Part shown: in pieces, positions 1 to 64,000 of the stretch
How positions within the stretch are numbered: the first letter of the stretch is position 1
Layout: every line of letters starts with the position of its first letter
Source: an uncultured Oscillospiraceae bacterium
Lineage (GTDB): Bacteria; Bacillota; Clostridia; Oscillospirales; Oscillospiraceae
Length of the DNA: 64,000 bases
Assembly: GCA_947626845.1 (NCBI GenBank)
Contig: CANQTW010000002.1
Coordinates: 96,738-160,737, forward strand
Direction of reading: 5' to 3'
Notes under the pieces: generated by a model
Told to the model about the DNA's origin: nothing
Database searches by the model: none
The model's input: only the letters and a program-made list of their open reading frames with translations
Translations under genes and position numbers: made by a program

Positions 1-864
1 CACCATTTGAGCGCCGCACTTGCCGCAGAAAAGTTTTGTTGTCAGCAAATACCGCTCGTCCGCTTTTGCCGCCGCCGGGGTCTTCTGATTTTTCGTCAGC
101 CGCTCCCGTGCCCGGTCAAATATGTCCTGCGGGACTATCGCCGGAATGCCGCCGGGAATAACAATGTCGCCGTACTTGTATTCGCCTATGTATTTGCGAT
201 TTTTAAGCATGGCGGCCAATGTGGTGTAGGTGAACGGGAAGCCCTTTTTCGTGGTCAGTCCTCGCGCGTTGAGGTCGTCCCGGAGCTTCTTCAAATCCTC
301 GCCCTCGGCGTATCTTTTAAAGATTTCCAGAACGACAGGGGCCTCGGCGGGTTCAATGTCCAGCTTTTTGGTGGAGCCGTTGAGAACGTAACCAAGGGGC
401 GCGGTGCTTCCGTTGTTCATGCCCTTTAATGCGTTCTCTTTCTGTCCGCGCCGTATCTTTTCCGAAAGCTCCGCGCTGTAATATTCCGCCATACCTTCCA
501 ACATGGCCTCCAGAATGATGCCCTCCGGCCCGCTGGTGATGCCCTCGGTGGCAGACACGACCTTGACGCCGTTCTTTTTTAGGATGTGTTTATAATGGGC
601 GCTGTCATAGCGGTCACGGGCGAAGCGGTCAAGCTTCCACACAAGGACGGTATCAAAAAGCCCTTTGCCGCTGTCGTTTATCATCTTGAGAAAATCAAGG
701 CGCTTCTCCGTGTCCTTGGAGGCCGACAAAGCGCGGTCAATATAGGAGCCGACAACCGTTATATCGTTGCGCTTGGCGTACTCCGTACACTCGCGGATTT
801 GTCCCTCGATGCTGGCCTCCCTCTGCCTGTCCGATGAAAACCGGGCGTAAATTACGGCGTTCAT
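1..864 (-). CDS. Large serine recombinase (C-terminus outside window)
   Basis: Site-specific DNA integrase/resolvase of the large serine family. The N-terminus reads MNAVIYARFSSDRQ, giving the nucleophile Ser10 in the YARFS motif. The resolvase-domain motif LVWKLDRFARDR follows, then the recombinase domain (KKLRDDLNARG region) and the start of the zinc-ribbon domain (LFCGKCGAQM) where the window ends. The start codon overlaps the stop of the upstream XRE gene (ATGA), so the two are translationally coupled. About 288 codons are visible of an expected 450-550. It is the likely integrase of the element to its right. Confidence 0.9.
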   Translation of the reverse strand, partial: MNAVIYARFSSDRQREASIEGQIRECTEYAKRNDITVVGSYIDRALSASKDTEKRLDFLKMINDSGKGLFDTVLVWKLDRFARDRYDSAHYKHILKKNGVKVVSATEGITSGPEGIILEAMLEGMAEYYSAELSEKIRRGQKENALKGMNNGSTAPLGYVLNGSTKKLDIEPAEAPVVLEIFKRYAEGEDLKKLRDDLNARGLTTKKGFPFTYTTLAAMLKNRKYIGEYKYGDIVIPGGIPAIVPQDIFDRARERLTKNQKTPAAAKADERYLLTTKLFCGKCGAQMV

Positions 865-1217
865 TTATCTGCCTCCTCCATCATTTTAATGAGTGCGTTT
901 TTCAGTTTTTCATTATAGGGCGAATTGGGTTCAAAGCACATTTCAATAAACCGCTTCATTTCCTCGCCGCTGGCTCTTGCCCTCGGCTTGTATTCATACA
1001 GTTTCCCCTGTGGCTGGTCCGTCCGGCAACAGAGATAATCAAGGGAAACGTCAAAGTAATCAGCCCACCAAACAAGGATTTTCACTGACGGCGCGGTCTT
1101 CCCTGTCTCCATTCGGGCTATTGTAGTCTGATTTGTCCCGCACAGCTTGGCGATTTCCGCTTGTGTTATCTGCGCTCTTTCCCGGAGCGACTTCATTCGA
1201 TGGCCTATCTCTGTCAT
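861..1217 (-). CDS. XRE-family transcriptional regulator
   Basis: DNA-binding regulator of 118 residues. The N-terminal helix-turn-helix (about residues 5-60) contains the typical QAEIAKLCGTNQTTIARME and a Phe/Leu-rich fifth helix (YFDVSLDYLCC). The C-terminus is variable. The ATG at 1217 is chosen because AGGGGG lies just upstream; a longer in-frame reading has no good ribosome site. It is coupled by ATGA overlap to the serine recombinase and probably controls its own promoter and integrase expression. Confidence 0.85.
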   Translation of the reverse strand: MTEIGHRMKSLRERAQITQAEIAKLCGTNQTTIARMETGKTAPSVKILVWWADYFDVSLDYLCCRTDQPQGKLYEYKPRARASGEEMKRFIEMCFEPNSPYNEKLKNALIKMMEEADK

Positions 1218-1241
1218 ATAAAGGCCCCCTTTCTGAATTTT

Positions 1242-1270
1242 ATTATAGCATATTTGCACGGGATAGTCAA
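1242..1270 (-). promoter_or_regulatory. Sigma-A promoter for the XRE-recombinase pair
   Basis: On the minus strand TTGACT (1270-1265) is followed after exactly 17 bases by TATAAT (1247-1242), 25 bases ahead of the XRE start. AGCATATT-type repeats next to the -10 are candidate operator half-sites for the encoded XRE protein (inference). Confidence 0.7.
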
Positions 1271-1518
1271 TGCTAAAACAGCATATTATCAAATCAATTT
1301 TCGCCCCATGCCCCGCAGGGCATAGAGCGACAGCAATTCTAATTGCGATGGAGCGTGACAAAACCTTATTCCCCGCATTGCACCCGGCCCCGATGCGCTC
1401 CAAGGCTTGAGCCGTGGCGGGGTGACCGACTTTCATGTGAGCAGACTTCCATGTTACTTTGCTAACAACAACGGGGGCAGGTTATCGCGCGCTTGTGAAT
1501 ATCCTACCCCCGCGATTT

Positions 1519-2250
1519 TTACCAGCCCCGGCTGTGCCTCTCCCGGTCCCGCGCCTCCTCGATGGCAACAAGGCGTTCCTGCGCCTGCCTTGCCTTTTTG
1601 GCCTCGTTCAAGGCCTCTTTCTCGTTGCCAAGGCGTTCCCTTTCTATCCGCGCCATTTCTTTGTTATGCTCCTCCTGCTCACGGCGCAATAGTATGACCT
1701 CTCTCATTGCCGGGTCAAGAGACGCAAGGTAGAGATTATCTATACTCCGGTAATACACCCGCGCTTTTTCCTCAAAATCCGCTCCGCGCCGGTTGATTTG
1801 CTCCGCTATGGGGGCAATGAAATCGTTGTATTTTTTCCGCGCTAGCCGCTCACTGGCCGTCATAAGGAGCATGACCGGAATTATTACGATTATGGCCAAC
1901 AGCAATAACGGCGAGAAATATTTCCGCATTATCAACGGGAGATTATTGTCAAAAATAATATCAATTATCGTGATAAGCCCGATTATTTTTCCGACGTTGA
2001 ACCAGCGCGCTTTTTTCATATGACACGTTTCCCATTGGGCAAAGAGGCTCGCCTCCCTCTCCCTTACGGGGCCGGTTATGCCCGCTATGTCGCTTTTATA
2101 ACCGGCCTTTTCGACGTCTAAGAGTCTCAGCTGTTTGCTTACTCCGCTTACATTGATATTGCTTTTCCCGTAGCCTTGCGTTTTGTTGTATTGCGTAAAA
2201 TAGTACACCTTATCAAGGTCATACCGGGCAGGCTTTTTACTCGTTCTCAT
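1519..2250 (-). CDS. Membrane protein with C-terminal coiled coil, unknown function
   Basis: 243 residues. Two hydrophobic segments lie at about 85-101 and 113-131, separated by a short charged stretch. The last 60 residues are Glu/Lys/Arg-rich with heptad character (EEHNKEMARIERERLGNEK), predicting a coiled coil. GGAGG stands four bases ahead of the ATG. I do not recognise the family. Its position next to an acidic membrane-anchored protein and the integrase suggests an element maintenance or envelope function, but nothing proves that. Confidence 0.7.
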   Translation of the reverse strand: MRTSKKPARYDLDKVYYFTQYNKTQGYGKSNINVSGVSKQLRLLDVEKAGYKSDIAGITGPVREREASLFAQWETCHMKKARWFNVGKIIGLITIIDIIFDNNLPLIMRKYFSPLLLLAIIVIIPVMLLMTASERLARKKYNDFIAPIAEQINRRGADFEEKARVYYRSIDNLYLASLDPAMREVILLRREQEEHNKEMARIERERLGNEKEALNEAKKARQAQERLVAIEEARDRERHSRGW

Positions 2251-2311
2251 ACTTCCTCCGTATCCCAGTGCGCCAATTTATTACGCTGTCTTTACGGCAA
2301 ATAGACAGCCA

Positions 2312-3028
2312 TTATTTATAAACGGAGGGGTCGTCACCCCATTCAAAATCGGGATCATTCATTTTATCCCTAATTCTCTGTGCAAGCTCACTATTATCGT
2401 CATTAGCATCAACGACTTCTATAGGAGCTTCCATCTGTTCACGGAGCCAGTCAGGGATCTCAAACTCGGTGTTCTCCATGGGGTCCTCCGGCTCGTAGTT
2501 TTCCTCCGGGTCAGGCGCTTGACCTCCCGCGGCGTTGCTCTCAATATTGTTTTTGCCCTCGCTGGGGGCGCTGGGCTGGGGCGCGTTGGCTTCGGGCTGG
2601 GTAGCCTCCGGCACAGTGGGCTCGGTCTGCGTGTCCTGCTGTTCCTCCTGCTCCGGCTCAACCGGGCTTTGCTCACTCTCGGAAGGAGCAGTGGCGTCGT
2701 TGTTTATTTGGTTCTCGTTCTCCGTGCCGTCTTGAGCGTCCTTCGTTTCAATGTCGCCCTTCTCGCCGGAGCTGTCCGCCGGGGCCTTTTCGTCAGGTGG
2801 TGTGACCGCGCTATCTCCGTCCCCGTCGTCCTGATTTTCGGGCGTATTATCTGATGTGGTCGTCACAACACCTCCGGCCAGATTTGCGCCGTCGCTCTCC
2901 GTGCTCTCTTTAACCGGCTCGTCCGCCTTCCCAATATCACCGCCGCTGAGGTTAGGAAAAACTATGACGGCAATCAGACATACGGCAACTAAGGTTCCGG
3001 CCAGAGCAATCAGATTTTTCTTGCTCAT
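2312..3028 (-). CDS. Membrane-anchored acidic low-complexity protein
   Basis: 238 residues. Residues 7-25 are one hydrophobic segment (IALAGTLVAVCLIAVIVF), a signal anchor. The next 150 residues are almost entirely Asp, Glu, Pro, Thr, Gln and Ala (a PEPEQEEQQ style linker), and a short conserved-looking acidic tail (MNDPDFEWGDDP) ends it. It resembles the single-pass, disordered-stalk proteins encoded by clostridial integrative elements (DUF6550-like, recalled from memory, not tested). GGAGGG precedes the start. The likely location is the outer face of the membrane. Confidence 0.7.
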   Translation of the reverse strand: MSKKNLIALAGTLVAVCLIAVIVFPNLSGGDIGKADEPVKESTESDGANLAGGVVTTTSDNTPENQDDGDGDSAVTPPDEKAPADSSGEKGDIETKDAQDGTENENQINNDATAPSESEQSPVEPEQEEQQDTQTEPTVPEATQPEANAPQPSAPSEGKNNIESNAAGGQAPDPEENYEPEDPMENTEFEIPDWLREQMEAPIEVVDANDDNSELAQRIRDKMNDPDFEWGDDPSVYK

Positions 3029-3169
3029 AATTTACCCTCCGTTTCTTTCTGTACACTGAAATAAGTTTTTAGAAACATCTAAACAGTAGATATTTCTTTA
3101 TACAGACGATTATAACACAGAGAAAAATCAATTACAATAGTAAATATCTCGTGTTTGGAGATTTTTACT
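3029..3169. promoter_or_regulatory. Divergent control region with 8-bp inverted repeat
   Basis: AT-rich intergenic region between the leftward membrane protein and the rightward XRE gene. AGATATTT at 3088-3095 is repeated in inverted orientation as AAATATCT at 3142-3149, the second copy ending about 20 bases before the XRE start. This fits a dimeric repressor operator pair; assignment to the neighbouring XRE protein is inference. Confidence 0.4.
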
Positions 3170-3538
3170 ATGAACATTGAACTCAACTATAAATTGATAG
3201 GACAGCGATTGCGGGCTATACGGAAGTCGAGGGGGCTTACACAGGAGGAGCTGGCAGAACGAGCCGATATATCCCCTCAGCATTGTAGTGGTGCAGAAAA
3301 CGGTAGCGCCAAAATATCTCTACCAGCCCTTATAAGAGTGTGCAACGCCCTTGATGCTACCCCCGATGAAATCCTGATGGACTCCGTTAAAAAGCCTTCG
3401 CCGATGATGGTGCAAAAGGACATTGCCAATGTTTTCGCAGATTGCACGGCCGACGAGGTATTTCTTATGCTATCTCAGGCAAGGAGCTTGAAGGAGGCGC
3501 TGAGAGCAGTACACTTGAAAAAAGATAAGCAGTGTTAA
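3170..3538 (+). CDS. XRE-family transcriptional regulator
   Basis: 122 residues. The helix-turn-helix covers about residues 8-62 (RLRAIRKSRGLTQEELAERA, then a Q-S/A-E-N recognition-helix pattern). A short C-terminal helix follows. The ATG at 3170 is preferred over the upstream TTG because GGAG at 3157-3160 is correctly spaced. It is the first gene of the rightward operon and overlooks the divergent control region, so it may be the element's main switch. Confidence 0.85.
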   Translation: MNIELNYKLIGQRLRAIRKSRGLTQEELAERADISPQHCSGAENGSAKISLPALIRVCNALDATPDEILMDSVKKPSPMMVQKDIANVFADCTADEVFLMLSQARSLKEALRAVHLKKDKQC

Positions 3539-3567
3539 GTGTTTTTATCATAGGAGGCAGTAAAACG

Positions 3568-4212
3568 ATGGAAGAAAGCATAAACTTAAACGATATTGGT
3601 GCAGAAATAGGGGGAAAGATTGAGGCCTTAATGGAAGAGGCAAACGAAAAGCAAAAAGACCTTGCAAGTTATGCTAATATTTCATATTATGCTCTGGGTA
3701 AAATTAAAAATGGTAATCAGGCAATAAATCCTGAGCAACTAATTAGTATTGCTAAGCACTATAATGTCTCTACGGATTATCTTTTGGGCCTTACCGAAGA
3801 AAAGAACATACACATGAGTATCGTAAAATATCTTTACGATCACATTGAAATATCTAAAGGAAAGCATCCGAAGGGAAAAGATGTTTTCAGCTCGAATGAT
3901 TTAGAGAGATTTTTTAGCAAAAAAGGATTTGGAATGAGGCTATCCCAAGAGATTGTACATTTACTTTGTTCCGTTGCGAATTTACAACGTGTAGGTTCCG
4001 AATTGAAAAAGTCGGAACTTATTGAAAGAATTGAAAATATTTCAAGAGAATATAATTCGTGTTGTACCTCAAAAGACCACTCAAAAAGCGCATTTTATCG
4101 TTTGTTGAGTGAGCATGATTTAACAGAAGCTGTTGAGAAGCACATAGACAACGCAAAAGAGCTTAAATCATTGCTTAATTCTTCTTTTGAAGACGTTCAA
4201 TCAGATGAATAA
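3568..4212 (+). CDS. XRE-family regulator with long C-terminal domain
   Basis: 214 residues. The N-terminal helix-turn-helix (about 10-70, KQKDLASYANISYYALGKIK) ends in the common TDYLLGL helix. The 140-residue C-terminal domain is Lys/Glu/Ser-rich and unrecognised. AGGAGG stands 11 bases upstream of the ATG. The gene is markedly more AT-rich than the prophage genes later in the window, which suggests a different origin. A strong hairpin follows the stop codon. Confidence 0.8.
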   Translation: MEESINLNDIGAEIGGKIEALMEEANEKQKDLASYANISYYALGKIKNGNQAINPEQLISIAKHYNVSTDYLLGLTEEKNIHMSIVKYLYDHIEISKGKHPKGKDVFSSNDLERFFSKKGFGMRLSQEIVHLLCSVANLQRVGSELKKSELIERIENISREYNSCCTSKDHSKSAFYRLLSEHDLTEAVEKHIDNAKELKSLLNSSFEDVQSDE

Positions 4213-4251
4213 AAACAACGCTCAAAACCACCAACTGGTTTTGAGCGTTGT
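4213..4251. terminator. Strong 16-bp hairpin terminator
   Basis: A perfect 16-bp stem (4215-4230 with 4236-4251) encloses a 5-base loop directly after the XRE stop. On the minus strand it is followed by TTTTTATTC, a proper T-tract. On the plus strand the T-tract is weak, so it may work mainly leftward or as an RNA 3'-end stabiliser. Confidence 0.65.
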
Positions 4252-4422
4252 TGTATCTAAAGCAGTGGTGAATAAATGCAAGACGCGAAATCCGCAACTT
4301 GTTTCTGTTTTTGCCAATTTCAACACATTGTCTCAAAAATGTGCTATTCTCATTGCATCAGCTGATAAACGAGGCCTCCACGACTTTAAAAAAATTAAAA
4401 AATTAAAAGGAGAAAACATTTT

Positions 4423-4620
4423 ATGAAAAATGAAAAAACATGCCTTTACCTGTTGAATGTTGAAGGCCGCCGTTTGGCGCTCTGGGCCAATGAGGAAAAC
4501 TATTCTCGCTTTTTAGAAGGAGACGAAAATGCGATATTCACCGCTTTTGACCTGGAAACTGGAACAGATTTGCGTATTGAATTTAAGGACGGTATGTTAG
4601 AACAGATTGTGAGCTTCTGA
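4423..4620 (+). CDS. Small conserved-looking protein, unknown function
   Basis: 65 residues without membrane segments or Cys motifs; acidic, with a compact alpha/beta pattern (YLLNVEGRRLALWANEENY). AAAGGAG is ideally placed before the ATG. A GC-rich hairpin (GGGGCG/CGCCCC, 4628-4653) lies between it and the next gene. I do not recognise the family. Confidence 0.6.
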   Translation: MKNEKTCLYLLNVEGRRLALWANEENYSRFLEGDENAIFTAFDLETGTDLRIEFKDGMLEQIVSF

Positions 4621-4690
4621 ATATGCTCCGGGGCGGGGGTTTTAACTCTCGCCCCACTCAACAGAAAACGAATTTGGAGGCGATTATTTA

Positions 4691-5161
4691 ATGATGCCAA
4701 AGTATATTTCTAACGACCCAATTCTTACCAAAAAGGAAATTGAAGAATTTAACCAACACTATGCCATGCTTTGCGGCGTTGCCGCAAGTTATGGGGAAAT
4801 CATTCAAGAGCTTATGAAGAGAAAGAATATTGACCCTAAAAAAGCTGAATTTTTGACTGGGTTAAATTACGTTCAATTTAAAAACCTTGATAAGCCCGGC
4901 GGAGCTATCCAGAAGCGGTTTGTAATTTCAGTCGCCATCGGCTTCGAGTTGGACTTTGACATAACCGAGTGCATCTTAAAAAGCTGCGGGCTGTGCCTAA
5001 ATTCTAATGACCGCGTTGATAGAGCCTATATTTATATTTTGGAAAATCATAAAGGAAGGGACATTGACGAATGTAACATGGTTTTATCTCAGTTGGGTGT
5101 TCCCGGAAACGCTATGCTTGGCGAATTGGAGCGCGGCGAATACACTAAGCGCAAGAAATAA
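4691..5161 (+). CDS. Hypothetical element protein, possibly HTH-like
   Basis: 156 residues, soluble. The middle (about 30-95) has an XRE-like helical spacing (LMKRKNIDPKKAEFLTGLNYVQF, then LDFDITECILKSCGL), so it may be a divergent DNA-binding or antitoxin-type protein; this is only a pattern impression. Tandem ATGs at 4691 and 4694 leave the start ambiguous by one codon; GGAGG lies about 10 bases upstream. A clear terminator follows. Confidence 0.65.
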   Translation: MMPKYISNDPILTKKEIEEFNQHYAMLCGVAASYGEIIQELMKRKNIDPKKAEFLTGLNYVQFKNLDKPGGAIQKRFVISVAIGFELDFDITECILKSCGLCLNSNDRVDRAYIYILENHKGRDIDECNMVLSQLGVPGNAMLGELERGEYTKRKK

Positions 5162-5174
5162 GTTAAAATTCATC

Positions 5175-5206
5175 AGCCGCACACTTTTTTGTGTGCGGCT
5201 TTTTTC
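5175..5206 (+). terminator. Rho-independent terminator
   Basis: AGCCGCACAC (5175-5184) pairs with GTGTGCGGCT (5191-5200) around a T6 loop and is followed by a T-tract. It closes the regulator operon. Confidence 0.9.
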
Positions 5207-5384
5207 GTTAAAAAAGGAAAAAGCCTGACATTTTAGGAGTTTTCGAACCATCTAATTTGAAAAGCCGCGAAAACAGCGAAATTTATTTTTTTCAGTGAAA
5301 AATGACGCTAGAAAATATCTGCGCTAAAATACGAACATCTCAGGCGGCCGACCGGGAAAATTCATTTTGAAAGGAAAAAATAAT

Positions 5385-5744
5385 ATGCCTCGTCGAATTA
5401 CTTCTACTCTCCCCTCTGTCAACGCGGATCTTGACGTGGTCATCCTATGTGAAAAATCCCCCATCTACTCTTTTGCCGATGGAAAGAGAACATCAGATAC
5501 ACCAATAGGGACCCGTCTTACCGTTGCGTTGCCGGGGGCGCGGATGGCCCCGCTATCGGTAAGATTTGACAACGCAGACCCGTTGCCAAAAATTAGTGAT
5601 GAATATCTCAGGGAATCTTTGGAAGCCTGCAAGTTTTTGTATGCCACCCTGCCCGACTGTGAAGTCACACTCTATCCCTCTGCCAATGGAATTGGCATGA
5701 CCGCAGTTGGGAAAAGTGTCCAGCTCGTCGATCTGGAAAAATAA
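5385..5744 (+). CDS. Small hypothetical protein upstream of the coupling ATPase
   Basis: 119 residues, soluble, mixed alpha/beta, no motif I recognise. The ATG at 5385 follows AAAGGAAAAAATA; the in-frame TTG further upstream lacks a ribosome site. It occupies the place of the small YdcP/Orf22-23-type proteins that precede the FtsK-like ATPase in Tn916/ICEBs1 relatives, but I see no sequence match to them. Confidence 0.65.
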   Translation: MPRRITSTLPSVNADLDVVILCEKSPIYSFADGKRTSDTPIGTRLTVALPGARMAPLSVRFDNADPLPKISDEYLRESLEACKFLYATLPDCEVTLYPSANGIGMTAVGKSVQLVDLEK

Positions 5745-5750
5745 GCCTAT

Positions 5751-5778
5751 GAGGAGTGGGGCAAGTCCCCCACTCCTC
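5751..5778 (+). other. Stable hairpin ahead of the FtsK-like gene
   Basis: GAGGAGTGGGG (5751-5761) pairs perfectly with CCCCACTCCTC (5768-5778) over 11 bp, just before the TTGGAGG ribosome site of the next gene. There is no T-tract. It could be an attenuator or an mRNA processing/stability element; the left arm itself contains GAGGAG. Confidence 0.5.
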
Positions 5779-5793
5779 CTTTGGAGGAAAAAT

Positions 5794-6870
5794 ATGAAAG
5801 AATTATTCGTTTTTGTTCTCTCCCTTTGGGGAGGGCGGTTCTGGAAAGTTTCAGCAGCGCTCCTTTGCGTTGTGTTTTTGCTTGGTATCGCTGCTGCTAT
5901 CCGCTGTCCGCCCTGGTATCGGCTGCGCTGGTGCCGTGGGATGGAGCAGATAGGAATGTATAATGCGGAGGGGTCCACGCCGTTCCTACTCTCCGTCCGA
6001 AAGGATCGGCATAAAGCTCACGGAAGAATATTGACAGTTCGTAATTTTGGCCTGTCTGTTGAGTATATTGATAATAAGGTCCCTGAACTTGAGGCCGTTC
6101 TGAACGGGAAAATTTACGCAATCGAGTATGGAAGAAATACAAAGAGTACACGGATTTTCCTGTTACCCCACCGTTATGTTCAGCCAACATTGATTTCGGC
6201 ACATTCCCAAGAGCTTGTCAAGGTCCCGAATTTCCTTGTAGTAGGAAAAACCGGAAGCGGCAAGTCATACGCGCTCACTGTTTTATTGGCGTTATTTGCC
6301 CATGCTGACAGGAATACAAAAATTTTTATTTGCGATTACAAAAATAGCTTTACGCAATTTGCGAGTACACCGCACTTTTTTGGCTACAAAGATTCTGTAA
6401 AGGGGATTATGGAGGTCTACGATATTTTTACAGAGAGGCTTTCCGCCCCGGAAAATAAGCGCGACAAAACGCCGGTGGTCCTTATGGTGGACGAATATGG
6501 CGCTCTTGTCTCCGCCCAGGACAGGAAAACAGCCGACGAGATAAAGGCGAAAATCGGAAATATGCTATTTATGGGTCGAAGCCTGGGAATAAAGGTTCTC
6601 ATTGGAGTACAACGGGCCGATGCAAGCTATTTCCAAGCGGGGGCAAGAGATCAATTCCATGCCATTCTTGCCATGGGAAATATCTCCAAAGAGCAGAAAG
6701 AGATGCTTTTTTCGGATTTTAAACAGAAGATGACCGACAACCGGAGCCGCATACGCATAGGAGAAGGATATCTGTTGGTTGAAAGCCAGGACATCGAGCG
6801 GGTTAAGGTGGCCCCTGTCAGGGACTTCGGCGAAATCAACGCTTCAATCATTGAAGCATTGAGCCGTTGA
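5794..6870 (+). CDS. FtsK/SpoIIIE/HerA-type DNA translocase (coupling protein)
   Basis: 358 residues. An N-terminal membrane segment (about 15-37) is followed by a RecA-like ATPase domain with Walker A GKTGSGKS at 151-158 and Walker B VVLMVDEYGAL with Asp233/Glu234. It is much shorter than chromosomal FtsK. This type (YdcQ/Orf21-like) sits next to the relaxase/Rep gene in Gram-positive integrative elements and is thought to hand the relaxosome to the transfer channel. Start chosen from TTGGAGGAAAAAT. Confidence 0.85.
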   Translation: MKELFVFVLSLWGGRFWKVSAALLCVVFLLGIAAAIRCPPWYRLRWCRGMEQIGMYNAEGSTPFLLSVRKDRHKAHGRILTVRNFGLSVEYIDNKVPELEAVLNGKIYAIEYGRNTKSTRIFLLPHRYVQPTLISAHSQELVKVPNFLVVGKTGSGKSYALTVLLALFAHADRNTKIFICDYKNSFTQFASTPHFFGYKDSVKGIMEVYDIFTERLSAPENKRDKTPVVLMVDEYGALVSAQDRKTADEIKAKIGNMLFMGRSLGIKVLIGVQRADASYFQAGARDQFHAILAMGNISKEQKEMLFSDFKQKMTDNRSRIRIGEGYLLVESQDIERVKVAPVRDFGEINASIIEALSR

Positions 6871-6947
6871 CAGTTTGGGCGGGGCAGGCGGCCCAAAGCT
6901 GCCGGACCCGCCCGCCGCCGTCAGGCGGCATATTAACTTGATATTTT

Positions 6948-7946
6948 ATGAAAATCAACAGAATTGAGGACGTACACCCGCCGACTCCCGATACGGAGGT
7001 CGCTGTCAAGATCTGCGGCAATATTGCCGAGGTGCGCTATATGCGCCGTATTCCTGATGGTTGTCCCATCCAAAAGCTCAGCGACAAGCTCTACCTTGAC
7101 ATAAGAACGGGTGAGGTCAAGGAAATGCAAAGTTCCGACAGCCGCTCCGACAATCTGACAAGCGTGGCGCAATCTCTAAAACGCCTCCGGGACCTGATAA
7201 ACGCAAATTTGACGGACCCGGAAACGGCGCTGTGGGTGACACTCACTTACGCTGAGAACATGAAGGACGCCGAAAAGCTCTATGAGGATTACCGTCGCTT
7301 TTGGCAGAGGTTCAAATACTATGCGGCAAAGGCGGAATTACCGCCTGTCGAGTACATCATAGCCGCAGAACCGCAAGCCCGTGGAGTGTGGCATTTGCAC
7401 GCGCTATTCCTCTTTGACGGTAAAGCGCCGTATATATCCAATGACACGATCAGCCAGATATGGGGCCACGGCTTCACAAAAACAAAAAGTCTAAAGGGCA
7501 TCGGCAACCCCGGTCTATACCTCACCGCGTATTTAGGTGATATGGAATTTACGGAGGCTGTGACCAGCGGAACGAAGCGGGGACGGCTGGCGGAGGTTGA
7601 AGCAAAAGACGAACAGGGCAGAAAGCAAAAGAAAGCTGTCATCAAGGGGGCAAGGCTCAAATTATATCCTCCCGGCTTCAACCTCTACCGCTGTTCCCGC
7701 GGCGTGAAGCGGCCAGTAACGCAAAGGCTCACGGAAGGAGAAGCACAGGAGCTCGTAAAAGGCTCACGGCTTACCTACGAAAAAACCGTCGCCGTCATTA
7801 GCTCGGACGGGGAAACCCAAAACATCATCAATTACCGCCAGTACGACCTAAACAGCCAAGCCCAAACAGGCGCAGACTTTGGGACGACAGAGAAAAACCC
7901 CCATCAGATGTCGTCCGCAGACGAAACCGCTAAAAACGGCGAATAA
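6948..7946 (+). CDS. HUH-superfamily rolling-circle replication protein / relaxase
   Basis: 332 residues. The HUH metal-binding motif is WHLHALF with His149 and His151, preceded by a motif-I-like LWVTLTY strand. The catalytic tyrosine motif YLTAYLGD (Tyr191 or Tyr195) follows. Such proteins nick one strand at an origin and stay covalently attached, starting rolling-circle replication or mobilization. It lies directly after the translocase gene, which fits a rep-coupling pair. GC-rich inverted repeats at 6893-6925 just upstream could be part of the nick site (inference). Confidence 0.85.
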   Translation: MKINRIEDVHPPTPDTEVAVKICGNIAEVRYMRRIPDGCPIQKLSDKLYLDIRTGEVKEMQSSDSRSDNLTSVAQSLKRLRDLINANLTDPETALWVTLTYAENMKDAEKLYEDYRRFWQRFKYYAAKAELPPVEYIIAAEPQARGVWHLHALFLFDGKAPYISNDTISQIWGHGFTKTKSLKGIGNPGLYLTAYLGDMEFTEAVTSGTKRGRLAEVEAKDEQGRKQKKAVIKGARLKLYPPGFNLYRCSRGVKRPVTQRLTEGEAQELVKGSRLTYEKTVAVISSDGETQNIINYRQYDLNSQAQTGADFGTTEKNPHQMSSADETAKNGE

Positions 7947-7969
7947 TTTCCAGAAAGAGGGTTTTTGCA

Positions 7970-8134
7970 ATGCCCGCGCTGGAGCGCGAGGATAATACAC
8001 AAGAAGTTATCCCTGATTTTGAGATAGAAACGCTTGCTCGGTGTCTGCTCCCGACCCTTCGTGATTTTTTTGAAAGTCCGGAAGGAAAGGCGGAGTTTGC
8101 CCGCTGGAAAGCAGACAGGGACAAGCAAAAATAA
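7970..8134 (+). CDS. Small protein at element right end
   Basis: 54 residues: acidic N-terminus, then an amphipathic helix ending FFESPEGKAEFARWKADRDK. AGAGGG stands ahead of the ATG. Short proteins of this look commonly lie between Rep and integrase genes in clostridial integrative elements (recalled, not checked). Role unknown. Confidence 0.6.
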   Translation: MPALEREDNTQEVIPDFEIETLARCLLPTLRDFFESPEGKAEFARWKADRDKQK

Positions 8135-8138
8135 AAAC

Positions 8139-8180
8139 ATACGGCCCCTGCCGCGATTGGCAAGGGTCGTATATTTATTA
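8139..8180 (+). terminator. Imperfect hairpin terminator
   Basis: ATACGGCCCCTGCC (8139-8152) pairs with GGCAAGGGTCGTAT (8159-8172) with one wobble and one mismatch, then ATTTATTATT. It closes the rightward operon. Confidence 0.6.
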
Positions 8181-8208
8181 TTCATAAGCGCTCAGATAAA
8201 TGACAAAC

Positions 8209-8240
8209 CCGAACCCGTCCCCGACGGGGAAAAGGTTCGG
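8209..8240 (-). terminator. Hairpin downstream of tRNA-Tyr
   Basis: CCGAACC and GGTTCGG enclose an inner CCCC/GGGG stem. It lies 13 bases beyond the tRNA-Tyr 3' end, so it probably terminates the leftward tRNA transcript. Confidence 0.5.
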
Positions 8241-8252
8241 ATTAGTCTTGTT

Positions 8253-8337
8253 TGGTGGAGGAGGGTGGATTCGAACCACCGAAGGCATCGCCAGCAGATT
8301 TACAGTCTGTCCCCTTTGGCCACTCGGGAACTCCTCC
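8253..8337 (-). tRNA. tRNA-Tyr (GTA)
   Basis: 85 nt with an encoded CCA (8253-8255). The acceptor stem GGAGGAG/CTCCTCC is perfect, the anticodon loop reads CTGTAAA (anticodon GTA), a long variable arm marks a class II bacterial tRNA-Tyr, and the T loop is TTCGAAT. Complete. Confidence 0.95.
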
Positions 8338-8349
8338 ATATTCAGTTTC

Positions 8350-8396
8350 TGGAGCTGGTGGACGGATTCGAACCCCCGACCTGCTGATTACAAATC
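8350..8396 (-). pseudogene. 3' part of tRNA-Thr (TGT), broken at the anticodon loop
   Basis: On the minus strand the sequence matches a tRNA-Thr from the anticodon loop (GATTTGTAATC) through variable loop, T arm, acceptor CACCAGC, discriminator and CCA. Upstream of GATTTGT, where the anticodon stem, D arm and 5' acceptor should be, it becomes unrelated (AGCGAAAGC). Breakage in the anticodon loop is the usual outcome of tyrosine-integrase insertion into a tRNA. The intact or 5' copy should lie at the other end of the inserted DNA and is not in this window. Confidence 0.85.
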
Positions 8397-8509
8397 GCTT
8401 TCGCTATAAAAATCCGGGCATTTCTAAGGCTTTCTGCCCCTTTTCCCTCCGAAATCAGCAGCTCGTTCATGCTGTTCCCTCCACTGTTTCCATCCCCAAA
8501 TTTCGTCCA

Positions 8510-8569
8510 GTGGGTCAACTTGTGGGTCAGGCCGCCTTCCAAACGGAAAGCGGCCTGGACGATTCGGAT
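8510..8569 (+). repeat. 60-bp block, left copy (GTGGGTCA repeats)
   Basis: GTGGGTCA occurs at 8510 and 8522 (12-bp period), and GACGATTCGGAT lies at 8558-8569. The copy at 12497 has the same two elements at the same spacing and on the same strand. Candidate integrase arm-type binding sites. Confidence 0.55.
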
Positions 8570-8734
8570 AACTCCCAAAAAAGGAGCGAAATAGATGATT
8601 CGAGGGTTACATAGTAACTCTGAATGGCAGAAAAGTCAAGCCTTCAATATTTGGACGGCTATAAGCAAAAAGAGCCTTTTCCCTCTGCCGTACACCATCA
8701 ACCAAACAGAGCTCCAACCAGAGTACTTCAAATT

Positions 8735-8802
8735 CTGCAGGGGACCCCCTGCAATTTTGGGGAGGGGAATAGTATTAACAAGACGAAAAGCCAACAAGTA
8801 TA
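8735..8802 (+). repeat. Imperfect 68-bp direct repeat, copy 1
   Basis: A small hairpin (CAGGGGACCCCCTG) precedes GGGGAATAGTATTAACAAGA and a CAACAAGTATA end. The same block recurs at 9189. Both copies precede genes of the island by 100-200 bp. Confidence 0.6.
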
Positions 8803-8912
8803 AAGCCCTTCCAGAAGACCACATCACACGCGGTTTCTCCGTTTTGCCGATACGGTTTCTCTCGACTTTTCTGCTCCTCTGCGGTATTGTGTGTTGCCGA
8901 GGAGGGGTGAAG

Positions 8913-9188
8913 ATGGAGAATCTGATCAATGAACTCTATTACGGCAATATCAGCCCGGTTGAGCAAATGGGCGGGCTCACAGCAGAAACGGCGGCAATCA
9001 TGAAGCGGGTACACGAGAATGAGGACAAGCTGGAAGCAAGCCTCAACGATCAGGAGAAAGAATTGCTCCGCACGATCCAAGATGACCGGCTCGATGCCGC
9101 CAGCATCATTGAGGAACAACGCTTCCGTGAAGCCTTCATCCTTGGGGCGAGATTGATGGTCGAAATCCTCACAGGAGGGCCTCAATAA
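8913..9188 (+). CDS. DUF6809-like small protein
   Basis: 91 residues. The start MENLINELYYGNISPVEQ matches my memory of the DUF6809 family of clostridial mobile elements (ELYYGN near the N-terminus, helical remainder with a conserved GxxLM/I segment near the end: FILGARLMVEIL). Function unknown. GAGGAGGGG stands ahead of the ATG at 8913; longer in-frame readings have no ribosome site. Confidence 0.7.
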   Translation: MENLINELYYGNISPVEQMGGLTAETAAIMKRVHENEDKLEASLNDQEKELLRTIQDDRLDAASIIEEQRFREAFILGARLMVEILTGGPQ

Positions 9189-9254
9189 TTGCGGGAGTTC
9201 CCTGCGTTTTTTGGGAGTGGAATAGCATTAACAAGACGAAAGATAACAAATATA
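9189..9254 (+). repeat. Imperfect 68-bp direct repeat, copy 2
   Basis: Second copy of the block at 8735: hairpin GGGAGTTCCC, then GGAATAGCATTAACAAGACG and an AACAAATATA end. It begins at the stop codon of the DUF6809-like gene. Confidence 0.6.
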
Positions 9255-9406
9255 CGCAGGCTGCCGGAAGAGAGATAACCATGAGGATCATCACTCCGTT
9301 TACGCACACAGTCTCGGCAGAAAAAGTTGAAATATCCAAGAGTTCATGATATAATTGGGCCTGTTTGAGATGCTGGAACTTTATCGCCGTGTATGGAGGT
9401 GTGGGC

Positions 9407-10729
9407 ATGAAAGAGGGGCAGAAAAAAACACGCCGGGAATGGCTTACCGCCCTCATCTGGCTCATGGTCACGCTTACCGTATACGCCGTGTCGGTGATCG
9501 TCCTGAAGGACTGGACCCGGTATCTCTTCATCCTGCCCTTGGCGCTGATTTTCTACCTTTTGCGCCTTGCGATCCTCCTGCCACTGTCCAAAAAGGAGCG
9601 CGGACGGGGGAGCCGGCATGCAAGGCGGGTGATCTACCTGGTCCTCTGTGTCGCTCTCCTTGCGGGGACCGTCCTTTGGCGGGACAGCTATGGCCTGCCG
9701 CTGTACCCATACCTGACTGTCGGCTCCTCGCCCTTTGAGTCCCAGAACATTGCGTCCATTGAGCACGAGGCGGACGGACGGTTCATCATCCGCACAAAAA
9801 ACGACACTCTCAAAGTCCTGCAGCTGACGGACCTCCACATCGGCGGTACCCTCTCCACCTACAAGCAGGACCGGGCGGCCTTTGAGAGCATCTATTTTCA
9901 GGTCATCCAGGAGGCCCAACCTGACCTCATCATTATCACCGGGGATCTGGTCTACCCCATCCCCCTCCAGTCCCTGAGCGCCGATAATCGCACGCCCCTG
10001 GTGTACGTCTGCGACTTCATGGAGAAGATAGGCATCCCCTGGGCCTTCGTCTACGGCAACCACGAGACGGAGCTGCTGGCGGAGTACGATGCCGACGAGC
10101 TGAACGAAACTCTCACCGCCTACACCTTTGACCACGGGGGACATCTGCTCTTCTCCCAGGTCCAGCCGGACATCTACGGGCGGTACAACAACCTCATCGA
10201 GGTGCGTAATGCCGACGAGAGCTTGAATGAGGCCCTGTTCCTTCTCGATTCCAACGACTACGCCTCCCTGGACCCCACGGATTACGACTCCATCCACGCC
10301 GACCAAATTGACTGGTACCGGCGGACTGTGGAGGAGCTGAACGAGCGCGAGGGACATACCGTGCCGTCCATGCTCTACTTCCACATCCCCCTGCCTGAGT
10401 TTGAGGATGCCTACAAGGCGTTTCTGGCGGGCTCCCCGGAGGCGGAGCTGCTTTTCGGCGAACGCCGGGAGGGCTGCGGCTGCGCGGATAAAAACAGCGG
10501 CCTTTTCGATACGGTCCTGGAGCTGGGCAGTACAAAAGCCATTTTCTGCGGTCACGACCATCTGAACGACGCGGGCATCCGATACCAGGGCGTGGACCTC
10601 ATCTACGGCCGCTCCATCGACAACCTGGCCTACCCCGGCATCGACCGCCTCACCGACCAGCGAGGCGGCACGATGGTGACCCTGCTTCCGAGGTCGGCGT
10701 ATGAATACGCATTGTTTCCGAAAAGATAA
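9407..10729 (+). CDS. Membrane-anchored metallophosphoesterase
   Basis: 440 residues. Two N-terminal membrane segments (about 11-32 and 37-55) and a third near 73-90 precede a calcineurin-like phosphoesterase domain. Metal ligands are visible in order: DLH (Asp142, His144), GD (Asp180), GNHE (217-220) and GHDH (382-385). The family hydrolyses phosphomono- or diesters with two metal ions. The domain most likely faces outside, as in YkuE-type enzymes. The ATG at 9407 follows GGAGG. As cargo of a mobile island its substrate is unknown; phospholipid or nucleotide turnover are possibilities only. Confidence 0.85.
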   Translation: MKEGQKKTRREWLTALIWLMVTLTVYAVSVIVLKDWTRYLFILPLALIFYLLRLAILLPLSKKERGRGSRHARRVIYLVLCVALLAGTVLWRDSYGLPLYPYLTVGSSPFESQNIASIEHEADGRFIIRTKNDTLKVLQLTDLHIGGTLSTYKQDRAAFESIYFQVIQEAQPDLIIITGDLVYPIPLQSLSADNRTPLVYVCDFMEKIGIPWAFVYGNHETELLAEYDADELNETLTAYTFDHGGHLLFSQVQPDIYGRYNNLIEVRNADESLNEALFLLDSNDYASLDPTDYDSIHADQIDWYRRTVEELNEREGHTVPSMLYFHIPLPEFEDAYKAFLAGSPEAELLFGERREGCGCADKNSGLFDTVLELGSTKAIFCGHDHLNDAGIRYQGVDLIYGRSIDNLAYPGIDRLTDQRGGTMVTLLPRSAYEYALFPKR

Positions 10730-11254
10730 CATGGCGCGTAATCGCGCCGTTGAGTCGTTCTGAGTTGTAAAGCCATTATCTCCCCCCGTGTGCGGTTTTA
10801 AGGCAGGGGGTAGGACGTGTACACCTCCAGGACGACAAAACGCCGTGTTGGGCGTCTGTGGGCAAAAGTGAATTCTCCTCTCTGCGCATAACTCAAGCTA
10901 TGGGAAGGTACACCGAGGTAAATTCCCAACCCTTTTTTCGGGCAAAAAAGGCCGTTCGATTATTGAACAAGATAAAGGGCCGCACCGCTTAGCGGCGCGG
11001 TCCGGCCACTTCGCCCCGCAGTGCGGGGCATTTTCGGATAACGGGACCGCACCGTATTTCGGGGGATAGGAAAAAATCCGCACCGGATGGCGCTCCGAAA
11101 GCACCTAAGTTCTTAGGGTTTCAAGGGTTTTCAGCAATCCATTAACGGTGAGCCCTCAAAAAATTATCCGTTTGTACACAATTTTCCTCTGGCTATTTGG
11201 CGAGCGTGGTGGTATGTTGTGTGTTTGCCGAAGGGCGGAAAGGAGGCACACAGC
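10730..11254. other. 525-bp non-coding region ahead of the tyrosine integrase
   Basis: No credible gene. It holds several GC-rich dyads, including CCGCACCGCTTAGCGGCGCGG near 10979 and CCCCGCAGTGCGGGG near 11015. The last 60 bases supply the integrase ribosome site. Such repeats suggest attachment arms or a decayed gene, but nothing decisive is seen. Confidence 0.4.
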
Positions 11255-12403
11255 ATGGGCAAACGCAGAGCCAATGGCGAGGGGAACATACGAAAGAGAC
11301 CGGATGGCCGCTGGGAAGGGCGGTATATTGCGGGGCACGACGAGAATGGGAAAGCTATCCGAAAGAACGTGCTCGGCAGGACTCAAGCGGAGGTCAAGGA
11401 GAAGCTGAAGAACGCCATCGGGGAATGTTCGGAGATCAACGTGGAGAAGGCTGAGGAATATACCGTCGGGTCTTGGGTCAAGACATGGTATGAAACCTAC
11501 TCCAAGCCGCATGTCCGGGAGAGTACGCAGAGGTTTTACGAGGACTACATTGGGCATCACGTCGTGCCGAGGATTGGGAGCATCAAGCTGGCCAAGCTCA
11601 CCGGGCGGGACATACAGAAGATGTACAACGATGTCAAGGCCAAAGGACGAATCAGGAAAAAGGCGGACGGGGACGCCAGCATGAGCGCAAGCTACGTCAG
11701 AGGCTTGCACATGATGCTCCACAACTGCCTGGACCGGGCGGTAAAAGAACGGTTGATCCTGCGGAATCCGACGGAGGACTGCATCGTACCGAAGCTGGAG
11801 AAGAAAGAAATGCACATTCTCCACCCGGAGGACATCAGCGCCTACCTCAAGGAGGCGGACCGGCGAGGTGTGCTGGCGATGTTCTTCCTGGAGCTGACTA
11901 CGGGCCTCCGCAAAGGTGAACTGGTCGCCCTTCTCTGGACGGACCTCGACGAAAAGGCCATGACCCTGAACGTCTGCAAACAGGCCGCCGGGGTCAAGGG
12001 CGGAGGGGTGAAGGTGACGAGGCCGAAAACGGAGACGTCGATTAGGAGAATCTCCTTGTCCCAGGAGACCATTGACGTCCTGAAACGGGAGCATGAAAAG
12101 CATCCAGAACTTGAGATCATGTTCCCCTCCCCGAAGACGCTGGACATGTACTATCCCGATTCCGTCACGGCCATCCACAACAAGATTCTGAGATCCGCAG
12201 GACTCCCGCACATCCGTCTGCATGATCTTCGCCATACCTTCGCCACCCTGGCGCTCCAGAACGGCGTGGATGTCAAAACGGTCTCCAGCATCCTCGGTCA
12301 CTACGACGCAGGCTTCACCCTCCGAACCTACACCCATGTCACAACCAAAATGCAGGAAGAGGCCGCCACAACCATGGGCAAGCTGATCGGGGCAAACGTA
12401 TGA
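11255..12403 (+). CDS. Tyrosine recombinase (phage integrase family)
   Basis: 382 residues, the usual length. It has an N-terminal arm-binding domain (GEGNIRKRPDGRWEGRY), a core-binding SAM-like domain (about 65-170) and a catalytic domain with Arg219 (TTGLRKGE), His323/Arg326 (HDLRH), His349 (GHYD) and Tyr359 (RTYTHV). All catalytic residues are present, so it should be active. AAAGGAGGCA precedes the ATG. It performs integration and excision, presumably at a tRNA, and its gene ends close to the paired GTGGGTCA-type repeats. Confidence 0.92.
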   Translation: MGKRRANGEGNIRKRPDGRWEGRYIAGHDENGKAIRKNVLGRTQAEVKEKLKNAIGECSEINVEKAEEYTVGSWVKTWYETYSKPHVRESTQRFYEDYIGHHVVPRIGSIKLAKLTGRDIQKMYNDVKAKGRIRKKADGDASMSASYVRGLHMMLHNCLDRAVKERLILRNPTEDCIVPKLEKKEMHILHPEDISAYLKEADRRGVLAMFFLELTTGLRKGELVALLWTDLDEKAMTLNVCKQAAGVKGGGVKVTRPKTETSIRRISLSQETIDVLKREHEKHPELEIMFPSPKTLDMYYPDSVTAIHNKILRSAGLPHIRLHDLRHTFATLALQNGVDVKTVSSILGHYDAGFTLRTYTHVTTKMQEEAATTMGKLIGANV

Positions 12404-12433
12404 GCAAAACCTACCCCGCCATAACTAAAAATA

Positions 12434-12464
12434 GGCCGTGGGACGCAAACTCCCGCGGCCTTAT
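12434..12464 (+). terminator. Integrase terminator
   Basis: GGCCGTGGGA (12434-12443) pairs with TCCCGCGGCC (12451-12460) with one wobble, followed by a short TTAT. Confidence 0.6.
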
Positions 12465-12496
12465 GCTATCCCGTCCTTTCCGCTCCGAAATCCCGT

Positions 12497-12556
12497 TGGG
12501 GTCAGAAGTGGGTCAGAACGGGAAAACGGCGGAAATGCGACATAGACGATTCGGAT
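12497..12556 (+). repeat. 60-bp block, right copy (GTGGGTCA repeats)
   Basis: TGGGGTCA at 12497 and GTGGGTCA at 12509 (12-bp period), then GACGATTCGGAT at 12545-12556, matching the left copy in order, spacing and strand. Confidence 0.55.
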
Positions 12557-14160
12557 GGGTACCGTCTCCATCCCGCGATTTCCAGAAATAACAAAAATCC
12601 CGATTTTGTTCTCAAAATCGGGATTTTCGTGGTGGAGGGCCGGGGAGCTAATACGAACCGCCCCTCCGGCCCTGCGAGGGCTTCAGCATCCATAACCAGG
12701 GCCACATCGACGGACGATCCCCTGCCGGAGTAGTTGAGCGCAATGCGGACCCGGTCATCCCACAGGTAGACGGCATTCACAAAAGAGCCGATGACCTTCC
12801 GCCGGAAGTCGGCGTCATGGATGTCGCCGTCCCGGAATTTTTCAAGCCAGTAGACGATGAAGCTCCGCTCCACATGGGTGAGGGAGGCTTCCTCCAGGGC
12901 AATGGCGTCCTTCAGCCGATCTGCCTCCAGTTCGAGCTCCATGAGCCGGGATTTTGTGGTCACGGTGATGATCCCGGCCTCGATGGCCTTCATGACGTTA
13001 CCGGAGGCCCGCTGGTTTTCGGATAGCTGATCCCGGAGGCCCTGGAGCACGGCGGAATTTGCCTCCCGCTCCTGATAGGCCATGACGGCGTCGGCCATCC
13101 ATTCAATGACCTCCGGCTTCAGGACATAGTCCAGGGTGGCCTGTACCACCACCCGCTCCAGCCAATCCCGGTTCACGTTTTCCTTCGGGCAGGTATGCTC
13201 GGAGCGGCGCTTTTGACAGGAGTAGTAAAAATGCAGGTCCCCATTCCGCCCGGTCCCGGAGACACCCACCATGGGCGATTTGCAGAGGCCGCAAAAGAGC
13301 TTCCCGGTCAGGAGATACTCCCCGTTTACGCGGTGACGCCCCTGGGGGTTTTTCTTGGTCCGGAGCCGCTCGGCCACCGCAAGGAAAAGCGATTTGTCGA
13401 TGATGGCCGGGACCCCGCCCTCAATTCGGACATCCCCGAAAGAGTAGACGCCGGTATAAGTTTCATTTACCAGAATCCGATGGAAAGAGGTCCGGCCCCA
13501 CAGGCCGCCCCGCTTCGTGTGGATACCCCGCCCGTTTAGGTCATTGGCGATTTCGACAAAGGGGACGCCCTCGGCCACCTTCCTGAAAATCTCCCGGACC
13601 ACCTCGGCCTCGGCATCAACCAGGGCGAAGCGGCCATCTGGTCCCTTGCAATAGCCGAAAGGGACCGCCCCGCTGTTGACCTTGCAATCCATGGCATTAT
13701 ACCTCATGCCCCGCCGGATGTTTTGGGAGAGGTTCGCCGAATAATACTCGGCGGACCCTTCCAGCACCGACTCCAAAAGAATGCCCTCCGGCCCTTCCGG
13801 GATGGACTCTTTCGCATAGAGGACCCGGACCCCGTTCTTTTTCAGTTTGAATTTGTAGGTGGCCGAATCGTAGCGGTTCCGGGCAAACCGGTCGATTTTC
13901 CATAGCAGGACATAGGACCACCGCTTCTTTGCAGAATCCCGGAGCATGGCCTGGAATTGGGGACGCTTGTCCGTTTTCCCGGAGAGCGCCCGGTCGGCGT
14001 AGACCTTCACCACCCGGAGGCCCAGGGACCTGGCATAATCCTCGCAATCTGCCACCTGCTGCTCAATGGAGACATCCTTCTGGTTATGGGTCGAATACCG
14101 GGCATAGATGACGCAGGAATCCATTTCTCCGGACACCATATCAATTTCACTTTTTTCCAT
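12502..14160 (-). CDS. int: Large serine integrase of the prophage
   Basis: 552 residues from the ATG at 14160. It has a resolvase domain with nucleophile Ser23 (YARYSTHNQ) and the LLWKIDRFARNR helix, a recombinase domain (NDLNGRGIHTKRGG), a zinc ribbon (LFCGLCKSPM, then Cys in YYSCQKR and HTCPKE) and a coiled-coil segment (about 375-435). The last 35-40 residues cross a terminator hairpin and the island's repeat block, so the natural stop was probably displaced by integration at about 12640. GGTGGAG sits very close to the ATG; GTG at 14169 is an alternative. It overlaps the SWIM gene by 14 bases. Confidence 0.9.
   Translation of the reverse strand: MEKSEIDMVSGEMDSCVIYARYSTHNQKDVSIEQQVADCEDYARSLGLRVVKVYADRALSGKTDKRPQFQAMLRDSAKKRWSYVLLWKIDRFARNRYDSATYKFKLKKNGVRVLYAKESIPEGPEGILLESVLEGSAEYYSANLSQNIRRGMRYNAMDCKVNSGAVPFGYCKGPDGRFALVDAEAEVVREIFRKVAEGVPFVEIANDLNGRGIHTKRGGLWGRTSFHRILVNETYTGVYSFGDVRIEGGVPAIIDKSLFLAVAERLRTKKNPQGRHRVNGEYLLTGKLFCGLCKSPMVGVSGTGRNGDLHFYYSCQKRRSEHTCPKENVNRDWLERVVVQATLDYVLKPEVIEWMADAVMAYQEREANSAVLQGLRDQLSENQRASGNVMKAIEAGIITVTTKSRLMELELEADRLKDAIALEEASLTHVERSFIVYWLEKFRDGDIHDADFRRKVIGSFVNAVYLWDDRVRIALNYSGRGSSVDVALVMDAEALAGPEGRFVLAPRPSTTKIPILRTKSGFLLFLEIAGWRRYPSESSMSHFRRFPVLTHF
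12594..12627. terminator. Perfect 14-bp bidirectional hairpin
   Basis: AAAATCCCGATTTT pairs with AAAATCGGGATTTT around GTTCTC; AT-rich flanks give T-tracts on both strands. It lies inside the 3' end of the serine integrase reading frame, which supports the idea that the terminal codons of that gene are borrowed from the insertion site. Confidence 0.7.
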
Positions 14161-14752
14161 TATCTCCACCCATTAGCCCAAGTTCAATACGGAGCCGATA
14201 TATATGCTTGCAAGGCAGCCGCCGAACAAAATAATCCCGGCAAGTGCAGGTATCGACCGTCGTTTCATAGGACACCTTTCCTGAGCCTCCGAAAGTGGCC
14301 GTTTGGTTCTCAGGGTCTATTGAGAGCGGGGCGCACTTCGCTTCCCGCGCTTTCTCAATACGCTTCAACTGTTCCGGGTGATCATCGATATTTGAAGAGT
14401 TTTTCACACTTTCAAGCAGCTCTTTGTCCTGACCACCAGGTTTCCTTCGGAATATCTCAATAATACCAAGCTCGGCTGCCAAACGGTATATATGCTTACA
14501 CGGGAGATGACGGTCTTCGAAGTCGTGGCAAGTGCAACTTGCCAAGGTTGTGTCATAATAAGGAAGATCAGATGTGCTCGAAAACCGTGCCGTCTTGGTC
14601 TCAGAGTCAATCTCAAAGGAAAACGGATAGTTCATCGCTCTTCCTTGGCGGTCAATCTGGGCATTGTCGGCATGGACAGAACAATCCCACTCAGGCCATG
14701 TCTGCAGCATTCTGCACCGACCGTATTCAGGTAACTTTGCACGCTTTGCCAT
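14147..14752 (-). CDS. Protein with two SWIM zinc-finger motifs
   Basis: 201 residues built as an internal duplication. Each half has the SWIM signature CxC...CxH: Cys73, Cys75, Cys85, His87 and Cys169, Cys171, Cys181, His183, each ending PCKHIYRL. SWIM domains bind DNA or proteins. The gene is coupled by overlap to the serine integrase, so an accessory or directionality role in recombination is a reasonable guess, not a demonstrated one. The ATG at 14752 follows AAGGAGG; an upstream in-frame extension has no ribosome site. Confidence 0.8.
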   Translation of the reverse strand: MAKRAKLPEYGRCRMLQTWPEWDCSVHADNAQIDRQGRAMNYPFSFEIDSETKTARFSSTSDLPYYDTTLASCTCHDFEDRHLPCKHIYRLAAELGIIEIFRRKPGGQDKELLESVKNSSNIDDHPEQLKRIEKAREAKCAPLSIDPENQTATFGGSGKVSYETTVDTCTCRDYFVRRLPCKHIYRLRIELGLMGGDNGKK

Positions 14753-14910
14753 ACCAAAAACCTCCTTCGTATATGGGAAAAGGGAATCAACCATATGGTT
14801 GGTTCCCCTTTTTTGCTTCATAGGGAATCCCCTCCGCCAATTCATTATTCACTTAGAGAGAGGCCCATACCACATCGGCAGTCCGCGCCGCAGGCGTTCA
14901 CAAATCAGGC

Positions 14911-15435
14911 TCACGCATCCTGTTTCTTTTCTTTGCGCCTCTGCTCGCGAGCAAGTTTGGCATAAGCGTCCTCATCGGCATTTGGGTCAATAAATGATGA
15001 ATTTTCGGAGGTGCCGCTTACGCCCAATGGATTTTTTTCGCTTTGCTCAAAACGTTTGAGCTCAACAACGGTTTTTTCAACCAGCTCTTTTGCATAAGCG
15101 CAGAAGGTCATTCGGTCTTTATCCGACATTGAAAAATACGAAAACAAAAAAGCCCTTTCAAAATCGGAGCAACCGAATTGTTTAAAAAGTTCTTCCAATG
15201 CGTCATCTGGATTTGGAGCAACAGGATCTCCAATTCCGTATTTAAGCCAATCTTCATCAAAGCCAAAAGTCAAGGATATTGTGTGCAACACGCTATCCGG
15301 AGGAATTCGTCTTCCCGTTTCATAACCAGAAATTGCAGATTTCGTCATTTTTAACCGTCTTGCGAATTCCTCTTGATTAAGGCCACAACTTTCCCTCGCA
15401 AACAAAATTCGCTCACTTATGAGTGAATTTTCCAT
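14911..15435 (-). CDS. CI-like prophage repressor (XRE family)
   Basis: 174 residues. The helix-turn-helix is at about 6-60 (LNQEEFARRLKMTKSAISGY, then TFGFDEDWLKYG, the usual capping helix). The C-terminal half is charged and probably dimerises; no LexA-type Ser-Lys protease is seen. AGAGGTGG precedes the ATG. It faces the early genes across overlapping divergent promoters with AGTACGC-type repeats, the normal position of a lysogeny repressor. Confidence 0.85.
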   Translation of the reverse strand: MENSLISERILFARESCGLNQEEFARRLKMTKSAISGYETGRRIPPDSVLHTISLTFGFDEDWLKYGIGDPVAPNPDDALEELFKQFGCSDFERAFLFSYFSMSDKDRMTFCAYAKELVEKTVVELKRFEQSEKNPLGVSGTSENSSFIDPNADEDAYAKLAREQRRKEKKQDA

Positions 15436-15458
15436 ATCAGACCACCTCTTTTTTCTGT

Positions 15459-15487
15459 ATATTAACACGTCAAGTGCGCAATGTCAA
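15459..15487 (-). promoter_or_regulatory. Repressor promoter (leftward)
   Basis: Minus strand TTGACA (15487-15482), a 17-base spacer containing GCGCACTT, then TAATAT (15464-15459). AAGTGCGCAA in the spacer is a candidate operator. Confidence 0.75.
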
Positions 15488-15506
15488 CAAAAATTTCTGT
15501 TTCCGC

Positions 15507-15535
15507 TTGACAAAGTACGCAATGCGGATTATAAT
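15507..15535 (+). promoter_or_regulatory. Early promoter (rightward) with operators
   Basis: TTGACA (15507-15512), exactly 17 bases, TATAAT (15530-15535). The spacer holds AAGTACGCAA. GCGTACctgaaaGTACGC follows at about 15546-15562, between promoter and gene. These repeats, shared with the leftward promoter, are the likely repressor operators. Confidence 0.8.
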
Positions 15536-15580
15536 AAACGCAAAGCGTACCTGAAAGTACGCGATAGGGAGGTGAAATCC

Positions 15581-15781
15581 ATGAGCTCTTCAAAAGAATT
15601 GCAAAATGCAAATGAAAAGGAAACGATCTTCACCGAGGGTGTAAAAATGTTGCAAATTCTTCGCACTTTGGGCGACGAAGATCAGAGAATTGCCTTTGCG
15701 GTTTTGCAAGGGATGAGGATCCAGAAAATGATTAGCAGTCAGGAGAGAACATCGGAAAGAAGTGCAGGTGTCCGCGTATGA
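15581..15781 (+). CDS. First early gene, small protein of unknown function
   Basis: 66 residues, helical and charged (ELQNANEKETIF, then RIAFAVLQGMRIQKM). GGGAGGTG lies 7 bases before the ATG. Being the first gene after the lysogeny switch it could be a Cro- or antirepressor-like regulator, but no helix-turn-helix is obvious. It overlaps the next start. Confidence 0.65.
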   Translation: MSSSKELQNANEKETIFTEGVKMLQILRTLGDEDQRIAFAVLQGMRIQKMISSQERTSERSAGVRV

Positions 15782-15963
15782 AAAAAGAACCGGCGGTGCG
15801 CGTCACCGCCACCGGCGGCATCGAGCCGGAGAGGATACCGGCTCATGTCGCGGAAAACCTGGCCCAGACCGCCCTCCGGGGGATCCTTCGGGCCTACAAC
15901 GATCCGGCCATCCGGGCAGACTACGAGCGGTGGATGGCCCAGCGCGAGGGGGTGAGAGCATGA
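15778..15963 (+). CDS. Small early protein
   Basis: 61 residues, soluble, mostly helical (PAHVAENLAQTALRGILRAY). ATG overlaps the previous stop by four bases and its own stop overlaps the next start, so it belongs to a coupled early operon. Family not recognised. Confidence 0.6.
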   Translation: MKKEPAVRVTATGGIEPERIPAHVAENLAQTALRGILRAYNDPAIRADYERWMAQREGVRA

Positions 15964-16379
15964 ACGAGGAAATCCTTCAGGCCATCCGGGAGCTGACGGA
16001 CGCCATGAATAAAGGCTTCTCGGACATGAGTGGCCGGTTTGAAACAATAGAAAAGCGGCTGAGTATCCAAGAGAAAAAGGCCCGAAAGACCTACACGCGA
16101 CAAAAACTGATGGAGGCGGATGTTCAGGCATTGAAGGACATCATCCATGAGCTGGCAGAAAAAGAGCCGTGCCGGGTGAGGCCGGACGGGACCGCCATTC
16201 GGAAGGAGGCGGCCTATGAGAAATTCGGAGATTGTGGGATAGGCAAAGTCAAGGCCCTTTGCGCCCTCCGGGACGCCGGGGTAATTCGGACAGATGCCAC
16301 GGGCAAAAACACTTGCACCATCTGGCTGGATAACAAGCCGCAGCGGGTGCTCATCGTTTTGGGAGAGGGGGGAGAGTGA
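15960..16379 (+). CDS. Early coiled-coil protein, unknown function
   Basis: 139 residues. Residues 1-60 form a heptad-like helix (IRELTDAMNKGFSDMSGRFE). The C-terminal part looks like a small winged-helix fold (YEKFGDCGIGKVKALCALRD, then a beta pair). The arrangement resembles phage proteins with a coiled coil plus DNA-binding tail, but this is only a structural impression. Coupled to both neighbours. Confidence 0.6.
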   Translation: MNEEILQAIRELTDAMNKGFSDMSGRFETIEKRLSIQEKKARKTYTRQKLMEADVQALKDIIHELAEKEPCRVRPDGTAIRKEAAYEKFGDCGIGKVKALCALRDAGVIRTDATGKNTCTIWLDNKPQRVLIVLGEGGE

Positions 16380-16381
16380 AA

Positions 16382-16606
16382 ATGGGTGGTAAAGTTCTGG
16401 TGCTGGCGATCCGCTTGGGCGATATCACGGATGACGGATTTTCCTACGAATGCACCAGTTCAAGCGACAACGCAGAGCTGTTTGCCGCCGTGTTGGCCGC
16501 GATCAACGAGCTGGCCAAGAGGGAAGGCGGAACGCCGGAGAGCTCCGCAGAAGGAATCGTAAAGTTTCTGAAGGACAACCCGTTCCTTTTTAGCGGAAAA
16601 GAGTGA
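16382..16606 (+). CDS. Small early protein
   Basis: 74 residues, acidic, one beta-strand-rich half and one helical half (VLAAINELAKREG). The ATG at 16382 is preferred over GTG 16376 because GGGGGGAG is better spaced. No recognised domain. Confidence 0.55.
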   Translation: MGGKVLVLAIRLGDITDDGFSYECTSSSDNAELFAAVLAAINELAKREGGTPESSAEGIVKFLKDNPFLFSGKE

Positions 16607-16634
16607 ACGCGAGAGAGAAAGTGAGGACCACCAA

Positions 16635-17492
16635 ATGGACCACCAAATGGAATGGAACATCATCGAAGCAAGAATTGAACAGGCCGCACAGCAAGAGGCC
16701 ATAGAAGCGCAAAAGAGAATCTCCGAGCGAAAAGAAGCCCGCCGGGAGAGACTGCGCCGAGTGAGGGCCGCAAGGGCCGCAGGAATTACAGTTGCCCTGG
16801 TTCTCAGTGTCACCCTCATTGCAAGTGCGGCAACCTCCGGGAGCCGAAAGCCTGCGCCTTCGGCTCCCTCTTTGTCCACGGATGACCCGGACCCCCCGGC
16901 GACTGCAGAGAGCTACACGCCCCCAACCACGCCCCAATACACAGCCCCGGCCAAGGTCACGGTGCCGTCGGTCAATCCCGCCACAGAGCCAATCGCTGAA
17001 GCTATCGCCCCGGCCACCGAAAGCACAGAGCCGGAGGCCCCGGAGAAAATCCTGGACAGCGTGCCCCTGGACGCCGAAACACAGACCGCCATTTTTGACC
17101 TCTGCGGCCAGGACCCGGAGCTGTTCGCCGCGATCATGGCCATCGCCGAAAAAGAGAGTGGCTTCGACACCGGAGCGATTGGAGACAGCGGCAGGAGCAT
17201 CGGCATGATGCAGATCAACACCCGCTGGAACACAGACCGGATGGCCGCCCTGGGGGTGACGGACCTCACCGACCCGGTCCAGTGCGTCACGGTCGCCCTG
17301 GATGTCCTCCGGGAGCTTTCGGAGGATTACGGCCTGGGCTGGGTACAGGATCACAGCCTTTACATTGGGTACAACGCCGGACCATCCGGGGCCTATGCCA
17401 TCCTGAACGGCGGGGCAAGATCGACAGCATACAGCAGAGCGGCCCTGCAGCTGTTTTCCGCATACCTGCAGGAAATGGAGGGCACGGAATGA
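16635..17492 (+). CDS. Membrane-anchored lytic transglycosylase (SLT domain)
   Basis: 285 residues. A basic N-terminus and a membrane segment at about 48-68 (GITVALVLSVTLIASA) are followed by a Pro/Thr/Ala-rich linker and a C-terminal SLT fold. Catalytic Glu174 lies in EKESGFDTGA, with SIGMMQIN and YIGYNAGPSGAY following as in goose-type/SLT enzymes. It cleaves peptidoglycan glycan strands outside the membrane. Its place among early genes, far from the lysis cassette, is unusual for a phage hydrolase; a role in envelope change during lysogeny is possible. Confidence 0.8.
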   Translation: MDHQMEWNIIEARIEQAAQQEAIEAQKRISERKEARRERLRRVRAARAAGITVALVLSVTLIASAATSGSRKPAPSAPSLSTDDPDPPATAESYTPPTTPQYTAPAKVTVPSVNPATEPIAEAIAPATESTEPEAPEKILDSVPLDAETQTAIFDLCGQDPELFAAIMAIAEKESGFDTGAIGDSGRSIGMMQINTRWNTDRMAALGVTDLTDPVQCVTVALDVLRELSEDYGLGWVQDHSLYIGYNAGPSGAYAILNGGARSTAYSRAALQLFSAYLQEMEGTE

Positions 17493-18058
17493 GCGAGGTG
17501 GAATGGAGGGACATCCCCGGCTTCGAGGGGAGATACCAAGTCAGCTCTTGCGGACAGGTAAAGAGTCTGGAAAGGGAGGTCCGCATTCGGAGCGGAAAAA
17601 CAAGGCCAATAGCCGAAAGAATTCTGAGGCCGGTAAAGGCCGGGAGCGGCTACCTTGCAGTTCACCTTCGCCCAGCCGGAGGGCCGGACTTCAAGCGATT
17701 TTATATCCATAGGCTCGTGGCGACCGCATTTTTCGGTCAAGGCCCGGAGGGGTACGAGGTCAATCACAAAGACGAAAACAAGGAAAACAACGCGGTTTCT
17801 AACCTCGAATGGGTCCCGAAAGAAACCAACCTCAGCTATGGAACCAGGAATGTGCGATGCTCCGCCCGGAGCCGCGAGAATTCCAGACGGGTGGCGGCCA
17901 TCAAGGATGGGGCCATCGTCAAAGAGTACGCCTCCATGCACGAAGCCTCGCTCGAAGGATTTTCCCGGTTCCACATCAAGCAGTGCTGTGAAATGAAAGA
18001 GGCAACCCACAAAGGATATGTGTGGGCCTACGCGGAGGAAATGGAGGCAAAGGAATGA
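17489..18058 (+). CDS. NUMOD4/HNH homing-type endonuclease
   Basis: 189 residues. The NUMOD4 motif is at the N-terminus (WRDIPGFEGRYQVSSCGQV). The HNH nuclease core lies at about 78-110 (IHRLVATAF, then VNHKDENKENNAVSNLEWV), and a NUMOD-like DNA-binding tail (SMHEASLEGFSRFHIKQCC) ends it. Free-standing HNH enzymes of this kind are selfish DNA endonucleases common in phages. ATGA overlaps couple it on both sides. Confidence 0.85.
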   Translation: MSEVEWRDIPGFEGRYQVSSCGQVKSLEREVRIRSGKTRPIAERILRPVKAGSGYLAVHLRPAGGPDFKRFYIHRLVATAFFGQGPEGYEVNHKDENKENNAVSNLEWVPKETNLSYGTRNVRCSARSRENSRRVAAIKDGAIVKEYASMHEASLEGFSRFHIKQCCEMKEATHKGYVWAYAEEMEAKE

Positions 18059-18339
18059 ACGTAGAAATCGACCCCAGAAAAGGCAGCGTCCTGTGCATCG
18101 AAACGACCCCCACGGCGAAGGGTGGCCCGGACGGCTCGAAAATCGTGATCACCGGGAGCACCACAGACATCATCTTCAACTGGATCGCCCTCACGGCTTC
18201 GATTTGCGGAGAGATCGGCATCCCCGCCGCCGTCCTGGCGCTGATGCTTCAGGATAAGGTGGCCAAATTCAATGAAGCGAGCAAGGCCGGAGGAAAGACC
18301 GTCGTAGACTTGAGCCACGTCTGGGGGAGGAAGCCATGA
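18055..18339 (+). CDS. Small protein with one membrane segment
   Basis: 94 residues. Residues about 39-66 (IIFNWIALTASICGEIGIPA, then VLALML) are hydrophobic; the flanks are polar. Coupled by ATGA to the HNH gene and by overlap to the next gene. Function unknown. Confidence 0.6.
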   Translation: MNVEIDPRKGSVLCIETTPTAKGGPDGSKIVITGSTTDIIFNWIALTASICGEIGIPAAVLALMLQDKVAKFNEASKAGGKTVVDLSHVWGRKP

Positions 18340-18698
18340 AGATGGCCCTGCAGGGGAGCACCCTGCTGATCAAAGAGGCGGACAACGTCCAATTCTCCGT
18401 GATCAAAAGCTGGAACAAGATGCGCTGGGACAAAAAAACCCAGCTCCTGACCGGGACGGCTGACATGGAGCTCCTGGACAAGCTCTCCAGCATCGTCCGC
18501 CTGCCCCCGGCCATCGAACAATTCCGGCAACGGCTCCACGCCGTGCAGGATGCCATCGACAGGGAGCGGGTGAATCAGGACCCCCACCCCATGGCCACCT
18601 TCCCCGTCAAGATGCCCCTCTACGCCCACCAGGTGCGAGGCGCAAATATGTGCCTCATCGCCTTCGGATGGGCAAGTGCAGAAAGGATTGGAAAATGA
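18336..18698 (+). CDS. N-terminal piece of a SNF2-type phage helicase (Q-like motif)
   Basis: 120 residues ending MPLYAHQVRGANMCLIAFGW, the segment that in SNF2/DEAD-like phage helicases comes directly before Walker A. The reading frame then stops after a few unrelated residues. The rest of the helicase, starting 11 residues before Walker A, lies 3.4 kb downstream at 22143. The two pieces appear to be one gene divided by insertion of modification genes, or a protein now made in two parts. The upstream hundred residues form the usual family-specific N-terminal domain. Confidence 0.7.
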   Translation: MKMALQGSTLLIKEADNVQFSVIKSWNKMRWDKKTQLLTGTADMELLDKLSSIVRLPPAIEQFRQRLHAVQDAIDRERVNQDPHPMATFPVKMPLYAHQVRGANMCLIAFGWASAERIGK

Positions 18699-18946
18699 TG
18701 AAATTTAAGAACAAAAAATTAGTTTCCGTTTTGGTGGACCTGAACGAGATGGCTGAAAGCATCGCCGACGAGGTCGAGGCAGAGGGTGGGGAAACGAGCG
18801 ATGGGTACGGAATCGAAGATGTTGAGTCGCTGAGATGCGCCTGTGCGATACTTCAGGCATTGAAGAACACAGGGTGCGAAACCGCAGACAAGGCAATACA
18901 AGTCATCAAGCAACTCCACCATTCAGGAGGAACGAATCATGCCTGA
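18695..18946 (+). CDS. Small acidic protein at start of inserted cargo
   Basis: 83 residues. The helical region about 9-35 is acidic (LVDLNEMAESIADEVEAEGG) and a Cys-containing helix follows. Two adjacent ATGs (18695, 18698). It begins exactly where the helicase reading frame ends. Unknown family. Confidence 0.55.
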   Translation: MMKFKNKKLVSVLVDLNEMAESIADEVEAEGGETSDGYGIEDVESLRCACAILQALKNTGCETADKAIQVIKQLHHSGGTNHA

Positions 18947-19280
18947 CCAAATGCCCGTTAAAGACGTGATCGCCGAACTGAGTGAGCTTCACAAGGCCAT
19001 GGATGCCCGGACCAAAAAGGCCGAAGCGGTGGTGGAGGCCATCCGGATCCTGGCGGCGATGCTCGGAGAGGGATGCACCGACTTCGACACGGTGCTGGAC
19101 ATCCTCAAGGATTACGAGGGCCTCGTCAAACAGTACCAGGGCCTCCACCGGCGATTTGAGATGACCGAAAAGCCCACCTACAAAGACGGCGTCTGGCACT
19201 GCCCCGCCTGCAACAGCCGGATCCAGCCAAACCACAGCTACTGCCATCGATGTGGCAAAAGGGTCGGGTGGGGACGATGA
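18939..19280 (+). CDS. Small zinc-ribbon protein
   Basis: 113 residues. The N-terminal two thirds are helical, probably coiled coil. The C-terminus is a zinc ribbon, WHCPACNSRIQ then YCHRCGKRVG (two CxxC pairs). AGGAGGAACGA precedes the ATG. Coupled to the PAPS-reductase-like gene by ATGA overlap. Probably nucleic-acid or protein binding. Confidence 0.65.
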   Translation: MPDQMPVKDVIAELSELHKAMDARTKKAEAVVEAIRILAAMLGEGCTDFDTVLDILKDYEGLVKQYQGLHRRFEMTEKPTYKDGVWHCPACNSRIQPNHSYCHRCGKRVGWGR

Positions 19281-20425
19281 TAGACGAAGAAAACGAATCC
19301 GCCGCCGAGCGGCTAAAGAAACTGCAGGCGCTTCCGTTTGAAAGGAAAATCCTCAAAACGCAGGCGCGGATCATCGAATGGTACCAGTACTACGACGGAC
19401 GGGTTTATGTGAGCTTCAGCGGCGGGAAAGACAGCACGGTGCTTCTGCACATCGCAAGGCGGCTATTCCCGGACATCAAAGCCGTCTTTGTAAACACGGG
19501 GCTGGAGTACCCGGAAATTCGGAAATTCGCCCTCTCCCATGACAACGTCACAGAGCTCCATCCCACATGGGGCCGGGCCGGGGCCAAATACGGAAAAGGC
19601 CGGGATGACACCTTCACTTTCATAGACACCCTGAAGATTTACGGGTACCCCCTCATTTCAAAGTCGGTCAGCAATGCCCTGAACGAAGCCCGGAGGACCA
19701 TGGCGGGAAGTAGGTGGCAAAGGCTTAACGGGGAATACCGCTTAAGGGACGGAGGCCGGAGTCAATACGACTTTAGCAAGTACCTCCCCCTCTTCGACCT
19801 CCCGGTCAAGATTTCGGACGATTGCTGCAGGGTCATGAAAAAAGGCCCGGCCCACAAATTCCAGAGGAAAGAGAAGCTTCAGCCCATCCTCGGCACAATG
19901 GCAGAGGAAAGCCTGATCCGGAAACAGGCGTGGATCACACGCGGCGGATGCAACGGCTTCAAGGCAAAAACGCCGACCAGCAACCCGCTGAGCTTCTGGA
20001 ACAACCAGGACATCCTCCGCTACATCCTTCGTTACAACATCGAGATATGCAGCGTTTACGGGCAAATCGTCACCATTGGAACAGACGGCCTTCAATACCC
20101 CCCGTGGATGGCAGAACCCGCAGGTCTACCCCTCGCCTGCTCCGGATGCAATAGAACGGGTTGCATTTTCTGCGCCTTTGGCCTCCACATGGAGAGAGGG
20201 GAAACCAGATTTCAAAGACTTGCAGTTACCCACCCGCGACAATATGAATTTTGCATGACGGGTGGGGAGTGGGCAGACAACGAAAACTATGACCCCACGA
20301 TCACAGGCAAAAAGAGCTGGAACCCCAAGAAGCTATGGGTCCCAAACAAAAAAGGGCTCGGCATGAGGAAGGTTTTTGAAATGGTCAATGATATCTACGG
20401 AAAAGGCTTCCTCCGATACGAATGA
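19277..20425 (+). CDS. PAPS-reductase/DndC-like PP-loop protein
   Basis: 382 residues. The PP-loop SGGKDS (48-53) binds the adenylyl/pyrophosphate moiety, as in phosphoadenylyl-sulfate reductases and DndC. Cys clusters follow (DDCCRVMK, then SGCNRTGCIFCAFG), suggesting a metal or Fe-S site as in DndC-type enzymes. Phage versions are widespread but their substrate is not established; sulfur-based nucleic-acid modification is one possibility. It sits in cargo with two methylase genes between the halves of the helicase. Start at 19277 overlaps the previous stop. Confidence 0.8.
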   Translation: MIDEENESAAERLKKLQALPFERKILKTQARIIEWYQYYDGRVYVSFSGGKDSTVLLHIARRLFPDIKAVFVNTGLEYPEIRKFALSHDNVTELHPTWGRAGAKYGKGRDDTFTFIDTLKIYGYPLISKSVSNALNEARRTMAGSRWQRLNGEYRLRDGGRSQYDFSKYLPLFDLPVKISDDCCRVMKKGPAHKFQRKEKLQPILGTMAEESLIRKQAWITRGGCNGFKAKTPTSNPLSFWNNQDILRYILRYNIEICSVYGQIVTIGTDGLQYPPWMAEPAGLPLACSGCNRTGCIFCAFGLHMERGETRFQRLAVTHPRQYEFCMTGGEWADNENYDPTITGKKSWNPKKLWVPNKKGLGMRKVFEMVNDIYGKGFLRYE

Positions 20426-20489
20426 GCCTTAGTGACCTCAACGGCCAAAGGGCCGTAGGAATAAACAGAAAGGAATGAACAAGGGGACG

Positions 20490-21168
20490 ATGAGAATCCT
20501 GGTAGCCTGCGAAGAAAGCCAGGCCGTTTGCATTGCCCTCCGGAGACTGGGTCACGAAGCCTACAGTTGTGACATAGAGCCATGCTCCGGCGGACGCCCG
20601 GAATGGCACATCCAAGCGGACGCGATCCCCCTCATCAACGGAAACTGCACATTCACGGACAGCGCCGGGGGGGCACCACATCGGAGGCCCATGGGATATG
20701 CTGATAGCCTTTCCGCCCTGCACCTACATGACCAACGCCTCGGCGGTGCGGATGAGGGTCCACGGGGAGATCCAGCCGGAGCGGTATGCAAAAGCAATGG
20801 AGGCAAAAGAATTCTTCATGCGATTTTACAACGCGGACTGCCCCCTCATTTGCATCGAGAACCCGACACCGATGAAGATCATCGGACTGCCGCCCTACAC
20901 CCAGGCCATACAGCCATGGCAACACGGCCACCCCTACACAAAGCGGACGTGCCTGTGGCTCAAAGGGCTGCCGCCCCTCCAGCCATCCAACGTGATCACC
21001 GATGGCGTGACCCCATACGTCAACGGTGGGTGCAAGGACGCCAATGGAAACTACCGGCGCTTTCAGGGCAAAGAACGGGACCCGAAGATCCGCAGTAAGA
21101 CCTTCCCCGGCATTGCAGCGGCAATGGCCGAACAGTGGGCCGGACCGGCTCAAAGTTTGAAAGGATGA
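20490..21168 (+). pseudogene. Cytosine-methyltransferase-like gene with frameshift at a G7 run
   Basis: The first part reads MRILVACEESQAVCIALRRLGH, the SAM-binding start of a phage cytosine-methylase-like family. At G7 (20667-20673) the frame is lost. Removing one G restores HHIGGPWDMLIAFPPCTYMT, including the catalytic PPC motif, and the frame then runs to 21168 with CIENP and a conserved C-terminus (SKTFPGIAAAMAEQWAG). So one base separates the present sequence from an intact gene of about 225 codons. Sequencing error, real inactivation and phase variation are all open. Confidence 0.75.
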
Positions 21169-21172
21169 AAGC

Positions 21173-22150
21173 ATGGAAACTCTCATATGCGGAGATGCGC
21201 TTGAAAGGCTACAAACGCTACCAAATTCAATCGCAGACGTGTGCATAACTTCTCCGCCATATTATAACCTTCGAGATTACAAAGAACGTGGGCAGATTGG
21301 GAACGAAGAAACCCCAGAGCAGTACATCGAACACCTGGTAGGAGTTTTCAGAGAGGTACGGCGCGTTCTGCGAGATGATGGAACACTCTGGGTCAATATT
21401 GGCGACAGCTATGCTACCTACAGCGGACCGCAACCTCCCACCAACACAAGAAACAAACTGGGACACACAGCAAAGACTGTTCCAATGGGCTACAAGGCAA
21501 AGGACCTGATCGGTATTCCTTGGATGCTCGCGTTTGCCCTCCGATCAGACGGATGGTACCTTCGGCAGGATATTATCTGGAGCAAGACCAACGGGATGCC
21601 AGAGAGTGTGACGGACCGATGTACCAAGAGCCACGAGTACATATTCCTGCTTGCGAAAAACCGCAAATATTATTTTAACGCGGAGGCAATCAGTGAGCCG
21701 ATAACCGGGGCCAGCACAAAGCGGTATTTGCAAAATCTGGAGCAACAGAAAGGATCGTTCCGACAGCCGGGAAAAATCAACGGACCAATGAAAGCGGCCC
21801 TACCAAAGTGGGGCGGGGATAAATACGGCAACGACACCAGTCAAGAGAGCCGGACAAAGAGCGGTAAAAATTACATCCCAGAATACCGAAAGAACAAGCG
21901 CGATGTCTGGCAAATGAGTACAGCCCACTTCAAAGGCGATCACTTCGCAGTTTTCCCGGAAGCCCTTGCGGAAACGTGTATGCTGGCTGGTAGCCGACCA
22001 GGAGGCATGGCTCTTGACCCATTCTGTGGCAGCGGGACTGTTGGAGTGGTGGCCAGAAAAACCGGCAGGCACTTCATCGGTATTGATATCAGCCCTGCAT
22101 ACATCAAGATCGCAGAGACAAGGATGATGGGAGGTGAAAACTATGAATAA
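21173..22150 (+). CDS. DNA methyltransferase, N4-cytosine/N6-adenine type
   Basis: 325 residues. The catalytic motif TSPPYYNLRDY is near the N-terminus (about 26-36) and the SAM-binding motif DPFCGSGTVGVVA near the C-terminus (about 284-296), the circularly permuted beta-class order. TSPPY is common in N4-cytosine enzymes. Base composition is more AT-rich than its neighbours, suggesting later acquisition. It has no restriction partner here, so it probably protects phage DNA from host restriction. Overlaps the helicase C-terminal gene by 8 bases. Confidence 0.88.
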   Translation: METLICGDALERLQTLPNSIADVCITSPPYYNLRDYKERGQIGNEETPEQYIEHLVGVFREVRRVLRDDGTLWVNIGDSYATYSGPQPPTNTRNKLGHTAKTVPMGYKAKDLIGIPWMLAFALRSDGWYLRQDIIWSKTNGMPESVTDRCTKSHEYIFLLAKNRKYYFNAEAISEPITGASTKRYLQNLEQQKGSFRQPGKINGPMKAALPKWGGDKYGNDTSQESRTKSGKNYIPEYRKNKRDVWQMSTAHFKGDHFAVFPEALAETCMLAGSRPGGMALDPFCGSGTVGVVARKTGRHFIGIDISPAYIKIAETRMMGGENYE

Positions 22151-23507
22151 GGGCTTCGGCTTCCTTTTTGAAATGGGCTGCGGCAAAACCCTCACAGCCA
22201 TAGCCGTCGCCGGAGCCGGATACAAGCAAGGGAAGATCCGCCGGATGCTGATCGTCGCCCCGACCTCGGTGGTGGCCGTCTGGCCCAAAGAGTTCCAGGA
22301 TTACGCCGCCTTCCCATACACCATCAAGACCCTCCTGGGGACCAAGGACCAACGGCTCAAAGCCCTCTCGGACCTTGAGCGGTTCCCATACCCCCACCTG
22401 CAGGTGGCCGTGATCAACTACGAGAGCACATGGAGGCCGGGGATCATCGAGGCCCTCCTGGACTTTGACGCCGACCTGATCGTCGCCGATGAGAGCCAGC
22501 GGATCAAGTCGCCGGACGCCGAACAAAGCAAGGCCATGCACCGGCTGGGAGACAAGGCCAGGTACAAGCTCATCCTTTCCGGGACCCCGGTCCAAAATGA
22601 GGCGGTGGACCTCTGGAGCCAATACCGGTTTTTGGACCCGACCATCTTCGGGACCAACTTCTACGCCTTCCGGAGCCGCTACTGCGAGATGGGCGGTTTT
22701 AACAGAAAACAGATCGTCCGCTACCGGGACCTGGACACCCTCATCCGAAAAGAGCACAGCATAGCCTACCGGGTGACAAAGGACGAAGCCCTGGACCTTC
22801 CGGAGCAGACCTTTGAAAACCGCTACATAACCATGAGCCGGACAGAGCGGAATCTTTACGACCGGCTCCGCCGGGACAGCTATGCGGAGCTGGCGGATGG
22901 AGGCACGATCACGGCCACAACGGTCTTGACGAAGCTCCTGCGGCTCCAGCAATTCACCGGCGGATTTTTGGTAGAGGATGACGCCATCAAGCCAAAGCTC
23001 GTGAGCCGGGGAAAGCTGGACGCCCTGGAGGATATCCTCCACGATTATGTGGTCGAGGGCAAAAAGAAACTGGTGATCTTCGCCCGGTTCATTCCGGAGA
23101 TCCACGAGATCGAGGCCCTCTGCACAAAGACCCTCAAGGCCGCCGGGATGCAGGCCGTCGCCATCTACGGTGACATCAAAAAAGAGGATCGGGGCAACAT
23201 CGTCCAGCAATTCCAGACGGACCCCCGAACCACAGTGTTTATCGGACAGATCGACACAGCCGGGACCGGCATAACCCTGACGGCTGCGGACACCTGCATT
23301 TTTTATAGCGTCAATTTCAACTTCGCCACCTACTCGCAGAGCCTCTCCCGAATCCACCGGATAGGACAGCACCACCCCTGCACCTACATCCATCTGCTGG
23401 TCGAAAAGACCATCGACGAAACGGTCCTCAAGGCCCTGCAGAAAAAAGAGGATCTGGCAAAGACCGTGGTGGACGATTGGCGGCAGCTCTTCAACGGGGA
23501 GGAATGA
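22143..23507 (+). CDS. SNF2-family helicase, motifs I-VI (C-terminal piece)
   Basis: 454 residues. Walker A is EMGCGKT at 10-16, motif II ADESQRIK at about 115, motif III SGTPVQN, and the C-terminal RecA domain has motifs V/VI (QIDTAGTGITLTAADT, then QSLSRIHRIGQ). All motor motifs are intact, but the Q-like motif that should stand 20-40 residues before Walker A is missing and is found at 18336-18698. A good ribosome site (GGGAGGTG) lets this part be translated alone. Phage helicases of this family act in replication or recombination. Confidence 0.85.
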   Translation: MNKGFGFLFEMGCGKTLTAIAVAGAGYKQGKIRRMLIVAPTSVVAVWPKEFQDYAAFPYTIKTLLGTKDQRLKALSDLERFPYPHLQVAVINYESTWRPGIIEALLDFDADLIVADESQRIKSPDAEQSKAMHRLGDKARYKLILSGTPVQNEAVDLWSQYRFLDPTIFGTNFYAFRSRYCEMGGFNRKQIVRYRDLDTLIRKEHSIAYRVTKDEALDLPEQTFENRYITMSRTERNLYDRLRRDSYAELADGGTITATTVLTKLLRLQQFTGGFLVEDDAIKPKLVSRGKLDALEDILHDYVVEGKKKLVIFARFIPEIHEIEALCTKTLKAAGMQAVAIYGDIKKEDRGNIVQQFQTDPRTTVFIGQIDTAGTGITLTAADTCIFYSVNFNFATYSQSLSRIHRIGQHHPCTYIHLLVEKTIDETVLKALQKKEDLAKTVVDDWRQLFNGEE

Positions 23508-23510
23508 CCG

Positions 23511-23711
23511 ATGCCCCGAAAGAAAAGGGACCCGCCTGTTTGCACCCTGGGGATCCGGCCCGGAGGGCCGGGGACCAGGTGCCCGGACCCAACGGAATGC
23601 GCCACCTGCGGCTGGCACCCGGATGTGATAAGGCAAAGGACCAGGGCCATCGTGCTCAACGGCCTGACGGTAGGGCCGGACGGCCTCGCCCGGTTGATTA
23701 TTCGAAAGTGA
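23511..23711 (+). CDS. Small Cys-containing phage protein
   Basis: 66 residues with Cys at VCTLGIRPG, RCPDPTEC and ATCGWHP, enough for one zinc site. GAGGAATGACCG precedes the start. A typical small early phage protein; function unknown. Confidence 0.6.
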   Translation: MPRKKRDPPVCTLGIRPGGPGTRCPDPTECATCGWHPDVIRQRTRAIVLNGLTVGPDGLARLIIRK

Positions 23712-23718
23712 GGAAAAC

Positions 23719-23901
23719 ATGGATACCGAAAAATTATGCCCCTTCAAAAAGACCGTTGACCGGGAGTGCATCTCGCCGAAAAAGGTCACCCTTCATGAGC
23801 GGTTCGAGGTTTGCGCCGGAGAGCGGCGCATGGCATACGTCAGAGGCAAGTGCCTGCGGCTGGAGATCGGGGGAGGCCCCATGGTCTCCCGCGTCAGATA
23901 G
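23719..23901 (+). CDS. Small phage protein
   Basis: 60 residues, basic, three Cys residues (LCPFKK, ECISPKK, EVCAGER). GTGAGGAAAAC before the ATG. No recognised family. Confidence 0.55.
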   Translation: MDTEKLCPFKKTVDRECISPKKVTLHERFEVCAGERRMAYVRGKCLRLEIGGGPMVSRVR

Positions 23902-23913
23902 GAGGGAGCGGAG

Positions 23914-24327
23914 ATGCCCGTGGACAAAAAGAGCGAAAGCCCGGAGCTGGTCCTCTACATTGACGATGTGCGGGTGGGGACCCTGGCCAAAATAGAGGGC
24001 AACCCGGTCACCTGCACCGTTGAGGCCGACGGGGCGATCCCGGAGGGCCTGGAGTTTGGGAAAGAAGCTGCCCTCCGCTTCACGGTCTCGGCCTGGAAAT
24101 CCTGCCGGACCCGAAAGAGGTTCATCAAGCTCATGGGCGGCGTTTTCGGAGTACAGCCGAGAGACGCCGAAGCCCTGGCAAGGGAGGCCATGAGGCGCGG
24201 ATGCGAATCCTACGGTGACCTTTGGGCCGATTGCTTCAGCTACTTCACAAAGGTGGTTATAGACCAAATCGGCTTCTTCAGGGACGCCATCATTCAGGCT
24301 GCCAGCCCCGACGGGGCTCCAGAATAA
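23914..24327 (+). CDS. Hypothetical early phage protein
   Basis: 137 residues: a beta-rich N-terminal half (LVLYIDDVRVGTLAKIEGN) and a helical C-terminal half with aromatic residues. GGAGGGAGCGGAG precedes the ATG. It belongs to the operon leading to the primase gene. No domain recognised. Confidence 0.6.
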   Translation: MPVDKKSESPELVLYIDDVRVGTLAKIEGNPVTCTVEADGAIPEGLEFGKEAALRFTVSAWKSCRTRKRFIKLMGGVFGVQPRDAEALAREAMRRGCESYGDLWADCFSYFTKVVIDQIGFFRDAIIQAASPDGAPE

Positions 24328-24347
24328 AACGAAAGGAATGAACGAGC

Positions 24348-24788
24348 ATGAAAACCCTTCTGGACATGGTCAAGGACTACCAGCAACTCCTGATAAAAAA
24401 GGACCAACTGGCAGAGGCGACCAAAGAGAACAATGCCGCCATCGAGGCGGCAAAGGCAGAGATCACCCAGCAGATGATCGACGATGACTGCCCCCGCATA
24501 TCCACCGGCGGCTACAGCTTCACCCTGCAGGCCAAAACCAGCTACACCAAGCGATCCAACGAGGATCTGGCGGAAGCCGGGGTGGATTTCCTGGCCACCC
24601 TCCGGGAAGAGGGTTTGGGAGACATCATCAAAGAGACGGTCGCCGCCCAAACCCTCCAGTCCACGATCAGCGCCTACGTCGAGGAACACGGGGAGCTTTC
24701 GGAGGCCCTGGGAGCGGTGATCCGGACCTACGAGTACAACGACATCTACCGCCGGAAAGAGACTACCGCAAGGAGGAAAACAAAATGA
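24348..24788 (+). CDS. Hypothetical early phage protein, helical
   Basis: 146 residues. The first 50 form a long charged helix (KDQLAEATKENNAAIEAAKA) followed by a compact domain (YSFTLQAKTSYTKRSNEDLA). The shape recalls short nuclease-inhibitor or Gam-like proteins, but I see no decisive motif. Stop overlaps the next start. Confidence 0.6.
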   Translation: MKTLLDMVKDYQQLLIKKDQLAEATKENNAAIEAAKAEITQQMIDDDCPRISTGGYSFTLQAKTSYTKRSNEDLAEAGVDFLATLREEGLGDIIKETVAAQTLQSTISAYVEEHGELSEALGAVIRTYEYNDIYRRKETTARRKTK

Positions 24789-25264
24789 AGAAAAAAGAGG
24801 AATACGAGCAGATGGAGCTCGACACCCGGAAAGAGCTGGAGGTCGCCATCCAAGATCTGACCGGGGACGCCGTCAGCACCGCCGGGGAGATGATCCTCTC
24901 CTGCGGGGAAGCCCCCACCGCTGTGAGGAACCGCCATGAAGCCTTCGGGATTGCCATGGAGCGGCTGGCCAAAATCAAAAAGGCCGTCAAGGCCATCGAC
25001 GGAGACACCTCCATCCTGCTGGGCACTTTGCCCGATCCCAACTACCCCGCCATTGAGGCCGTGAGCAGCATCTGCAACAGCACCCTGACGGCGGCCTCTA
25101 TCATGATTGAGGCGGCGGCTGAGATGCGGCGGACCCTCCGCGATCTTTACGAGGCGGAAAACACCGCCCGAAACCAGGACGCCACACCCATGGAGCAGTG
25201 GGTCGATGCTTCCACCTTCCAGGAGGCAGAGGCCACCGAAAATAACGAAACGGAGGATGAATAA
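24785..25264 (+). CDS. Hypothetical early phage protein
   Basis: 159 residues, helical and acidic, with an extremely acidic C-terminus (EAEATENNETEDE). Coupled by ATGA to the gene before and followed two bases later by the SSB-tipped protein. Function unknown. Confidence 0.55.
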   Translation: MKKKEEYEQMELDTRKELEVAIQDLTGDAVSTAGEMILSCGEAPTAVRNRHEAFGIAMERLAKIKKAVKAIDGDTSILLGTLPDPNYPAIEAVSSICNSTLTAASIMIEAAAEMRRTLRDLYEAENTARNQDATPMEQWVDASTFQEAEATENNETEDE

Positions 25265-25266
25265 CT

Positions 25267-26193
25267 ATGGCAAACAAGAAAAACGAAACCGCCCTGGCCG
25301 TCGCTGACACCTTCACCCTGGCCAACCGCTACGAGGGCCTCGACCCGGATATCATGGCCGAAATCGAAGATGAGCTGGGGGACCTTGACCCGGAGAGCGG
25401 GATTTCCTGCCGTAAGGTCAAGATTCCCTCCGGAGGCGGCATCGCCTTTGAAATCCAAGGGGACGATGACGGGGACGAAGATGTGCAGAAGCAGATCGAC
25501 GCCGTGGTGATCTTCACTCACAGGGCCAACGGCTACTGGCCGAAGCCCTACGGTTCCGGCGACGATACCAACGAGCCGCCCGCCTGCTCCAGCATGGACG
25601 GAAAGACCGCCGTCTGGGCGGAAACCGGGGAGGTCCGCTCCTGCGAGAATTGCCCCTTCAATGAGTACGGATCTGGCGTCGATCAGACCGGACAGGCCAG
25701 CCGGGGCAAAGCCTGCAAGAATATGCGCCGGATCTACTTCATGATGAGTGAGGACCCGAACCTCTACCTCCTGACGGTCCCGCCCACCAGCGTCAGGGAT
25801 GTTAACAAGCAGCTGACCAAAATCCTGGCCGGGGGAACCCCATACGTTGGGATGATCCTCCGCTTCACCTTGGAAAAGGCCGCAAACTCCAACGGCGTGG
25901 CCTACAGCAAGGTAATCATCAAAAAGGTCGGGGCATTGCCCCCTGCCGTCACGGCCCAAGCCACGGCCCTCCGCCGTCAAATCAAGGACCAGTACAAGAG
26001 CGTGGCGCTCACCCTGGACGATTACGCCCCCGGCCCCGCCCAGGGCCAGCAGGCCATGAATGGAGCGGTGGACGTGCCTCCCATGAGCGATGAGGAATGG
26101 CAGAGCCTGACCGGGGAGGCCCCTGCTGGCGGTGCCCCCGAATTTCAGGACGCCCCCGCCGGAGGCGGGGATGCTGATCTCCCGTTTGCTTAA
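25267..26193 (+). CDS. Phage protein with SSB-like C-terminal tip
   Basis: 308 residues. A beta-rich body contains a Cys cluster (CENCPFNEYG, then GKACKNM), followed by a flexible Ala/Gly/Pro-rich tail ending in GGGDADLPFA. Acidic tails ending in a Pro-Phe tip are how SSB proteins recruit replication enzymes, so an ssDNA-binding or loading role is plausible. It directly precedes the primase-helicase gene, whose product ends similarly in ELPF. Confidence 0.65.
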   Translation: MANKKNETALAVADTFTLANRYEGLDPDIMAEIEDELGDLDPESGISCRKVKIPSGGGIAFEIQGDDDGDEDVQKQIDAVVIFTHRANGYWPKPYGSGDDTNEPPACSSMDGKTAVWAETGEVRSCENCPFNEYGSGVDQTGQASRGKACKNMRRIYFMMSEDPNLYLLTVPPTSVRDVNKQLTKILAGGTPYVGMILRFTLEKAANSNGVAYSKVIIKKVGALPPAVTAQATALRRQIKDQYKSVALTLDDYAPGPAQGQQAMNGAVDVPPMSDEEWQSLTGEAPAGGAPEFQDAPAGGGDADLPFA

Positions 26194-26200
26194 AAACACC

Positions 26201-26231
26201 GGGGAGGGCATCGACCCACGGTGCCCTCCCC
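26201..26231 (+). other. Hairpin between replication genes
   Basis: GGGGAGGGCA (26201-26210) pairs with TGCCCTCCCC (26222-26231) around an 11-base loop; no T-tract follows. Possible attenuator or RNA processing site ahead of the primase gene. Confidence 0.45.
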
Positions 26232-26282
26232 ACACCATGGAGTAACCCATGAAACTACGGACAAGAGACAGGCGGTGATTTG

Positions 26283-28952
26283 ATGGCATTATACGACAGT
26301 GTGAACCTGGACCAAGTCGTTGACTACTTGGCAGAATACACCGCCGTCATCCAAAAATACAAAATCACAGAGGACAGCCTGACCGGCCTCTGTCCCTTCC
26401 ATCAGGACAAAAATGACAGCTTCAGCGCAGATCTGAAAACCGGGAAATGGCATTGCTTCTCGGAGGATGAGGGCGGGAATTTCGTAACCTTCTGGGCCAA
26501 ATACCGGGGGATCGACACGAAAGAAGCCTACCGGGAGATATTGGAGAAATACGGGGTGGCCCAGGAGCGACCAAAACCACAGGTCGGCGGCCTCGGCTCC
26601 TACACTCTGGAGCAATACAGCTTTGACAAGAGGCTCCCAGCTGATTTCCTCCGGAGCACCTGCCGGGTGGACACAGGGAAAGACCGGGACGGGACCGAAT
26701 ACCTCCGGATGCCTTACTTTTTCGAGGATGGAAAAGAGGCGGCCACCCGGAAACGGTACGCCCGGAAAGAATTTCGCTGGATGCGTGGAAGCAAGGGCAA
26801 GATATGCCTCTACGGCGAATGGCGGCTCCCGAACATTCGGAAAGCCGGATATGCCGTCCTGGTCGAGGGGGAGAGCGACACACAGACCCTCTGGTACCTG
26901 GGCTTTCCGGCCATCGGGATCGCTGGGGCCTCCATGTTCAAGCCCTACCAGACGATGAGCCTGCACGACCTCAAGCTCTACATCCACAAAGAGCCGGACA
27001 CCGGAGGGGAGACGTTCTACCACAAGGTGACCCACGCCCTGGCGGATACCGGCTTCACCGGGGAGGTCTACGTCTGGAGCTGCCAGAGCCTGGGCAAAAA
27101 GGACCCCTCCGATGTTTACCTGGCAAACGGCAAAGATGAGGCGGCGAAGCTGATCCGCGAGGCCCTCAAGAGGGCGAAGGCCGTGGACCTCGAAGCTGAG
27201 ATGCAGGACGAACCGGCCGCCGGAGCTCCGATCAGCCTCCGGACCCCGGAGGGCTGGCTTTATTCAGACAAGGGAATAAGCTGGATAGATCCCAAAACCC
27301 ACACCCCCGCCAACGTCTGCAGAACCCCGATCATCCTGACCCAACGGCTCAAGAGCATCGAAACCGGGGATGAGAAAATAGAGATTGCCTTTAAACGAGA
27401 CGATGAGTGGCAGAGGGCCATATACCCCCGGTCGGTGATCTTCAACAGCCGGAGCATCACCGCCCTTGCTGACCTGGGATGTACGATTACTTCAGAAAAC
27501 TCCAAAAACGTTGTCAAATTCCTCGGTGCCCTGGAATCGGAAAACATCGACGTGATCCCGAAAAACGACGCCACCTCCACCTTCGGATGGCAGCCGGGCC
27601 GGAGGTTCATCCCCGGCCACGATGACGGGATCACCCTGGACATAGACCCCACACAAAGGGGGATGGCCGCCGCCTACTGCCAAAACGGGACGATGGAGCG
27701 ATGGGTGGAGCACATGAGGCCCCACCGACAAAGGGACCGGTTCAGGTTCATCCTGGCCGCCAGCTTCGCCGCCCCCCTCCTCCGGATTGTCCACCAACGG
27801 ATCTTCTTCGTCTACAATTGGGGCGGGTCCAAGGGCGGAAAGACCGCCGCCCTCAAAGCGGCCCTCTCCGCCTGGGGCGACCCGGAGCGGCTCATGGTCA
27901 ACTTCAACGCCACCCAAGTCGGTCTGGAGCGGACGGCGGCATTTTACTGCGATCTCCCCCTCGGCATCGATGAGCGCCAGCTGGCCGGGAATAACCAGGG
28001 CGGTCTGGAGAAGATCGTGTACATGATTACCAGCGGCAAGGGCAAGCTCCGAGGGGCAAAGGCCGGAGGCATCCAGAACACATACGAGTGGCACACCGTG
28101 GCCCTTGCCACCGGGGAGGAACCTCTCAGCACCGACACCACACAAACCGGCGTCAGCACCCGCGTCCTGGAGATCTACGGCGGCCCCTTCGACAACGAAC
28201 AGGACGCCTCCCTCATGCACCAGCAGTCAGCCACGGATTGCGGCTGGGCCGGACCGGCCTTCATAGGCCACATCCTGGAGATGGACGAAAGGGACATCGT
28301 GGAGAGGTACGAGGATATGCAGAGGTACGTCCGCGAGATCAGCAATGGCAAGAACGGCTCCCACATTGCCGGGATCGCCGCCGTGGCCCTGGCAGACAGC
28401 CTCATAGATGAGTGGTTCTTCGGAGGGACGCCGGAGAGCGCCATGGAGGCGGCAAAGCGGATGGCGGCCACTATCCTGGTGACTCAGGTGGAAGCCAACG
28501 CCACCGACGTCAACGAAAACGCTGTCCAGTTTATAGTGGACTGGGTCCTCGCCAACAAGGCGTACTTTGGGACCAACGCCATAGGGACCTGCCTCGGCTT
28601 TACCAGTGACACCGGCAATACCGCCTACATCTTCCCCTCCATGCTAAACCAGGCCCTGGCGAAAGCCGGGTATAGCCCTCGGAAAACCATGAAATATCTG
28701 GCGGAAAAAGGTCTGGTGGGCGTGGAAAAGGACAGGGCCACCGGCAAGACCACCTACTCGGTCAGAAAATGGTTTGGTACCAGGGTGAGCCGCTTCGTGG
28801 AATTTTACATCGGCAAGCTGGCTGAAAATAAAGACGCCATCGACGACATCGACGAAATGGACAGCTCCAACACTGATCCGGAGATTTCCGAAGTCTACGA
28901 ACAAACCGGCTTCACGGATCTGGTAGAGGAAGATGCAGAGTTACCTTTTTGA
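26283..28952 (+). CDS. Primase-helicase fusion (CHC2-type zinc finger and DUF927-like ATPase)
   Basis: 889 residues. The N-terminus has a primase-type zinc motif (Cys37, His40, Cys58 in CPFHQDK...WHCFSEDEGG; the fourth ligand position is not Cys). A TOPRIM-like segment (AVLVEGESDTQTLWYLGFPA) follows. The C-terminal half is a DUF927-like superfamily ATPase with Walker A NWGGSKGGKTAAL and GIDERQLAGNN as Walker B region. The tail is acidic and ends DAELPF. It would prime and unwind phage DNA; an iteron-rich candidate origin starts immediately downstream. Confidence 0.85.
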   Translation: MALYDSVNLDQVVDYLAEYTAVIQKYKITEDSLTGLCPFHQDKNDSFSADLKTGKWHCFSEDEGGNFVTFWAKYRGIDTKEAYREILEKYGVAQERPKPQVGGLGSYTLEQYSFDKRLPADFLRSTCRVDTGKDRDGTEYLRMPYFFEDGKEAATRKRYARKEFRWMRGSKGKICLYGEWRLPNIRKAGYAVLVEGESDTQTLWYLGFPAIGIAGASMFKPYQTMSLHDLKLYIHKEPDTGGETFYHKVTHALADTGFTGEVYVWSCQSLGKKDPSDVYLANGKDEAAKLIREALKRAKAVDLEAEMQDEPAAGAPISLRTPEGWLYSDKGISWIDPKTHTPANVCRTPIILTQRLKSIETGDEKIEIAFKRDDEWQRAIYPRSVIFNSRSITALADLGCTITSENSKNVVKFLGALESENIDVIPKNDATSTFGWQPGRRFIPGHDDGITLDIDPTQRGMAAAYCQNGTMERWVEHMRPHRQRDRFRFILAASFAAPLLRIVHQRIFFVYNWGGSKGGKTAALKAALSAWGDPERLMVNFNATQVGLERTAAFYCDLPLGIDERQLAGNNQGGLEKIVYMITSGKGKLRGAKAGGIQNTYEWHTVALATGEEPLSTDTTQTGVSTRVLEIYGGPFDNEQDASLMHQQSATDCGWAGPAFIGHILEMDERDIVERYEDMQRYVREISNGKNGSHIAGIAAVALADSLIDEWFFGGTPESAMEAAKRMAATILVTQVEANATDVNENAVQFIVDWVLANKAYFGTNAIGTCLGFTSDTGNTAYIFPSMLNQALAKAGYSPRKTMKYLAEKGLVGVEKDRATGKTTYSVRKWFGTRVSRFVEFYIGKLAENKDAIDDIDEMDSSNTDPEISEVYEQTGFTDLVEEDAELPF

Positions 28953-28992
28953 CCCTTGTACCGAACCGCGACAAACTGCAAAAAATTCAAGA

Positions 28993-29260
28993 TTAGGTGC
29001 AAGGTGCAAGGTTAGGTGCAAGGTTAGGTGCAAGGTGGAAAAAGTCAGACGCCCCAAGGCTTTCCGCCGTTTCCTTGCAACTAATACACCGATTTATAGA
29101 AAATACACCTGTTTATGGTGAAAGTTTTCCACAACGCAGAATTTTGTGACATAATGCAATAATTTTCTAAAAGGCGGATGGTATAGAGAGGTTAGGTGCA
29201 AGGTCGGAAAAAGACCCCGAAAAGCCAGACGCCCCAAGGGAAAGCGGCCCTTGCACCTAA
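28993..29260 (+). repeat. Iteron cluster with DnaA box, candidate phage replication origin
   Basis: TTAGGTGCAAGG occurs at 28993, 29012, 29024 and 29192, and inverted at 29249-29260; a shorter AGGTGCAAGG fills 29002-29011. AGACGCCCCAAGG follows the iterons in two places (29047 and 29227). An AT-rich core (29088-29180) contains TTTTCCACA (29125-29133), which fits the DnaA-box consensus TTWTNCACA. The 356-bp gap between genes 28952 and 29309 holds no gene. Iterons, an AT-rich core and a DnaA box beside a primase-helicase gene form the usual composition of an origin. Confidence 0.65.
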
Positions 29261-29308
29261 AATCAAAAATAGGTGTCAAGTGGCCCCACAGGAAGGAAGT
29301 GCAAAACG

Positions 29309-29896
29309 ATGACCGACTCGGAATTGATTGCGAAGTTTGAGGATGACTTCGGCAAGTTGGTAAGAAACCGGGAACAGGTCCCCATGGACAAGCTCCGGAC
29401 TACCTACAAAAAGAGCTACGACGCCCTGGTGACCGTGATTACCGAATTCGCCGACTGGTTCGCCGACCGGTACCTTCAGACCATGATCGACTCCTGGCCC
29501 CGCCACGAAAGGGACGTGGCCGGGAATGAGTGGATGGAGAGGCGAATCAATGTCATCCTCGACCAAGAGAACCAGCCCGGAGGGCTCCGGGAGCAATGGA
29601 GGGCTGCCCTCATCGACCGGCTGGACAAAGAGGAATACCAGCGGCTGGTCTGGCAGAGGTACGAGCTCCTGGAGAAAAAGGTTTTTGACCCATACTGGCA
29701 GCGGCATAACCGCTGGCGGGGAGAGCCGGGAAACAGGTGGATATTCAACGACATCATCCAGCGGTTCTGGCTCCCGCCCGGAAAGAATGAGAATTACCCG
29801 GACGGCGCATGGATCAACAGCAAGTTCGAGGTTTACGCCACCTCATGGCCGCCCAGCATCGGGCCGGACCCCGTAAAGGAGGGGATAGTGGAATGA
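29309..29896 (+). CDS. Hypothetical phage protein
   Basis: 195 residues, helical and rich in Trp and Arg (QRYELLEKKVFDPYWQRHNR). It follows the candidate origin. AGGAAGG stands ahead of the ATG. No family recognised. Confidence 0.6.
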   Translation: MTDSELIAKFEDDFGKLVRNREQVPMDKLRTTYKKSYDALVTVITEFADWFADRYLQTMIDSWPRHERDVAGNEWMERRINVILDQENQPGGLREQWRAALIDRLDKEEYQRLVWQRYELLEKKVFDPYWQRHNRWRGEPGNRWIFNDIIQRFWLPPGKNENYPDGAWINSKFEVYATSWPPSIGPDPVKEGIVE

Positions 29897-30105
29897 GGAA
29901 AACGGGAATCTGCGGCGGTTTTGTTTCCGCCACCTGCATCGACGGCTCCTGCCCCGGCATCCCCTCGGAATTTGATGACCGAGAATACGGCACAGACCTC
30001 GACTGCGAGGATTGCTGGTTCAACACCGGGAAATGTGAAGATTGCATTTTTCGGGGCTCGGAGGATTGCCTGGAGAAAAGAACGGAGGCGAAAAACGATG
30101 GTTGA
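29893..30105 (+). CDS. Small Cys-rich phage protein
   Basis: 70 residues with nine Cys, grouped as GICGG, TCIDGSCPG, LDCEDCWF, GKCEDC and EDCLEK, consistent with one or two zinc sites. Coupled on both sides by overlaps. Function unknown. Confidence 0.6.
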   Translation: MRKTGICGGFVSATCIDGSCPGIPSEFDDREYGTDLDCEDCWFNTGKCEDCIFRGSEDCLEKRTEAKNDG

Positions 30106-30331
30106 CCATTACCTCAACGAAACAGACACCGACAGCACCGAGGCAAAGAAACCAGACAGGACAGACTGCCCGATGCAACGTAAAAACGGCAAATGCCTTG
30201 TTGCAGGCGCATTTTCCTGCACAGACGTCGGCGATGATGCCTGCTCCCTTCTTCATGCGGCATACAACGCTGGCTGGTGCGATTGCGTCCGCTACATTTT
30301 CCGGGATCAAAGCAGGGAGGGAACAAAATGA
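30098..30331 (+). CDS. Small Cys-rich phage protein
   Basis: 77 residues with Cys in TDCPMQRKNGKC, FSCTDVGDDAC and WCDCVRY. Similar in style to its upstream neighbour; the pair may be distantly related zinc proteins. Confidence 0.6.
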   Translation: MVDHYLNETDTDSTEAKKPDRTDCPMQRKNGKCLVAGAFSCTDVGDDACSLLHAAYNAGWCDCVRYIFRDQSREGTK

Positions 30332-30639
30332 CCTACAAGATGACCGCCACAATCACCGTCGAGGCCCGGACAAAGAAGCCGAGCACCATAGCCAAGAACA
30401 TGGATGCCCTGGACCTGGCGATCAAGAGGGCCGTGAAAAACAGCTTTTCAAAGGTCGAGATTGGACCGGCCACCATCCCGACAGAGGACGGCCTCCTGGC
30501 CATTGCCAAATGCCCCCAATGCGGAAACACCTTCACCTCCAACATAAGGGAGTGGAGGGAAGCCTTCAGCGCCGGGAGATACCTCTCCTTCGCCAAATGC
30601 CCCGCCTGCGGCCACGAAACCCTCGTTTACAAGTATTGA
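30328..30639 (+). CDS. Small zinc-ribbon phage protein
   Basis: 103 residues. The N-terminal strand-helix unit (MTATITVEARTKKPSTIAKN) is followed by a zinc ribbon made of KCPQCGNTF and KCPACGHET. Probably binds nucleic acid. ATG overlaps the previous stop. Confidence 0.65.
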   Translation: MTYKMTATITVEARTKKPSTIAKNMDALDLAIKRAVKNSFSKVEIGPATIPTEDGLLAIAKCPQCGNTFTSNIREWREAFSAGRYLSFAKCPACGHETLVYKY

Positions 30640-30648
30640 AAGGATGAA

Positions 30649-30846
30649 ATGGACATGGACCGTAAAATGACCCTTGAACAAGCCGTCCTGTGGTTGAAGC
30701 GTTACCAGGGTTACGAGCCGATGGTCTACCCGGACGGAAAAGGCATTCCCGCCATAATGAAACACGCCATCGACCTGACGGACGAAGTGGTTGACACGAT
30801 CCTTGCCGCCCTTCCCGTTGAGGTCGGCGGCACAAAAATCGACTAA
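30649..30846 (+). CDS. Small phage protein
   Basis: 65 residues, acidic, helical start (MTLEQAVLWLKRYQGYEPMV). GAAAGGATGAA precedes the ATG. Unknown function. Confidence 0.55.
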   Translation: MDMDRKMTLEQAVLWLKRYQGYEPMVYPDGKGIPAIMKHAIDLTDEVVDTILAALPVEVGGTKID

Positions 30847-30860
30847 AACGAAAGGAAGAA

Positions 30861-31604
30861 ATGAATATGGACAAAAAAGCCAATATTGCCCGGTTCGAGA
30901 CTGTGATGAGTGCGGTTCAGCGCCCCGGCCTCGACAAGCTCCTGGACTACATACGGAAAAGCGATTTTTACACGGCCCCCGCCAGCACGAAGTACCACCT
31001 CTGCTGCGAGGGCGGGCTCCTTCAGCACAGCCTTAACGTCTTGGATGCCCTGCGGACCCTTTTGATCGCCAAAGACGAAGAAGGGAGCGAATGGTTCTAC
31101 ATTGTGGCAGGTCACCCCGTGGCCACCATCCCGGATGAAAGCGTGATCATCGCCGCCCTGCTCCATGACATCTGCAAGACCTACTTCTACACTACCAGCT
31201 GGCGGAACGCCAAAAACGAAAAGACGGGCAAGTGGGAGAAGGTTCCCTTCTACACCGTGGATGACAAGATGCCCCTGGGCCACGGCCCCAAGAGCGCCAT
31301 GATCATCAAGCAGTACATGGAGCTGACCACCGAGGAGATGTACGCCATTTGGTGGCACATGGGCTTCACGGACAGCACCAACGATGGCCTGATAATCGGG
31401 CAGGCCATCAAGAAGTTCCCCTTCATCCTGGCCCTTAACACCGCCGACATGATGGCCTCTCATTTCATGGAGGGCGACACCGACAACCTCCCCGCCTTCG
31501 CCCAGGCCCCGGCCCCGGAGAGCGCCGGGGAGTACGCTGACAACCCGGCCACGTCGGACGGCCCTCAATTCGAGGATGCCCCGCCCCTGGACGCCGGAGC
31601 TTGA
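30861..31604 (+). CDS. HD-domain phosphohydrolase
   Basis: 247 residues. HD motifs are LQHSLNV (first His), ALLHDICKT (HD pair) and a later His/Asp region (WWHMGF, then LNTADMMASH). Such enzymes hydrolyse nucleotides or phosphodiesters; phage versions can alter nucleotide pools or cyclic-nucleotide defence signals, which here is inference. The C-terminal 45 residues are a Pro/Ala/Asp-rich tail. GAAAGGAAGAA precedes the ATG. Confidence 0.8.
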   Translation: MNMDKKANIARFETVMSAVQRPGLDKLLDYIRKSDFYTAPASTKYHLCCEGGLLQHSLNVLDALRTLLIAKDEEGSEWFYIVAGHPVATIPDESVIIAALLHDICKTYFYTTSWRNAKNEKTGKWEKVPFYTVDDKMPLGHGPKSAMIIKQYMELTTEEMYAIWWHMGFTDSTNDGLIIGQAIKKFPFILALNTADMMASHFMEGDTDNLPAFAQAPAPESAGEYADNPATSDGPQFEDAPPLDAGA

Positions 31605-31618
31605 TGGGAGGTGCGACC

Positions 31619-31759
31619 ATGGGAATCATTGAGATCATCGAGGCGGTGGCCGCCATCCTCTGGCTTTACCTCGGAATTTACGTCGGCGTCAAGGCCCGCC
31701 GGATTTTGAGACGGATGGACCAAGTCGTGGCAGAGCTTGAAAGGGACGTGCAACCATGA
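31619..31759 (+). CDS. Very small single-pass membrane protein
   Basis: 46 residues; residues 3-24 are hydrophobic (IIEIIEAVAAILWLYLGIYV) and the remainder is basic then acidic. GGGAGGTGCGACC precedes the ATG; the stop overlaps the VRR-NUC start by four bases. Unknown function. Confidence 0.55.
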   Translation: MGIIEIIEAVAAILWLYLGIYVGVKARRILRRMDQVVAELERDVQP

Positions 31760-32088
31760 AAACAGAGCCGGAGCACAAAGAGAGCTACTACCAGACCAAA
31801 ATCATCAAGTGGCTCAAGGACAACTACCCCGGAGCCTTCGTCTGGAAAGCCCAGGCGGGGCCGTACAGCAGACAGGGGATCCCGGACGTTTGCGCCATCA
31901 TCGACGGCCACTTCTTCGGCTTCGAGGTGAAGCGCCCGGAGAATGGCCGGGTGTCCCCGATCCAGACGCAGACGATCAAACAGATCAACGCCGCCGGGGG
32001 GACGGCCCTCGTGGTCAACTACCCGGCCCAGGTTCAGGAGGCGATAGAGCAATGGCAAACAACACGAAATTCCGCGAGGGTGAGCTGA
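31756..32088 (+). CDS. VRR-NUC domain nuclease
   Basis: 110 residues. PD-(D/E)XK-type core: an early Glu/Gln helix (ESYYQTKIIKWLK), GIPDVCAIIDGHFFGFEVK with catalytic Asp and Glu-x-Lys, and a closing helix. Stand-alone VRR-NUC enzymes in phages are thought to be structure-specific (junction or flap) nucleases for replication or packaging. Coupled to both neighbours. Confidence 0.85.
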   Translation: MKTEPEHKESYYQTKIIKWLKDNYPGAFVWKAQAGPYSRQGIPDVCAIIDGHFFGFEVKRPENGRVSPIQTQTIKQINAAGGTALVVNYPAQVQEAIEQWQTTRNSARVS

Positions 32089-32270
32089 TCATCTACCAGA
32101 ACGGGGACAGCTTCGAAATCGGAAAGATCAAGAGGCTCACCCCTACCGGGGCCTTCGTTTACTACAGCAGCGGAGACACCGCCGCCAAAACGCCCTTTGA
32201 ATGTATGCACAAGCTGGTGAACGCCTACACGGTCACCGGTACCAGCCTCGGAGGGCAGGGCGATGGCTAA
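32052..32270 (+). CDS. Small beta-rich phage protein
   Basis: 72 residues, overlapping the VRR-NUC 3' end by 37 bases in another frame. The pattern FREGELIIYQNGDSFEIGKI resembles a small SH3-like barrel. A typical late-early phage protein; role unknown. Confidence 0.55.
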   Translation: MANNTKFREGELIIYQNGDSFEIGKIKRLTPTGAFVYYSSGDTAAKTPFECMHKLVNAYTVTGTSLGGQGDG

Positions 32271-32568
32271 AAAAAGGCGGCATAAGGTCGGAATGAGGCC
32301 ACGTCCTCAAAAACCACCCTCGGAGGCCCAGGCTTCGGCCATCTCGGAGATGGAGGCCCTCCCCACCTTCGCCCTGGTGGCCACGATGGACGCAATCAAA
32401 GACGTCCTGCTCCGGAGGGGCCAGCCAATCCGGGATTGGGACGAAAAGGACCGGGCAATACAAAAATTTAGCTTTTTGGGCGGCAAGGTTTATGCCCTGG
32501 CCCCACGGCACAGCCCTATGGAGGTACAAGCCAATGACGATGATGGAGATCACAAATCGGGAGGATGA
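32263..32568 (+). CDS. Hypothetical phage protein
   Basis: 101 residues, basic N-terminus ([19 protein letters not shown]), helical centre ([20 protein letters not shown]). Overlaps the following regulator by 35 bases. Unknown function. Confidence 0.55.
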
Positions 32569-32983
32569 GAGGACCGCCCTCAAGCAGTACCTCACCCGCT
32601 ACCACAGGTCGAAAAAGAGGCAGGCGATCCTTGAACAGCGCCTGCGTCAGCTTCGCCGTGATCTTCACCACCCGGAGGCCGGGGAAATTTCGGAGGTCGA
32701 AGCAAGGATCGAAAAACAGGCGAAAAGAGCGGAGCGGATTATTCTGGAGATTATGGACATCATCGACCTGCTGCCGGAGGAATCCACGGAGCGGATGATT
32801 TTGGAGCTCCGCCACATCGACTGCAAGCCATGGAGCGAAATTCGGAAAACCGTTCACCTGACACGCACCCCCTGCTTTGACCATTACAACCGTGCCCTGG
32901 ACTTCCTCCTTCAGACCAAGGAAGTACAAGCCGCCCTCGCTAAATACAGGGTTTTTTCTTCAGGAAAAAACGCCGATTTTTGA
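32534..32983 (+). CDS. RinA/ArpU-like late transcription regulator
   Basis: 149 residues. The long N-terminal helix ([20 protein letters not shown]) and a C-terminal sigma-region-4-like helix-turn-helix ([20 protein letters not shown], then YNRALDFLL) match the architecture of late-gene activators that precede terminase genes in phages of Firmicutes. GGAGGTACAAGCC precedes the ATG at 32534. It probably activates packaging and structural genes; a terminator and a long non-coding gap follow. Confidence 0.75.
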
Positions 32984-33069
32984 AGCCTGGACAACAAAGG
33001 ATACCACCCAAAAACAATGCGCGTGTAGGGGAACGTGTGGCCCCACAGAGGGCATTTTAGAAACCGCGC

Positions 33070-33106
33070 CGGAGGTCGATTTTACAGAATCGGCCTCCGA
33101 TTTTTT
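33070..33106 (+). terminator. Rho-independent terminator of the early operon
   Basis: CGGAGGTCGATT (33070-33081) pairs with AATCGGCCTCCG (33088-33099), one wobble, then T6. Confidence 0.85.
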
Positions 33107-33239
33107 GTGCCTATAGGCCCCGGATTTTATTCACCCCAGTTTAAAGGACCCCCGGAAAACCGGAGGGCAAAATGGCACGGCCAAAAAAGGCCCTTTTACA
33201 AAGCCCCCCTGTAGCAAGGGGCCGTTTTTTCGGAGGTCA

Positions 33240-33490
33240 AAAAAAGCACCCCAAAATAAAGGCCCTCAAAACAGGGCCTCAAAAACAAACACCCCCTATA
33301 GGGGCAGGGGCCATAGGCCCAGGAATATAGACGCCAGGGCACACCACACAGAGGGGCCACATAACAGGGCCACAGAAAGCACCCCCATACAAGGGACCAT
33401 ACACAGAGGGCATAAGAACAAGAGGCCCAGGGGCAAAGCACCCCATGAGGCAAGGGATAAGGGGCAACACACAGAACAAGTCAGGACCCA
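33240..33490. other. T-depleted non-coding segment before the packaging genes
   Basis: Across 33241-33480 I count 14 T in 240 bases on the plus strand (about 6%), with A near 40% and frequent GGGG/CCCC/GGGCC clusters. The opposite strand gives only a Cys/Trp/Pro-rich frame that is not protein-like. The wider gap 33110-33757 holds no gene I can support: the in-frame stretch before the ParB-methylase ATG lacks a start site. The position between late regulator and terminase is where packaging sites and late promoters are expected. Confidence 0.5.
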
Positions 33491-33757
33491 AAAGGACTTT
33501 TTATTTTGATAGACTTGACAAGAGCAGACCAGGGCAACTGCTCGTTCATTTCTTCCTCCTCAAAGCAGAGGGAAGCCTTTGAGCCAATCAAAGACCCCTC
33601 TGCCGCGAGGGCGCTACCGGAAAGGCCCGTAGGTACTACCGACCCCCACCCCCCCGTGCGGGGCGAGGAAGGCCCGACATTTTTTCGGATGAAATTGAAA
33701 ATTTTTCTCCCATTTCGTTACGCCTGCCCCATTTTCCGAGCCAAAGGAGGGCCAGCC

Positions 33758-35131
33758 ATGCAAAAAGTCCCGGAAATTGCCGGGGAGGGAATGCGGTTTG
33801 AGCTGTGGAAGCTGGCCGATATGATCCCGGCCACATACAACCCGCGAAAGACCCTGACCCCTTCGGACCCCGAATACCAGGAAATCAGGCGTAGCATAGA
33901 CGACCTGGACTACTCCGATCCCATCGTCCTGAATTACGACGGGACCATCATCAAGGGGCACCAGCGCCGGAACGTGATGATGGACATGGGCTATACCGAA
34001 GCCTACTGCATCGTTCTGGAAATCCGGGATAAGCAAAAAGAGATGGCGTTGAACATTGCCCTGAACAAAATCACGGGCAAGTGGAGCAACGCCACCCTGA
34101 AAGAAGTCCTCCTCACCATGGACTTGAACGGATACGACTTCACGGTGACGGGCTTCAAACGGACAGACCTGGAGGATTTGATCCAGCTGACGGACATCCC
34201 GCCGGAGGCCCAGGAGGATGATTTTGACCCGGACGCCGAAGCCGAAAAGATCGATGAGCCGATCAGCAGACCGGGATCCATCTGGTGGCTTGGGCGGCAT
34301 CGGCTCATGTGCGGAGACGCAACCGACCCGGACGATGTAGCCCAGCTCATGGCCGGAGCGAAGCTCGACCTGGTGATCACCGACCCGCCCTACAACGTGG
34401 ACTACGGCGCAAAGACGGAATTCCTTGAAGCCTACCTGGGGCAAGAGGGGACCCGCAAGAATAGCACCATCGAAAATGACCACATGGACGCCGGGAGCTT
34501 TTACAAGTTCCTCTTGGCCGCTTTCCAAAATTGCAATGAGGCCATGAGGCCCGGAGCTGCCATCTACGTCTTCCACGCCGAAAGCACTGGCCTGCAGTTC
34601 CGGCAAGCCTACACGGATGCGGGCCTCAAAATGGCCCAATGCCTGATCTGGGAAAAGAACGCATTCGTCCTGGGTCGGCAAGATTACCAGTGGAGGCATG
34701 AACCCATCCTCTACGGATGGAAAGAGGGAGCCGCCCATTATTTTGTGAACGACCGGACACAGGACACGGTCATTCTGGAGGATGAGGCGGATCTGAAAAA
34801 GATGGGCAAGCGGGAGCTCCTGGCCTTCATTGAGAAGATTTTCCGGGACTACAAGGACCTGACCACCGTCCACTTCGAGAACAAGCCCACCCGCAACGCC
34901 CTCCACCCGACCATGAAGCCTGTCCCCCTGGTGGGCCGCCTGATGAACAACTCCAGCAGACCGGGATGGTCCGTCGGTGACTTTTTCGGAGGCAGCGGGA
35001 CCACGCTCATAGCGGCGGAACAGCTGGGCCGGACGGCCTACCTCATGGAGTACGACCCCCGCAACGTTGACGTGATCGTTCAGCGTTGGGAGCAGCTCAC
35101 CGGCAAAAAGGCGGTGCTAACCAATGGATGA
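33758..35131 (+). CDS. ParB-like nuclease domain fused to DNA adenine methyltransferase
   Basis: 457 residues. The N-terminal ParB/Srx-like domain (about 15-110) includes NPRKTLTP and GTIIKGHQRRNVM. The C-terminal methyltransferase has the catalytic motif ITDPPYNVDYG and SAM motif DFFGGSGTTLIAAEQ, the N6-adenine/N4 beta class. These fusions are common next to phage terminases and may mark DNA for packaging or protect it. The ATG at 33758 follows AAAGGAGG; the longer in-frame extension is rejected. Confidence 0.88.
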   Translation: MQKVPEIAGEGMRFELWKLADMIPATYNPRKTLTPSDPEYQEIRRSIDDLDYSDPIVLNYDGTIIKGHQRRNVMMDMGYTEAYCIVLEIRDKQKEMALNIALNKITGKWSNATLKEVLLTMDLNGYDFTVTGFKRTDLEDLIQLTDIPPEAQEDDFDPDAEAEKIDEPISRPGSIWWLGRHRLMCGDATDPDDVAQLMAGAKLDLVITDPPYNVDYGAKTEFLEAYLGQEGTRKNSTIENDHMDAGSFYKFLLAAFQNCNEAMRPGAAIYVFHAESTGLQFRQAYTDAGLKMAQCLIWEKNAFVLGRQDYQWRHEPILYGWKEGAAHYFVNDRTQDTVILEDEADLKKMGKRELLAFIEKIFRDYKDLTTVHFENKPTRNALHPTMKPVPLVGRLMNNSSRPGWSVGDFFGGSGTTLIAAEQLGRTAYLMEYDPRNVDVIVQRWEQLTGKKAVLTNG

Positions 35132-35804
35132 CCAACCCTTCAGCCTTGACGATTTCGATCTGAACGCCGCCCTCGGCATAGCGCCGGAGGAACAAAAGAC
35201 GGCCCAGACTGAACAGCAAGGGAGCATCAAGGTCAGTCACCGCATGGGGACCCGGCAAATGTGGCGCAAGGCCGCATCCGAGGCCGCCCTGGAACAGGCC
35301 ATGAATTGGCACTGGCAGGAGGGCGACTGCTATCACTGCTTCAGCTTCGGAGACGTGGACAGCTTTTCATTTTTTAAGATGGTCCTCCGGCAACAGCACA
35401 TCGAATACGCCGCCCTCTCCACCTGGTGCATGGCTGGGGAGGATGTGATGGATCTCCGCAAATGGCACGAAAAAGGTCTGGTTGGCCGGGTGGACTTTTT
35501 CGTCGGGGAGATTTTCAAAAGCGGCTACCCGGATGTTTACGCCGCCGTCCTGGAGTTTATCGACGAATGCGGCGGTAGGCTCGTGACCTTCCGAAACCAC
35601 AGCAAGGTCATGGCCATAGAGGGGGAGAAGTTCGACTGCCTCATCGAAAGCAGCGCAAACATCAACACCAACCCCCGGAGCGAGAACACCGTGGTCACTG
35701 TAGACCGGGACCTGGTCGCGGAATACATCCAGCTTTTCTCCGAAATAGTCCCGTTCAACAAAGACAGCGGTGCGGCCCCGTACCGGGGGAGGGCCTCAAG
35801 ATGA
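35124..35804 (+). CDS. Phospholipase-D-like phage protein
   Basis: 226 residues. Near residues 155-185 it has NHSKVMAIEGEKFDCLIESS followed by ANINTNPRSEN, the HxK...N arrangement of the PLD superfamily (one half-motif, so a homodimer would be needed). The centre (GDVDSFSFFKMVLRQ) resembles the first sheet of that fold. Family members include nucleases. It is coupled by overlap to the ParB-methylase and the terminase small subunit. Assigned from the motif alone. Confidence 0.65.
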   Translation: MDDQPFSLDDFDLNAALGIAPEEQKTAQTEQQGSIKVSHRMGTRQMWRKAASEAALEQAMNWHWQEGDCYHCFSFGDVDSFSFFKMVLRQQHIEYAALSTWCMAGEDVMDLRKWHEKGLVGRVDFFVGEIFKSGYPDVYAAVLEFIDECGGRLVTFRNHSKVMAIEGEKFDCLIESSANINTNPRSENTVVTVDRDLVAEYIQLFSEIVPFNKDSGAAPYRGRASR

Positions 35805-36409
35805 TAACAACAACAAACGATTTGACCCTTGAAATAGCGGGGGGGGGGTGTCTCTATTTGGACAGCAACGGAAAAGTAGCAGGCGGCGGATATTACCGTG
35901 TTGAGATCATCGCCCAGCTTTTCGGCGTGACCGTCCGCCGCATCCAACAGCTCACGCAAGAGGGCGTGCTCCCTACGACAGACACCATAGAGGGCCGCCG
36001 ATACGACCTGGTGCCCACGATCCAGAGCTACGTCAAATACCTCTCGGACAAAGCCTACGGCAAGAACCGATCCGAAAAGGAAAACGAGCTCCGGGAGCAA
36101 AAGATGAAAGCGGAAATCGCCCTGAAAGAGAGCCAGGGGGAGCTGCACCGCCTGAGAACCGACATCGCCGCTGGGAAATACATCTCGGTGGAGGAAGTGG
36201 TCCTCGATTACACCCGATTTTTTGTGACCTTCAAGAATTTCGCAATGGCGATCCCGGTCCGGATGACGGAAATGATCAGCGGCATCGTTGATCCCGTGGA
36301 GGCCCGGAGGATTGAAAAGACCCTCCAGCAAGAGGTCCGCCGGATCCTGACAGCCTTTGTGATAGCGGGGGTTACAGATATCGGAGGAACGGATGGCAAG
36401 AAAGAGTAG
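35801..36409 (+). CDS. Terminase small subunit
   Basis: 202 residues. A winged helix-turn-helix (about 35-85, AQLFGVTVRRIQQLTQEGVL) is followed by a long helix (KENELREQKMKAEIALKESQ) that should oligomerise, as in Nu1-like packaging proteins that recognise phage DNA. Overlaps the large subunit by 17 bases. Codons 13-16 contain a run of ten G (35839-35848), which would be prone to slippage. Confidence 0.8.
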   Translation: MITTTNDLTLEIAGGGCLYLDSNGKVAGGGYYRVEIIAQLFGVTVRRIQQLTQEGVLPTTDTIEGRRYDLVPTIQSYVKYLSDKAYGKNRSEKENELREQKMKAEIALKESQGELHRLRTDIAAGKYISVEEVVLDYTRFFVTFKNFAMAIPVRMTEMISGIVDPVEARRIEKTLQQEVRRILTAFVIAGVTDIGGTDGKKE

Positions 36410-38240
36410 GGGCATCCGCTTCCGGAAATACCTGGTCGCCCCCTACCAAAAGCAAGCCCTCTCCGCCTTGCAGCCGCCGGAGGATATGACCACCTCCGAG
36501 TGGGCGGAGAAATACCGCGTCCTCGACGCAAAGACCTCGGACAACCCCGGCCCCTGGAGGAACGAAAAGACCCCCTACCTTGTAGGCATCATGGATGAGC
36601 TCTGCAACTACGAGACGGAGGAGGTCATCTTCGTAAAGCCCACCCAGGTCGGAGGGACGGAATCCATCCTCAACAGCATGGGCCGGATAATCCAGCAAGA
36701 CCCATCGCCCACCATGGTGGTCTACCCCTCGGACACCCTGGGGGAAAGCGTCAAGAAGAACCGCATCGACCCGATGATCCAGGCATCGCCGGAGCTTAAG
36801 AAGCGATACCACGAAAGCGAATCCTCCCTCTCGGAGCTCCAGTTCGACGGGATGTACATGGTCATCGTCGGTTCCAACAGCCCCTCCCAGTTGGCAAGCC
36901 GCCCCATCCGGAACCTTTTTCTTGATGAGGTGGATAAATACCCCGGAGCCTCGAAAAAGGAATCCGACCCGATCTCGCTGGCCCGTGAAAGGACCAAGAC
37001 CTTCCGCAACCGAAAGATCTTCATGACCTCGACCCCCACCCTCAAGACCGGGCACATTTGGAAAGCCATGGAGGATGCCGATGAGATCCGGCATTACTTC
37101 GTGCCCTGCCCCCATTGCGGCAAGATGATCGAGCTGAAATGGAAGCAGGTCAAATTCCCGGATGAAGATGGGATGACCTACGCAGACCGGGCAGAATTTG
37201 CCGTCTACGTTTGCCAGGAATGCGAGGGAGTCATTACGGACCGACACAAGCCGGATATGCTCCGCCGGGGAGAGTGGCGGACCGTCAGCGGTTCAACACA
37301 GTTCCCCCGAAAGATAGCCTTCTGGCTAAATACCCTCTATTCGCCCTTCGTGCGATTTTCGGAGATGGCCCTGGCATTCCTCACCAGCAAGGACGATCCC
37401 GACCTGTTCCAGAATTTCACCAACTCTTGGCTGGCGGAACCGTGGGAGGACACAAAGCTCAAGACCAACGCAGACCTGGTCATGGAGCGCCAGACAGACC
37501 TCCCGGAATTTGCCGTCCCACCCTGGGCCAAAATTCTGACCGCCGGAATCGACGTTCAGGAAACAAGCGTCTATTACACCATCCGGGCCTGGGGGAATTA
37601 CCTCACCTCCCAAAAGATAACCAGCGGGCAGGTTTACAGCTTCGCCGAGGTGGAGCGGCTCATGAACCTCCAGTACGTCAAACCGGACACTGGAGAACAG
37701 TTGGTGGTTTCCCTGGCCCTCATGGATAGCGGTGACAACACCGATCTGGTCTACGATTTTTGTGCAGACAACGCCGACTGGGCGCTTCCCAGCAAGGGAG
37801 CCTCCCACCCGATGGACACCCACTTCAGGATCTCGAAGGTCAACAAAACCGACAGCAAAGCCTACGGGATGCAGCTGGTCATCATCGACACCGGCAAGTA
37901 CAAGGACATGATCGCAGGCCGCATGAGGAAAAAGAACGGGACCGGGAGCTGGATGGTCCACAGAGGATGTGACCGGGAGTACGCCGATCAGGTCACCGCA
38001 GAGCATAAGGTCAACGTCCGGAGCGGCCAACGCACCGTCCAGCAATGGGTCCTCAAGAGCACCCACGCCGATAACCACTACCTGGACTGCGAGGTCTACG
38101 CCATGTGCGCCGCCGATATGCTCGGAGCCCGGACCTTCCACCTGCAGGAGGTGGAGCTCCCGCCCAGGGCAGAGACGCCAAAAGACGCCGAACCGACCCC
38201 GGAGGAAAACTGGATCAGCCAAAACGATAACTGGCTATAG
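36393..38240 (+). CDS. Terminase large subunit (GpA family)
   Basis: 615 residues, full length for the lambda GpA family. ATPase features: KPTQVGGTESILNSM (Walker-A-like), NLFLDEVDKYPG (Walker B) and STPTLKTGHIW (coupling motif). A Cys pair region (CPHCGKM, then CQECEG) follows. The nuclease domain includes GIDVQETSVYY, LMDSGDNTD and a late HADNHYLDCEVY. It cuts concatemeric DNA and drives it into the prohead. Confidence 0.93.
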   Translation: MARKSRGIRFRKYLVAPYQKQALSALQPPEDMTTSEWAEKYRVLDAKTSDNPGPWRNEKTPYLVGIMDELCNYETEEVIFVKPTQVGGTESILNSMGRIIQQDPSPTMVVYPSDTLGESVKKNRIDPMIQASPELKKRYHESESSLSELQFDGMYMVIVGSNSPSQLASRPIRNLFLDEVDKYPGASKKESDPISLARERTKTFRNRKIFMTSTPTLKTGHIWKAMEDADEIRHYFVPCPHCGKMIELKWKQVKFPDEDGMTYADRAEFAVYVCQECEGVITDRHKPDMLRRGEWRTVSGSTQFPRKIAFWLNTLYSPFVRFSEMALAFLTSKDDPDLFQNFTNSWLAEPWEDTKLKTNADLVMERQTDLPEFAVPPWAKILTAGIDVQETSVYYTIRAWGNYLTSQKITSGQVYSFAEVERLMNLQYVKPDTGEQLVVSLALMDSGDNTDLVYDFCADNADWALPSKGASHPMDTHFRISKVNKTDSKAYGMQLVIIDTGKYKDMIAGRMRKKNGTGSWMVHRGCDREYADQVTAEHKVNVRSGQRTVQQWVLKSTHADNHYLDCEVYAMCAADMLGARTFHLQEVELPPRAETPKDAEPTPEENWISQNDNWL

Positions 38241-38251
38241 GAGGGAATGGA

Positions 38252-38476
38252 ATGGATAACAGCTACACGCCGCAACAGCGGCTCAACGAAGTGAACCAGG
38301 CCATCCAGTCTGTCCTGCTCGGAGGGCAGAGCTACAAGATCGGGTCCCGGAGCCTTACCAGGGCAGACCTCGCCCTGCTTCGGTCCATGCGGGATGACCT
38401 GGAGGCGCAAATAGCCAGCGGGGAGGATAGCCACCTGCTGGACAATACATACGTTGCATTTTTCGACGGGAGGTGA
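38252..38476 (+). CDS. Small head-completion (gpW-like) protein
   Basis: 74 residues between terminase and portal, helical, with the SYKIGSRSLTRADLALLRSM pattern typical of gpW-like or DUF6148-like joining proteins. It would plug or stabilise the filled head. GGAGGGAATGGA precedes the ATG. Confidence 0.7.
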   Translation: MDNSYTPQQRLNEVNQAIQSVLLGGQSYKIGSRSLTRADLALLRSMRDDLEAQIASGEDSHLLDNTYVAFFDGR

Positions 38477-38480
38477 GCGG

Positions 38481-40103
38481 ATGAATTGGCTGGACACACT
38501 CATCGGCTGGATCAGCCCGGAGGCCGGGGCAAAGCGTGAAGCCTGGAGGCAAGTTCTGGAGGAACAGCGCCACTACGACGCCGGGGACCACCGGCGGCTC
38601 AACAGCGGCTGGCTGGCTACCAATCAGAGCGCCGAATACACCGACCGCTACAGCCGGGACACCGTCCGGGCCAGGGCCAGGGACCTGGAGCGCAACTCCG
38701 ACATGATGAATTCCCTCATCGGCCCCTTCGTCCGTAATGTGGTCGGCAAGGGCCTCATCCTTCAGGCGGACACCGGGAACGCTGACCTCAACCGAAAGAT
38801 TGAAAAGCTCTGGAGGATTTGGTGCAAAAAGCGCAACTGCGACGTGACCGGGACACAGAGCCTGAGTCAGATGCTCCGGATGGCCGTCCGCCGGAAAAAG
38901 GTTGACGGCGGGATCCTTTTTGTGAAGCGATACACCACCGGAGGCATCCTCCCGTTCAAACTTCAGCTTTTCGAGGTGGATGAGCTGGACGCCACGCAAA
39001 CCAACCCGAAGCACAAAGGCAACCGGGTGGTGGGCGGCATCGAGTACAACCAGTACAACGCCCCGGTCGGCTATTGGATCCGGCAATATTCCGTTGACGG
39101 CTTTTCCCTGGTGGACCCGGTCTACATCAAGGCCGATGATGTGATTTTTTACTTCAGCAAGCGCCGCCCCTCCCAGCTTCGGGAGATGAGCGACATGAGC
39201 CAAACGATCACCCGGATCCGCGACGCCAACGAATTCATGGTGGCGATTTCCGTCAAGCAGAGGATCGAAGCCTGCCTCTCGGTCTTCATCAAGAGGGCCT
39301 ATCCCACCGCCGGGGTGGGCCGTGGTCCCACGGCAACGGTCAACGGCCCCCGGCAGAGCTACGACGGAAAGACGCTCACGCCCGGAATGATCAAAGAGAT
39401 GAACGTCGGAGACGAAATCCAGGTGGTCAACCCCCAGGGGCAGGCCACCGACGCCGCCAGTTTCATCAAGCTCATGCAGCGCCTGAACGGGGCCGGTCAG
39501 GGAATCAGCTACGAGGCGACCTCCCGCGACATGAGCGAGGCCACCTACAGCAGCGCCCGTCAGGGTCTTATCGAGGACGGCATGACCTACGCCGAAGAAG
39601 ATGAGCTCCTGGCAGATGTCCTCGATGAGATCTACGAGACGTTCATCATTTCGGCAGTCCTGGCCGGGGAGCTGACCATCCGGGATTTTTGGGACAACAA
39701 GGACAAGTACTTCACGCATTCCTTCACGAAGCCCCCGAAAGACTGGATCGACCCCAGCAAAGAGGCCACCGCAACAAAGACCGCCCTGCAGTCGGGGCAA
39801 AAGACATTCATGCAGATCGCCGCCGAAAACGGCCAGGATTGGCGTAAGCAGATCGACGACATCTGCGAAGTCCTCAAATACGCCCGTGACAAACACGGGA
39901 TAGACCTGGGAGGTGTAATTCTTGGACAGAAAAAGTCAGATGGCCTGTACGCCGATGAAGATGAGGGGGACGAACCCCCCGCAGGCGGAACCGGCCCGGT
40001 TCCCCCTCCCGCTCCTGGGGACGCCCCAAACACTCCCGCTCCGGAGGCGGGAGCTGGGCAACCCGCAGGCGGCGAGAGCGGTGGAGAAAACGAGGATGAA
40101 TGA
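38481..40103 (+). CDS. Portal protein (lambda gpB type)
   Basis: 540 residues. Typical segments: RYSRDTVRARARDLERNSDM near the N-terminus, GKGLILQAD, GGIEYNQYNAPVGYWIR, and MSEATYSSARQGLIED in the clip/stem region. The last 40 residues are a Pro/Gly/Glu linker. It forms the dodecameric DNA entry ring. The ATG at 38481 follows GGGAGGTGAGCGG. Confidence 0.92.
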   Translation: MNWLDTLIGWISPEAGAKREAWRQVLEEQRHYDAGDHRRLNSGWLATNQSAEYTDRYSRDTVRARARDLERNSDMMNSLIGPFVRNVVGKGLILQADTGNADLNRKIEKLWRIWCKKRNCDVTGTQSLSQMLRMAVRRKKVDGGILFVKRYTTGGILPFKLQLFEVDELDATQTNPKHKGNRVVGGIEYNQYNAPVGYWIRQYSVDGFSLVDPVYIKADDVIFYFSKRRPSQLREMSDMSQTITRIRDANEFMVAISVKQRIEACLSVFIKRAYPTAGVGRGPTATVNGPRQSYDGKTLTPGMIKEMNVGDEIQVVNPQGQATDAASFIKLMQRLNGAGQGISYEATSRDMSEATYSSARQGLIEDGMTYAEEDELLADVLDEIYETFIISAVLAGELTIRDFWDNKDKYFTHSFTKPPKDWIDPSKEATATKTALQSGQKTFMQIAAENGQDWRKQIDDICEVLKYARDKHGIDLGGVILGQKKSDGLYADEDEGDEPPAGGTGPVPPPAPGDAPNTPAPEAGAGQPAGGESGGENEDE

Positions 40104-40662
40104 CCTGCACCGTTACGCCACCCTTCAGAGGGTGGAGGGCGACGGCAACGAGCGGAAATTCACCCTTTCCTTCAGCTCGGAACAGCCCGTGGAGCGGTGG
40201 TTCGGGATGGAAATTCTGGACCACAGCCCTGGAGCTGCCGATTTGACCCGGCTTAACGATATCGGATGTCTCCTGTTTAACCACAACAGAGACATGGTAA
40301 TCGGCAAGATCAACCGGGCATGGATAGAGGATTACCGTGGCTATGCGGAGGTGGAATTTGACACCGACGAAGCCTCGGAGGTCATCTACCAGAAGGTGCG
40401 GAGTGGGACCCTTAAAGGCGTCTCCGTAGGATACCGCATCGACTCTCTTGAGGAAGTAATGGCTGGAAAAGCCAGCGCAGATGGCAGATTTACGGGGCCT
40501 TGTGAGATCGCGAGGAAGTGGTGGCCATTCGAGATCTCCATCGTTTCGGTACCGGCTGACGGCACGGTCGGCGTGGGCCGAGAGGCGGAGCAACCCGCAA
40601 CAATCCCACTGTCCGTGTTCGAAAGCCAGCTTCAAATCAATTACAACAACAGTAGGAGGTAA
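40096..40662 (+). CDS. HK97-type prohead protease
   Basis: 188 residues. His in GCLLFNHNRD and Ser in TLKGVSVGYRID form the S78-type catalytic pair, and FEISIVSVPAD is the hallmark ending. It processes capsid precursor during maturation. Overlaps the portal stop by 8 bases and precedes the capsid gene, as usual. Confidence 0.88.
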   Translation: MNDLHRYATLQRVEGDGNERKFTLSFSSEQPVERWFGMEILDHSPGAADLTRLNDIGCLLFNHNRDMVIGKINRAWIEDYRGYAEVEFDTDEASEVIYQKVRSGTLKGVSVGYRIDSLEEVMAGKASADGRFTGPCEIARKWWPFEISIVSVPADGTVGVGREAEQPATIPLSVFESQLQINYNNSRR

Positions 40663-40669
40663 AAGCATC

Positions 40670-42226
40670 ATGAAAAAGAAGCAGCAGAGAGCCGCACTGC
40701 TCCAGCGCCAGCAGGCCCTGGTGAATGCGGCAAAAGCGGCCAACCGTAGCCTCACCGCCGATGAGCAGGCGGACTTTGACACCCTCCAGAGACAGATAGA
40801 GCAGCTCGACATTGAGATCGCCGCCGAGGAACACCGGGACCAGGACCCCTCCCCTGCCCCCGCCGATCCCGCTCCTGCCCCTGCTCCTGCCCCTGCCAGC
40901 GAAACCCAGCGGGCCATCGAGGGTGAGCGCAACCGAATCACCGAGATCACTGCCATGTGCAGGGACCTCAATTTCGACCCGACCGAGTACATCACCAACG
41001 GGTCCACCGTAGACCAGGTCAGGGCGGCGATCATCGCCCAGCTCCGCACGGATCACGCCCCCATTCCCAGCGGCGTCCATATCACCAACACCGGAGAGGA
41101 TGACTTCCGCCGTGATGCCGCCGAAGCTCTTCTGCTTCGGTGCTCCAGCGTCCGGGTCGAGAATCCCTCCGAGGGCGCACGCCAGCTCCGGGGCATGAGC
41201 CTGCGGGATCTCGCCATCGAGTGTCTGATCCGGTCCGGGGACCGCAACGCAAGCACCCTGCTCCGGATGAGTAGCGATGACCTCTACAGCGAGATGTGCC
41301 GCCAGTTTTACAACCCCACCGCCGCCTTCCCGGCCATCCTGGATGACACCATCCGCAAGAGCATCCTCTACCTTTACAACCACGTCCCCACAACCTTCCA
41401 GGCTTTCACCACCACTGGCAGCCTGAAGGACTTCAAGGCGACCGCCGACCATGAGTACGTCATCGGCGGCGTGGGCGATTTCCTTCTGGTCCCCGAAAAC
41501 GGTGAGATCAAGCCGGATCTGCCCAGGACGGAAAAACTGCCCCAGCGCAAGTTGGACACCTACGGTAAGCAGTTCAGCATGACCCGTCAGGCGTTCATCA
41601 ACGATGACATCGGCTTCTTGACGGAAGTCCCCGGCCTCTACGCCACGGCGGCGAAAAAGACCATCGACAAGCAGGTCTACAAGATTCTGTTCAACAATGG
41701 GAACATCTTCGACGGAAAGAAGCTCTTCTGCGCCGATCACAAGAACCACATCACCAAGGGCACCAAGCCTACCCCGGAGAGCCTCCAGGCCATCATCCTG
41801 CAGATGCAGCAGCAGACGGATCAGTTTGGTGAGGCGATCTACATCACGCCCAGGACCCTCGTTCTGCCGGTCGGCTATGAGTTTGAGATCGCCGTCATCC
41901 TCCGCTCCGCCCAGGTTGTCGGCTCCAGCAACAACGACATCAACCCCCTGTACAACTACCCCCTGCAGGTTGTCCAGTCCCCGGTCCTCAACGCCCTGGC
42001 CGGAGGCAAAGCCTGCCCGTGGTTTATGTTCGCAAGCAGCGACAGCGCCAAGGGCATCCAGGTGGACTACCTCAACGGGCAGGAGACGCCCACCGTCCGC
42101 CGGATGGAAACCGTCGGGACCCTCGGCTTCACCTGGGATATGTGGCTGGATTGGGGCATCGCCGTCCGCGATTTCCGTGGCGTCGCCCGGAACGACGGCG
42201 CTGTCATCCCCACCCCCGCCGCCTGA
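40670..42226 (+). CDS. Major capsid protein with N-terminal scaffold-like domain
   Basis: 518 residues. A coiled-coil delta domain (about 1-60) and a Pro/Ala linker are followed by an HK97-fold body with GVGDFLLVPENGEIKP, YGKQFSMTRQAFINDD and the closing WLDWGIAVRDFRGVARNDGA. The N-terminus is probably removed by the protease upstream. The ATG at 40670 follows AGGAGGTAAAAG, which overlaps the protease stop. Confidence 0.9.
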   Translation: MKKKQQRAALLQRQQALVNAAKAANRSLTADEQADFDTLQRQIEQLDIEIAAEEHRDQDPSPAPADPAPAPAPAPASETQRAIEGERNRITEITAMCRDLNFDPTEYITNGSTVDQVRAAIIAQLRTDHAPIPSGVHITNTGEDDFRRDAAEALLLRCSSVRVENPSEGARQLRGMSLRDLAIECLIRSGDRNASTLLRMSSDDLYSEMCRQFYNPTAAFPAILDDTIRKSILYLYNHVPTTFQAFTTTGSLKDFKATADHEYVIGGVGDFLLVPENGEIKPDLPRTEKLPQRKLDTYGKQFSMTRQAFINDDIGFLTEVPGLYATAAKKTIDKQVYKILFNNGNIFDGKKLFCADHKNHITKGTKPTPESLQAIILQMQQQTDQFGEAIYITPRTLVLPVGYEFEIAVILRSAQVVGSSNNDINPLYNYPLQVVQSPVLNALAGGKACPWFMFASSDSAKGIQVDYLNGQETPTVRRMETVGTLGFTWDMWLDWGIAVRDFRGVARNDGAVIPTPAA

Positions 42227-42247
42227 TTTGAGAAAGGAGAAAAGAAC

Positions 42248-42742
42248 ATGGCAAAGACTTCAATGGCAAGCTACGTCCAGCGCGGCGAGGCGCTGGACTA
42301 CCCCAACGCCACCGACGCCGTCATCCCCGCCGGTTCCGTGGTCAGCCTGACCTCTCGGATCGGCGTGGCCGGGACGGACATCGCCCCCGGAGCTATCGGC
42401 AGCGTCCACGTCATGGGCGTGTTTTCCATCGACAAGGCCGAGAGTGAGGACATCAAGATCGGTGACGCCGTCTACTTTGACGCCGACACCGGCAAGATCA
42501 CCAAGACCGGAGACGGCAAGGTCCCCGCCGGGTACGCCGCCGCCGACTCCGCCACCGAGAACACCACCGTCCTGGTCAACATCGGCTTCCCGCCTTCCGC
42601 TGGCAGTTCCGCCCCCGCCCCCGCCGCCAAGACCAAGCTGTCCGAGCTGGATGACGTGGAGATTTCCGACGAGTCGGACGGCCAGGTGCTGACCTACGAC
42701 ACCAGCGGCAAGTGGAAGAATAAGGCCGCCGCCGGGGCTTAA
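42248..42742 (+). CDS. DUF2190-type capsid decoration protein
   Basis: 164 residues. The first 115 form a beta-rich fold (DAVIPAGSVVSLTSRIGVAG, then IKIGDAVYFDADTGKIT) known from DUF2190 capsid cement proteins. The rest is an Ala/Pro linker and a short conserved-looking SELDDVEISDESDGQVLTYD motif, as often seen in phage structural proteins. AAAGGAG precedes the ATG. Confidence 0.8.
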   Translation: MAKTSMASYVQRGEALDYPNATDAVIPAGSVVSLTSRIGVAGTDIAPGAIGSVHVMGVFSIDKAESEDIKIGDAVYFDADTGKITKTGDGKVPAGYAAADSATENTTVLVNIGFPPSAGSSAPAPAAKTKLSELDDVEISDESDGQVLTYDTSGKWKNKAAAGA

Positions 42743-42744
42743 TC

Positions 42745-43050
42745 ATGGACGGGAGCGGCGGAGAGCGCCTTCTGGCGCTGGCTGACATCCTGACAGACGG
42801 CGGCCTCTCGCAATACCGGGCCGGGGACTTCCTCCCTTCGGAGCACCCCAACGCGGCGGCCTGGGTGGAAGCGGGGAGCGCCAAATGGGTGGATGCAGAC
42901 TACAAACCGCCCACCTACGCAAGAGCCAAACCAGCAACCGCAACGGCGGGGCTCCCTGGCCTCGCCGTGGGAGGGTACGCCGCCGGAGATGACCTGGTAG
43001 GCCGGATCCCGGTAACTCACGAAAGGATGCGGGGCAAATGGAGAGCCTGA
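42745..43050 (+). CDS. Hypothetical head protein
   Basis: 101 residues, Ala/Gly-rich, with GDFLPSEHPNAAAWVEAGSA, a pattern found in small head or head-tail proteins. Its stop overlaps the next start by 13 bases. Function not known. Confidence 0.6.
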   Translation: MDGSGGERLLALADILTDGGLSQYRAGDFLPSEHPNAAAWVEAGSAKWVDADYKPPTYARAKPATATAGLPGLAVGGYAAGDDLVGRIPVTHERMRGKWRA

Positions 43051-43376
43051 GCTTTAAGGACATCGTCCACAGAGACATCAGCCGGACCTTCCTCAACCCG
43101 GAGGAATTCGGAGAAGCCCACACTGTCAACGGGAAAGAAGTGACCATCATTTTTGATGACATCGAAAATGTGGGGCGCGAAAAGAAGATGAAGTCCACCA
43201 TGGACGGCCTCCATGTTCGCCAATACTTCATGTTCATCAGCGCGGATGACTTTGGGGGACCCCTCCCGGCCCAGGACAAGCTGGTGACCGTTGACGGCAA
43301 GAGGTACAAGGTGGTAGACGCCACGGACGAATCCGGGATGTACGGGATTACCCTGGAGGCGAATAGGAGCAAATGA
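43038..43376 (+). CDS. Head-tail joining protein (gpFII-like)
   Basis: 112 residues, mostly beta, with an early HRDISRTFLNPEEFGE and the central IIFDDIENVGR. This is the usual look and location of the small head-tail adaptor between capsid and gpZ genes in lambda/Mu-type modules. Confidence 0.7.
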   Translation: MESLSFKDIVHRDISRTFLNPEEFGEAHTVNGKEVTIIFDDIENVGREKKMKSTMDGLHVRQYFMFISADDFGGPLPAQDKLVTVDGKRYKVVDATDESGMYGITLEANRSK

Positions 43377-44017
43377 GCAAGGGCATGACCGTGAAGTCCG
43401 GAGACGGCTTCATAAGTTTTCAGTATGACGAAAAGACCCTCCAGACCATTGAAAGGGCCCTGGGGGACCTAAAGAGCGAAAGCCGGAAGGTTTTGAAAAA
43501 TGCGGTGAACGCGACCGCCAAAAAGGCGAAAGTGGATCTGGCGAAAAAAGCCCAGGAAACCTACGCGGTAAAACAGGGGAGCTTTACAAAGGCCATGAAA
43601 ACCGACAACGCCACCGTGAGCAATCCTTCGGCTACGATCAACGTCACGGGGGAACAGTTGGAGCTAAAGGACTTCAAGGTCAGCCCTGCCACCTACAAGA
43701 CGGGCAAGGCCCGCCCCTCCATAACAAAGGCAAAGGTCCTCCTGTCCAGCAGCCTCAAGGGCCTCCAAAAAGGGGACCTTAAAGCATTCATCGTCAAGTT
43801 CACGAATACCAGCAAGAGCGGCAAAACCAGTAACCACGTTTCGGTAGCCCAGCGGGTGGGCCGGTCAAGGCTCCCGATCCGCAAGCTCATGTCCAACAGC
43901 ATCCCGGTAATGGTTGGAAGCGAAAAGAACGTCTACGGGGTGGTGGAGCCTCACATCTACACCAACCTCATGGAAAATATCCAAAAGGAAATTGACAAGG
44001 TGGTGAAAGCCCATTGA
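43373..44017 (+). CDS. Minor tail protein Z-like (tail completion)
   Basis: 214 residues, strongly basic. Helical N-terminus (LQTIERALGDLKSESRKVLK) followed by AVNATAKKAKVDLAKKAQET and a central beta part, as in the prophage minor tail protein Z family. It would sit at the head-tail junction. ATGA overlap upstream and TTGA overlap downstream. Confidence 0.75.
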   Translation: MSKGMTVKSGDGFISFQYDEKTLQTIERALGDLKSESRKVLKNAVNATAKKAKVDLAKKAQETYAVKQGSFTKAMKTDNATVSNPSATINVTGEQLELKDFKVSPATYKTGKARPSITKAKVLLSSSLKGLQKGDLKAFIVKFTNTSKSGKTSNHVSVAQRVGRSRLPIRKLMSNSIPVMVGSEKNVYGVVEPHIYTNLMENIQKEIDKVVKAH

Positions 44018-44478
44018 CCGCAGGAGATCTGCAGAAGGCCGTCGCGGATGACCTCCAGGCGCTGTTTGCCAGCGACCAATTCAAGACGCCGGTCGGAGAC
44101 ATGGCTGCCCCCCGCGTCTTTTCCCAATTCCTCCCGAAGCTGGATAGCGACGATGAAGATGACCCATTCCCTTACATCATCGTCCGCCTGGACAGCGGTA
44201 CCATCGAGACACAGACGGACCCGCACAAAATCGCCCTCGTTTTGATCATCGGTGTTTTTGACGATGACCTTCAGAATCAGGGGCACAAATCGGTCCTCGA
44301 AATCATCGAGCGCATCCAGCTCCACTACGAGGAAACACCGGCGCTGGCGGAATTTTACCGAACCGACCCGTTCAGTTGGGCCTTGCAGGATGAACAGAGC
44401 TGGCCGTATTTTTACGGGGCCGTCAACCTCAACTTCAATGCCCCAGCCCCAAGAGCGAAATGGAGTGATCTCGTATGA
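44014..44478 (+). CDS. Tail terminator / completion protein
   Basis: 154 residues starting with TTG inside the previous stop (TTGA). FPYIIVRLDSGTIE and ALVLIIGVFDDDLQNQGHKS are typical of gpU-like or completion proteins placed after gpZ. Role inferred from fold pattern and position. Confidence 0.65.
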   Translation: MTAGDLQKAVADDLQALFASDQFKTPVGDMAAPRVFSQFLPKLDSDDEDDPFPYIIVRLDSGTIETQTDPHKIALVLIIGVFDDDLQNQGHKSVLEIIERIQLHYEETPALAEFYRTDPFSWALQDEQSWPYFYGAVNLNFNAPAPRAKWSDLV

Positions 44479-44768
44479 GCACAAAAAAGACCACGCGCAA
44501 ACCGGCGGCGAAAGAAGCGCCGCAGGCCAAATTTGTGTATGTCGGCCCCTCCATCCTCGGAGTGGCCACCCGAAACACGGTCTACAGTGAGAGGCCGAAA
44601 GGGCTGGAGGCGGCCATCAAGACCCGCCCCTACCTGGCCGGTCTTTGCGTCCCCATCCCCAGGCTGGCAGACGCCATGGCTCAGATAGACCGGGGGGAGG
44701 GCGGCACATACACCCTTTACCAGCGGGCTCTCACTGAGAGCGCAGAAATTCAGAAAGGAGCGAATTAA
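44475..44768 (+). CDS. Small protein ahead of tail sheath
   Basis: 97 residues: Lys/Ala-rich N-terminus, then YVGPSILGVATRNTVYSERP. Proteins of this type precede sheath genes in Mu-like phages of Firmicutes; function unknown. Overlaps the previous gene by four bases. Confidence 0.65.
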   Translation: MSTKKTTRKPAAKEAPQAKFVYVGPSILGVATRNTVYSERPKGLEAAIKTRPYLAGLCVPIPRLADAMAQIDRGEGGTYTLYQRALTESAEIQKGAN

Positions 44769-44771
44769 ACC

Positions 44772-46283
44772 ATGGCATATCAGCATGGCGTCCGGGTCCA
44801 GGAACAGGCCACCAGCATCGTCGCCCCCATCAACGGGACGGCTGGCCTGCAGGTGGTTTTCGGGACCGCCCCGGTCAACCTCGCGGATGACCCCTACAGC
44901 GTGACCAACACGCCGGTCATCGCCTATAGCTGGGCAGAGGCAACCAGCAAGCTTGGCTACAGCGAGGAAAAGAACGAGCTCGGACATTACCTCTACACCC
45001 TGTGCGCTTCCATGTACGCCAGCTTCAAGCTGGTCAACGTGGCCCCGGTCGTTTTTATCAACGTCCTCGACCCCAAGAAGCACACCAAGGAAAACGCCGA
45101 AAGCAGCTACACCGTCGAGAAGCTGGAGGCCGTCGTGCCCATTACCGGCATCCTCCTCGACACGGTCAAGGTCAAGACCGACCCCGACGAAACCGATCTG
45201 ACCGAGGGGACGGATTACATCCTTTCCTTCAACGATGACGGCCACCTGGTGGTCACCCTGGTCGCCGGAGGGGCGGGAGCGGAAGCGGAAAGCCTCAAAA
45301 TTTCCTCCACCTCCATCGACCCCACCGCCGTGAAGAAGGATGACATCATCGGAGCCTCCTCCGGGAGTACCGAAACCGGCTTTGAGGTGCTCCGCCAGGT
45401 TTATCCCAAACTTGGCATGACTCCCGGCCTCATCATCGCCCCCGGCTGGAGCCACATCCCCGATGTCGGCATCGTCCTCGCTGCCAAGTGTCAGGAGATC
45501 AACGGCTATTTCTCCTGCGAGGGCTTTGTGGACCTCGACAGCACCTCCAGCGGATGCACCACCTACAGCGACGTCAAGCAGACGAAAGAGGGCGCTGGAT
45601 GTAACAACGCCCACATCATGGCCCTGTGGCCCTGCGTCGTTTCCGGGTCCCTCAAATTTTGGTACAGCGCCGTCATGGCCGCCCTGACCGCCTACCTGGA
45701 CGCCAACAATGACGATGTCCCCAACCTTTCCCCGTCCAACAAGATGACCAGCATCACCGGCATGGTCCTGGCGGACGCCAAGTTCGTGGAGAATGCGGAC
45801 GGGACCGGAGGCACCTGGGACAAGGAAGTGGTCCTCGATCAGCTCCAGGGCAACGTGGTCAACAGCTTCGGCGTCACCACCGCCATCAACAACAACGGAT
45901 GGAGGACCTGGGGCAACCGGACCGCCGCCTACCCGGCGAACACCGACCCCAAGGATATGTGGTTCTGCTGCCGCCGGTTCTTCAGCTGGTGGGGAAACAG
46001 CTTCATCCTGACCTACGCGCAGAAAGTCGATGACCCGGCCAACCGGAGGCTCATTGAGAGCATCTGCGACAGCGAAAACATCCGTGGCAACGCCTATGTG
46101 GCCCAGGGCAAGTGCGCCGCCGCGAGGATCGAGTTTCTGGCGGAGGAAAACTCCGTCACCGACCTCATCAACGGCAAGCTGACCTTCCACCAGCACCTGT
46201 CCCCCTTCGTTCCGGCGGAGGACATCCTCAACACCCTGGAATTCGATCCCGACGCTCTGCAGAGCGCCCTGACTGGAGGTTGA
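44772..46283 (+). CDS. Contractile tail sheath protein
   Basis: 503 residues. Begins AYQHGVRVQEQATSIVAPIN, the conserved sheath start; the centre has MTPGLIIAPGWSHIPDVGI and the end TFHQHLSPFVPAEDILNTLE. Subunits form the contractile cylinder around the tube, which identifies the phage as a myovirus. Confidence 0.93.
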   Translation: MAYQHGVRVQEQATSIVAPINGTAGLQVVFGTAPVNLADDPYSVTNTPVIAYSWAEATSKLGYSEEKNELGHYLYTLCASMYASFKLVNVAPVVFINVLDPKKHTKENAESSYTVEKLEAVVPITGILLDTVKVKTDPDETDLTEGTDYILSFNDDGHLVVTLVAGGAGAEAESLKISSTSIDPTAVKKDDIIGASSGSTETGFEVLRQVYPKLGMTPGLIIAPGWSHIPDVGIVLAAKCQEINGYFSCEGFVDLDSTSSGCTTYSDVKQTKEGAGCNNAHIMALWPCVVSGSLKFWYSAVMAALTAYLDANNDDVPNLSPSNKMTSITGMVLADAKFVENADGTGGTWDKEVVLDQLQGNVVNSFGVTTAINNNGWRTWGNRTAAYPANTDPKDMWFCCRRFFSWWGNSFILTYAQKVDDPANRRLIESICDSENIRGNAYVAQGKCAAARIEFLAEENSVTDLINGKLTFHQHLSPFVPAEDILNTLEFDPDALQSALTGG

Positions 46284-46289
46284 TGAATA

Positions 46290-46814
46290 ATGGCAATCGC
46301 AGGAATTCCTGAAGCCATCCACGACTTCAATATGTACAACACGGGGAACAAGCTGCTCGGCCTCACCGGAGAGGTGGCCATGCCCGATTTTGAGGCCATG
46401 ACCAACACCGTCTCCGGAGCGGGCATCCTGGGCGAATACGAGACGCCCATCCCCGGCCACTTCGGAAGCCAGGTCCTGGAGATCCCCTTCAGGTGCATCA
46501 ACGAAGATTACTTCAAGATGATCGACCAGAGCCAGGCCATGGAGCTGACCCTTCGCGGGGCCATCCAGCATAATCTGCCTACCACACAGGCCACCGATTT
46601 TGTGGGGATGCGCGTCGTTGTTCGCGGCAAGCCCAAAACCATCAAGATCGGGACCGTGAAGCAGCGCGGGCAGATGGACAGCTCCATCTCCGTCGAGCTG
46701 ACCTACATCTACATCGAGATGGACGGCAAGGCCCGGATCGAGCTGGACAAGATCAACCCCACCTGGAAGATCAACGGCGTGGACCAGCTGGCGAAAGTCA
46801 AGCAGCTGACCTGA
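46290..46814 (+). CDS. Tail tube protein (P2 FII family)
   Basis: 174 residues. Starts with PEAIHDFNMYNTGNKLLGLT and contains PFRCINEDYFKMI and VVRGKPKTIKIGTVKQRG, as in P2 FII-type major tail tube proteins. Expected immediately after the sheath gene. Confidence 0.9.
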   Translation: MAIAGIPEAIHDFNMYNTGNKLLGLTGEVAMPDFEAMTNTVSGAGILGEYETPIPGHFGSQVLEIPFRCINEDYFKMIDQSQAMELTLRGAIQHNLPTTQATDFVGMRVVVRGKPKTIKIGTVKQRGQMDSSISVELTYIYIEMDGKARIELDKINPTWKINGVDQLAKVKQLT

Positions 46815-46829
46815 TAGGAGGATAAGGAC

Positions 46830-47171
46830 ATGGAAAATAACCTCACGATTGCCGCCCCGGAGGAAAACGCCCCGGAGGCGGAAACCCCCACCCTCAAGCT
46901 CAGCAAGCCTTACAACTTCGAGGGCCGTACCTTCACGGAGATCGACCTCGCCGGTTTGGACACCCTCACCGCCGATGACATGATCGCCGCCGAAAAGTAC
47001 ACGAGCCGGGCCGGGATCATTTCCCCGATCCCGGATATGACGATGGAGTACGTCTGCTTCATCGGCGCAAGGGTCTCCGGGCAGCCCATCGAGTTTTTCA
47101 AGCGCCTGCCGCCGAAGGACGCCACGGCCCTCAAGAACAAGATCACCGGTTTTTTCTACGGCGAGGGCTGA
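46830..47171 (+). CDS. Tail assembly chaperone, short form (gpE-like)
   Basis: 113 residues. LSKPYNFEGRTFTEIDLAGL and KYTSRAGIISPIPDMTMEYV match the tail assembly chaperone family of P2/Mu-type phages. Just before its stop lies T TTT TTC (47150-47156). Slipping back by one gives a longer form that continues in frame to 47329 with LSPADGSELRRACIDLSIVL and ends KEVAKFGKRK. This equals the gpE/gpE' pair of P2. Both forms normally act on the tape measure during tail assembly. Confidence 0.88.
   Translation: MENNLTIAAPEENAPEAETPTLKLSKPYNFEGRTFTEIDLAGLDTLTADDMIAAEKYTSRAGIISPIPDMTMEYVCFIGARVSGQPIEFFKRLPPKDATALKNKITGFFYGEG
47150..47156 (+). promoter_or_regulatory. Programmed -1 frameshift slippery site
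   Basis: The heptamer TTTTTTC fits X XXY YYZ in the zero frame (GGT TTT TTC). The shifted frame is open to 47329, overlapping the tape measure start by 17 bases. P2 uses TTTTTTG at the same place. Confidence 0.85.
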
Positions 47172-47312
47172 GTCCAGCGGACGGGTCGGAGCTTCGGAGG
47201 GCCTGCATCGATTTGTCGATTGTGCTTCACACAGACTTCGCCTATTTCATGCGGCTGCCCATCGAGACTTTGATCCAGACACTGAGCGACACCACAAAGG
47301 AGGTGGCTAAGT

Positions 47313-50300
47313 TTGGCAAGCGGAAATAAGCAGTACAAGCTCGCCATCGAGATCGCCGGTAAGGTCGCCAGCTCCTTCAACACCGCGATGGGAAAAGCCC
47401 AGAGCGGCCTCTCCAAGCTGGGGAGCGCCCTCGGCACAATAAGCAAGGTAGCGGCGGCGGCAATAGGTGTCGCAACCACCGCCGCCGTGGCCTTCGCCAA
47501 ATCCGCCGTCGATGCGGGGATGGAGTTTGATCAGGGCATGGCCCAGGTGGCCGCTACCATGGGGACCACCGTGGACCAAATCGGGGACCTCCGGGACTTT
47601 GCCATGGAGATGGGCGCAAAGACCGCCTTTTCAGCAACACAGGCGGCAGAGGCCCTCAACTACATGGCGCTGGCCGGATACGACGCCCAGACCTCTATGG
47701 CCATGCTTCCAAACGTCCTCAATCTGGCGGCGGCAGGAGGAATAGAGCTTGCCTCGGCCTCGGACATGATCACGGACGCCCAATCCGCCCTGGGGCTTAC
47801 CCTGGAGCAGACAAACGCCATGGTTGACCAAATGGCCAGGGCATCCAGCAAGACCAACACCAGCGTGGCCCAGCTCGGAGAGGCCATCCTCACGGTCGGC
47901 GGGACCGCCCAATACATGGCCGGAGGGACAGCAGAGCTCAACGCCGTCCTTGGCGTCCTGGCCGATAACGGCATCAAGGGGAGCGAGGGCGGCACACACC
48001 TCCGCAACATCCTGCTCAAGCTGTCCTCGCCCACAAAAGACGCCACAGCCCTCCTGGACAAGCTCGGCGTCCAGGTCTTTGATGCAGAGGGCAAGATGCG
48101 GAGTTTTGCCGACATCTTCCCGGAGCTCAATGCGGCCATGAGCACCATGACCGACCAGGAGAGGCTGGACGCCATGAGCACCCTGTTTAATTCCAGGGAC
48201 ATAGCGTCCGCGACGGCCCTCCTCTCCACCACAACGGAAAGGTGGACGGAGCTGGGGGACGCCCTCGGCGATTGCGCCGGAGCGGCGGAACAGATGGCGA
48301 ATACCCAGCTGGACAACCTGGCCGGGGACATTACCCTCTTCAAGTCCGCCCTGGAGGGAGCGCAAATAACGCTCTCCGATCAGCTGACCCCGACCCTGCG
48401 AGAGTTTACGCAATTTGGGACAGAGGCCGTGACCTCCCTTTCGGACGCCTTCAAAGAGGGCGGCCTTTCCGGAGCGATGGCCGCCCTGGGCGGCGTTTTG
48501 AGTGACGGCCTGAACCGGCTGGTCGCCGCAGCGCCGCAGGCCATGAACGCCGGGATGCAGCTCTTGGGGGCTCTCGGACAAGGGATCCTGGACAATTTGC
48601 CCATGATCACAGACGCGGCGATCCAGGTAATTTTAATGCTCGTTTCCGGCATCGCAAGCGCCCTGCCCCAGGTGGCAGGGGCAGCCGTGGACGTAGCGGC
48701 ATCTTTGATAACCGGCATAGCCGAGGCATTGCCCGACCTTTTGCCGGAGGTCATCGGTGCAATAGTAGGCATATTCACAACACTTTCAAGCCGGTTGGCC
48801 GGGACCCTCCCGGAGCTGGTCCCCCTGGTCGTTGACGCCCTCCTGGACGCCATCGAGATGCTGACGAACCCGGAGGTTTTGACGGCCCTCTTTGACGCCG
48901 CCGTCCAGATCATGGTCGGTCTGGGCAAGGGCCTGATTGCCGCAGTCCCGGTTTTGGTTGCAAGGGTCCCGGAAATTATCTCCTCTTTCGTTCAGGCAAT
49001 TCTCGACAGCGGGCCGGTGATCTTGAACGCGGGTGTCCAAATATGGAAAAAGTTCCAGGAAGGTGTTCAAGGCGTCGCGGACCTTTTTGAAGGTAAGGGT
49101 TCGCTGATTGTTTCTGTCATCGCAGGGATTGGCGCGGCGTTTGCGGCCTGGAAAATTGTTTCGTTTGCATCCGGTATCGTAAATTTGGTTAAAGGTTTTC
49201 AGGCTTTTGATCTTGCAAGCCGCGCAGCGGCAGCCGGTCAAGCAATCCTGAATGCGGTACTCAACGCCAATCCAATTGTACTGATAGTTACTCTGGTTGC
49301 CGGATTGGTCGCGGCAATTATCACGTTATGGAACACAAACGAGGAATTCAGAAATGCGGTTATCCGTATTTGGGAATCCATCAAAAATGCATTCATAACT
49401 GCTTGGACGGCCATTAAAAATGCATTCGCGTCGGTCGGGGAGTTTTTCTCCGGGATCTGGTCGAACATAACCGGGGCCTTCAGCGCGGCGGCCTCCTGGT
49501 TCAACACCACCGTCGCGGAGCCGGTCAAGGCCGTTTTCCGTGGCGTTTGGGAGGCAGTGAGCGGATTTTTCGTCTCCCTTTGGAACGACATCGTCTCCGC
49601 CTACCACACCGTGGTGGACCCCTGGATAGAGATCGTCCGGCGGATAAGCCAGATTATCTACGACTCCGTCATCGTCCCGGTTAAAAATTTCTTCCAGGGC
49701 CTTTGGAACGACATCGTCGCAATTTTCACGCCCATCGCCCAATGGTTCTCCGACGCCTTCACATCGGCCTGGACCGCCATTCAAAACGCCTGGGCCAGCG
49801 TGACGCAATGGTTCTCCGACATTTGGACCGGGATCACCGGCGCATTCAGCGCCGCCGGTTCATGGTTTAGCGGGATTTTCTCCAGCGCCTGGGAGGGCAT
49901 CAAGTCAGCTTTTTCAGCCGTCGGCGGATTTTTCAGCGGCATATGGGAGAGCATCAAGGGGGCCTTCGGGTCCGTGGCCGATTGGTTCAAGGGCATCTTT
50001 ACGGACGCCTGGACCGCCGTCAAGAACGTCTTCAGCACCGGAGGCGAAATCTTTGTCGGTATCACGGATGGGATTTTAGGCACCTTTAAGACCATCGTGA
50101 ACGGCATCATCGGCGGCCTCAACAAAGTGATAGCGGTTCCGTTCAACGGCATCAACGACGCCCTCGGCAAAATCAAGGGCATCGAGATCGTCGGCGTGAA
50201 GCCCTTCAGCTGGATCAAGACCATAAGCGTCCCGCAGATCCCCATGCTGGCGAAAGGCGGCATCGTGGACCAACCCACCATCCTGGAGGCTGGCGAAGCG

Positions 50301-50675
50301 GGCACAGAGGCCATCGTCCCCCTGTCGGAGCTTTGGACCAAAATGCAGGACATGATCGGGACAGCCCTCGGCGGCATTTCGGACGGGATATCCTCCCTCC
50401 GGGAAAAGCTCGACGCCGCCGCCACCGGGGAGGATGGGTCCTCCCTTGGGGGCCTGCTCCGGCGGCTGATCCCCGGCGTCAAGGGGGAACCCTCCGGAGA
50501 GCCGGTCCCGGCAGACGGCCCAGGCTACGTCATCAACTACGCCCCCCATTACCACTTCGAGGGCGGCTCCGCCCCCAGCAAGGATGACCTCACCGAAGCG
50601 GAGCATATGTCGCAGGAGGAATTTGACCGGCGCATGGCGAAGTGGCTCAAAGACAAAGACAGAAAGGGGTTCTGA
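47313..50675 (+). CDS. Tail tape measure protein (TP901 family)
   Basis: 1120 residues. The conserved core lies at about 60-330 (AMEMGAKTAFSATQAAEALN, then GIELASASDMITDAQSALGL). Hydrophobic segments follow (about 415-530 and 590-670), with repeated Trp-Phe motifs (VTQWFSDIWTGITGAFSAAG type) in the C-terminal half. TTG start after AAGGAGGTGG. It sets tail length, is processed with the help of the chaperone and probably enters the host envelope at infection. Bases 49000-49420 are visibly more AT-rich than the rest, a sign of mosaic exchange. Confidence 0.92.
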   Translation: MASGNKQYKLAIEIAGKVASSFNTAMGKAQSGLSKLGSALGTISKVAAAAIGVATTAAVAFAKSAVDAGMEFDQGMAQVAATMGTTVDQIGDLRDFAMEMGAKTAFSATQAAEALNYMALAGYDAQTSMAMLPNVLNLAAAGGIELASASDMITDAQSALGLTLEQTNAMVDQMARASSKTNTSVAQLGEAILTVGGTAQYMAGGTAELNAVLGVLADNGIKGSEGGTHLRNILLKLSSPTKDATALLDKLGVQVFDAEGKMRSFADIFPELNAAMSTMTDQERLDAMSTLFNSRDIASATALLSTTTERWTELGDALGDCAGAAEQMANTQLDNLAGDITLFKSALEGAQITLSDQLTPTLREFTQFGTEAVTSLSDAFKEGGLSGAMAALGGVLSDGLNRLVAAAPQAMNAGMQLLGALGQGILDNLPMITDAAIQVILMLVSGIASALPQVAGAAVDVAASLITGIAEALPDLLPEVIGAIVGIFTTLSSRLAGTLPELVPLVVDALLDAIEMLTNPEVLTALFDAAVQIMVGLGKGLIAAVPVLVARVPEIISSFVQAILDSGPVILNAGVQIWKKFQEGVQGVADLFEGKGSLIVSVIAGIGAAFAAWKIVSFASGIVNLVKGFQAFDLASRAAAAGQAILNAVLNANPIVLIVTLVAGLVAAIITLWNTNEEFRNAVIRIWESIKNAFITAWTAIKNAFASVGEFFSGIWSNITGAFSAAASWFNTTVAEPVKAVFRGVWEAVSGFFVSLWNDIVSAYHTVVDPWIEIVRRISQIIYDSVIVPVKNFFQGLWNDIVAIFTPIAQWFSDAFTSAWTAIQNAWASVTQWFSDIWTGITGAFSAAGSWFSGIFSSAWEGIKSAFSAVGGFFSGIWESIKGAFGSVADWFKGIFTDAWTAVKNVFSTGGEIFVGITDGILGTFKTIVNGIIGGLNKVIAVPFNGINDALGKIKGIEIVGVKPFSWIKTISVPQIPMLAKGGIVDQPTILEAGEAGTEAIVPLSELWTKMQDMIGTALGGISDGISSLREKLDAAATGEDGSSLGGLLRRLIPGVKGEPSGEPVPADGPGYVINYAPHYHFEGGSAPSKDDLTEAEHMSQEEFDRRMAKWLKDKDRKGF

Positions 50676-50677
50676 GC

Positions 50678-50887
50678 ATGGACAGCATCCTCACCATCCA
50701 GGGCGACACCTGGGACACCATAGCAAAGCGGGTGTACGGCGATGAGCGGCGTGCCCAGGATCTCATGGAGGCCAGGGCCAACATTCGGCTCCTGGATTAT
50801 GAAGTCTTCCCCGGCGGCGTCCGCGTCGCAACCCCGGAGCTGCCGGATGAGACTCCCGCATTTGACCTGCCGGAATGGAGGCGATGA
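50678..50887 (+). CDS. Tail protein X (P2 gpX, LysM-like)
   Basis: 69 residues. GDTWDTIAKRVYGDERRAQD is the typical LysM-like core of gpX, with the family's VATPELPDETPAFDLPEWRR style ending. It belongs to the baseplate hub. Start after GAAAGGGGTTCTGAGC. Confidence 0.88.
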   Translation: MDSILTIQGDTWDTIAKRVYGDERRAQDLMEARANIRLLDYEVFPGGVRVATPELPDETPAFDLPEWRR

Positions 50888-50890
50888 CCC

Positions 50891-51919
50891 GTGGAGGCGC
50901 GAAGGGCAACAGTTCACCTGATCTACAATGGCGCAAACGCCACCGGCTCCATCGCCCCCAGCCTTGCAGGCTTCTCCTACACCGACGTGGCCAGCGGGAG
51001 TAGTGACAGCATAAGCGTCGAGTTTACCGGACGCAGGTGGATAGGCCCATGGTTCCCCGTGACCGGGGATAAGCTCGTACCGACGATTCAGACCTTCAAC
51101 TGGAGCTTTGACGGGCAATTCATGGCCTTCCCCTGCGGGGCCTTCATGGTCGATGATTTCAGTTTTTCCGGCGGTCCGCCCATCGGCCTGTCCCTCGAAG
51201 CCCTCGCAATACCGACCGACAGCAGCTTTAAAACCACGAAGCGCACGATCACCTACGAGGACGCCACCCTTCAGGAGATAGGCCAGGAGATAGCTGACCG
51301 GGCCGGGATTGCCTTGGTCTACGAGGCAACGCCCCCGATATCCATCAAGCGGGTGGAACAAAGCAACCAGGATGACTGCGAGTTTTATAACAAGCTCGTG
51401 GGCGAATACGGCCTGCAGCTCAAGATCTACAACAACCGCCTGGTGGTTTTTTCGGAGGCAGACTACGAGGCAAAGGCCCCAAAGGTCACTTTGACAGAGG
51501 CAGACTTCGATCCAAATTGGAGCTTCAACACCTCCCTCCTTGGCGTCTACACCGGAGTCAAGTACCAGTACACCAACCCGGACAAAAACAAGACCTACAC
51601 CGTGGAGGCCGGAGACGGCAACCGCATCCTGACCTGCAACGATGCCGCCGACAATCTCGGAGAGGCGATCAGCGTGGCCCTGGCGGCCATCAACAAAGCC
51701 AACCGGGGGACCACCACCATGACGCTGACCATGAAGGCAATCCCCGGCCTCATCGCCACGGATTGCGTGGCCATCGTCGGCCTGCAGAAGCTCGACGGAA
51801 AATACTACATCGAAAAGATCACCCATAGCGTGGGGAGCGGGTACAAGATGGCCCTGACCCTTCGCCGGGTGGAAAAGCGGTTCACGTCCCCCACAAAGGC
51901 CGTGGAGAGCTCGGCATAA
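50891..51919 (+). CDS. Late control / baseplate hub protein D
   Basis: 342 residues beginning with GTG. SYTDVASGSSDSISVEFTGR and PCGAFMVDDFSFSGGPPIGL are characteristic of the gpD/gp27-like hub fold; VALAAINKANRGTTTMTLTM near the end. It forms the ring joining tube and spike. Confidence 0.85.
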   Translation: MEARRATVHLIYNGANATGSIAPSLAGFSYTDVASGSSDSISVEFTGRRWIGPWFPVTGDKLVPTIQTFNWSFDGQFMAFPCGAFMVDDFSFSGGPPIGLSLEALAIPTDSSFKTTKRTITYEDATLQEIGQEIADRAGIALVYEATPPISIKRVEQSNQDDCEFYNKLVGEYGLQLKIYNNRLVVFSEADYEAKAPKVTLTEADFDPNWSFNTSLLGVYTGVKYQYTNPDKNKTYTVEAGDGNRILTCNDAADNLGEAISVALAAINKANRGTTTMTLTMKAIPGLIATDCVAIVGLQKLDGKYYIEKITHSVGSGYKMALTLRRVEKRFTSPTKAVESSA

Positions 51920-51933
51920 GAGGGAGGGAAACA

Positions 51934-52434
51934 GTGGATAATCAGCAAATCCGCGTCGGACGGATCTCAAGCGTCAACGCTAAAGACGGGACCGCCCGCG
52001 TCGTGTACGCGGACAGAAATGACAGCACGACCCCGGAGATCCCGTTTCTGGCCTGGGAATTCCTCATGCCGAAAATAGGGGACCAGGTGCTGGTGGCCCA
52101 CCTCCCAAACGGGACAAGCCGGGCCGTCATCCTCGGACCCTTCTGGTACGACGGACACAGGCCCAGCGGGGGACGGGACGGCCTCTACAGGCAAGAGTAC
52201 ACAAACACCCTGGGTGGGGACGCCGTGGAGTATGACCCAAAGGTCCCCTCCCTGACCATCAAGGCTTGTGGCTGCACCGTTACCCTGGAGAATGGCAAGA
52301 TCATCATCGACGCCCCCGCCGGAGTAGAGGTGAGCACCACCGTAAAGGCCCAAACAGAGGTGGAGGCGGCTGGCGTCAAACTCACCACCCACACCCACAC
52401 CTGCCCGGACGGCGAAACCAGCGGGCCGCATTAA
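51934..52434 (+). CDS. Baseplate spike protein V
   Basis: 166 residues, GTG start after GAGGGAGGG. An OB-fold-like N-terminus (VGRISSVNAKDGTARVVYAD, then IGDQVLVAHLPNGTSRAVIL) is followed by a beta-helical tip with TTHTHTCPDGETSGPH; the His-x-His ending suggests metal binding at the needle point, as in gpV spikes. Confidence 0.88.
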   Translation: MDNQQIRVGRISSVNAKDGTARVVYADRNDSTTPEIPFLAWEFLMPKIGDQVLVAHLPNGTSRAVILGPFWYDGHRPSGGRDGLYRQEYTNTLGGDAVEYDPKVPSLTIKACGCTVTLENGKIIIDAPAGVEVSTTVKAQTEVEAAGVKLTTHTHTCPDGETSGPH

Positions 52435-52449
52435 AGGGAGGGTCGGGAT

Positions 52450-52845
52450 ATGATAGTCGGCAATTGGGGGACCGCCCTCGTTTTCAGGGTGAGTGAACGC
52501 GAGGCGCTGCTCCTCCAGAATTTGACCCGGACGGTCGGAGCGGAATGGACCACCCATAGCCGCATCGGCCAAAAAGACCAATCCGAGTTTTTGCGCCCCT
52601 CCCTCCAGCAAGTCAACTTCACGGTGGTCTTTGACGCCACCCTCGGAGTCCGGCCCAGGGCCTCCCTGGACCGGCTGGACAGCCTGGTGGAGTACGGGGC
52701 CATTTACCCCCTGGTCATAGGGGGCCGGAGGGTCGGCCATTACCGCTGGAAGATCAACAGCATCAGCGAGGCATGGGACACCATTCTCAGCGGCGGGGAG
52801 CTCATGCGGGCTTCAGTCACGGTGACCATGCAAGAGTACCTATAA
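52450..52845 (+). CDS. Tail protein U-like
   Basis: 131 residues: VSEREALLLQNLTRTVGAEW and SLVEYGAIYPLVIGGRRVGH. The fold pattern and position suit P2 gpU, a small baseplate/tail protein. Moderate certainty because the gene order (after V) differs from P2. Confidence 0.7.
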   Translation: MIVGNWGTALVFRVSEREALLLQNLTRTVGAEWTTHSRIGQKDQSEFLRPSLQQVNFTVVFDATLGVRPRASLDRLDSLVEYGAIYPLVIGGRRVGHYRWKINSISEAWDTILSGGELMRASVTVTMQEYL

Positions 52846-52858
52846 GGGGGGAGCGAAT

Positions 52859-53167
52859 ATGGACGTTATAGACGTTGAGGTTTCGTTTGAATACGGGACC
52901 GGAGACAACCCCCTGGAGAAAGAGATCATCCGCAACATTCGGACGATCCTGACAACGCCCATCGGAACCTGCCCCCTTTACCGGGACTTCGGAATCGACG
53001 TTTCCATGGTGGATGAGCCGATGGACGTGGCGAAAAACCTCTACGCGGTGGCCGTCATGGAGGCCGTGGAGAAATGGGAGCCCCGCGTCCAGGTCCAGGA
53101 AGTGACCTACACCCCGGACGAATCCGGACAGCTCAAAGCAAAGGTGGTGATTGAATATGCCCAATAA
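52859..53167 (+). CDS. Baseplate wedge protein (gpW/gp25 family)
   Basis: 102 residues. EIIRNIRTILTTPIGTCPLY and RDFGIDVSMVDEP are the conserved gp25-like lysozyme-fold motifs. It links sheath to baseplate. Overlaps the following J gene by 11 bases. Confidence 0.88.
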   Translation: MDVIDVEVSFEYGTGDNPLEKEIIRNIRTILTTPIGTCPLYRDFGIDVSMVDEPMDVAKNLYAVAVMEAVEKWEPRVQVQEVTYTPDESGQLKAKVVIEYAQ

Positions 53168-54314
53168 CGTCCTGAAGCCGCTGGAGGATCTGCCGGACAT
53201 TTCCTTCATCGAGAACGACACCATCGACGCCATGATGCAGAGGATGGTCTCCAATTGGGAGGCCCGGTACAAAGAGATCACGGGCCGGGAAGTGAGCCTG
53301 AGCGACTCCGACCCGATGAGGATAGCCCTCTACGCCTGCACCCTGGAGCTTTACCAGATAGAGCAATGCGTGAACCGGGCCGGGAAGCAGAACCTCCTGA
53401 AATACAGCTACGACGGCTTCCTGGACAACCTCGCCGCAAACATGGCGGTGAACCGAAACGAGGCAAGCGCCGCCCGGACGGTGATCCGCTTCACGGCTTC
53501 GGAGACAAAGACCTACGCCCTGGCGATCCCGGCGGAAACCCGCCTGACCAACGGGGCCGGGGTGTTCTTCAAGACCATCGCCTACGCCGAAATCGCCCCC
53601 GGAGATGCCTATGTGGACGTGGAGGCGATATGTACCGAAACCGGGGAACAGGGCAACGGCTACTTGGCCGGACAGATCAACGTCTTGGTGGACCCACTCC
53701 CGTATATCGTGACCGTCGCAAACACCGCCACCACCGCCGGAGGGGCCGGAGTGGAATCGGACGAAAGTCTCAGAGAGCGCACCTACCTCGCCCCCTCCAG
53801 CTTCAGCGTGGCGGGGCCGGATGGGGCCTATGAGTATTGGGCCAGGACCTACAACTCCGGCATCGGCTCGGTCAAGGTAACCAGCCCCGCCCCCGTGGAG
53901 GTCGTGATCTACGTTTTGATGACCGACGGCAAGCTCCCGGAGGAAAGCGTCCTCACCGGCCTGGAGGAATACCTGCAGGACGAAAAGATCAGGCCCCTCA
54001 CCGACAAGGTGACGGTCAAGGCCCCGACGGCCCTGAATTTCGGCATTGACCTGACCTACTACATCAACGCCAGCAACAGCGCAACAGCCGCCCTCATCCA
54101 GACTCAGGTGACAAAAGCCGTCGAGGAATACGTCACCTGGCAGACCACAGAGATAGGCAAGGACATCAACCCCTCGGAGCTGATCAGCCGGGTGGTCAAG
54201 GCCGGGGCGAAGCGGGTGGAGGTGACATCCCCCGTCTTTACCAGGGTCGGCGGGGAGCAGGTGGCCCAATGCACCAGCAAGACCGTCAACTACGGAGGGC
54301 TCGAAGATGACTAA
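53157..54314 (+). CDS. Baseplate protein J
   Basis: 385 residues. LPDISFIENDTIDAMMQRMV at the start, then VSLSDSDPMRIALYACTLEL and GAGVESDESLRERTYLAPSS are typical of the P2 gpJ/Mu gp47 wedge family. The ATG at 53157 is preferred over TTG 53151. Overlaps protein I by 8 bases. Confidence 0.9.
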   Translation: MPNNVLKPLEDLPDISFIENDTIDAMMQRMVSNWEARYKEITGREVSLSDSDPMRIALYACTLELYQIEQCVNRAGKQNLLKYSYDGFLDNLAANMAVNRNEASAARTVIRFTASETKTYALAIPAETRLTNGAGVFFKTIAYAEIAPGDAYVDVEAICTETGEQGNGYLAGQINVLVDPLPYIVTVANTATTAGGAGVESDESLRERTYLAPSSFSVAGPDGAYEYWARTYNSGIGSVKVTSPAPVEVVIYVLMTDGKLPEESVLTGLEEYLQDEKIRPLTDKVTVKAPTALNFGIDLTYYINASNSATAALIQTQVTKAVEEYVTWQTTEIGKDINPSELISRVVKAGAKRVEVTSPVFTRVGGEQVAQCTSKTVNYGGLEDD

Positions 54315-55389
54315 GCTCTACGACGGGCAGATCCAGGACCTGCTCAACAACAATTTCCGGCACGACCCGGAGATCAAGGCCCTGGGCTTCGCAATACGCG
54401 AGGAAAAGCGCCGAATCCTGGACCTGGCTCTCAAATCCCGCGTCAGGGCGGCGGTGGATATGCTGGACGAAGATATCCTGGACATCCTCGCCGTGGAGCT
54501 CCGATCCCCCTATTATTCCAGCGATATGGAGATAGGCCAAAAGAGGGAGATCATCAAGAACACCATCCGCTGGTATTTCAAAGCCGGTACCCCGGCGGCG
54601 GTGCGGGAGATGGTCGCCGCCCTTTTCGGAAACGGTGAGGTGGAGGAATGGTTCGACTTTACAGAGCCGCCCTTTACCCCCGGCACCTTCGACATCATCC
54701 TGGTTGACGCCCGAATGACAGAGGACATCGTCGAGAGGTTCCTGGCCATCATCCAGCGGGTCAAAAACACCCGCTCCCACCTGCGGCGGGTCTCGGTGGA
54801 ACGCAACGGCTCCATGGAGGAATTCGCCGGAGCCGGGTCCCTCTCGGAGCCAGAGATCCCCGTGGTCAGCGGCGGCGGCCACACCGACAACGGCATAGAC
54901 ATCAAGGCCCACGCCGGAGCCGGGGCCACGTCCTCCCCAGGAGAGGCCGTCACCAATAACCCCACGCCGATGACCGGGGCGGCCACGGTCCAGGAATCCG
55001 CAAAGGCGATAGGAGCCGCCGCCCCTTCGGAGGCCGTGACCAACAACATGGCCGCAAGGGACGCCGGAGCCGCCGGTGAGATCAGGGCCGGGTCCGGCTT
55101 GACTTCCGCCCCGGCCCTGGCCGTCACCAATAACCAGGTGCCCAGGGCCAGCAGCGCCGCCGGACCATCCATAGCCGGGGCCGGAGGGACCTCCGCCCCG
55201 AAAACGACCATAACGAACAACGCACCCGCCAGAGCGGGAGCCGGGAGCCTCGCGCAACGGATCGGAGCGGCGGTGGCCAGTGCGGTTCACATCATCGTAA
55301 CCAACTGCCAAGGAGCCAATACCACAAAGGCCGGACCGGGGCAAAGGGTAGCCGCAGCGGCGGTGGCGTGTTCAAATATCAACATCTAA
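54307..55389 (+). CDS. Tail protein I with C-terminal 29-residue repeats
   Basis: 360 residues. Residues 1-170 are P2 gpI-like (LGFAIREEKRRILDLALKSR, then WYFKAGTPAAVREMVAALFG). After about 180 the protein is an Ala/Gly/Ser-rich array in which (V/I)TNN recurs every 29 residues exactly: coding positions 54949, 55036, 55123 and 55210, with VTNC at 55297. A regular solenoid or collagen-like stalk is likely, giving a rigid link between baseplate and fibre. P2 gpI lacks such an extension. Confidence 0.85.
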   Translation: MTKLYDGQIQDLLNNNFRHDPEIKALGFAIREEKRRILDLALKSRVRAAVDMLDEDILDILAVELRSPYYSSDMEIGQKREIIKNTIRWYFKAGTPAAVREMVAALFGNGEVEEWFDFTEPPFTPGTFDIILVDARMTEDIVERFLAIIQRVKNTRSHLRRVSVERNGSMEEFAGAGSLSEPEIPVVSGGGHTDNGIDIKAHAGAGATSSPGEAVTNNPTPMTGAATVQESAKAIGAAAPSEAVTNNMAARDAGAAGEIRAGSGLTSAPALAVTNNQVPRASSAAGPSIAGAGGTSAPKTTITNNAPARAGAGSLAQRIGAAVASAVHIIVTNCQGANTTKAGPGQRVAAAAVACSNINI

Positions 55390-55402
55390 GGAGGCAAGCA
55401 CA

Positions 55403-55951
55403 ATGGCCGGAATTTTTCAGGAGGCCAAGCTGACGCACAAGGGCATAGCCCTGCTGGCGAAAGCCCAGGCCGGAAGATGCACGATCAAGCTGACGAAAGC
55501 GGCGGCTGGTGCCGGGTCCTACGGCCCCGGAGAGGACATCGCCACACGGACCGCCCTGAAAGACCAGCGCCAGACCTTCCCGCTGAGCACCGTGACGGTT
55601 CAGAACACGTCCAACGTTTTCGTGAAATTCGTCATGAGTAACAAGCAGGAGAGCGGCAACCTGGAGCGGGGCTACTACGTCAAGGAGATCGGTATTTTTG
55701 CCCAGGACCCGGATGACGGGGAAATCCTCTACGCCATCGCCATCGGCGTGGAGAACCAGTGGGATTATATGCCCGCCTACAATGACCTCATCCCGTCCAC
55801 GATTACCATCGACTTCTTGGTAGAAGTCAGCAACGCCGAAACCGTCACCATCGAGGCCCCCAACCAGATGTACCTGTACGACGAAAAAACCGGAGACAAG
55901 TACATCCTCGGAGTGGAGAACGGCCTGCTCTACGTCAAAAGGGAGGATTAA
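55403..55951 (+). CDS. Tail-collar fibre protein
   Basis: 182 residues. LTHKGIALLAKAQAGRCTIK at the N-terminus and GYYVKEIGIFAQDPDDGEIL are the hallmarks of phage tail-collar/fibre N-terminal domains (DUF3751-like). It ends in a short beta part rather than a long fibre, so the receptor-binding role has probably passed to the next protein. AAGGAGGCAAGCACA before the ATG. Confidence 0.82.
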   Translation: MAGIFQEAKLTHKGIALLAKAQAGRCTIKLTKAAAGAGSYGPGEDIATRTALKDQRQTFPLSTVTVQNTSNVFVKFVMSNKQESGNLERGYYVKEIGIFAQDPDDGEILYAIAIGVENQWDYMPAYNDLIPSTITIDFLVEVSNAETVTIEAPNQMYLYDEKTGDKYILGVENGLLYVKRED

Positions 55952-55953
55952 AA

Positions 55954-57237
55954 ATGAGCGATAAAATTTTCGTAGCAGACAAAGAAACGCTGGACAAGGT
56001 TTATAACCTTCTGGCCACGGAGCCGGTCTACGGCTTCATCGAACACAACGCTATCTTGGCCCCCGGAGAGCGGATCGAGTACATCGGGGTAAACAAGAAT
56101 TTCAAGCCCATTTCCGTCACCATGGGCGGCGGCTACTCCCTCAACGATTGGGCGGACTTCCCCTGGCTCAAGGCCAACAAGCCCTACATGGTCAAGAGCG
56201 ATGGTACCCCGGCCTACCGCCTCAAAGAGACGGACTACACGAAGAAAGAGGACGGCACCGCCTCCGACGTTTCCAACGCCGATTTTGACGGCGGCGCATT
56301 CTCCTGGGGCATGAAGATCTACAAGCGGGAATACATGGCCGGGGACGACCGGGTCGTGCTTTTCCGCTTCGAGGCGGCGGATGGCTTCGAGCCGGTCGGC
56401 TTCATCGACCCGGACGGCAACGAGCTGGAGGGCGTCTGGATCCCCATGTTCTACGGAGCCACCACCGGCGAAACCGAGAGTGAAAAGATGCGCAGCATCG
56501 CCGGGACCCAGCCCCAGCACACCGTCAACACCGAGAAGCAGAAGGCCGCCATCGACAAGGTCGGCAACAGGGCCGCCTTCTTCGGAGGTCCGATCACCAA
56601 CACCCTGGTGGATCTTGAGATCATGTTCGCAAAGACCACCAACCTCCAGGCGGCCTACGGCCAGGGCAACTGCTCCGGCTACGACGCCAGCGCGACCCCC
56701 ACCATGGGTGTCCTCATGAACAACGTGGTCGGCGGCGGGCAGTTTTACGGGACCAGCGACGGCAAGAGCCTGAATAAGATCTTCCACAGCATCGTCCTGG
56801 GGAGCTACCAGATTTGGTGCCGGGACCCCTACCTGCTGGCCGTCAACGGCCGCTTCAAGGTCTCCCCCAATTACAAGTATGACCTCGACGGGACCACCTA
56901 CCAGGACACCGGGATCACCGTCCCGGACGATGCGGAGGGCTGGGACCAGAACAAGAACAAATTCACGTACCCCTCCTTCTACCGGACGGTTCCCCACTTC
57001 GGAAACCTCCCGGCGGAGACGATGACCGGCGGGTCCACCGTGACCGGAGGCTGTGACGGCCTGTGGAGGCATAAGCCCAGCGAGGTTTTTGTGGCGGTTT
57101 CGCTCCGGTTTGGCCGTTGCGCCTGCGGTGCCACTTGCGGTGGCCGGTCCTTGCACTTCACCGACGCCGCCGGGGACGCCTACTGGGGCTTCGGCTCGGC
57201 CTTGCTTCTTTTCCCACCTGTTGGCGCGACGGCGTAA
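55954..57237 (+). CDS. DGR target protein: variable tail-tip / receptor-binding protein
   Basis: 427 residues. The N-terminal two thirds carry structural patterns (WADFPWLKANKPYMVKSDGT, then FSWGMKIYKREYMAGDDRVV). The last 60 residues form a C-type-lectin-like variable domain of the DGR type: FVAVSLRFGRCACGATCGGR and AGDAYWGFGSALL. Residues about 381-416 are coded by VR and can be rewritten from the template repeat. Diversified residues correspond to Asn, Tyr, Thr and Ile codons in TR. It is the last gene of the baseplate/fibre cluster, so it very probably binds the host surface. Confidence 0.9.
   Translation: MSDKIFVADKETLDKVYNLLATEPVYGFIEHNAILAPGERIEYIGVNKNFKPISVTMGGGYSLNDWADFPWLKANKPYMVKSDGTPAYRLKETDYTKKEDGTASDVSNADFDGGAFSWGMKIYKREYMAGDDRVVLFRFEAADGFEPVGFIDPDGNELEGVWIPMFYGATTGETESEKMRSIAGTQPQHTVNTEKQKAAIDKVGNRAAFFGGPITNTLVDLEIMFAKTTNLQAAYGQGNCSGYDASATPTMGVLMNNVVGGGQFYGTSDGKSLNKIFHSIVLGSYQIWCRDPYLLAVNGRFKVSPNYKYDLDGTTYQDTGITVPDDAEGWDQNKNKFTYPSFYRTVPHFGNLPAETMTGGSTVTGGCDGLWRHKPSEVFVAVSLRFGRCACGATCGGRSLHFTDAAGDAYWGFGSALLLFPPVGATA
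57093..57202 (+). repeat. DGR variable repeat (VR)
   Basis: 110 bp at the 3' end of the target gene. It matches TR at all 87 non-adenine positions. The first 22 bases and the last 10 (GGCTCGGCCT, the short initiation-side match) are identical. The 17 differences all lie where TR has A: 17 of the 23 template adenines are changed, to C, G or T. No other mismatch is present. Confidence 0.95.
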
Positions 57238-57287
57238 CCGTCACGCCTGGGGGGTCTGGGGGTGCGCCGTAGGCGCAACTCCCCCAG
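57223..57287. other. Two hairpins immediately after VR
   Basis: First stem GGCG-C-GACGG / CCGTC-A-CGCC (57223-57247) has the target stop codon TAA in its loop and begins 21 bases after VR. The second, CTGGGGG...GCGCC / GGCGC...CCCCCAG (57256-57287), has a GTA loop. In the Bordetella phage DGR a hairpin just beyond VR marks the homing target; these are the likely equivalents (inference). Confidence 0.6.
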
Positions 57288-57361
57288 GGGACGCAGGACA
57301 AAGTACGCAGAAACGATAAAACGGAATACCAAAACAACAGGGGAATGCGACGGCGCTGCTG

Positions 57362-57471
57362 GGCGGTTTCGCTCCGGTTTGGCAATTGCAACAACGGTGC
57401 CAATTGCGGTGGCCGGTACTTGAACTTCAACAACACCGCCGGGAACGCCAACTGGAACATCGGCTCGGCCT
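57362..57471 (+). ncRNA. DGR template repeat (TR), part of a non-coding RNA
   Basis: 110 bp, same length as VR, intact AAC/AAT codon pattern (two AAT, eight AAC plus TAC, ACC, ATC in the VR reading frame). It lies 159 bp beyond VR and 204 bp before the reverse transcriptase start. The downstream spacer contains a CGGGCAG/CTGCCCG stem (57601-57631) that could position the cDNA primer. TR is transcribed and copied with adenine misincorporation in known DGRs. Confidence 0.93.
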
Positions 57472-57675
57472 GGTTCTATCAACCAAAAGGAAGGATCAGC
57501 CTTCAAAAAAAGCCGCCGCATTTCCTACACCGCTGGCCGTTGAAACACGGCTTACCCGCCATGATTGGTCTGGGGAGTGGTAAATAAATCCGATACAGGG
57601 CGGGCAGTAAAGCGGTCGCACCTGCTGCCCGTAGGAGATAGAAGAAAAAATATCCCCATAGGAGTGCAACCCCGC

Positions 57676-58854
57676 ATGAGCAAAAGAGAACCAGGGCACA
57701 AAGAGCACAAATATCTGTATCGACAGATGCTGGACGAAGGCATCATCCGAAAGGCATTCCGTAAGCTCCGCAAAGGCAAGGGCAAGCGCCCGGAAATCCA
57801 GGCGATAGAGGCCGACTTCGAGAACGAGGTCCAGGCCATGAGGGAAATGATCCTGAACACCCGGCCTCCGGAGGTCCCGGTCCCAAACCCCGAAAAGGCA
57901 TACAAACCCCATGAGCGCCACCCCAAGCGCATTTTCGAGCGGGGCAAATGGCGCAACATCTGCAAGCCGGAGATCCACGAGCAATGGCTCCACCACATCA
58001 TCGTCCTTGTTTTAGAGCCGATAGTCACCGCCACGGCCTACCGCTTCAGCTGTGGGAGTATGCCGAAAAAGGGCGCACACTTTGGAAAGAAACAGATCGA
58101 GAAGTGGATCCGGCAGGACCCGAAAGGCGTCCGGAATTTCGCAAAGACTGACATCCGCCATTTTTACGACCAAATCCGCCTCAAGGTTTTGATGCGGGAG
58201 TTGGCGATTCGGATAAAGGACGCCTGGTTTCTGTTCATCATTTGGCTCTGCCTGAAGGATTTCAAGCGGGGCTTGCCCCTTGGCTTCTACCTGTCCCAAT
58301 GGCTGGCGAATTACCTACTGGAGCCGCTGGACCGGCTTCTGACCCGGACCCTTGGCATCAAAAAGACCGTCAGGTACATGGACGATATAACCATGTTCCA
58401 CCCGAACAAAAAGACCCTTCACCGGGCCATCCTGGAGGCCACAAAGATGCTGGGACAGCGGTTCAGGCTTCGACTGAAGCAAAACTACCAGGTCTGTAAA
58501 TTCTGGTTTAAGGGCAAGAAAAAGACCGTGGGGAGGCCAGTCGATTTTATGGGCTTCCTGTTCTTCAGAGACAGGACCACCATTCGGAAGCGGACCATGC
58601 TCAGAGCCACCAATCTGGCAGGCCGCCTTGGGAGGATGGCGGAGGCCGGAAAGAAGTTTTTCAAGCGCCACGTTTCCGCCATGCTCAGCTACATGGGCTG
58701 GTTCACCTGCACCGATACCTACAAGTGCTACGAGGAACGGATCAAGCCCTTCGTCGAGGTCCGGAAGCTAAAGCGCATCATTTCAAAAATTCAAAGGAGG
58801 CAAAATCACCATGACCAACTGGACCAAAGAATCTTGTGCCAGCAAGCCGGATGA
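57676..58854 (+). CDS. DGR reverse transcriptase
   Basis: 392 residues. RT motifs in order: CKPEIHEQWLHHIIVLVLEP region, FAKTDIRHFYDQI (metal Asp of motif A), GLPLGFYLSQ (199-208; the SQ instead of SP separates DGR enzymes from group II intron RTs), RYMDDITMF (YMDD 234-237) and DFMGFLFFRDRTTIRKRT (thumb side). No maturase or endonuclease domain. It copies the TR RNA into mutated cDNA. The ATG at 57676 follows GGAG. The 3' end overlaps the next gene by 44 bases, and that gene's AAAGGAGG lies inside it. Confidence 0.93.
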   Translation: MSKREPGHKEHKYLYRQMLDEGIIRKAFRKLRKGKGKRPEIQAIEADFENEVQAMREMILNTRPPEVPVPNPEKAYKPHERHPKRIFERGKWRNICKPEIHEQWLHHIIVLVLEPIVTATAYRFSCGSMPKKGAHFGKKQIEKWIRQDPKGVRNFAKTDIRHFYDQIRLKVLMRELAIRIKDAWFLFIIWLCLKDFKRGLPLGFYLSQWLANYLLEPLDRLLTRTLGIKKTVRYMDDITMFHPNKKTLHRAILEATKMLGQRFRLRLKQNYQVCKFWFKGKKKTVGRPVDFMGFLFFRDRTTIRKRTMLRATNLAGRLGRMAEAGKKFFKRHVSAMLSYMGWFTCTDTYKCYEERIKPFVEVRKLKRIISKIQRRQNHHDQLDQRILCQQAG

Positions 58855-59074
58855 GCTCCAGCCCATCGCCCCCGGTCTGCTGATCCAGCGCCGCAACATC
58901 GCCCAGGTGGAGCACCCGGCGGTGGAGGGCAGTGACGCCTACACCACTTGGGACTGCGAGAGCCGGGAGATCACCGTCTCGGAGTACCAGATGCTCCAGT
59001 CCATCCAGGACATCGACAACAGCAAGGCAATCGACGCCTACACCATGCAGCTCATCGAGGAAGGAGTGCTTTAA
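58811..59074 (+). CDS. Small phage tail-region protein
   Basis: 87 residues starting inside the RT gene with AAAGGAGGCAAAATCACC. The N-terminal part (LQPIAPGLLIQRRNIAQVEH) is beta-like and the C-terminal part helical (VSEYQMLQSIQDID). This resembles small XkdW-like proteins that precede XkdX in tail regions. Its length and composition do not suggest Avd (too short, not basic). Confidence 0.65.
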   Translation: MTNWTKESCASKPDELQPIAPGLLIQRRNIAQVEHPAVEGSDAYTTWDCESREITVSEYQMLQSIQDIDNSKAIDAYTMQLIEEGVL

Positions 59075-59075
59075 A

Positions 59076-59228
59076 ATGGCCAGTATTTTGATCAACAGCC
59101 TGATCCGGCTCTACAAGTCCGGGCAGCTCACGAAAGAGCAGATCGGGGAGCGGGTCGCAAAGGGGACCATTACCCCGGAGGACTACAAGGCCATCACCGG
59201 CGAGGATTACCATGCCGATGATGAGTGA
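59076..59228 (+). CDS. XkdX-family small protein
   Basis: 50 residues: SLIRLYKSGQLTKEQIGERV, then KGTITPEDYKAITGEDY, a close fit to the XkdX family found after tail fibre genes in phages of Firmicutes. Function unknown. Confidence 0.8.
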   Translation: MASILINSLIRLYKSGQLTKEQIGERVAKGTITPEDYKAITGEDYHADDE

Positions 59229-59412
59229 CCCCCTCGAAGTGGTGGACGCACAGGCGACCATCATCGCCCTTCAGAGCGAAACCATCAATGAGCTTTTCCA
59301 GCTGCTGATGCAACACATCTCAGCGGAAGAAGCTGACCGCCTGCCCTGCGTGGCAAAGATTAACAAGGCGGCTGTGATCCGGAGACGGATCCAGCCGCCG
59401 GAAACGAGGTAG
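59212..59412 (+). CDS. Small helical phage protein
   Basis: 66 residues, helical (ATIIALQSETINELFQLLMQ), basic C-terminus. Overlaps the XkdX gene by 17 bases. ATG 59221 is an alternative start. Unknown function. Confidence 0.55.
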   Translation: MPMMSDPLEVVDAQATIIALQSETINELFQLLMQHISAEEADRLPCVAKINKAAVIRRRIQPPETR

Positions 59413-59415
59413 CCC

Positions 59416-59694
59416 ATGTACATAACAGCCAACACCATCATCCTGGCAGCCTCCCTTTTGGGGGCGATCAGCGCCCTGGTCGGAGCCATCATCGCCGTCT
59501 ACAAGGTCATTGAGAACAACAAGAGGCAGAACGAGGAAATCAAGGCCATGAAGTCGGAGCTGACCATCGTCTGCTACGGCTTAAAAGGGGCTTTGCAGGG
59601 CCTCATCGAACAGGGGTGCGACGGCCCCTGCAAGGACGCCCTCAACCTCCTGGACAAGCACCTCAACAAGAGCGCCCACAAACCCGACCTGTAA
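59416..59694 (+). CDS. XhlA/holin-accessory-like membrane protein
   Basis: 92 residues. One membrane segment at about 6-30 (TIILAASLLGAISALVGAII), followed by a coiled coil (KVIENNKRQNEEIKAMKSEL) and a Cys-containing helix. The position before the endolysin supports a lysis accessory role, as for XhlA-like proteins. Confidence 0.65.
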   Translation: MYITANTIILAASLLGAISALVGAIIAVYKVIENNKRQNEEIKAMKSELTIVCYGLKGALQGLIEQGCDGPCKDALNLLDKHLNKSAHKPDL

Positions 59695-59710
59695 AGGGAG
59701 GCGCAAAGAG

Positions 59711-60019
59711 ATGGCGATTGTAAGCCTCCGGGGCAAGAGGGTAAAGAGGCCGGAGGCGAAGCCCCCGAAAAAGCGGGAATGGATGAAGATGCTGACCCTT
59801 TGGGCCGTGGCCATCGCAACGGCGGCGGCCCTGGGTCCCCTCATCCTCGCCGCCTTCGACAAGCTCTGCCCCTTCGACACCTCCCCGGTTTTCGCGGGGT
59901 GTATTACGGTCATCGTTACCTATGCGGCCAAAAGCTACGGCGAAAAAGCCAGCCGCAACAAACACGGGCTCGACGAAAACGGTCGGCCCTGGACAAAGGA
60001 GGAAATAAACAATGGGTAA
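59711..60019 (+). CDS. Holin-like membrane protein
   Basis: 102 residues: basic N-terminus, two membrane segments at about 26-48 and 57-72, polar C-terminus with [17 protein letters not shown]. Such two-helix proteins immediately upstream of an endolysin are usually holins. Overlaps the endolysin start by 8 bases. Confidence 0.65.
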
Positions 60020-60947
60020 ATGTTACGCATCCACCGTCCTGGCCATCGCGGAGCGGGAGATCGGCTACCTGGAGAAAGAAACCAACTCCCAGCTCGACAA
60101 CCCCACCGCCAACGCCGGAGATGGCAACTGGACCAAATACGGACGGGACATCGACAGCAAATGGCCCACCTTCTACAATGGGAAAAAGAACGGGTACGCC
60201 TGGTGCGATCAATTCGTCGATTGGTGCAACCTCACGGCCTTCGGCCTCCAGGACACCCTCCGGCTCCTGTGCCAGCCCCTCAGATCCGAGGGGGCCGGGT
60301 GTACCAGCTCCGCCCGGTACTTCCGGGAGGCGGGGCGGCTTTTTGATGAGCCGAAGCGGGGGGATCAGATCTTCTTCCCGGACAGCTCCGGCAAGGCCAA
60401 CAGCTACGGCCACACCGGCCTGGTGAAGAAATACGAGGGCGGCATCATTACCACCATTGAGGGCAACAGCTCCGACGGCGTGAGATACCGGACCTACGTC
60501 TTCAGCAAGAGCAAGGGCTACAAATTCGGACGCCCGGACTACGATGAGGAACCCGGCACCGAGGCCCAGCCCGGAGGCGGCACCGGCGGCGCAACAGGCG
60601 AAACCACCTACACCGTCAAGGCCGGGGACACCCTCTCCAGGATCGCCGCCAAGTACGGGACCACCTACCAGGCCCTGGCCGCCTACAATGGCATCGCAAA
60701 CCCCAACCTCATCTACGTGGGGCAGACCATCCGGATCCCCGCAACACCGGCGGCGGCCCCGGAGATCAAAAAGGGGATGCAGGTCAAGGTCAAGAGCGGG
60801 GCCAAGACCTACACCGGCGGCGGACTGGCGTCCTACGTCTACACCACCACCTACACCGTGATCCAGGTCAACGGCGACCGGGTCGTGATTGGCCTCAACG
60901 GGGCCGTCACGGCAGCCGTCCACGCCGGGGACCTCATCCCGGCATAA
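60012..60947 (+). CDS. Endolysin: CHAP-like amidase with LysM and SH3-like domains
   Basis: 311 residues. The N-terminal CHAP/NlpC-like domain (about 5-180) has catalytic Cys in [12 protein letters not shown] and His in [12 protein letters not shown] Gly-rich linker leads to a LysM repeat ([20 protein letters not shown], ending YVGQTIRIP). A C-terminal SH3-like region ([16 protein letters not shown]) finishes it. It degrades peptidoglycan at the end of infection. GGAGGAAATAAACA precedes the ATG. Confidence 0.9.
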
Positions 60948-60966
60948 TGCGCAAAGGAGAAACACC

Positions 60967-61167
60967 ATGGAAGAACTCTCAAACCTCCTCAAGAGGATCG
61001 CAGCCCTCATAAGCGTCAAGAGCATCGTCACCCTGATTTTGACCATCGTCTTCGCCGTCCTCACCCTCCGGGGACAGGTCAGCCAGGACTTCATGACGAT
61101 CTACGCCGTGATCATCGCTTTTTATTTCGGCATTCAGAGCACCAAGGCCAAATCCGACGGCGAATAA
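60967..61167 (+). CDS. Small holin-like protein
   Basis: 66 residues with two membrane helices (about 18-35 and 43-58: VTLILTIVFAVLTLRG, then FMTIYAVIIAFYFG) and a basic N-terminus. Found after the endolysin; this is the second holin candidate. AAAGGAGAAACACC before the ATG. Confidence 0.75.
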   Translation: MEELSNLLKRIAALISVKSIVTLILTIVFAVLTLRGQVSQDFMTIYAVIIAFYFGIQSTKAKSDGE

Positions 61168-61244
61168 CAGCGCCCCGCCGGATTACGCCCTGTCGCGCCC
61201 CAGGATGGCCCGTGTGGGCCTTTTGTATGGGGTAAGGTAAAATT

Positions 61245-61275
61245 ACACCCCCGGACCGCTCCGGGGGTGTTTTTT
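61245..61275 (+). terminator. Terminator of the late operon
   Basis: ACACCCCCGGA (61245-61255) pairs perfectly with TCCGGGGGTGT (61260-61270), then a six-T tract. Confidence 0.92.
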
Positions 61276-61391
61276 CTCGTGGAAAAAGGCCAGGTGGACG
61301 CCGGAGGGGTAGACCGTGAACAAGGAGCAAAAGAAAAGAGCGGCGTCGGGCCCCGTGTGGAGCCGTAGCCGCTCAACCCCTCACCCCCCCG

Positions 61392-61598
61392 TCAATAGAG
61401 GGTGATCGTGAAGCCGTTCCGCTTGAGGTAGGCCGTAGCCTGAGCCTCCTGGGTGAATGACCGGGATTTTTTCTTTTGCCGGTCCCGGCCCAGGACAACG
61501 GTGTCGCCGATGCCCTTGATGACCCATTGGAGCTTCCCGTTCTTTTCGACCAGGTTATAATAAACCATGTCGCCCTTCGCGTTTGCCAGCTTTGCCAT
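61392..61598 (-). CDS. Small right-end protein A
   Basis: 68 residues, basic, beta-rich with a helix near the end (KSRSFTQEAQATAYLKRNGF). Last gene of a three-gene leftward operon that starts at the 62.1-kb promoter-operator. GGGGGTCTGAAAA precedes the ATG. Not recognised. Confidence 0.6.
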   Translation of the reverse strand: MAKLANAKGDMVYYNLVEKNGKLQWVIKGIGDTVVLGRDRQKKKSRSFTQEAQATAYLKRNGFTITLY

Positions 61599-61611
61599 TT
61601 TTCAGACCCCC

Positions 61612-61812
61612 TCAAAATTCAACAGAGACGATGCCATTGTGGAACAGGTCCAGGACATAGTCGATGCGGATGTGGCTCACGATCCCGGTCCGGAGGTCCA
61701 CCACGGTGAACACCCCGTCCTCGGCCTTCAGGACCTTCTCGACGATCTCGGTCTCGCCGGTTTCGTCGGCGTCCCGGATGATGTACATGATGTCCTCGAA
61801 ATTGCGATCCAT
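61612..61812 (-). CDS. Small right-end protein B
   Basis: 66 residues, acidic, alternating strands (VVDLRTGIVSHIRIDYVLDL). AGGAGGACTAAAAA precedes the ATG. Middle gene of the operon. Not recognised. Confidence 0.6.
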   Translation of the reverse strand: MDRNFEDIMYIIRDADETGETEIVEKVLKAEDGVFTVVDLRTGIVSHIRIDYVLDLFHNGIVSVEF

Positions 61813-61815
61813 TTT

Positions 61816-62061
61816 TTAGTCCTCCTTTTCGATCTTCGCCAGGATGAGCTCCATGGCCTTCTTTGCGATTTCGGTAGCGGGGCGGACGTCCCAGCCCCGG
61901 TCGTAATTCAGGATGGTCTCGCCGTTGATGGAGGCCCACAGCTTGGAGATGCGGCCACCCTCGATCCCGAACTTGGACCCCTCTTCAAAGACCTTCGCCT
62001 CGTAACGGACCCTCACGTTTTTGGACCCCTGGGGGATTTCAATAAGACCGAACTTCCACAT
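61816..62061 (-). CDS. Small right-end protein C
   Basis: 81 residues. FGLIEIPQGSKNVRVRYEAK and SKLWASINGETILNYDRGWD give a beta-rich fold with a C-terminal helix. GGAGGACAAAAAA precedes the ATG. First gene of the operon. Unknown family; the group resembles lysogenic-conversion or defence cargo. Confidence 0.6.
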   Translation of the reverse strand: MWKFGLIEIPQGSKNVRVRYEAKVFEEGSKFGIEGGRISKLWASINGETILNYDRGWDVRPATEIAKKAMELILAKIEKED

Positions 62062-62075
62062 TTTTTTGTCCTCCG

Positions 62076-62178
62076 TTCTTTAGGATGGTCTTATATTACC
62101 ATACAAACGCATGGAAATCAAGTCTTTTTTCATCGTCATTTTTAACAAAAATCCATGCGTTTGTATGGTTATAATGAC
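62076..62178. repeat. 103-bp promoter-operator module, copy 1
   Basis: Contains the 16-bp operator CCATACAAACGCATGG (62099-62114) and its exact inverse (62153-62168). The first sits in the 17-base spacer of a leftward promoter. The module is repeated almost identically at 63768-63870. Confidence 0.8.
62093..62121 (-). promoter_or_regulatory. Leftward promoter with operator in its spacer
   Basis: Minus strand TTGATT (62121-62116), 17 bases, TAATAT (62098-62093). The whole operator fills the spacer, so a bound repressor would block RNA polymerase. Confidence 0.75.
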
Positions 62179-62181
62179 GAC

Positions 62182-62210
62182 TTGACAAAACCATACAAGC
62201 GCATTATAAT
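62182..62210 (+). promoter_or_regulatory. Rightward promoter of the XRE regulator
   Basis: TTGACA (62182-62187), 17 bases, TATAAT (62205-62210). The spacer contains CCATACAAGCGCAT, most of an operator, which predicts autoregulation. Confidence 0.8.
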
Positions 62211-62240
62211 AAAGCCAAATACCACAAGGGAGGCAAAGAA

Positions 62241-62501
62241 ATGGCAAGACGCATGACCATAACCGATGACATGATCAAGATAGACCGAAAGTGCATAGAG
62301 GCAGGCATAACCCGGTCGGAGCTTTCTCGCCGGAGTGGCGTCCCGATCAGGACCCTCGAAGCCTACGCAACCAGACACAGGACCCCCCGTGACGTTTACG
62401 TCCTCCAGCGAATCTCCAAGGTCCTGGGATGCGCCATCGAGGATCTGATTGAGCCGGAGCCGGGACCAGGGCAAGAAAATGGAGGCGGGGAGGATGCTTG
62501 A
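62241..62501 (+). CDS. XRE-family regulator of the right-end cluster
   Basis: 86 residues, nearly all helix-turn-helix (ITRSELSRRSGVPIRTLEAY, then VLQRISKVLGCAIEDLIEPE). The short acidic tail is GENGGGEDA-like. GGGAGGCAAAGAA precedes the ATG. The three CCATACAA-type operators beside it make it the probable repressor of both small leftward operons. Confidence 0.85.
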   Translation: MARRMTITDDMIKIDRKCIEAGITRSELSRRSGVPIRTLEAYATRHRTPRDVYVLQRISKVLGCAIEDLIEPEPGPGQENGGGEDA

Positions 62502-62697
62502 CCAAAGGCAATCCACGGTCCAGGCCCCGGACCCGGTCGCTGATGCGGCGGGATCTCCGAAAGAAGCCCAGGACGCCGATGGGCGTCCCCGTGGCCGTTT
62601 CAAAGACCTCCCCGGCCCATGGGTCAAGTATGTCCGCGAAAGTGGAGGGGAGAGGTTGATAGATTGGGAGGACCCCCGCCCACGGGTCCTCTGGTAA
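62494..62697 (+). CDS. Small polar protein after the regulator
   Basis: 67 residues, Pro/Asp/Gly/Arg-rich, probably disordered, ending GERLIDWEDPRPRVLW. The ATG at 62494 has GGAGG eight bases upstream and overlaps the regulator stop. Role unknown. Confidence 0.5.
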   Translation: MLDQRQSTVQAPDPVADAAGSPKEAQDADGRPRGRFKDLPGPWVKYVRESGGERLIDWEDPRPRVLW

Positions 62698-62741
62698 AAA
62701 GAAGCCCCCGGCCATTGCCAGGGGCGCAGGAGGTAAAGGAC

Positions 62742-62939
62742 ATGACCAACTACGAGCGGATACGCCAACTTGAGCCTTACGAGATGGCGATGGTGATGAA
62801 CAACATCCAAGAGCACTTGTGTCAAAAGATATGTCCCAGGGATAAGGAGGATCGGTGCAACGAGGATTGCAACAACGGCCTGACGGAATGGCTCTGCGCA
62901 CTATACGATCCGGCCTCCCCGGCGTGGGAGAGAAACTAA
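62742..62939 (+). CDS. Small Cys-containing protein
   Basis: 65 residues. Helical N-terminus (EPYEMAMVMNNIQEHLC), then Cys in QKICPRDKEDRCNEDCNNG, enough for a zinc site. GGAGGTAAAGGAC precedes the ATG. Common in style among small phage proteins; no known function. Confidence 0.6.
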   Translation: MTNYERIRQLEPYEMAMVMNNIQEHLCQKICPRDKEDRCNEDCNNGLTEWLCALYDPASPAWERN

Positions 62940-62953
62940 TCCAAGTGTCAGGC

Positions 62954-62996
62954 AGGCGGAAGCCCCCGGCCATTGACCGGAGGCTTCCGCCTTTTT
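62954..62996. terminator. Convergent terminator
   Basis: AGGCGGAAGCC pairs with GGCTTCCGCCT, with an inner CCGG/CCGG pairing, then a five-T tract on the plus strand. It separates rightward and leftward small genes. Confidence 0.85.
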
Positions 62997-63184
62997 CATT
63001 TCTTCACGCTGGCGGCCCCGGCCCGGTAGGCCCTCTCCAGGGCTGCCTGCAGGCTCCTCACGCTGATGCAGCCCCGGTCCGAATCAAAGAAGTCGTAACC
63101 ATCTGACCCCATTTCCTCAATCCCGAACCCGAACACCTCAAGGGCAATTTTCTCAACGGCTTTTTCTTCGGCTGTTTTTTTCAT
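62996..63184 (-). CDS. Small right-end protein D
   Basis: 62 residues, helical, Glu/Ala-rich (EKAVEKIALEVFGFGIEEMG, then SVRSLQAALERAY). The ATG at 63184 has GGGGGATCGGGAA ahead. Last of a second leftward trio. Not recognised. Confidence 0.6.
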   Translation of the reverse strand: MKKTAEEKAVEKIALEVFGFGIEEMGSDGYDFFDSDRGCISVRSLQAALERAYRAGAASVKK

Positions 63185-63198
63185 TTCCCGATCCCCCT

Positions 63199-63516
63199 TC
63201 AAAATTCATACCCGGCACACCTGGCGGTTTCAACCACGGCATTGTAGGTGCGCTTCCCGATGGTGTCATACCAGCGGGCCTTATAGGTGATGCCATTCTT
63301 CATGTAGGTGACCTCACAAACCCCGCGGGGCTGGTTCACGAACACCCGGACGGTGTAGGTCTCGGTGTGCTTGCCATACCAGGCGACCTCGATCTCCTGG
63401 GACCAGGTCCGCTGGAGGATCACACCGCCGACACAGGCGCGGTGGACGGTGCCCTCGATGGGCATCTCGGAGAATCCGTTCTCCTTCAGAGCTTCGACCA
63501 ATTCAAACTTTTTCAT
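63199..63516 (-). CDS. Small right-end protein E
   Basis: 105 residues, beta-rich with conserved-looking aromatic pattern (YTVRVFVNQPRGVCEVTYMK, then ARWYDTIGKRTYNAV). AGGAGGACTTGAAA before the ATG at 63516. Unknown family. Confidence 0.6.
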   Translation of the reverse strand: MKKFELVEALKENGFSEMPIEGTVHRACVGGVILQRTWSQEIEVAWYGKHTETYTVRVFVNQPRGVCEVTYMKNGITYKARWYDTIGKRTYNAVVETARCAGYEF

Positions 63517-63542
63517 TTTCAAGTCCTCCTCGTATTTTCGGC

Positions 63543-63752
63543 TCAGCACCCTGCAGCGGTCAGGAGCTCGGTCAGCACCCGCTGGGCCTCGCGGTTCCCC
63601 TTGGCAATCTGGTCAACGTACCCTTTGCAAAGGACCACTTCATCCAGGCCGTTCACCGCGAGGGTGTATTCATGGGATCCGTACACGCGGACCACCTCGT
63701 TCCAGAGCTTCAAGGTCTTGGCGTCGATTGCGTTCAAACCGGTTCTTTTCAT
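63543..63752 (-). CDS. Small right-end protein F
   Basis: 69 residues, helical (AIDAKTLKLWNEVVRVYG, then LCKGYVDQIAKGNREAQRVL). First gene of the second leftward operon, about 35 bases below the promoter-operator copy 2. TGGAGGCCCCAAAA precedes the ATG. Unknown family. Confidence 0.6.
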   Translation of the reverse strand: MKRTGLNAIDAKTLKLWNEVVRVYGSHEYTLAVNGLDEVVLCKGYVDQIAKGNREAQRVLTELLTAAGC

Positions 63753-63767
63753 TTTTGGGGCCTCCAG

Positions 63768-63870
63768 TTCTTTAGGATGGTCTTATATTACCATACAAGC
63801 GCATGGAAATCAAGTCTTTTTTCATTGTCATTTTTAACAAATTTCCATGCGTTTGTATGGTTATAATGAC
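63768..63870. repeat. 103-bp promoter-operator module, copy 2
   Basis: Near-identical to the module at 62076: operator CCATACAAGCGCATGG (63791-63806), inverse copy CCATGCGTTTGTATGG (63845-63860) and the same flanks. Confidence 0.8.
63785..63813 (-). promoter_or_regulatory. Leftward promoter of the second small operon
   Basis: Minus strand TTGATT (63813-63808), 17-base spacer occupied by the operator, TAATAT (63790-63785): the same layout as at 62093-62121. Confidence 0.75.
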
Positions 63871-63877
63871 AACAAAA

Positions 63878-63905
63878 AAGCACCTGGACCGTAGACCAGG
63901 TGCTT
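63878..63905 (-). terminator. Terminator for the leftward gene at the window edge
   Basis: AAGCACCTGG and CCAGGTGCTT form a perfect 10-bp stem; on the minus strand a T-run follows. Confidence 0.75.
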
Positions 63906-63911
63906 CAATTT

Positions 63912-64000
63912 TTAGCGCCGCTGGGGTAGCGGCAAGGCCAGAACGAACACGGATCCAACGAAATAAATCGCCGTTTCCGGTTCGCCTGGCTCCCCATTGG
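63912..64000 (-). CDS. C-terminal end of a membrane protein (partial)
   Basis: The last 28 codons of a minus-strand frame are visible, ending AIYFVGSVFVLALPLPQRR and TAA (63912-63914), with a terminator just beyond. The hydrophobic stretch suggests a membrane segment. It may be host DNA or further prophage cargo; too little is visible to name it. Confidence 0.45.
   Translation of the reverse strand, partial: NGEPGEPETAIYFVGSVFVLALPLPQRR

Follow-up and report, generated by a model that had tools for sequence, protein, structure and literature searches.

The locus and its probable prophage setting

The window, by which we mean the whole stretch of 64,000 nucleotides that was analysed, carries a region of contractile-tail phage genes encoding a terminase, portal, head protein, sheath, tape measure, GpU, baseplate J and tail protein I. 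Beyond tail protein I lie a fibre N-terminus, a target gene, the remaining components of a diversity-generating retroelement (DGR), XkdX, a protein with a weak match to a holin and an endolysin with LysM-like matches (Table 1). At 12502-14169, the minus strand encodes a large serine recombinase, and we infer that it and the phage genes likely belong to one integrated prophage, which may be cut, since the contig ends at the right end of the window. The window also holds, at 33506-35131, an ORF that joins a ParB-like N-terminus to a DNA methyltransferase C-terminus.

Table 1. Features of the retroelement cassette and its neighbours (positions in the window)
Feature	Position	Strand	Evidence or remark
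Tail-collar fibre N-terminal protein, 182 aa	55403..55951	+	Pfam PF12571 4.3e-11; phrog_7037; phrog_5302 positions 2-137
DGR target gene, 427-aa tail protein, predicted C-type-lectin-like C-terminal domain	55954..57237	+	
Variable repeat (VR)	57093..57202	+	near 3' end of target gene
GC-rich inverted repeat 3' of target stop codon, candidate homing hairpin/cruciform	57246..57288	+	
Template repeat (TR)	57362..57471	+	23 adenines
ATCGG near TR 3' end	57459..57463	+	complementary to CCGAT 57590-57594 in RT-4; candidate template-primer duplex
TTCTATC just 3' of TR	57474..57480	+	complementary to GATAGAA 57637-57643; candidate closing helix
Rfam RT-4 RNA (RF03025), structured spacer between TR and RT	57526..57643	+	cmscan
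DGR-type reverse transcriptase (RT) P0002, 392 aa	57676..58854	+	PF00078 2.7e-16; phrog_1423; best PDB match 8ub7
p87, 87-aa acidic protein, candidate accessory protein	58811..59074	+	phrog_20201; overlaps RT's last 44 bases

VR and TR differ only at template adenines

A preliminary description of this DNA had placed a pair of 110-bp repeats here and counted 17 differences between them, every one at a TR adenine; a repeat search combined with a base-by-base script reproduced the coordinates, the length and the count. The two copies are 85% identical. They agree at 93 of the 110 sites, and the 17 changes from TR to VR comprise 8 A-to-G, 6 A-to-C and 3 A-to-T, such that 6 TR adenines are unchanged in VR and none of the 87 other positions is altered. 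If 17 differences were scattered at random, the chance that all would fall on 23 of 110 positions is 2.6e-15 (hypergeometric). No third copy of the repeat appeared when the whole TR was scanned against the window, and in the assembly a 39-nt head pattern, allowed up to 3 mismatches, hit VR and TR only.

The last base of VR lies 35 nt from the 3' end of the target gene. In the target frame, the TR adenines occupy first (12) and second (11) codon positions and never the third. They fall in 13 codons, ten of which are AAC or AAT and can give rise to 15 possible residues and no stop; indeed, no A-to-N change at any TR adenine can create a stop codon. We also noted the word ACAGGGGA at 57337-57344, which recurs shortly 5' of TR in several relatives; it may correspond to the 5' portion of the template RNA or to the point at which reverse transcription stops.

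The predicted fold of the target (model confidence moderate) has as its best match the DGR protein TaqVP of Thermus aquaticus (5vf4), at 13% identity, and on this model VR occupies the 3' terminal part of a gene whose product has a predicted lectin fold (CLec). The 182-aa fibre protein encoded just upstream may serve to anchor the target protein. Separate genes encode the fibre N-terminus and the target in the window (55951/55954) and in the Faecalibacterium phage FP_Epona, and a single phrog_5302 profile spans both.

Sibling copies vary in VR

Among siblings VR is hypervariable, while TR and the flanks are constant. For the window phage itself this is seen at the protein level, in a comparison of the window target (P0001) with P0003, a metagenomic copy that is 98% identical. 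Nine residues differ (388, 391, 394, 401, 403, 404, 408, 410 and 412), and all nine lie in the 13 TR-adenine codons, with no difference among the 414 residues elsewhere. Each variant residue is obtainable from the TR of the window. P0003 is known as a protein sequence only, so silent changes are unseen; since it is identical outside VR, diversification postdates every other amino-acid change in the protein. Similarly, across P0001 and the 120 homologues listed of 1053, the ten most variable target columns are TR-adenine codons.

At the DNA level, we compared the viral contigs L045-L049, which are siblings of one relative. Their VR differences (9 to 15 per pair) lie entirely on TR adenines in all nine differing pairs; L047 and L048, the remaining pair of ten, have the same VR. 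L045-L048 are four copies of one relative, identical over 1000 bases upstream and 1200 bases after TR; the flanks of L049 differ from theirs. Differences off the TR adenines in sibling VRs, which the preliminary description had named as refuting evidence, are absent from P0003 at the protein level and from L045-L049. Two exceptions occur in other loci: between L027 and L029, 1 of 17 VR differences lies off the TR adenines, and TR and VR of L103 show two non-adenine differences besides the adenine changes, from which it follows that TR or VR can drift.

The reverse transcriptase groups with those of other DGRs

As the preliminary description had stated, an RT with YMDD and LSQ motifs follows TR; the frame is open throughout and contains RYMDD and GFYLSQ. 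An ORF in this frame opens earlier, at TTG 57565, but we preferred the ATG at 57676 because AGGAG precedes it. The PHROG to which P0002 belongs also holds Brt of the Bordetella phage BPP-1, and the BPP-1 DGR RT is its best solved relative by sequence. When the predicted model (pLDDT 70.5) was compared with known structures, the top four fold matches were DGR RNP structures, followed by group II RTs. In a maximum likelihood tree of 32 RTs, P0002 falls in a 100/100 clade of 7 rows, all from loci with TR/VR, and five rows labelled group II form a separate 100/97 clade, L074 among them just under its cut-off. The deep order of this tree is weak, and the link of the P0002 clade to Brt is weakly placed where long branches meet; of the 18 intended DGR rows L007 and L015 are absent, and L005 and the outgroup row L076 are probably wrong frames. 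Both the profile and the tree comparisons that had been suggested thus came out on the side of a DGR enzyme, and sequence and predicted fold together place the RT in the DGR lineage.

We considered that the enzyme might instead be a group II intron, retron or defence RT beside a coincidental repeat pair. The best NCBIfam model for it is group_II_RT_mat (TIGR04416), and many defence-RT models match it weakly, as they also match BPP-1 Brt. However, the TIGR04416 score of 85 bits falls far short of the curated cut-off of 300, the tree sets P0002 apart from the five group II rows, relatives carry adenine-only repeats in the same layout, and the TR/VR pattern contradicts chance repeats, such that we give this explanation almost no weight. 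A less remote alternative is a former DGR that is now inactive, in which the VR differences no longer change and those among siblings predate the last event. The 6 of 23 TR adenines unchanged in VR would suit such a history, since a single past event would also leave some unchanged, but the RT is open with YMDD intact, and P0003 departs from the window target in nine VR residues and in none outside VR. We therefore consider an inactive DGR unlikely.

RT-4 RNA occupies the spacer between TR and RT

In the spacer, cmscan found a full-length match to RT-4 (positions 1-118 of 118; E 1.8e-23), at 120.6 bits compared to the gathering score of 73.5. This was the only Rfam RNA in 56900-57800 at E up to 1; Phage_DGR (RF03022) was not matched there, whereas the BPP-1 control matches RF03022 at 104.7 bits. 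RT-4 is an orphan Rfam family, and its location equals that of the Phage_DGR RNA in the BPP-1 spacer. Rfam holds RT-18, RT-2 and Phage_DGR as similar entries. The name RT-4 does not mention DGRs, and to the Rfam entry the window adds a TR and two candidate pairings that lie outside or across the model.

We examined the conservation of this fold by consensus folding and pair counting in 21 relatives. Paired cells amounted to 95.9%, and 16 of the 22 pairs had changes on both sides. The covariation score was reached by 0 of 500 shuffles and by no slid version, but one of the five covariation measures, that of further pair types, was unexceptional, being reached by 74 of 500 shuffles. The alignment (A4) comprised 21 of the 32 loci with an RT at least 50% identical; left out were 7 identical copies, the near-copies L051 and L061, and L025 and L034, which have no anchor word.

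The genome of the window carries a second, distinct DGR at C2:68925-70600 (L015, L040), about 26-28 kb before the window. Its VR and TR (143 nt) differ at 15 sites, all TR adenines, and have the same 269-nt offset; its RT is 33% identical to P0002, its spacer holds RT-18 RNA and its target likewise falls in phrog_5302. There was no blastn match between the two cassettes. P0002 has a match in 12 of 60 relatives (its own genome perhaps counted), several of them with TR/VR. Further DGR-like RTs occur in the congeneric genomes G021 (L007, L018, L022) and G012 (L008, L016).

RT-4 was present in all 22 scanned loci with an RT at least 50% identical. In a set of 15 scanned DGR loci, all with TR/VR, 3 had RT-4, 7 had RT-18 (one being the second DGR described above), 1 had RT-2 and 4 had none of these. 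Searching with the RNA alone, we found RT-4 in 2 of 398 phylum genomes, each of which also has an RT and TR/VR, and RT-18 in 4 of 398 (3 above the cut-off), all four with an RT and three with TR/VR; the window's genome is one of the genomes found with each RNA. A sequence word from RT-4 led to 29 viral contigs, several already present in the earlier locus sets, and an RT adjoins in 29/29, its reckoned start lying 54-116 nt downstream. TR/VR were found by the strict test in 22 of these contigs and, with its two non-A differences, in L103, and the remaining 6 have at most 427 nt of sequence upstream.

We found no literature linking RT-4/RF03025 or the sister RT-n names to DGRs. The RT-n motifs reportedly come from Weinberg 2017, and since this presumed source lay outside the search, the link between RT-4 and DGRs cannot be called unpublished. 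One paper cites Weinberg 2017 for two protein domains (PMC8143477), and the conjunction of DGRs with candidate structured RNAs in another is merely an older paper in its reference list (PMC4424553).

Candidate pairings and a possible homing hairpin after VR

Two candidate long-range pairings, which cross each other, connect the end of TR to the RT-4 region. Counting G-U, ATCGG and CCGAT form 5/5 pairs in 39 of 44 unique regions (window included) and 4/5 in the other 5; changes in this pairing are absent or one-sided, so covariation does not prove it. TTCTATC and GATAGAA form 6 or 7 contiguous pairs in 39/44 unique regions (best of 26 placements), and GATAGAA is the same in 43/44, a near-invariance that leaves no covariation for the closing helix. 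In BPP-1, cDNA priming reportedly proceeds from A56 onto G117, and these two positions sit in partly complementary stretches. One report describes an internal spacer adenine of BPP-1 that primes cDNA within IMH* at the TR end (PMC12875486).

In the inverted repeat after the target gene, CCCCCAGG (57281-57288) has two possible partners, CCTGGGGG (57246-57253) and, for a 7-base pairing, CTGGGGG (57256-57262), and a nested stem lies inside. The homing hairpin of phage DGRs is described as a 7-10 bp GC-rich stem with a 4-nt GRNA loop, 4-34 bp after VR (PMC3240598). A post-VR stem of at least 7 bp is present in 28 of 32 loci, window included, with loop sequence, loop size and distance that differ from this description: in the window, 43 or 53 nt separate the hairpin from VR, and the loops in the family measure 4 to 27 nt and are not GRNA. 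A terminator is disfavoured here because no T-run follows the hairpin. A terminator scan, which covers loops of 3-8 only and so excludes this hairpin, found 4 sites elsewhere compared to 1.2 expected, two of them overlapping the VR end, and it detected no sigma-70-like promoter in 57000-57720.

Avd and the p87 gene

Avd is essential in BPP-1. The DGR had been called complete, a description that stands for TR, VR, RT and target and falls short for Avd, for which no gene was found. Avd (bAvd, PF05635) had no match in the assembly, which is 90.9% complete, the control genomes of that search giving none either; phmmer found no Avd-like ORF among 802 ORFs of window positions 44001-64000 and the 39 kb before the window; and no Avd family was among the Pfam matches of the tested neighbours, where BPP-1 Avd, as control, scores 7.3e-36. 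A study of Faecalibacterium phages reports Avd homologues only in Mushu and Lagaffe and supposes another small protein for the rest (PMC5883640).

A candidate for such a protein is p87. In viral contigs found with p87 alone, an RT lies directly upstream in 72/72, with a near-constant overlap of about 40 nt, and a p87 homologue follows the RT in 63/63 fetched stretches, counting duplicates, that have a close RT and enough sequence beyond it. Among 34 congeneric genomes p87 occurs in 3, each time adjoining an RT of P0002's kind (33 and 37% identical in two cases), and among the 398 phylum genomes in 2, the same two that have RT-4. It is absent from 17 contigs with related baseplate genes, 11 of which have the fibre homologue; of the 17, whose baseplates are only 37-45% identical, at least three break off too soon for its absence to be judged, and one (L211) carries a distant RT.

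We weighed two readings of these observations. In one, p87 is an ordinary tail-module gene with no role in the DGR, and RT-4 RNA alone replaces Avd. XkdX (PF09693) follows p87, which presumably occupies the position of xkdW in Bacillus PBSX, and p87 is strongly acidic (net charge -9; family -9 to -16) compared to BPP-1 Avd (+6). Against this reading stand the constant company of the RT in the p87 contigs and in the three congeners, the joint occurrence with RT-4 in the phylum and, with the caveats given, the 17 baseplate contigs without p87. On balance we lean modestly toward p87 as an ordinary tail gene. In the other reading, there is an Avd-free branch of DGRs that relies on a ribonucleoprotein of another kind, in which RT-4, RT-18 and RT-2 are the scaffold-and-primer domains of the template RNAs and p87 stands in for Avd; we put this forward tentatively, as the less probable of the two.

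Relation to known systems and proposed mechanism

The closest named counterpart is found in FP_Epona, which has the same gene order (fibre, target, RT, p87, XkdX), with VR and TR in the same places, an RT that is 62.7% identical, 68% DNA identity over the cassette and RT-4 RNA in the spacer. It differs in the sequences of TR, VR and target and in its VR-TR offset (257 compared to 269 in the window). The FP_Epona DGR has already been published (PMC5883640), and active DGRs are reported in other Faecalibacterium prophages (PMC11792537). The window system is therefore of a known kind and adds one member to the large DGR class. With BPP-1 (mtd/avd/brt), the cassette shares the RT family, adenine-specific differences in the TR/VR body, a tail target, a structured spacer RNA and a candidate hairpin after VR. 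In contrast, the 3' end of TR/VR in BPP-1 also contains non-A differences, and its type has an avd gene in the cassette and Phage_DGR RNA in the spacer, neither of which was encountered in the window.

We conclude with high confidence that a DGR lies in the tail module of a likely prophage and that its RT likely copies TR RNA with errors at adenines and replaces VR. What we observed directly are the two repeats with differences confined to adenines, the phasing of the adenines by codon position, the family to which the RT belongs, the RT-4 match in the spacer and sibling differences limited to VR. In the mechanism that we envisage, a single RNA would run from before TR to the start of the RT, and its RT-4 part would hold the RT. 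The primer for the cDNA would be an adenine inside this RNA, in or next to CCGAT and base-paired through it with ATCGG close to the end of TR; the RT would copy the template RNA with errors at adenines, and the cDNA would replace VR, aided by the GC-rich hairpin 3' of the stop codon. The new residues would alter binding of the C-terminal lectin-like domain of the tail protein. The Avd step of BPP-1 might be either dispensable here or done by another protein, with p87 a candidate. We infer DGR activity, cDNA priming and a retargeting of phage binding.

Beyond the cassette itself, the parts worth following are the RT-4 RNA assignment and p87. Orphan Rfam families become linked to DGRs through their location between TR and RT (RT-4 at many loci, RT-18 at seven or more and RT-2 at one), and the job that we propose for them is to hold the RT and prime cDNA. 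Should the RNA suffice by itself, a DGR could in its simplest form consist of one RT and one RNA; p87 provides a concrete candidate for the other small protein supposed for Avd-less DGRs (PMC5883640). The set would let the phage keep rewriting the tip of its predicted receptor-binding protein.
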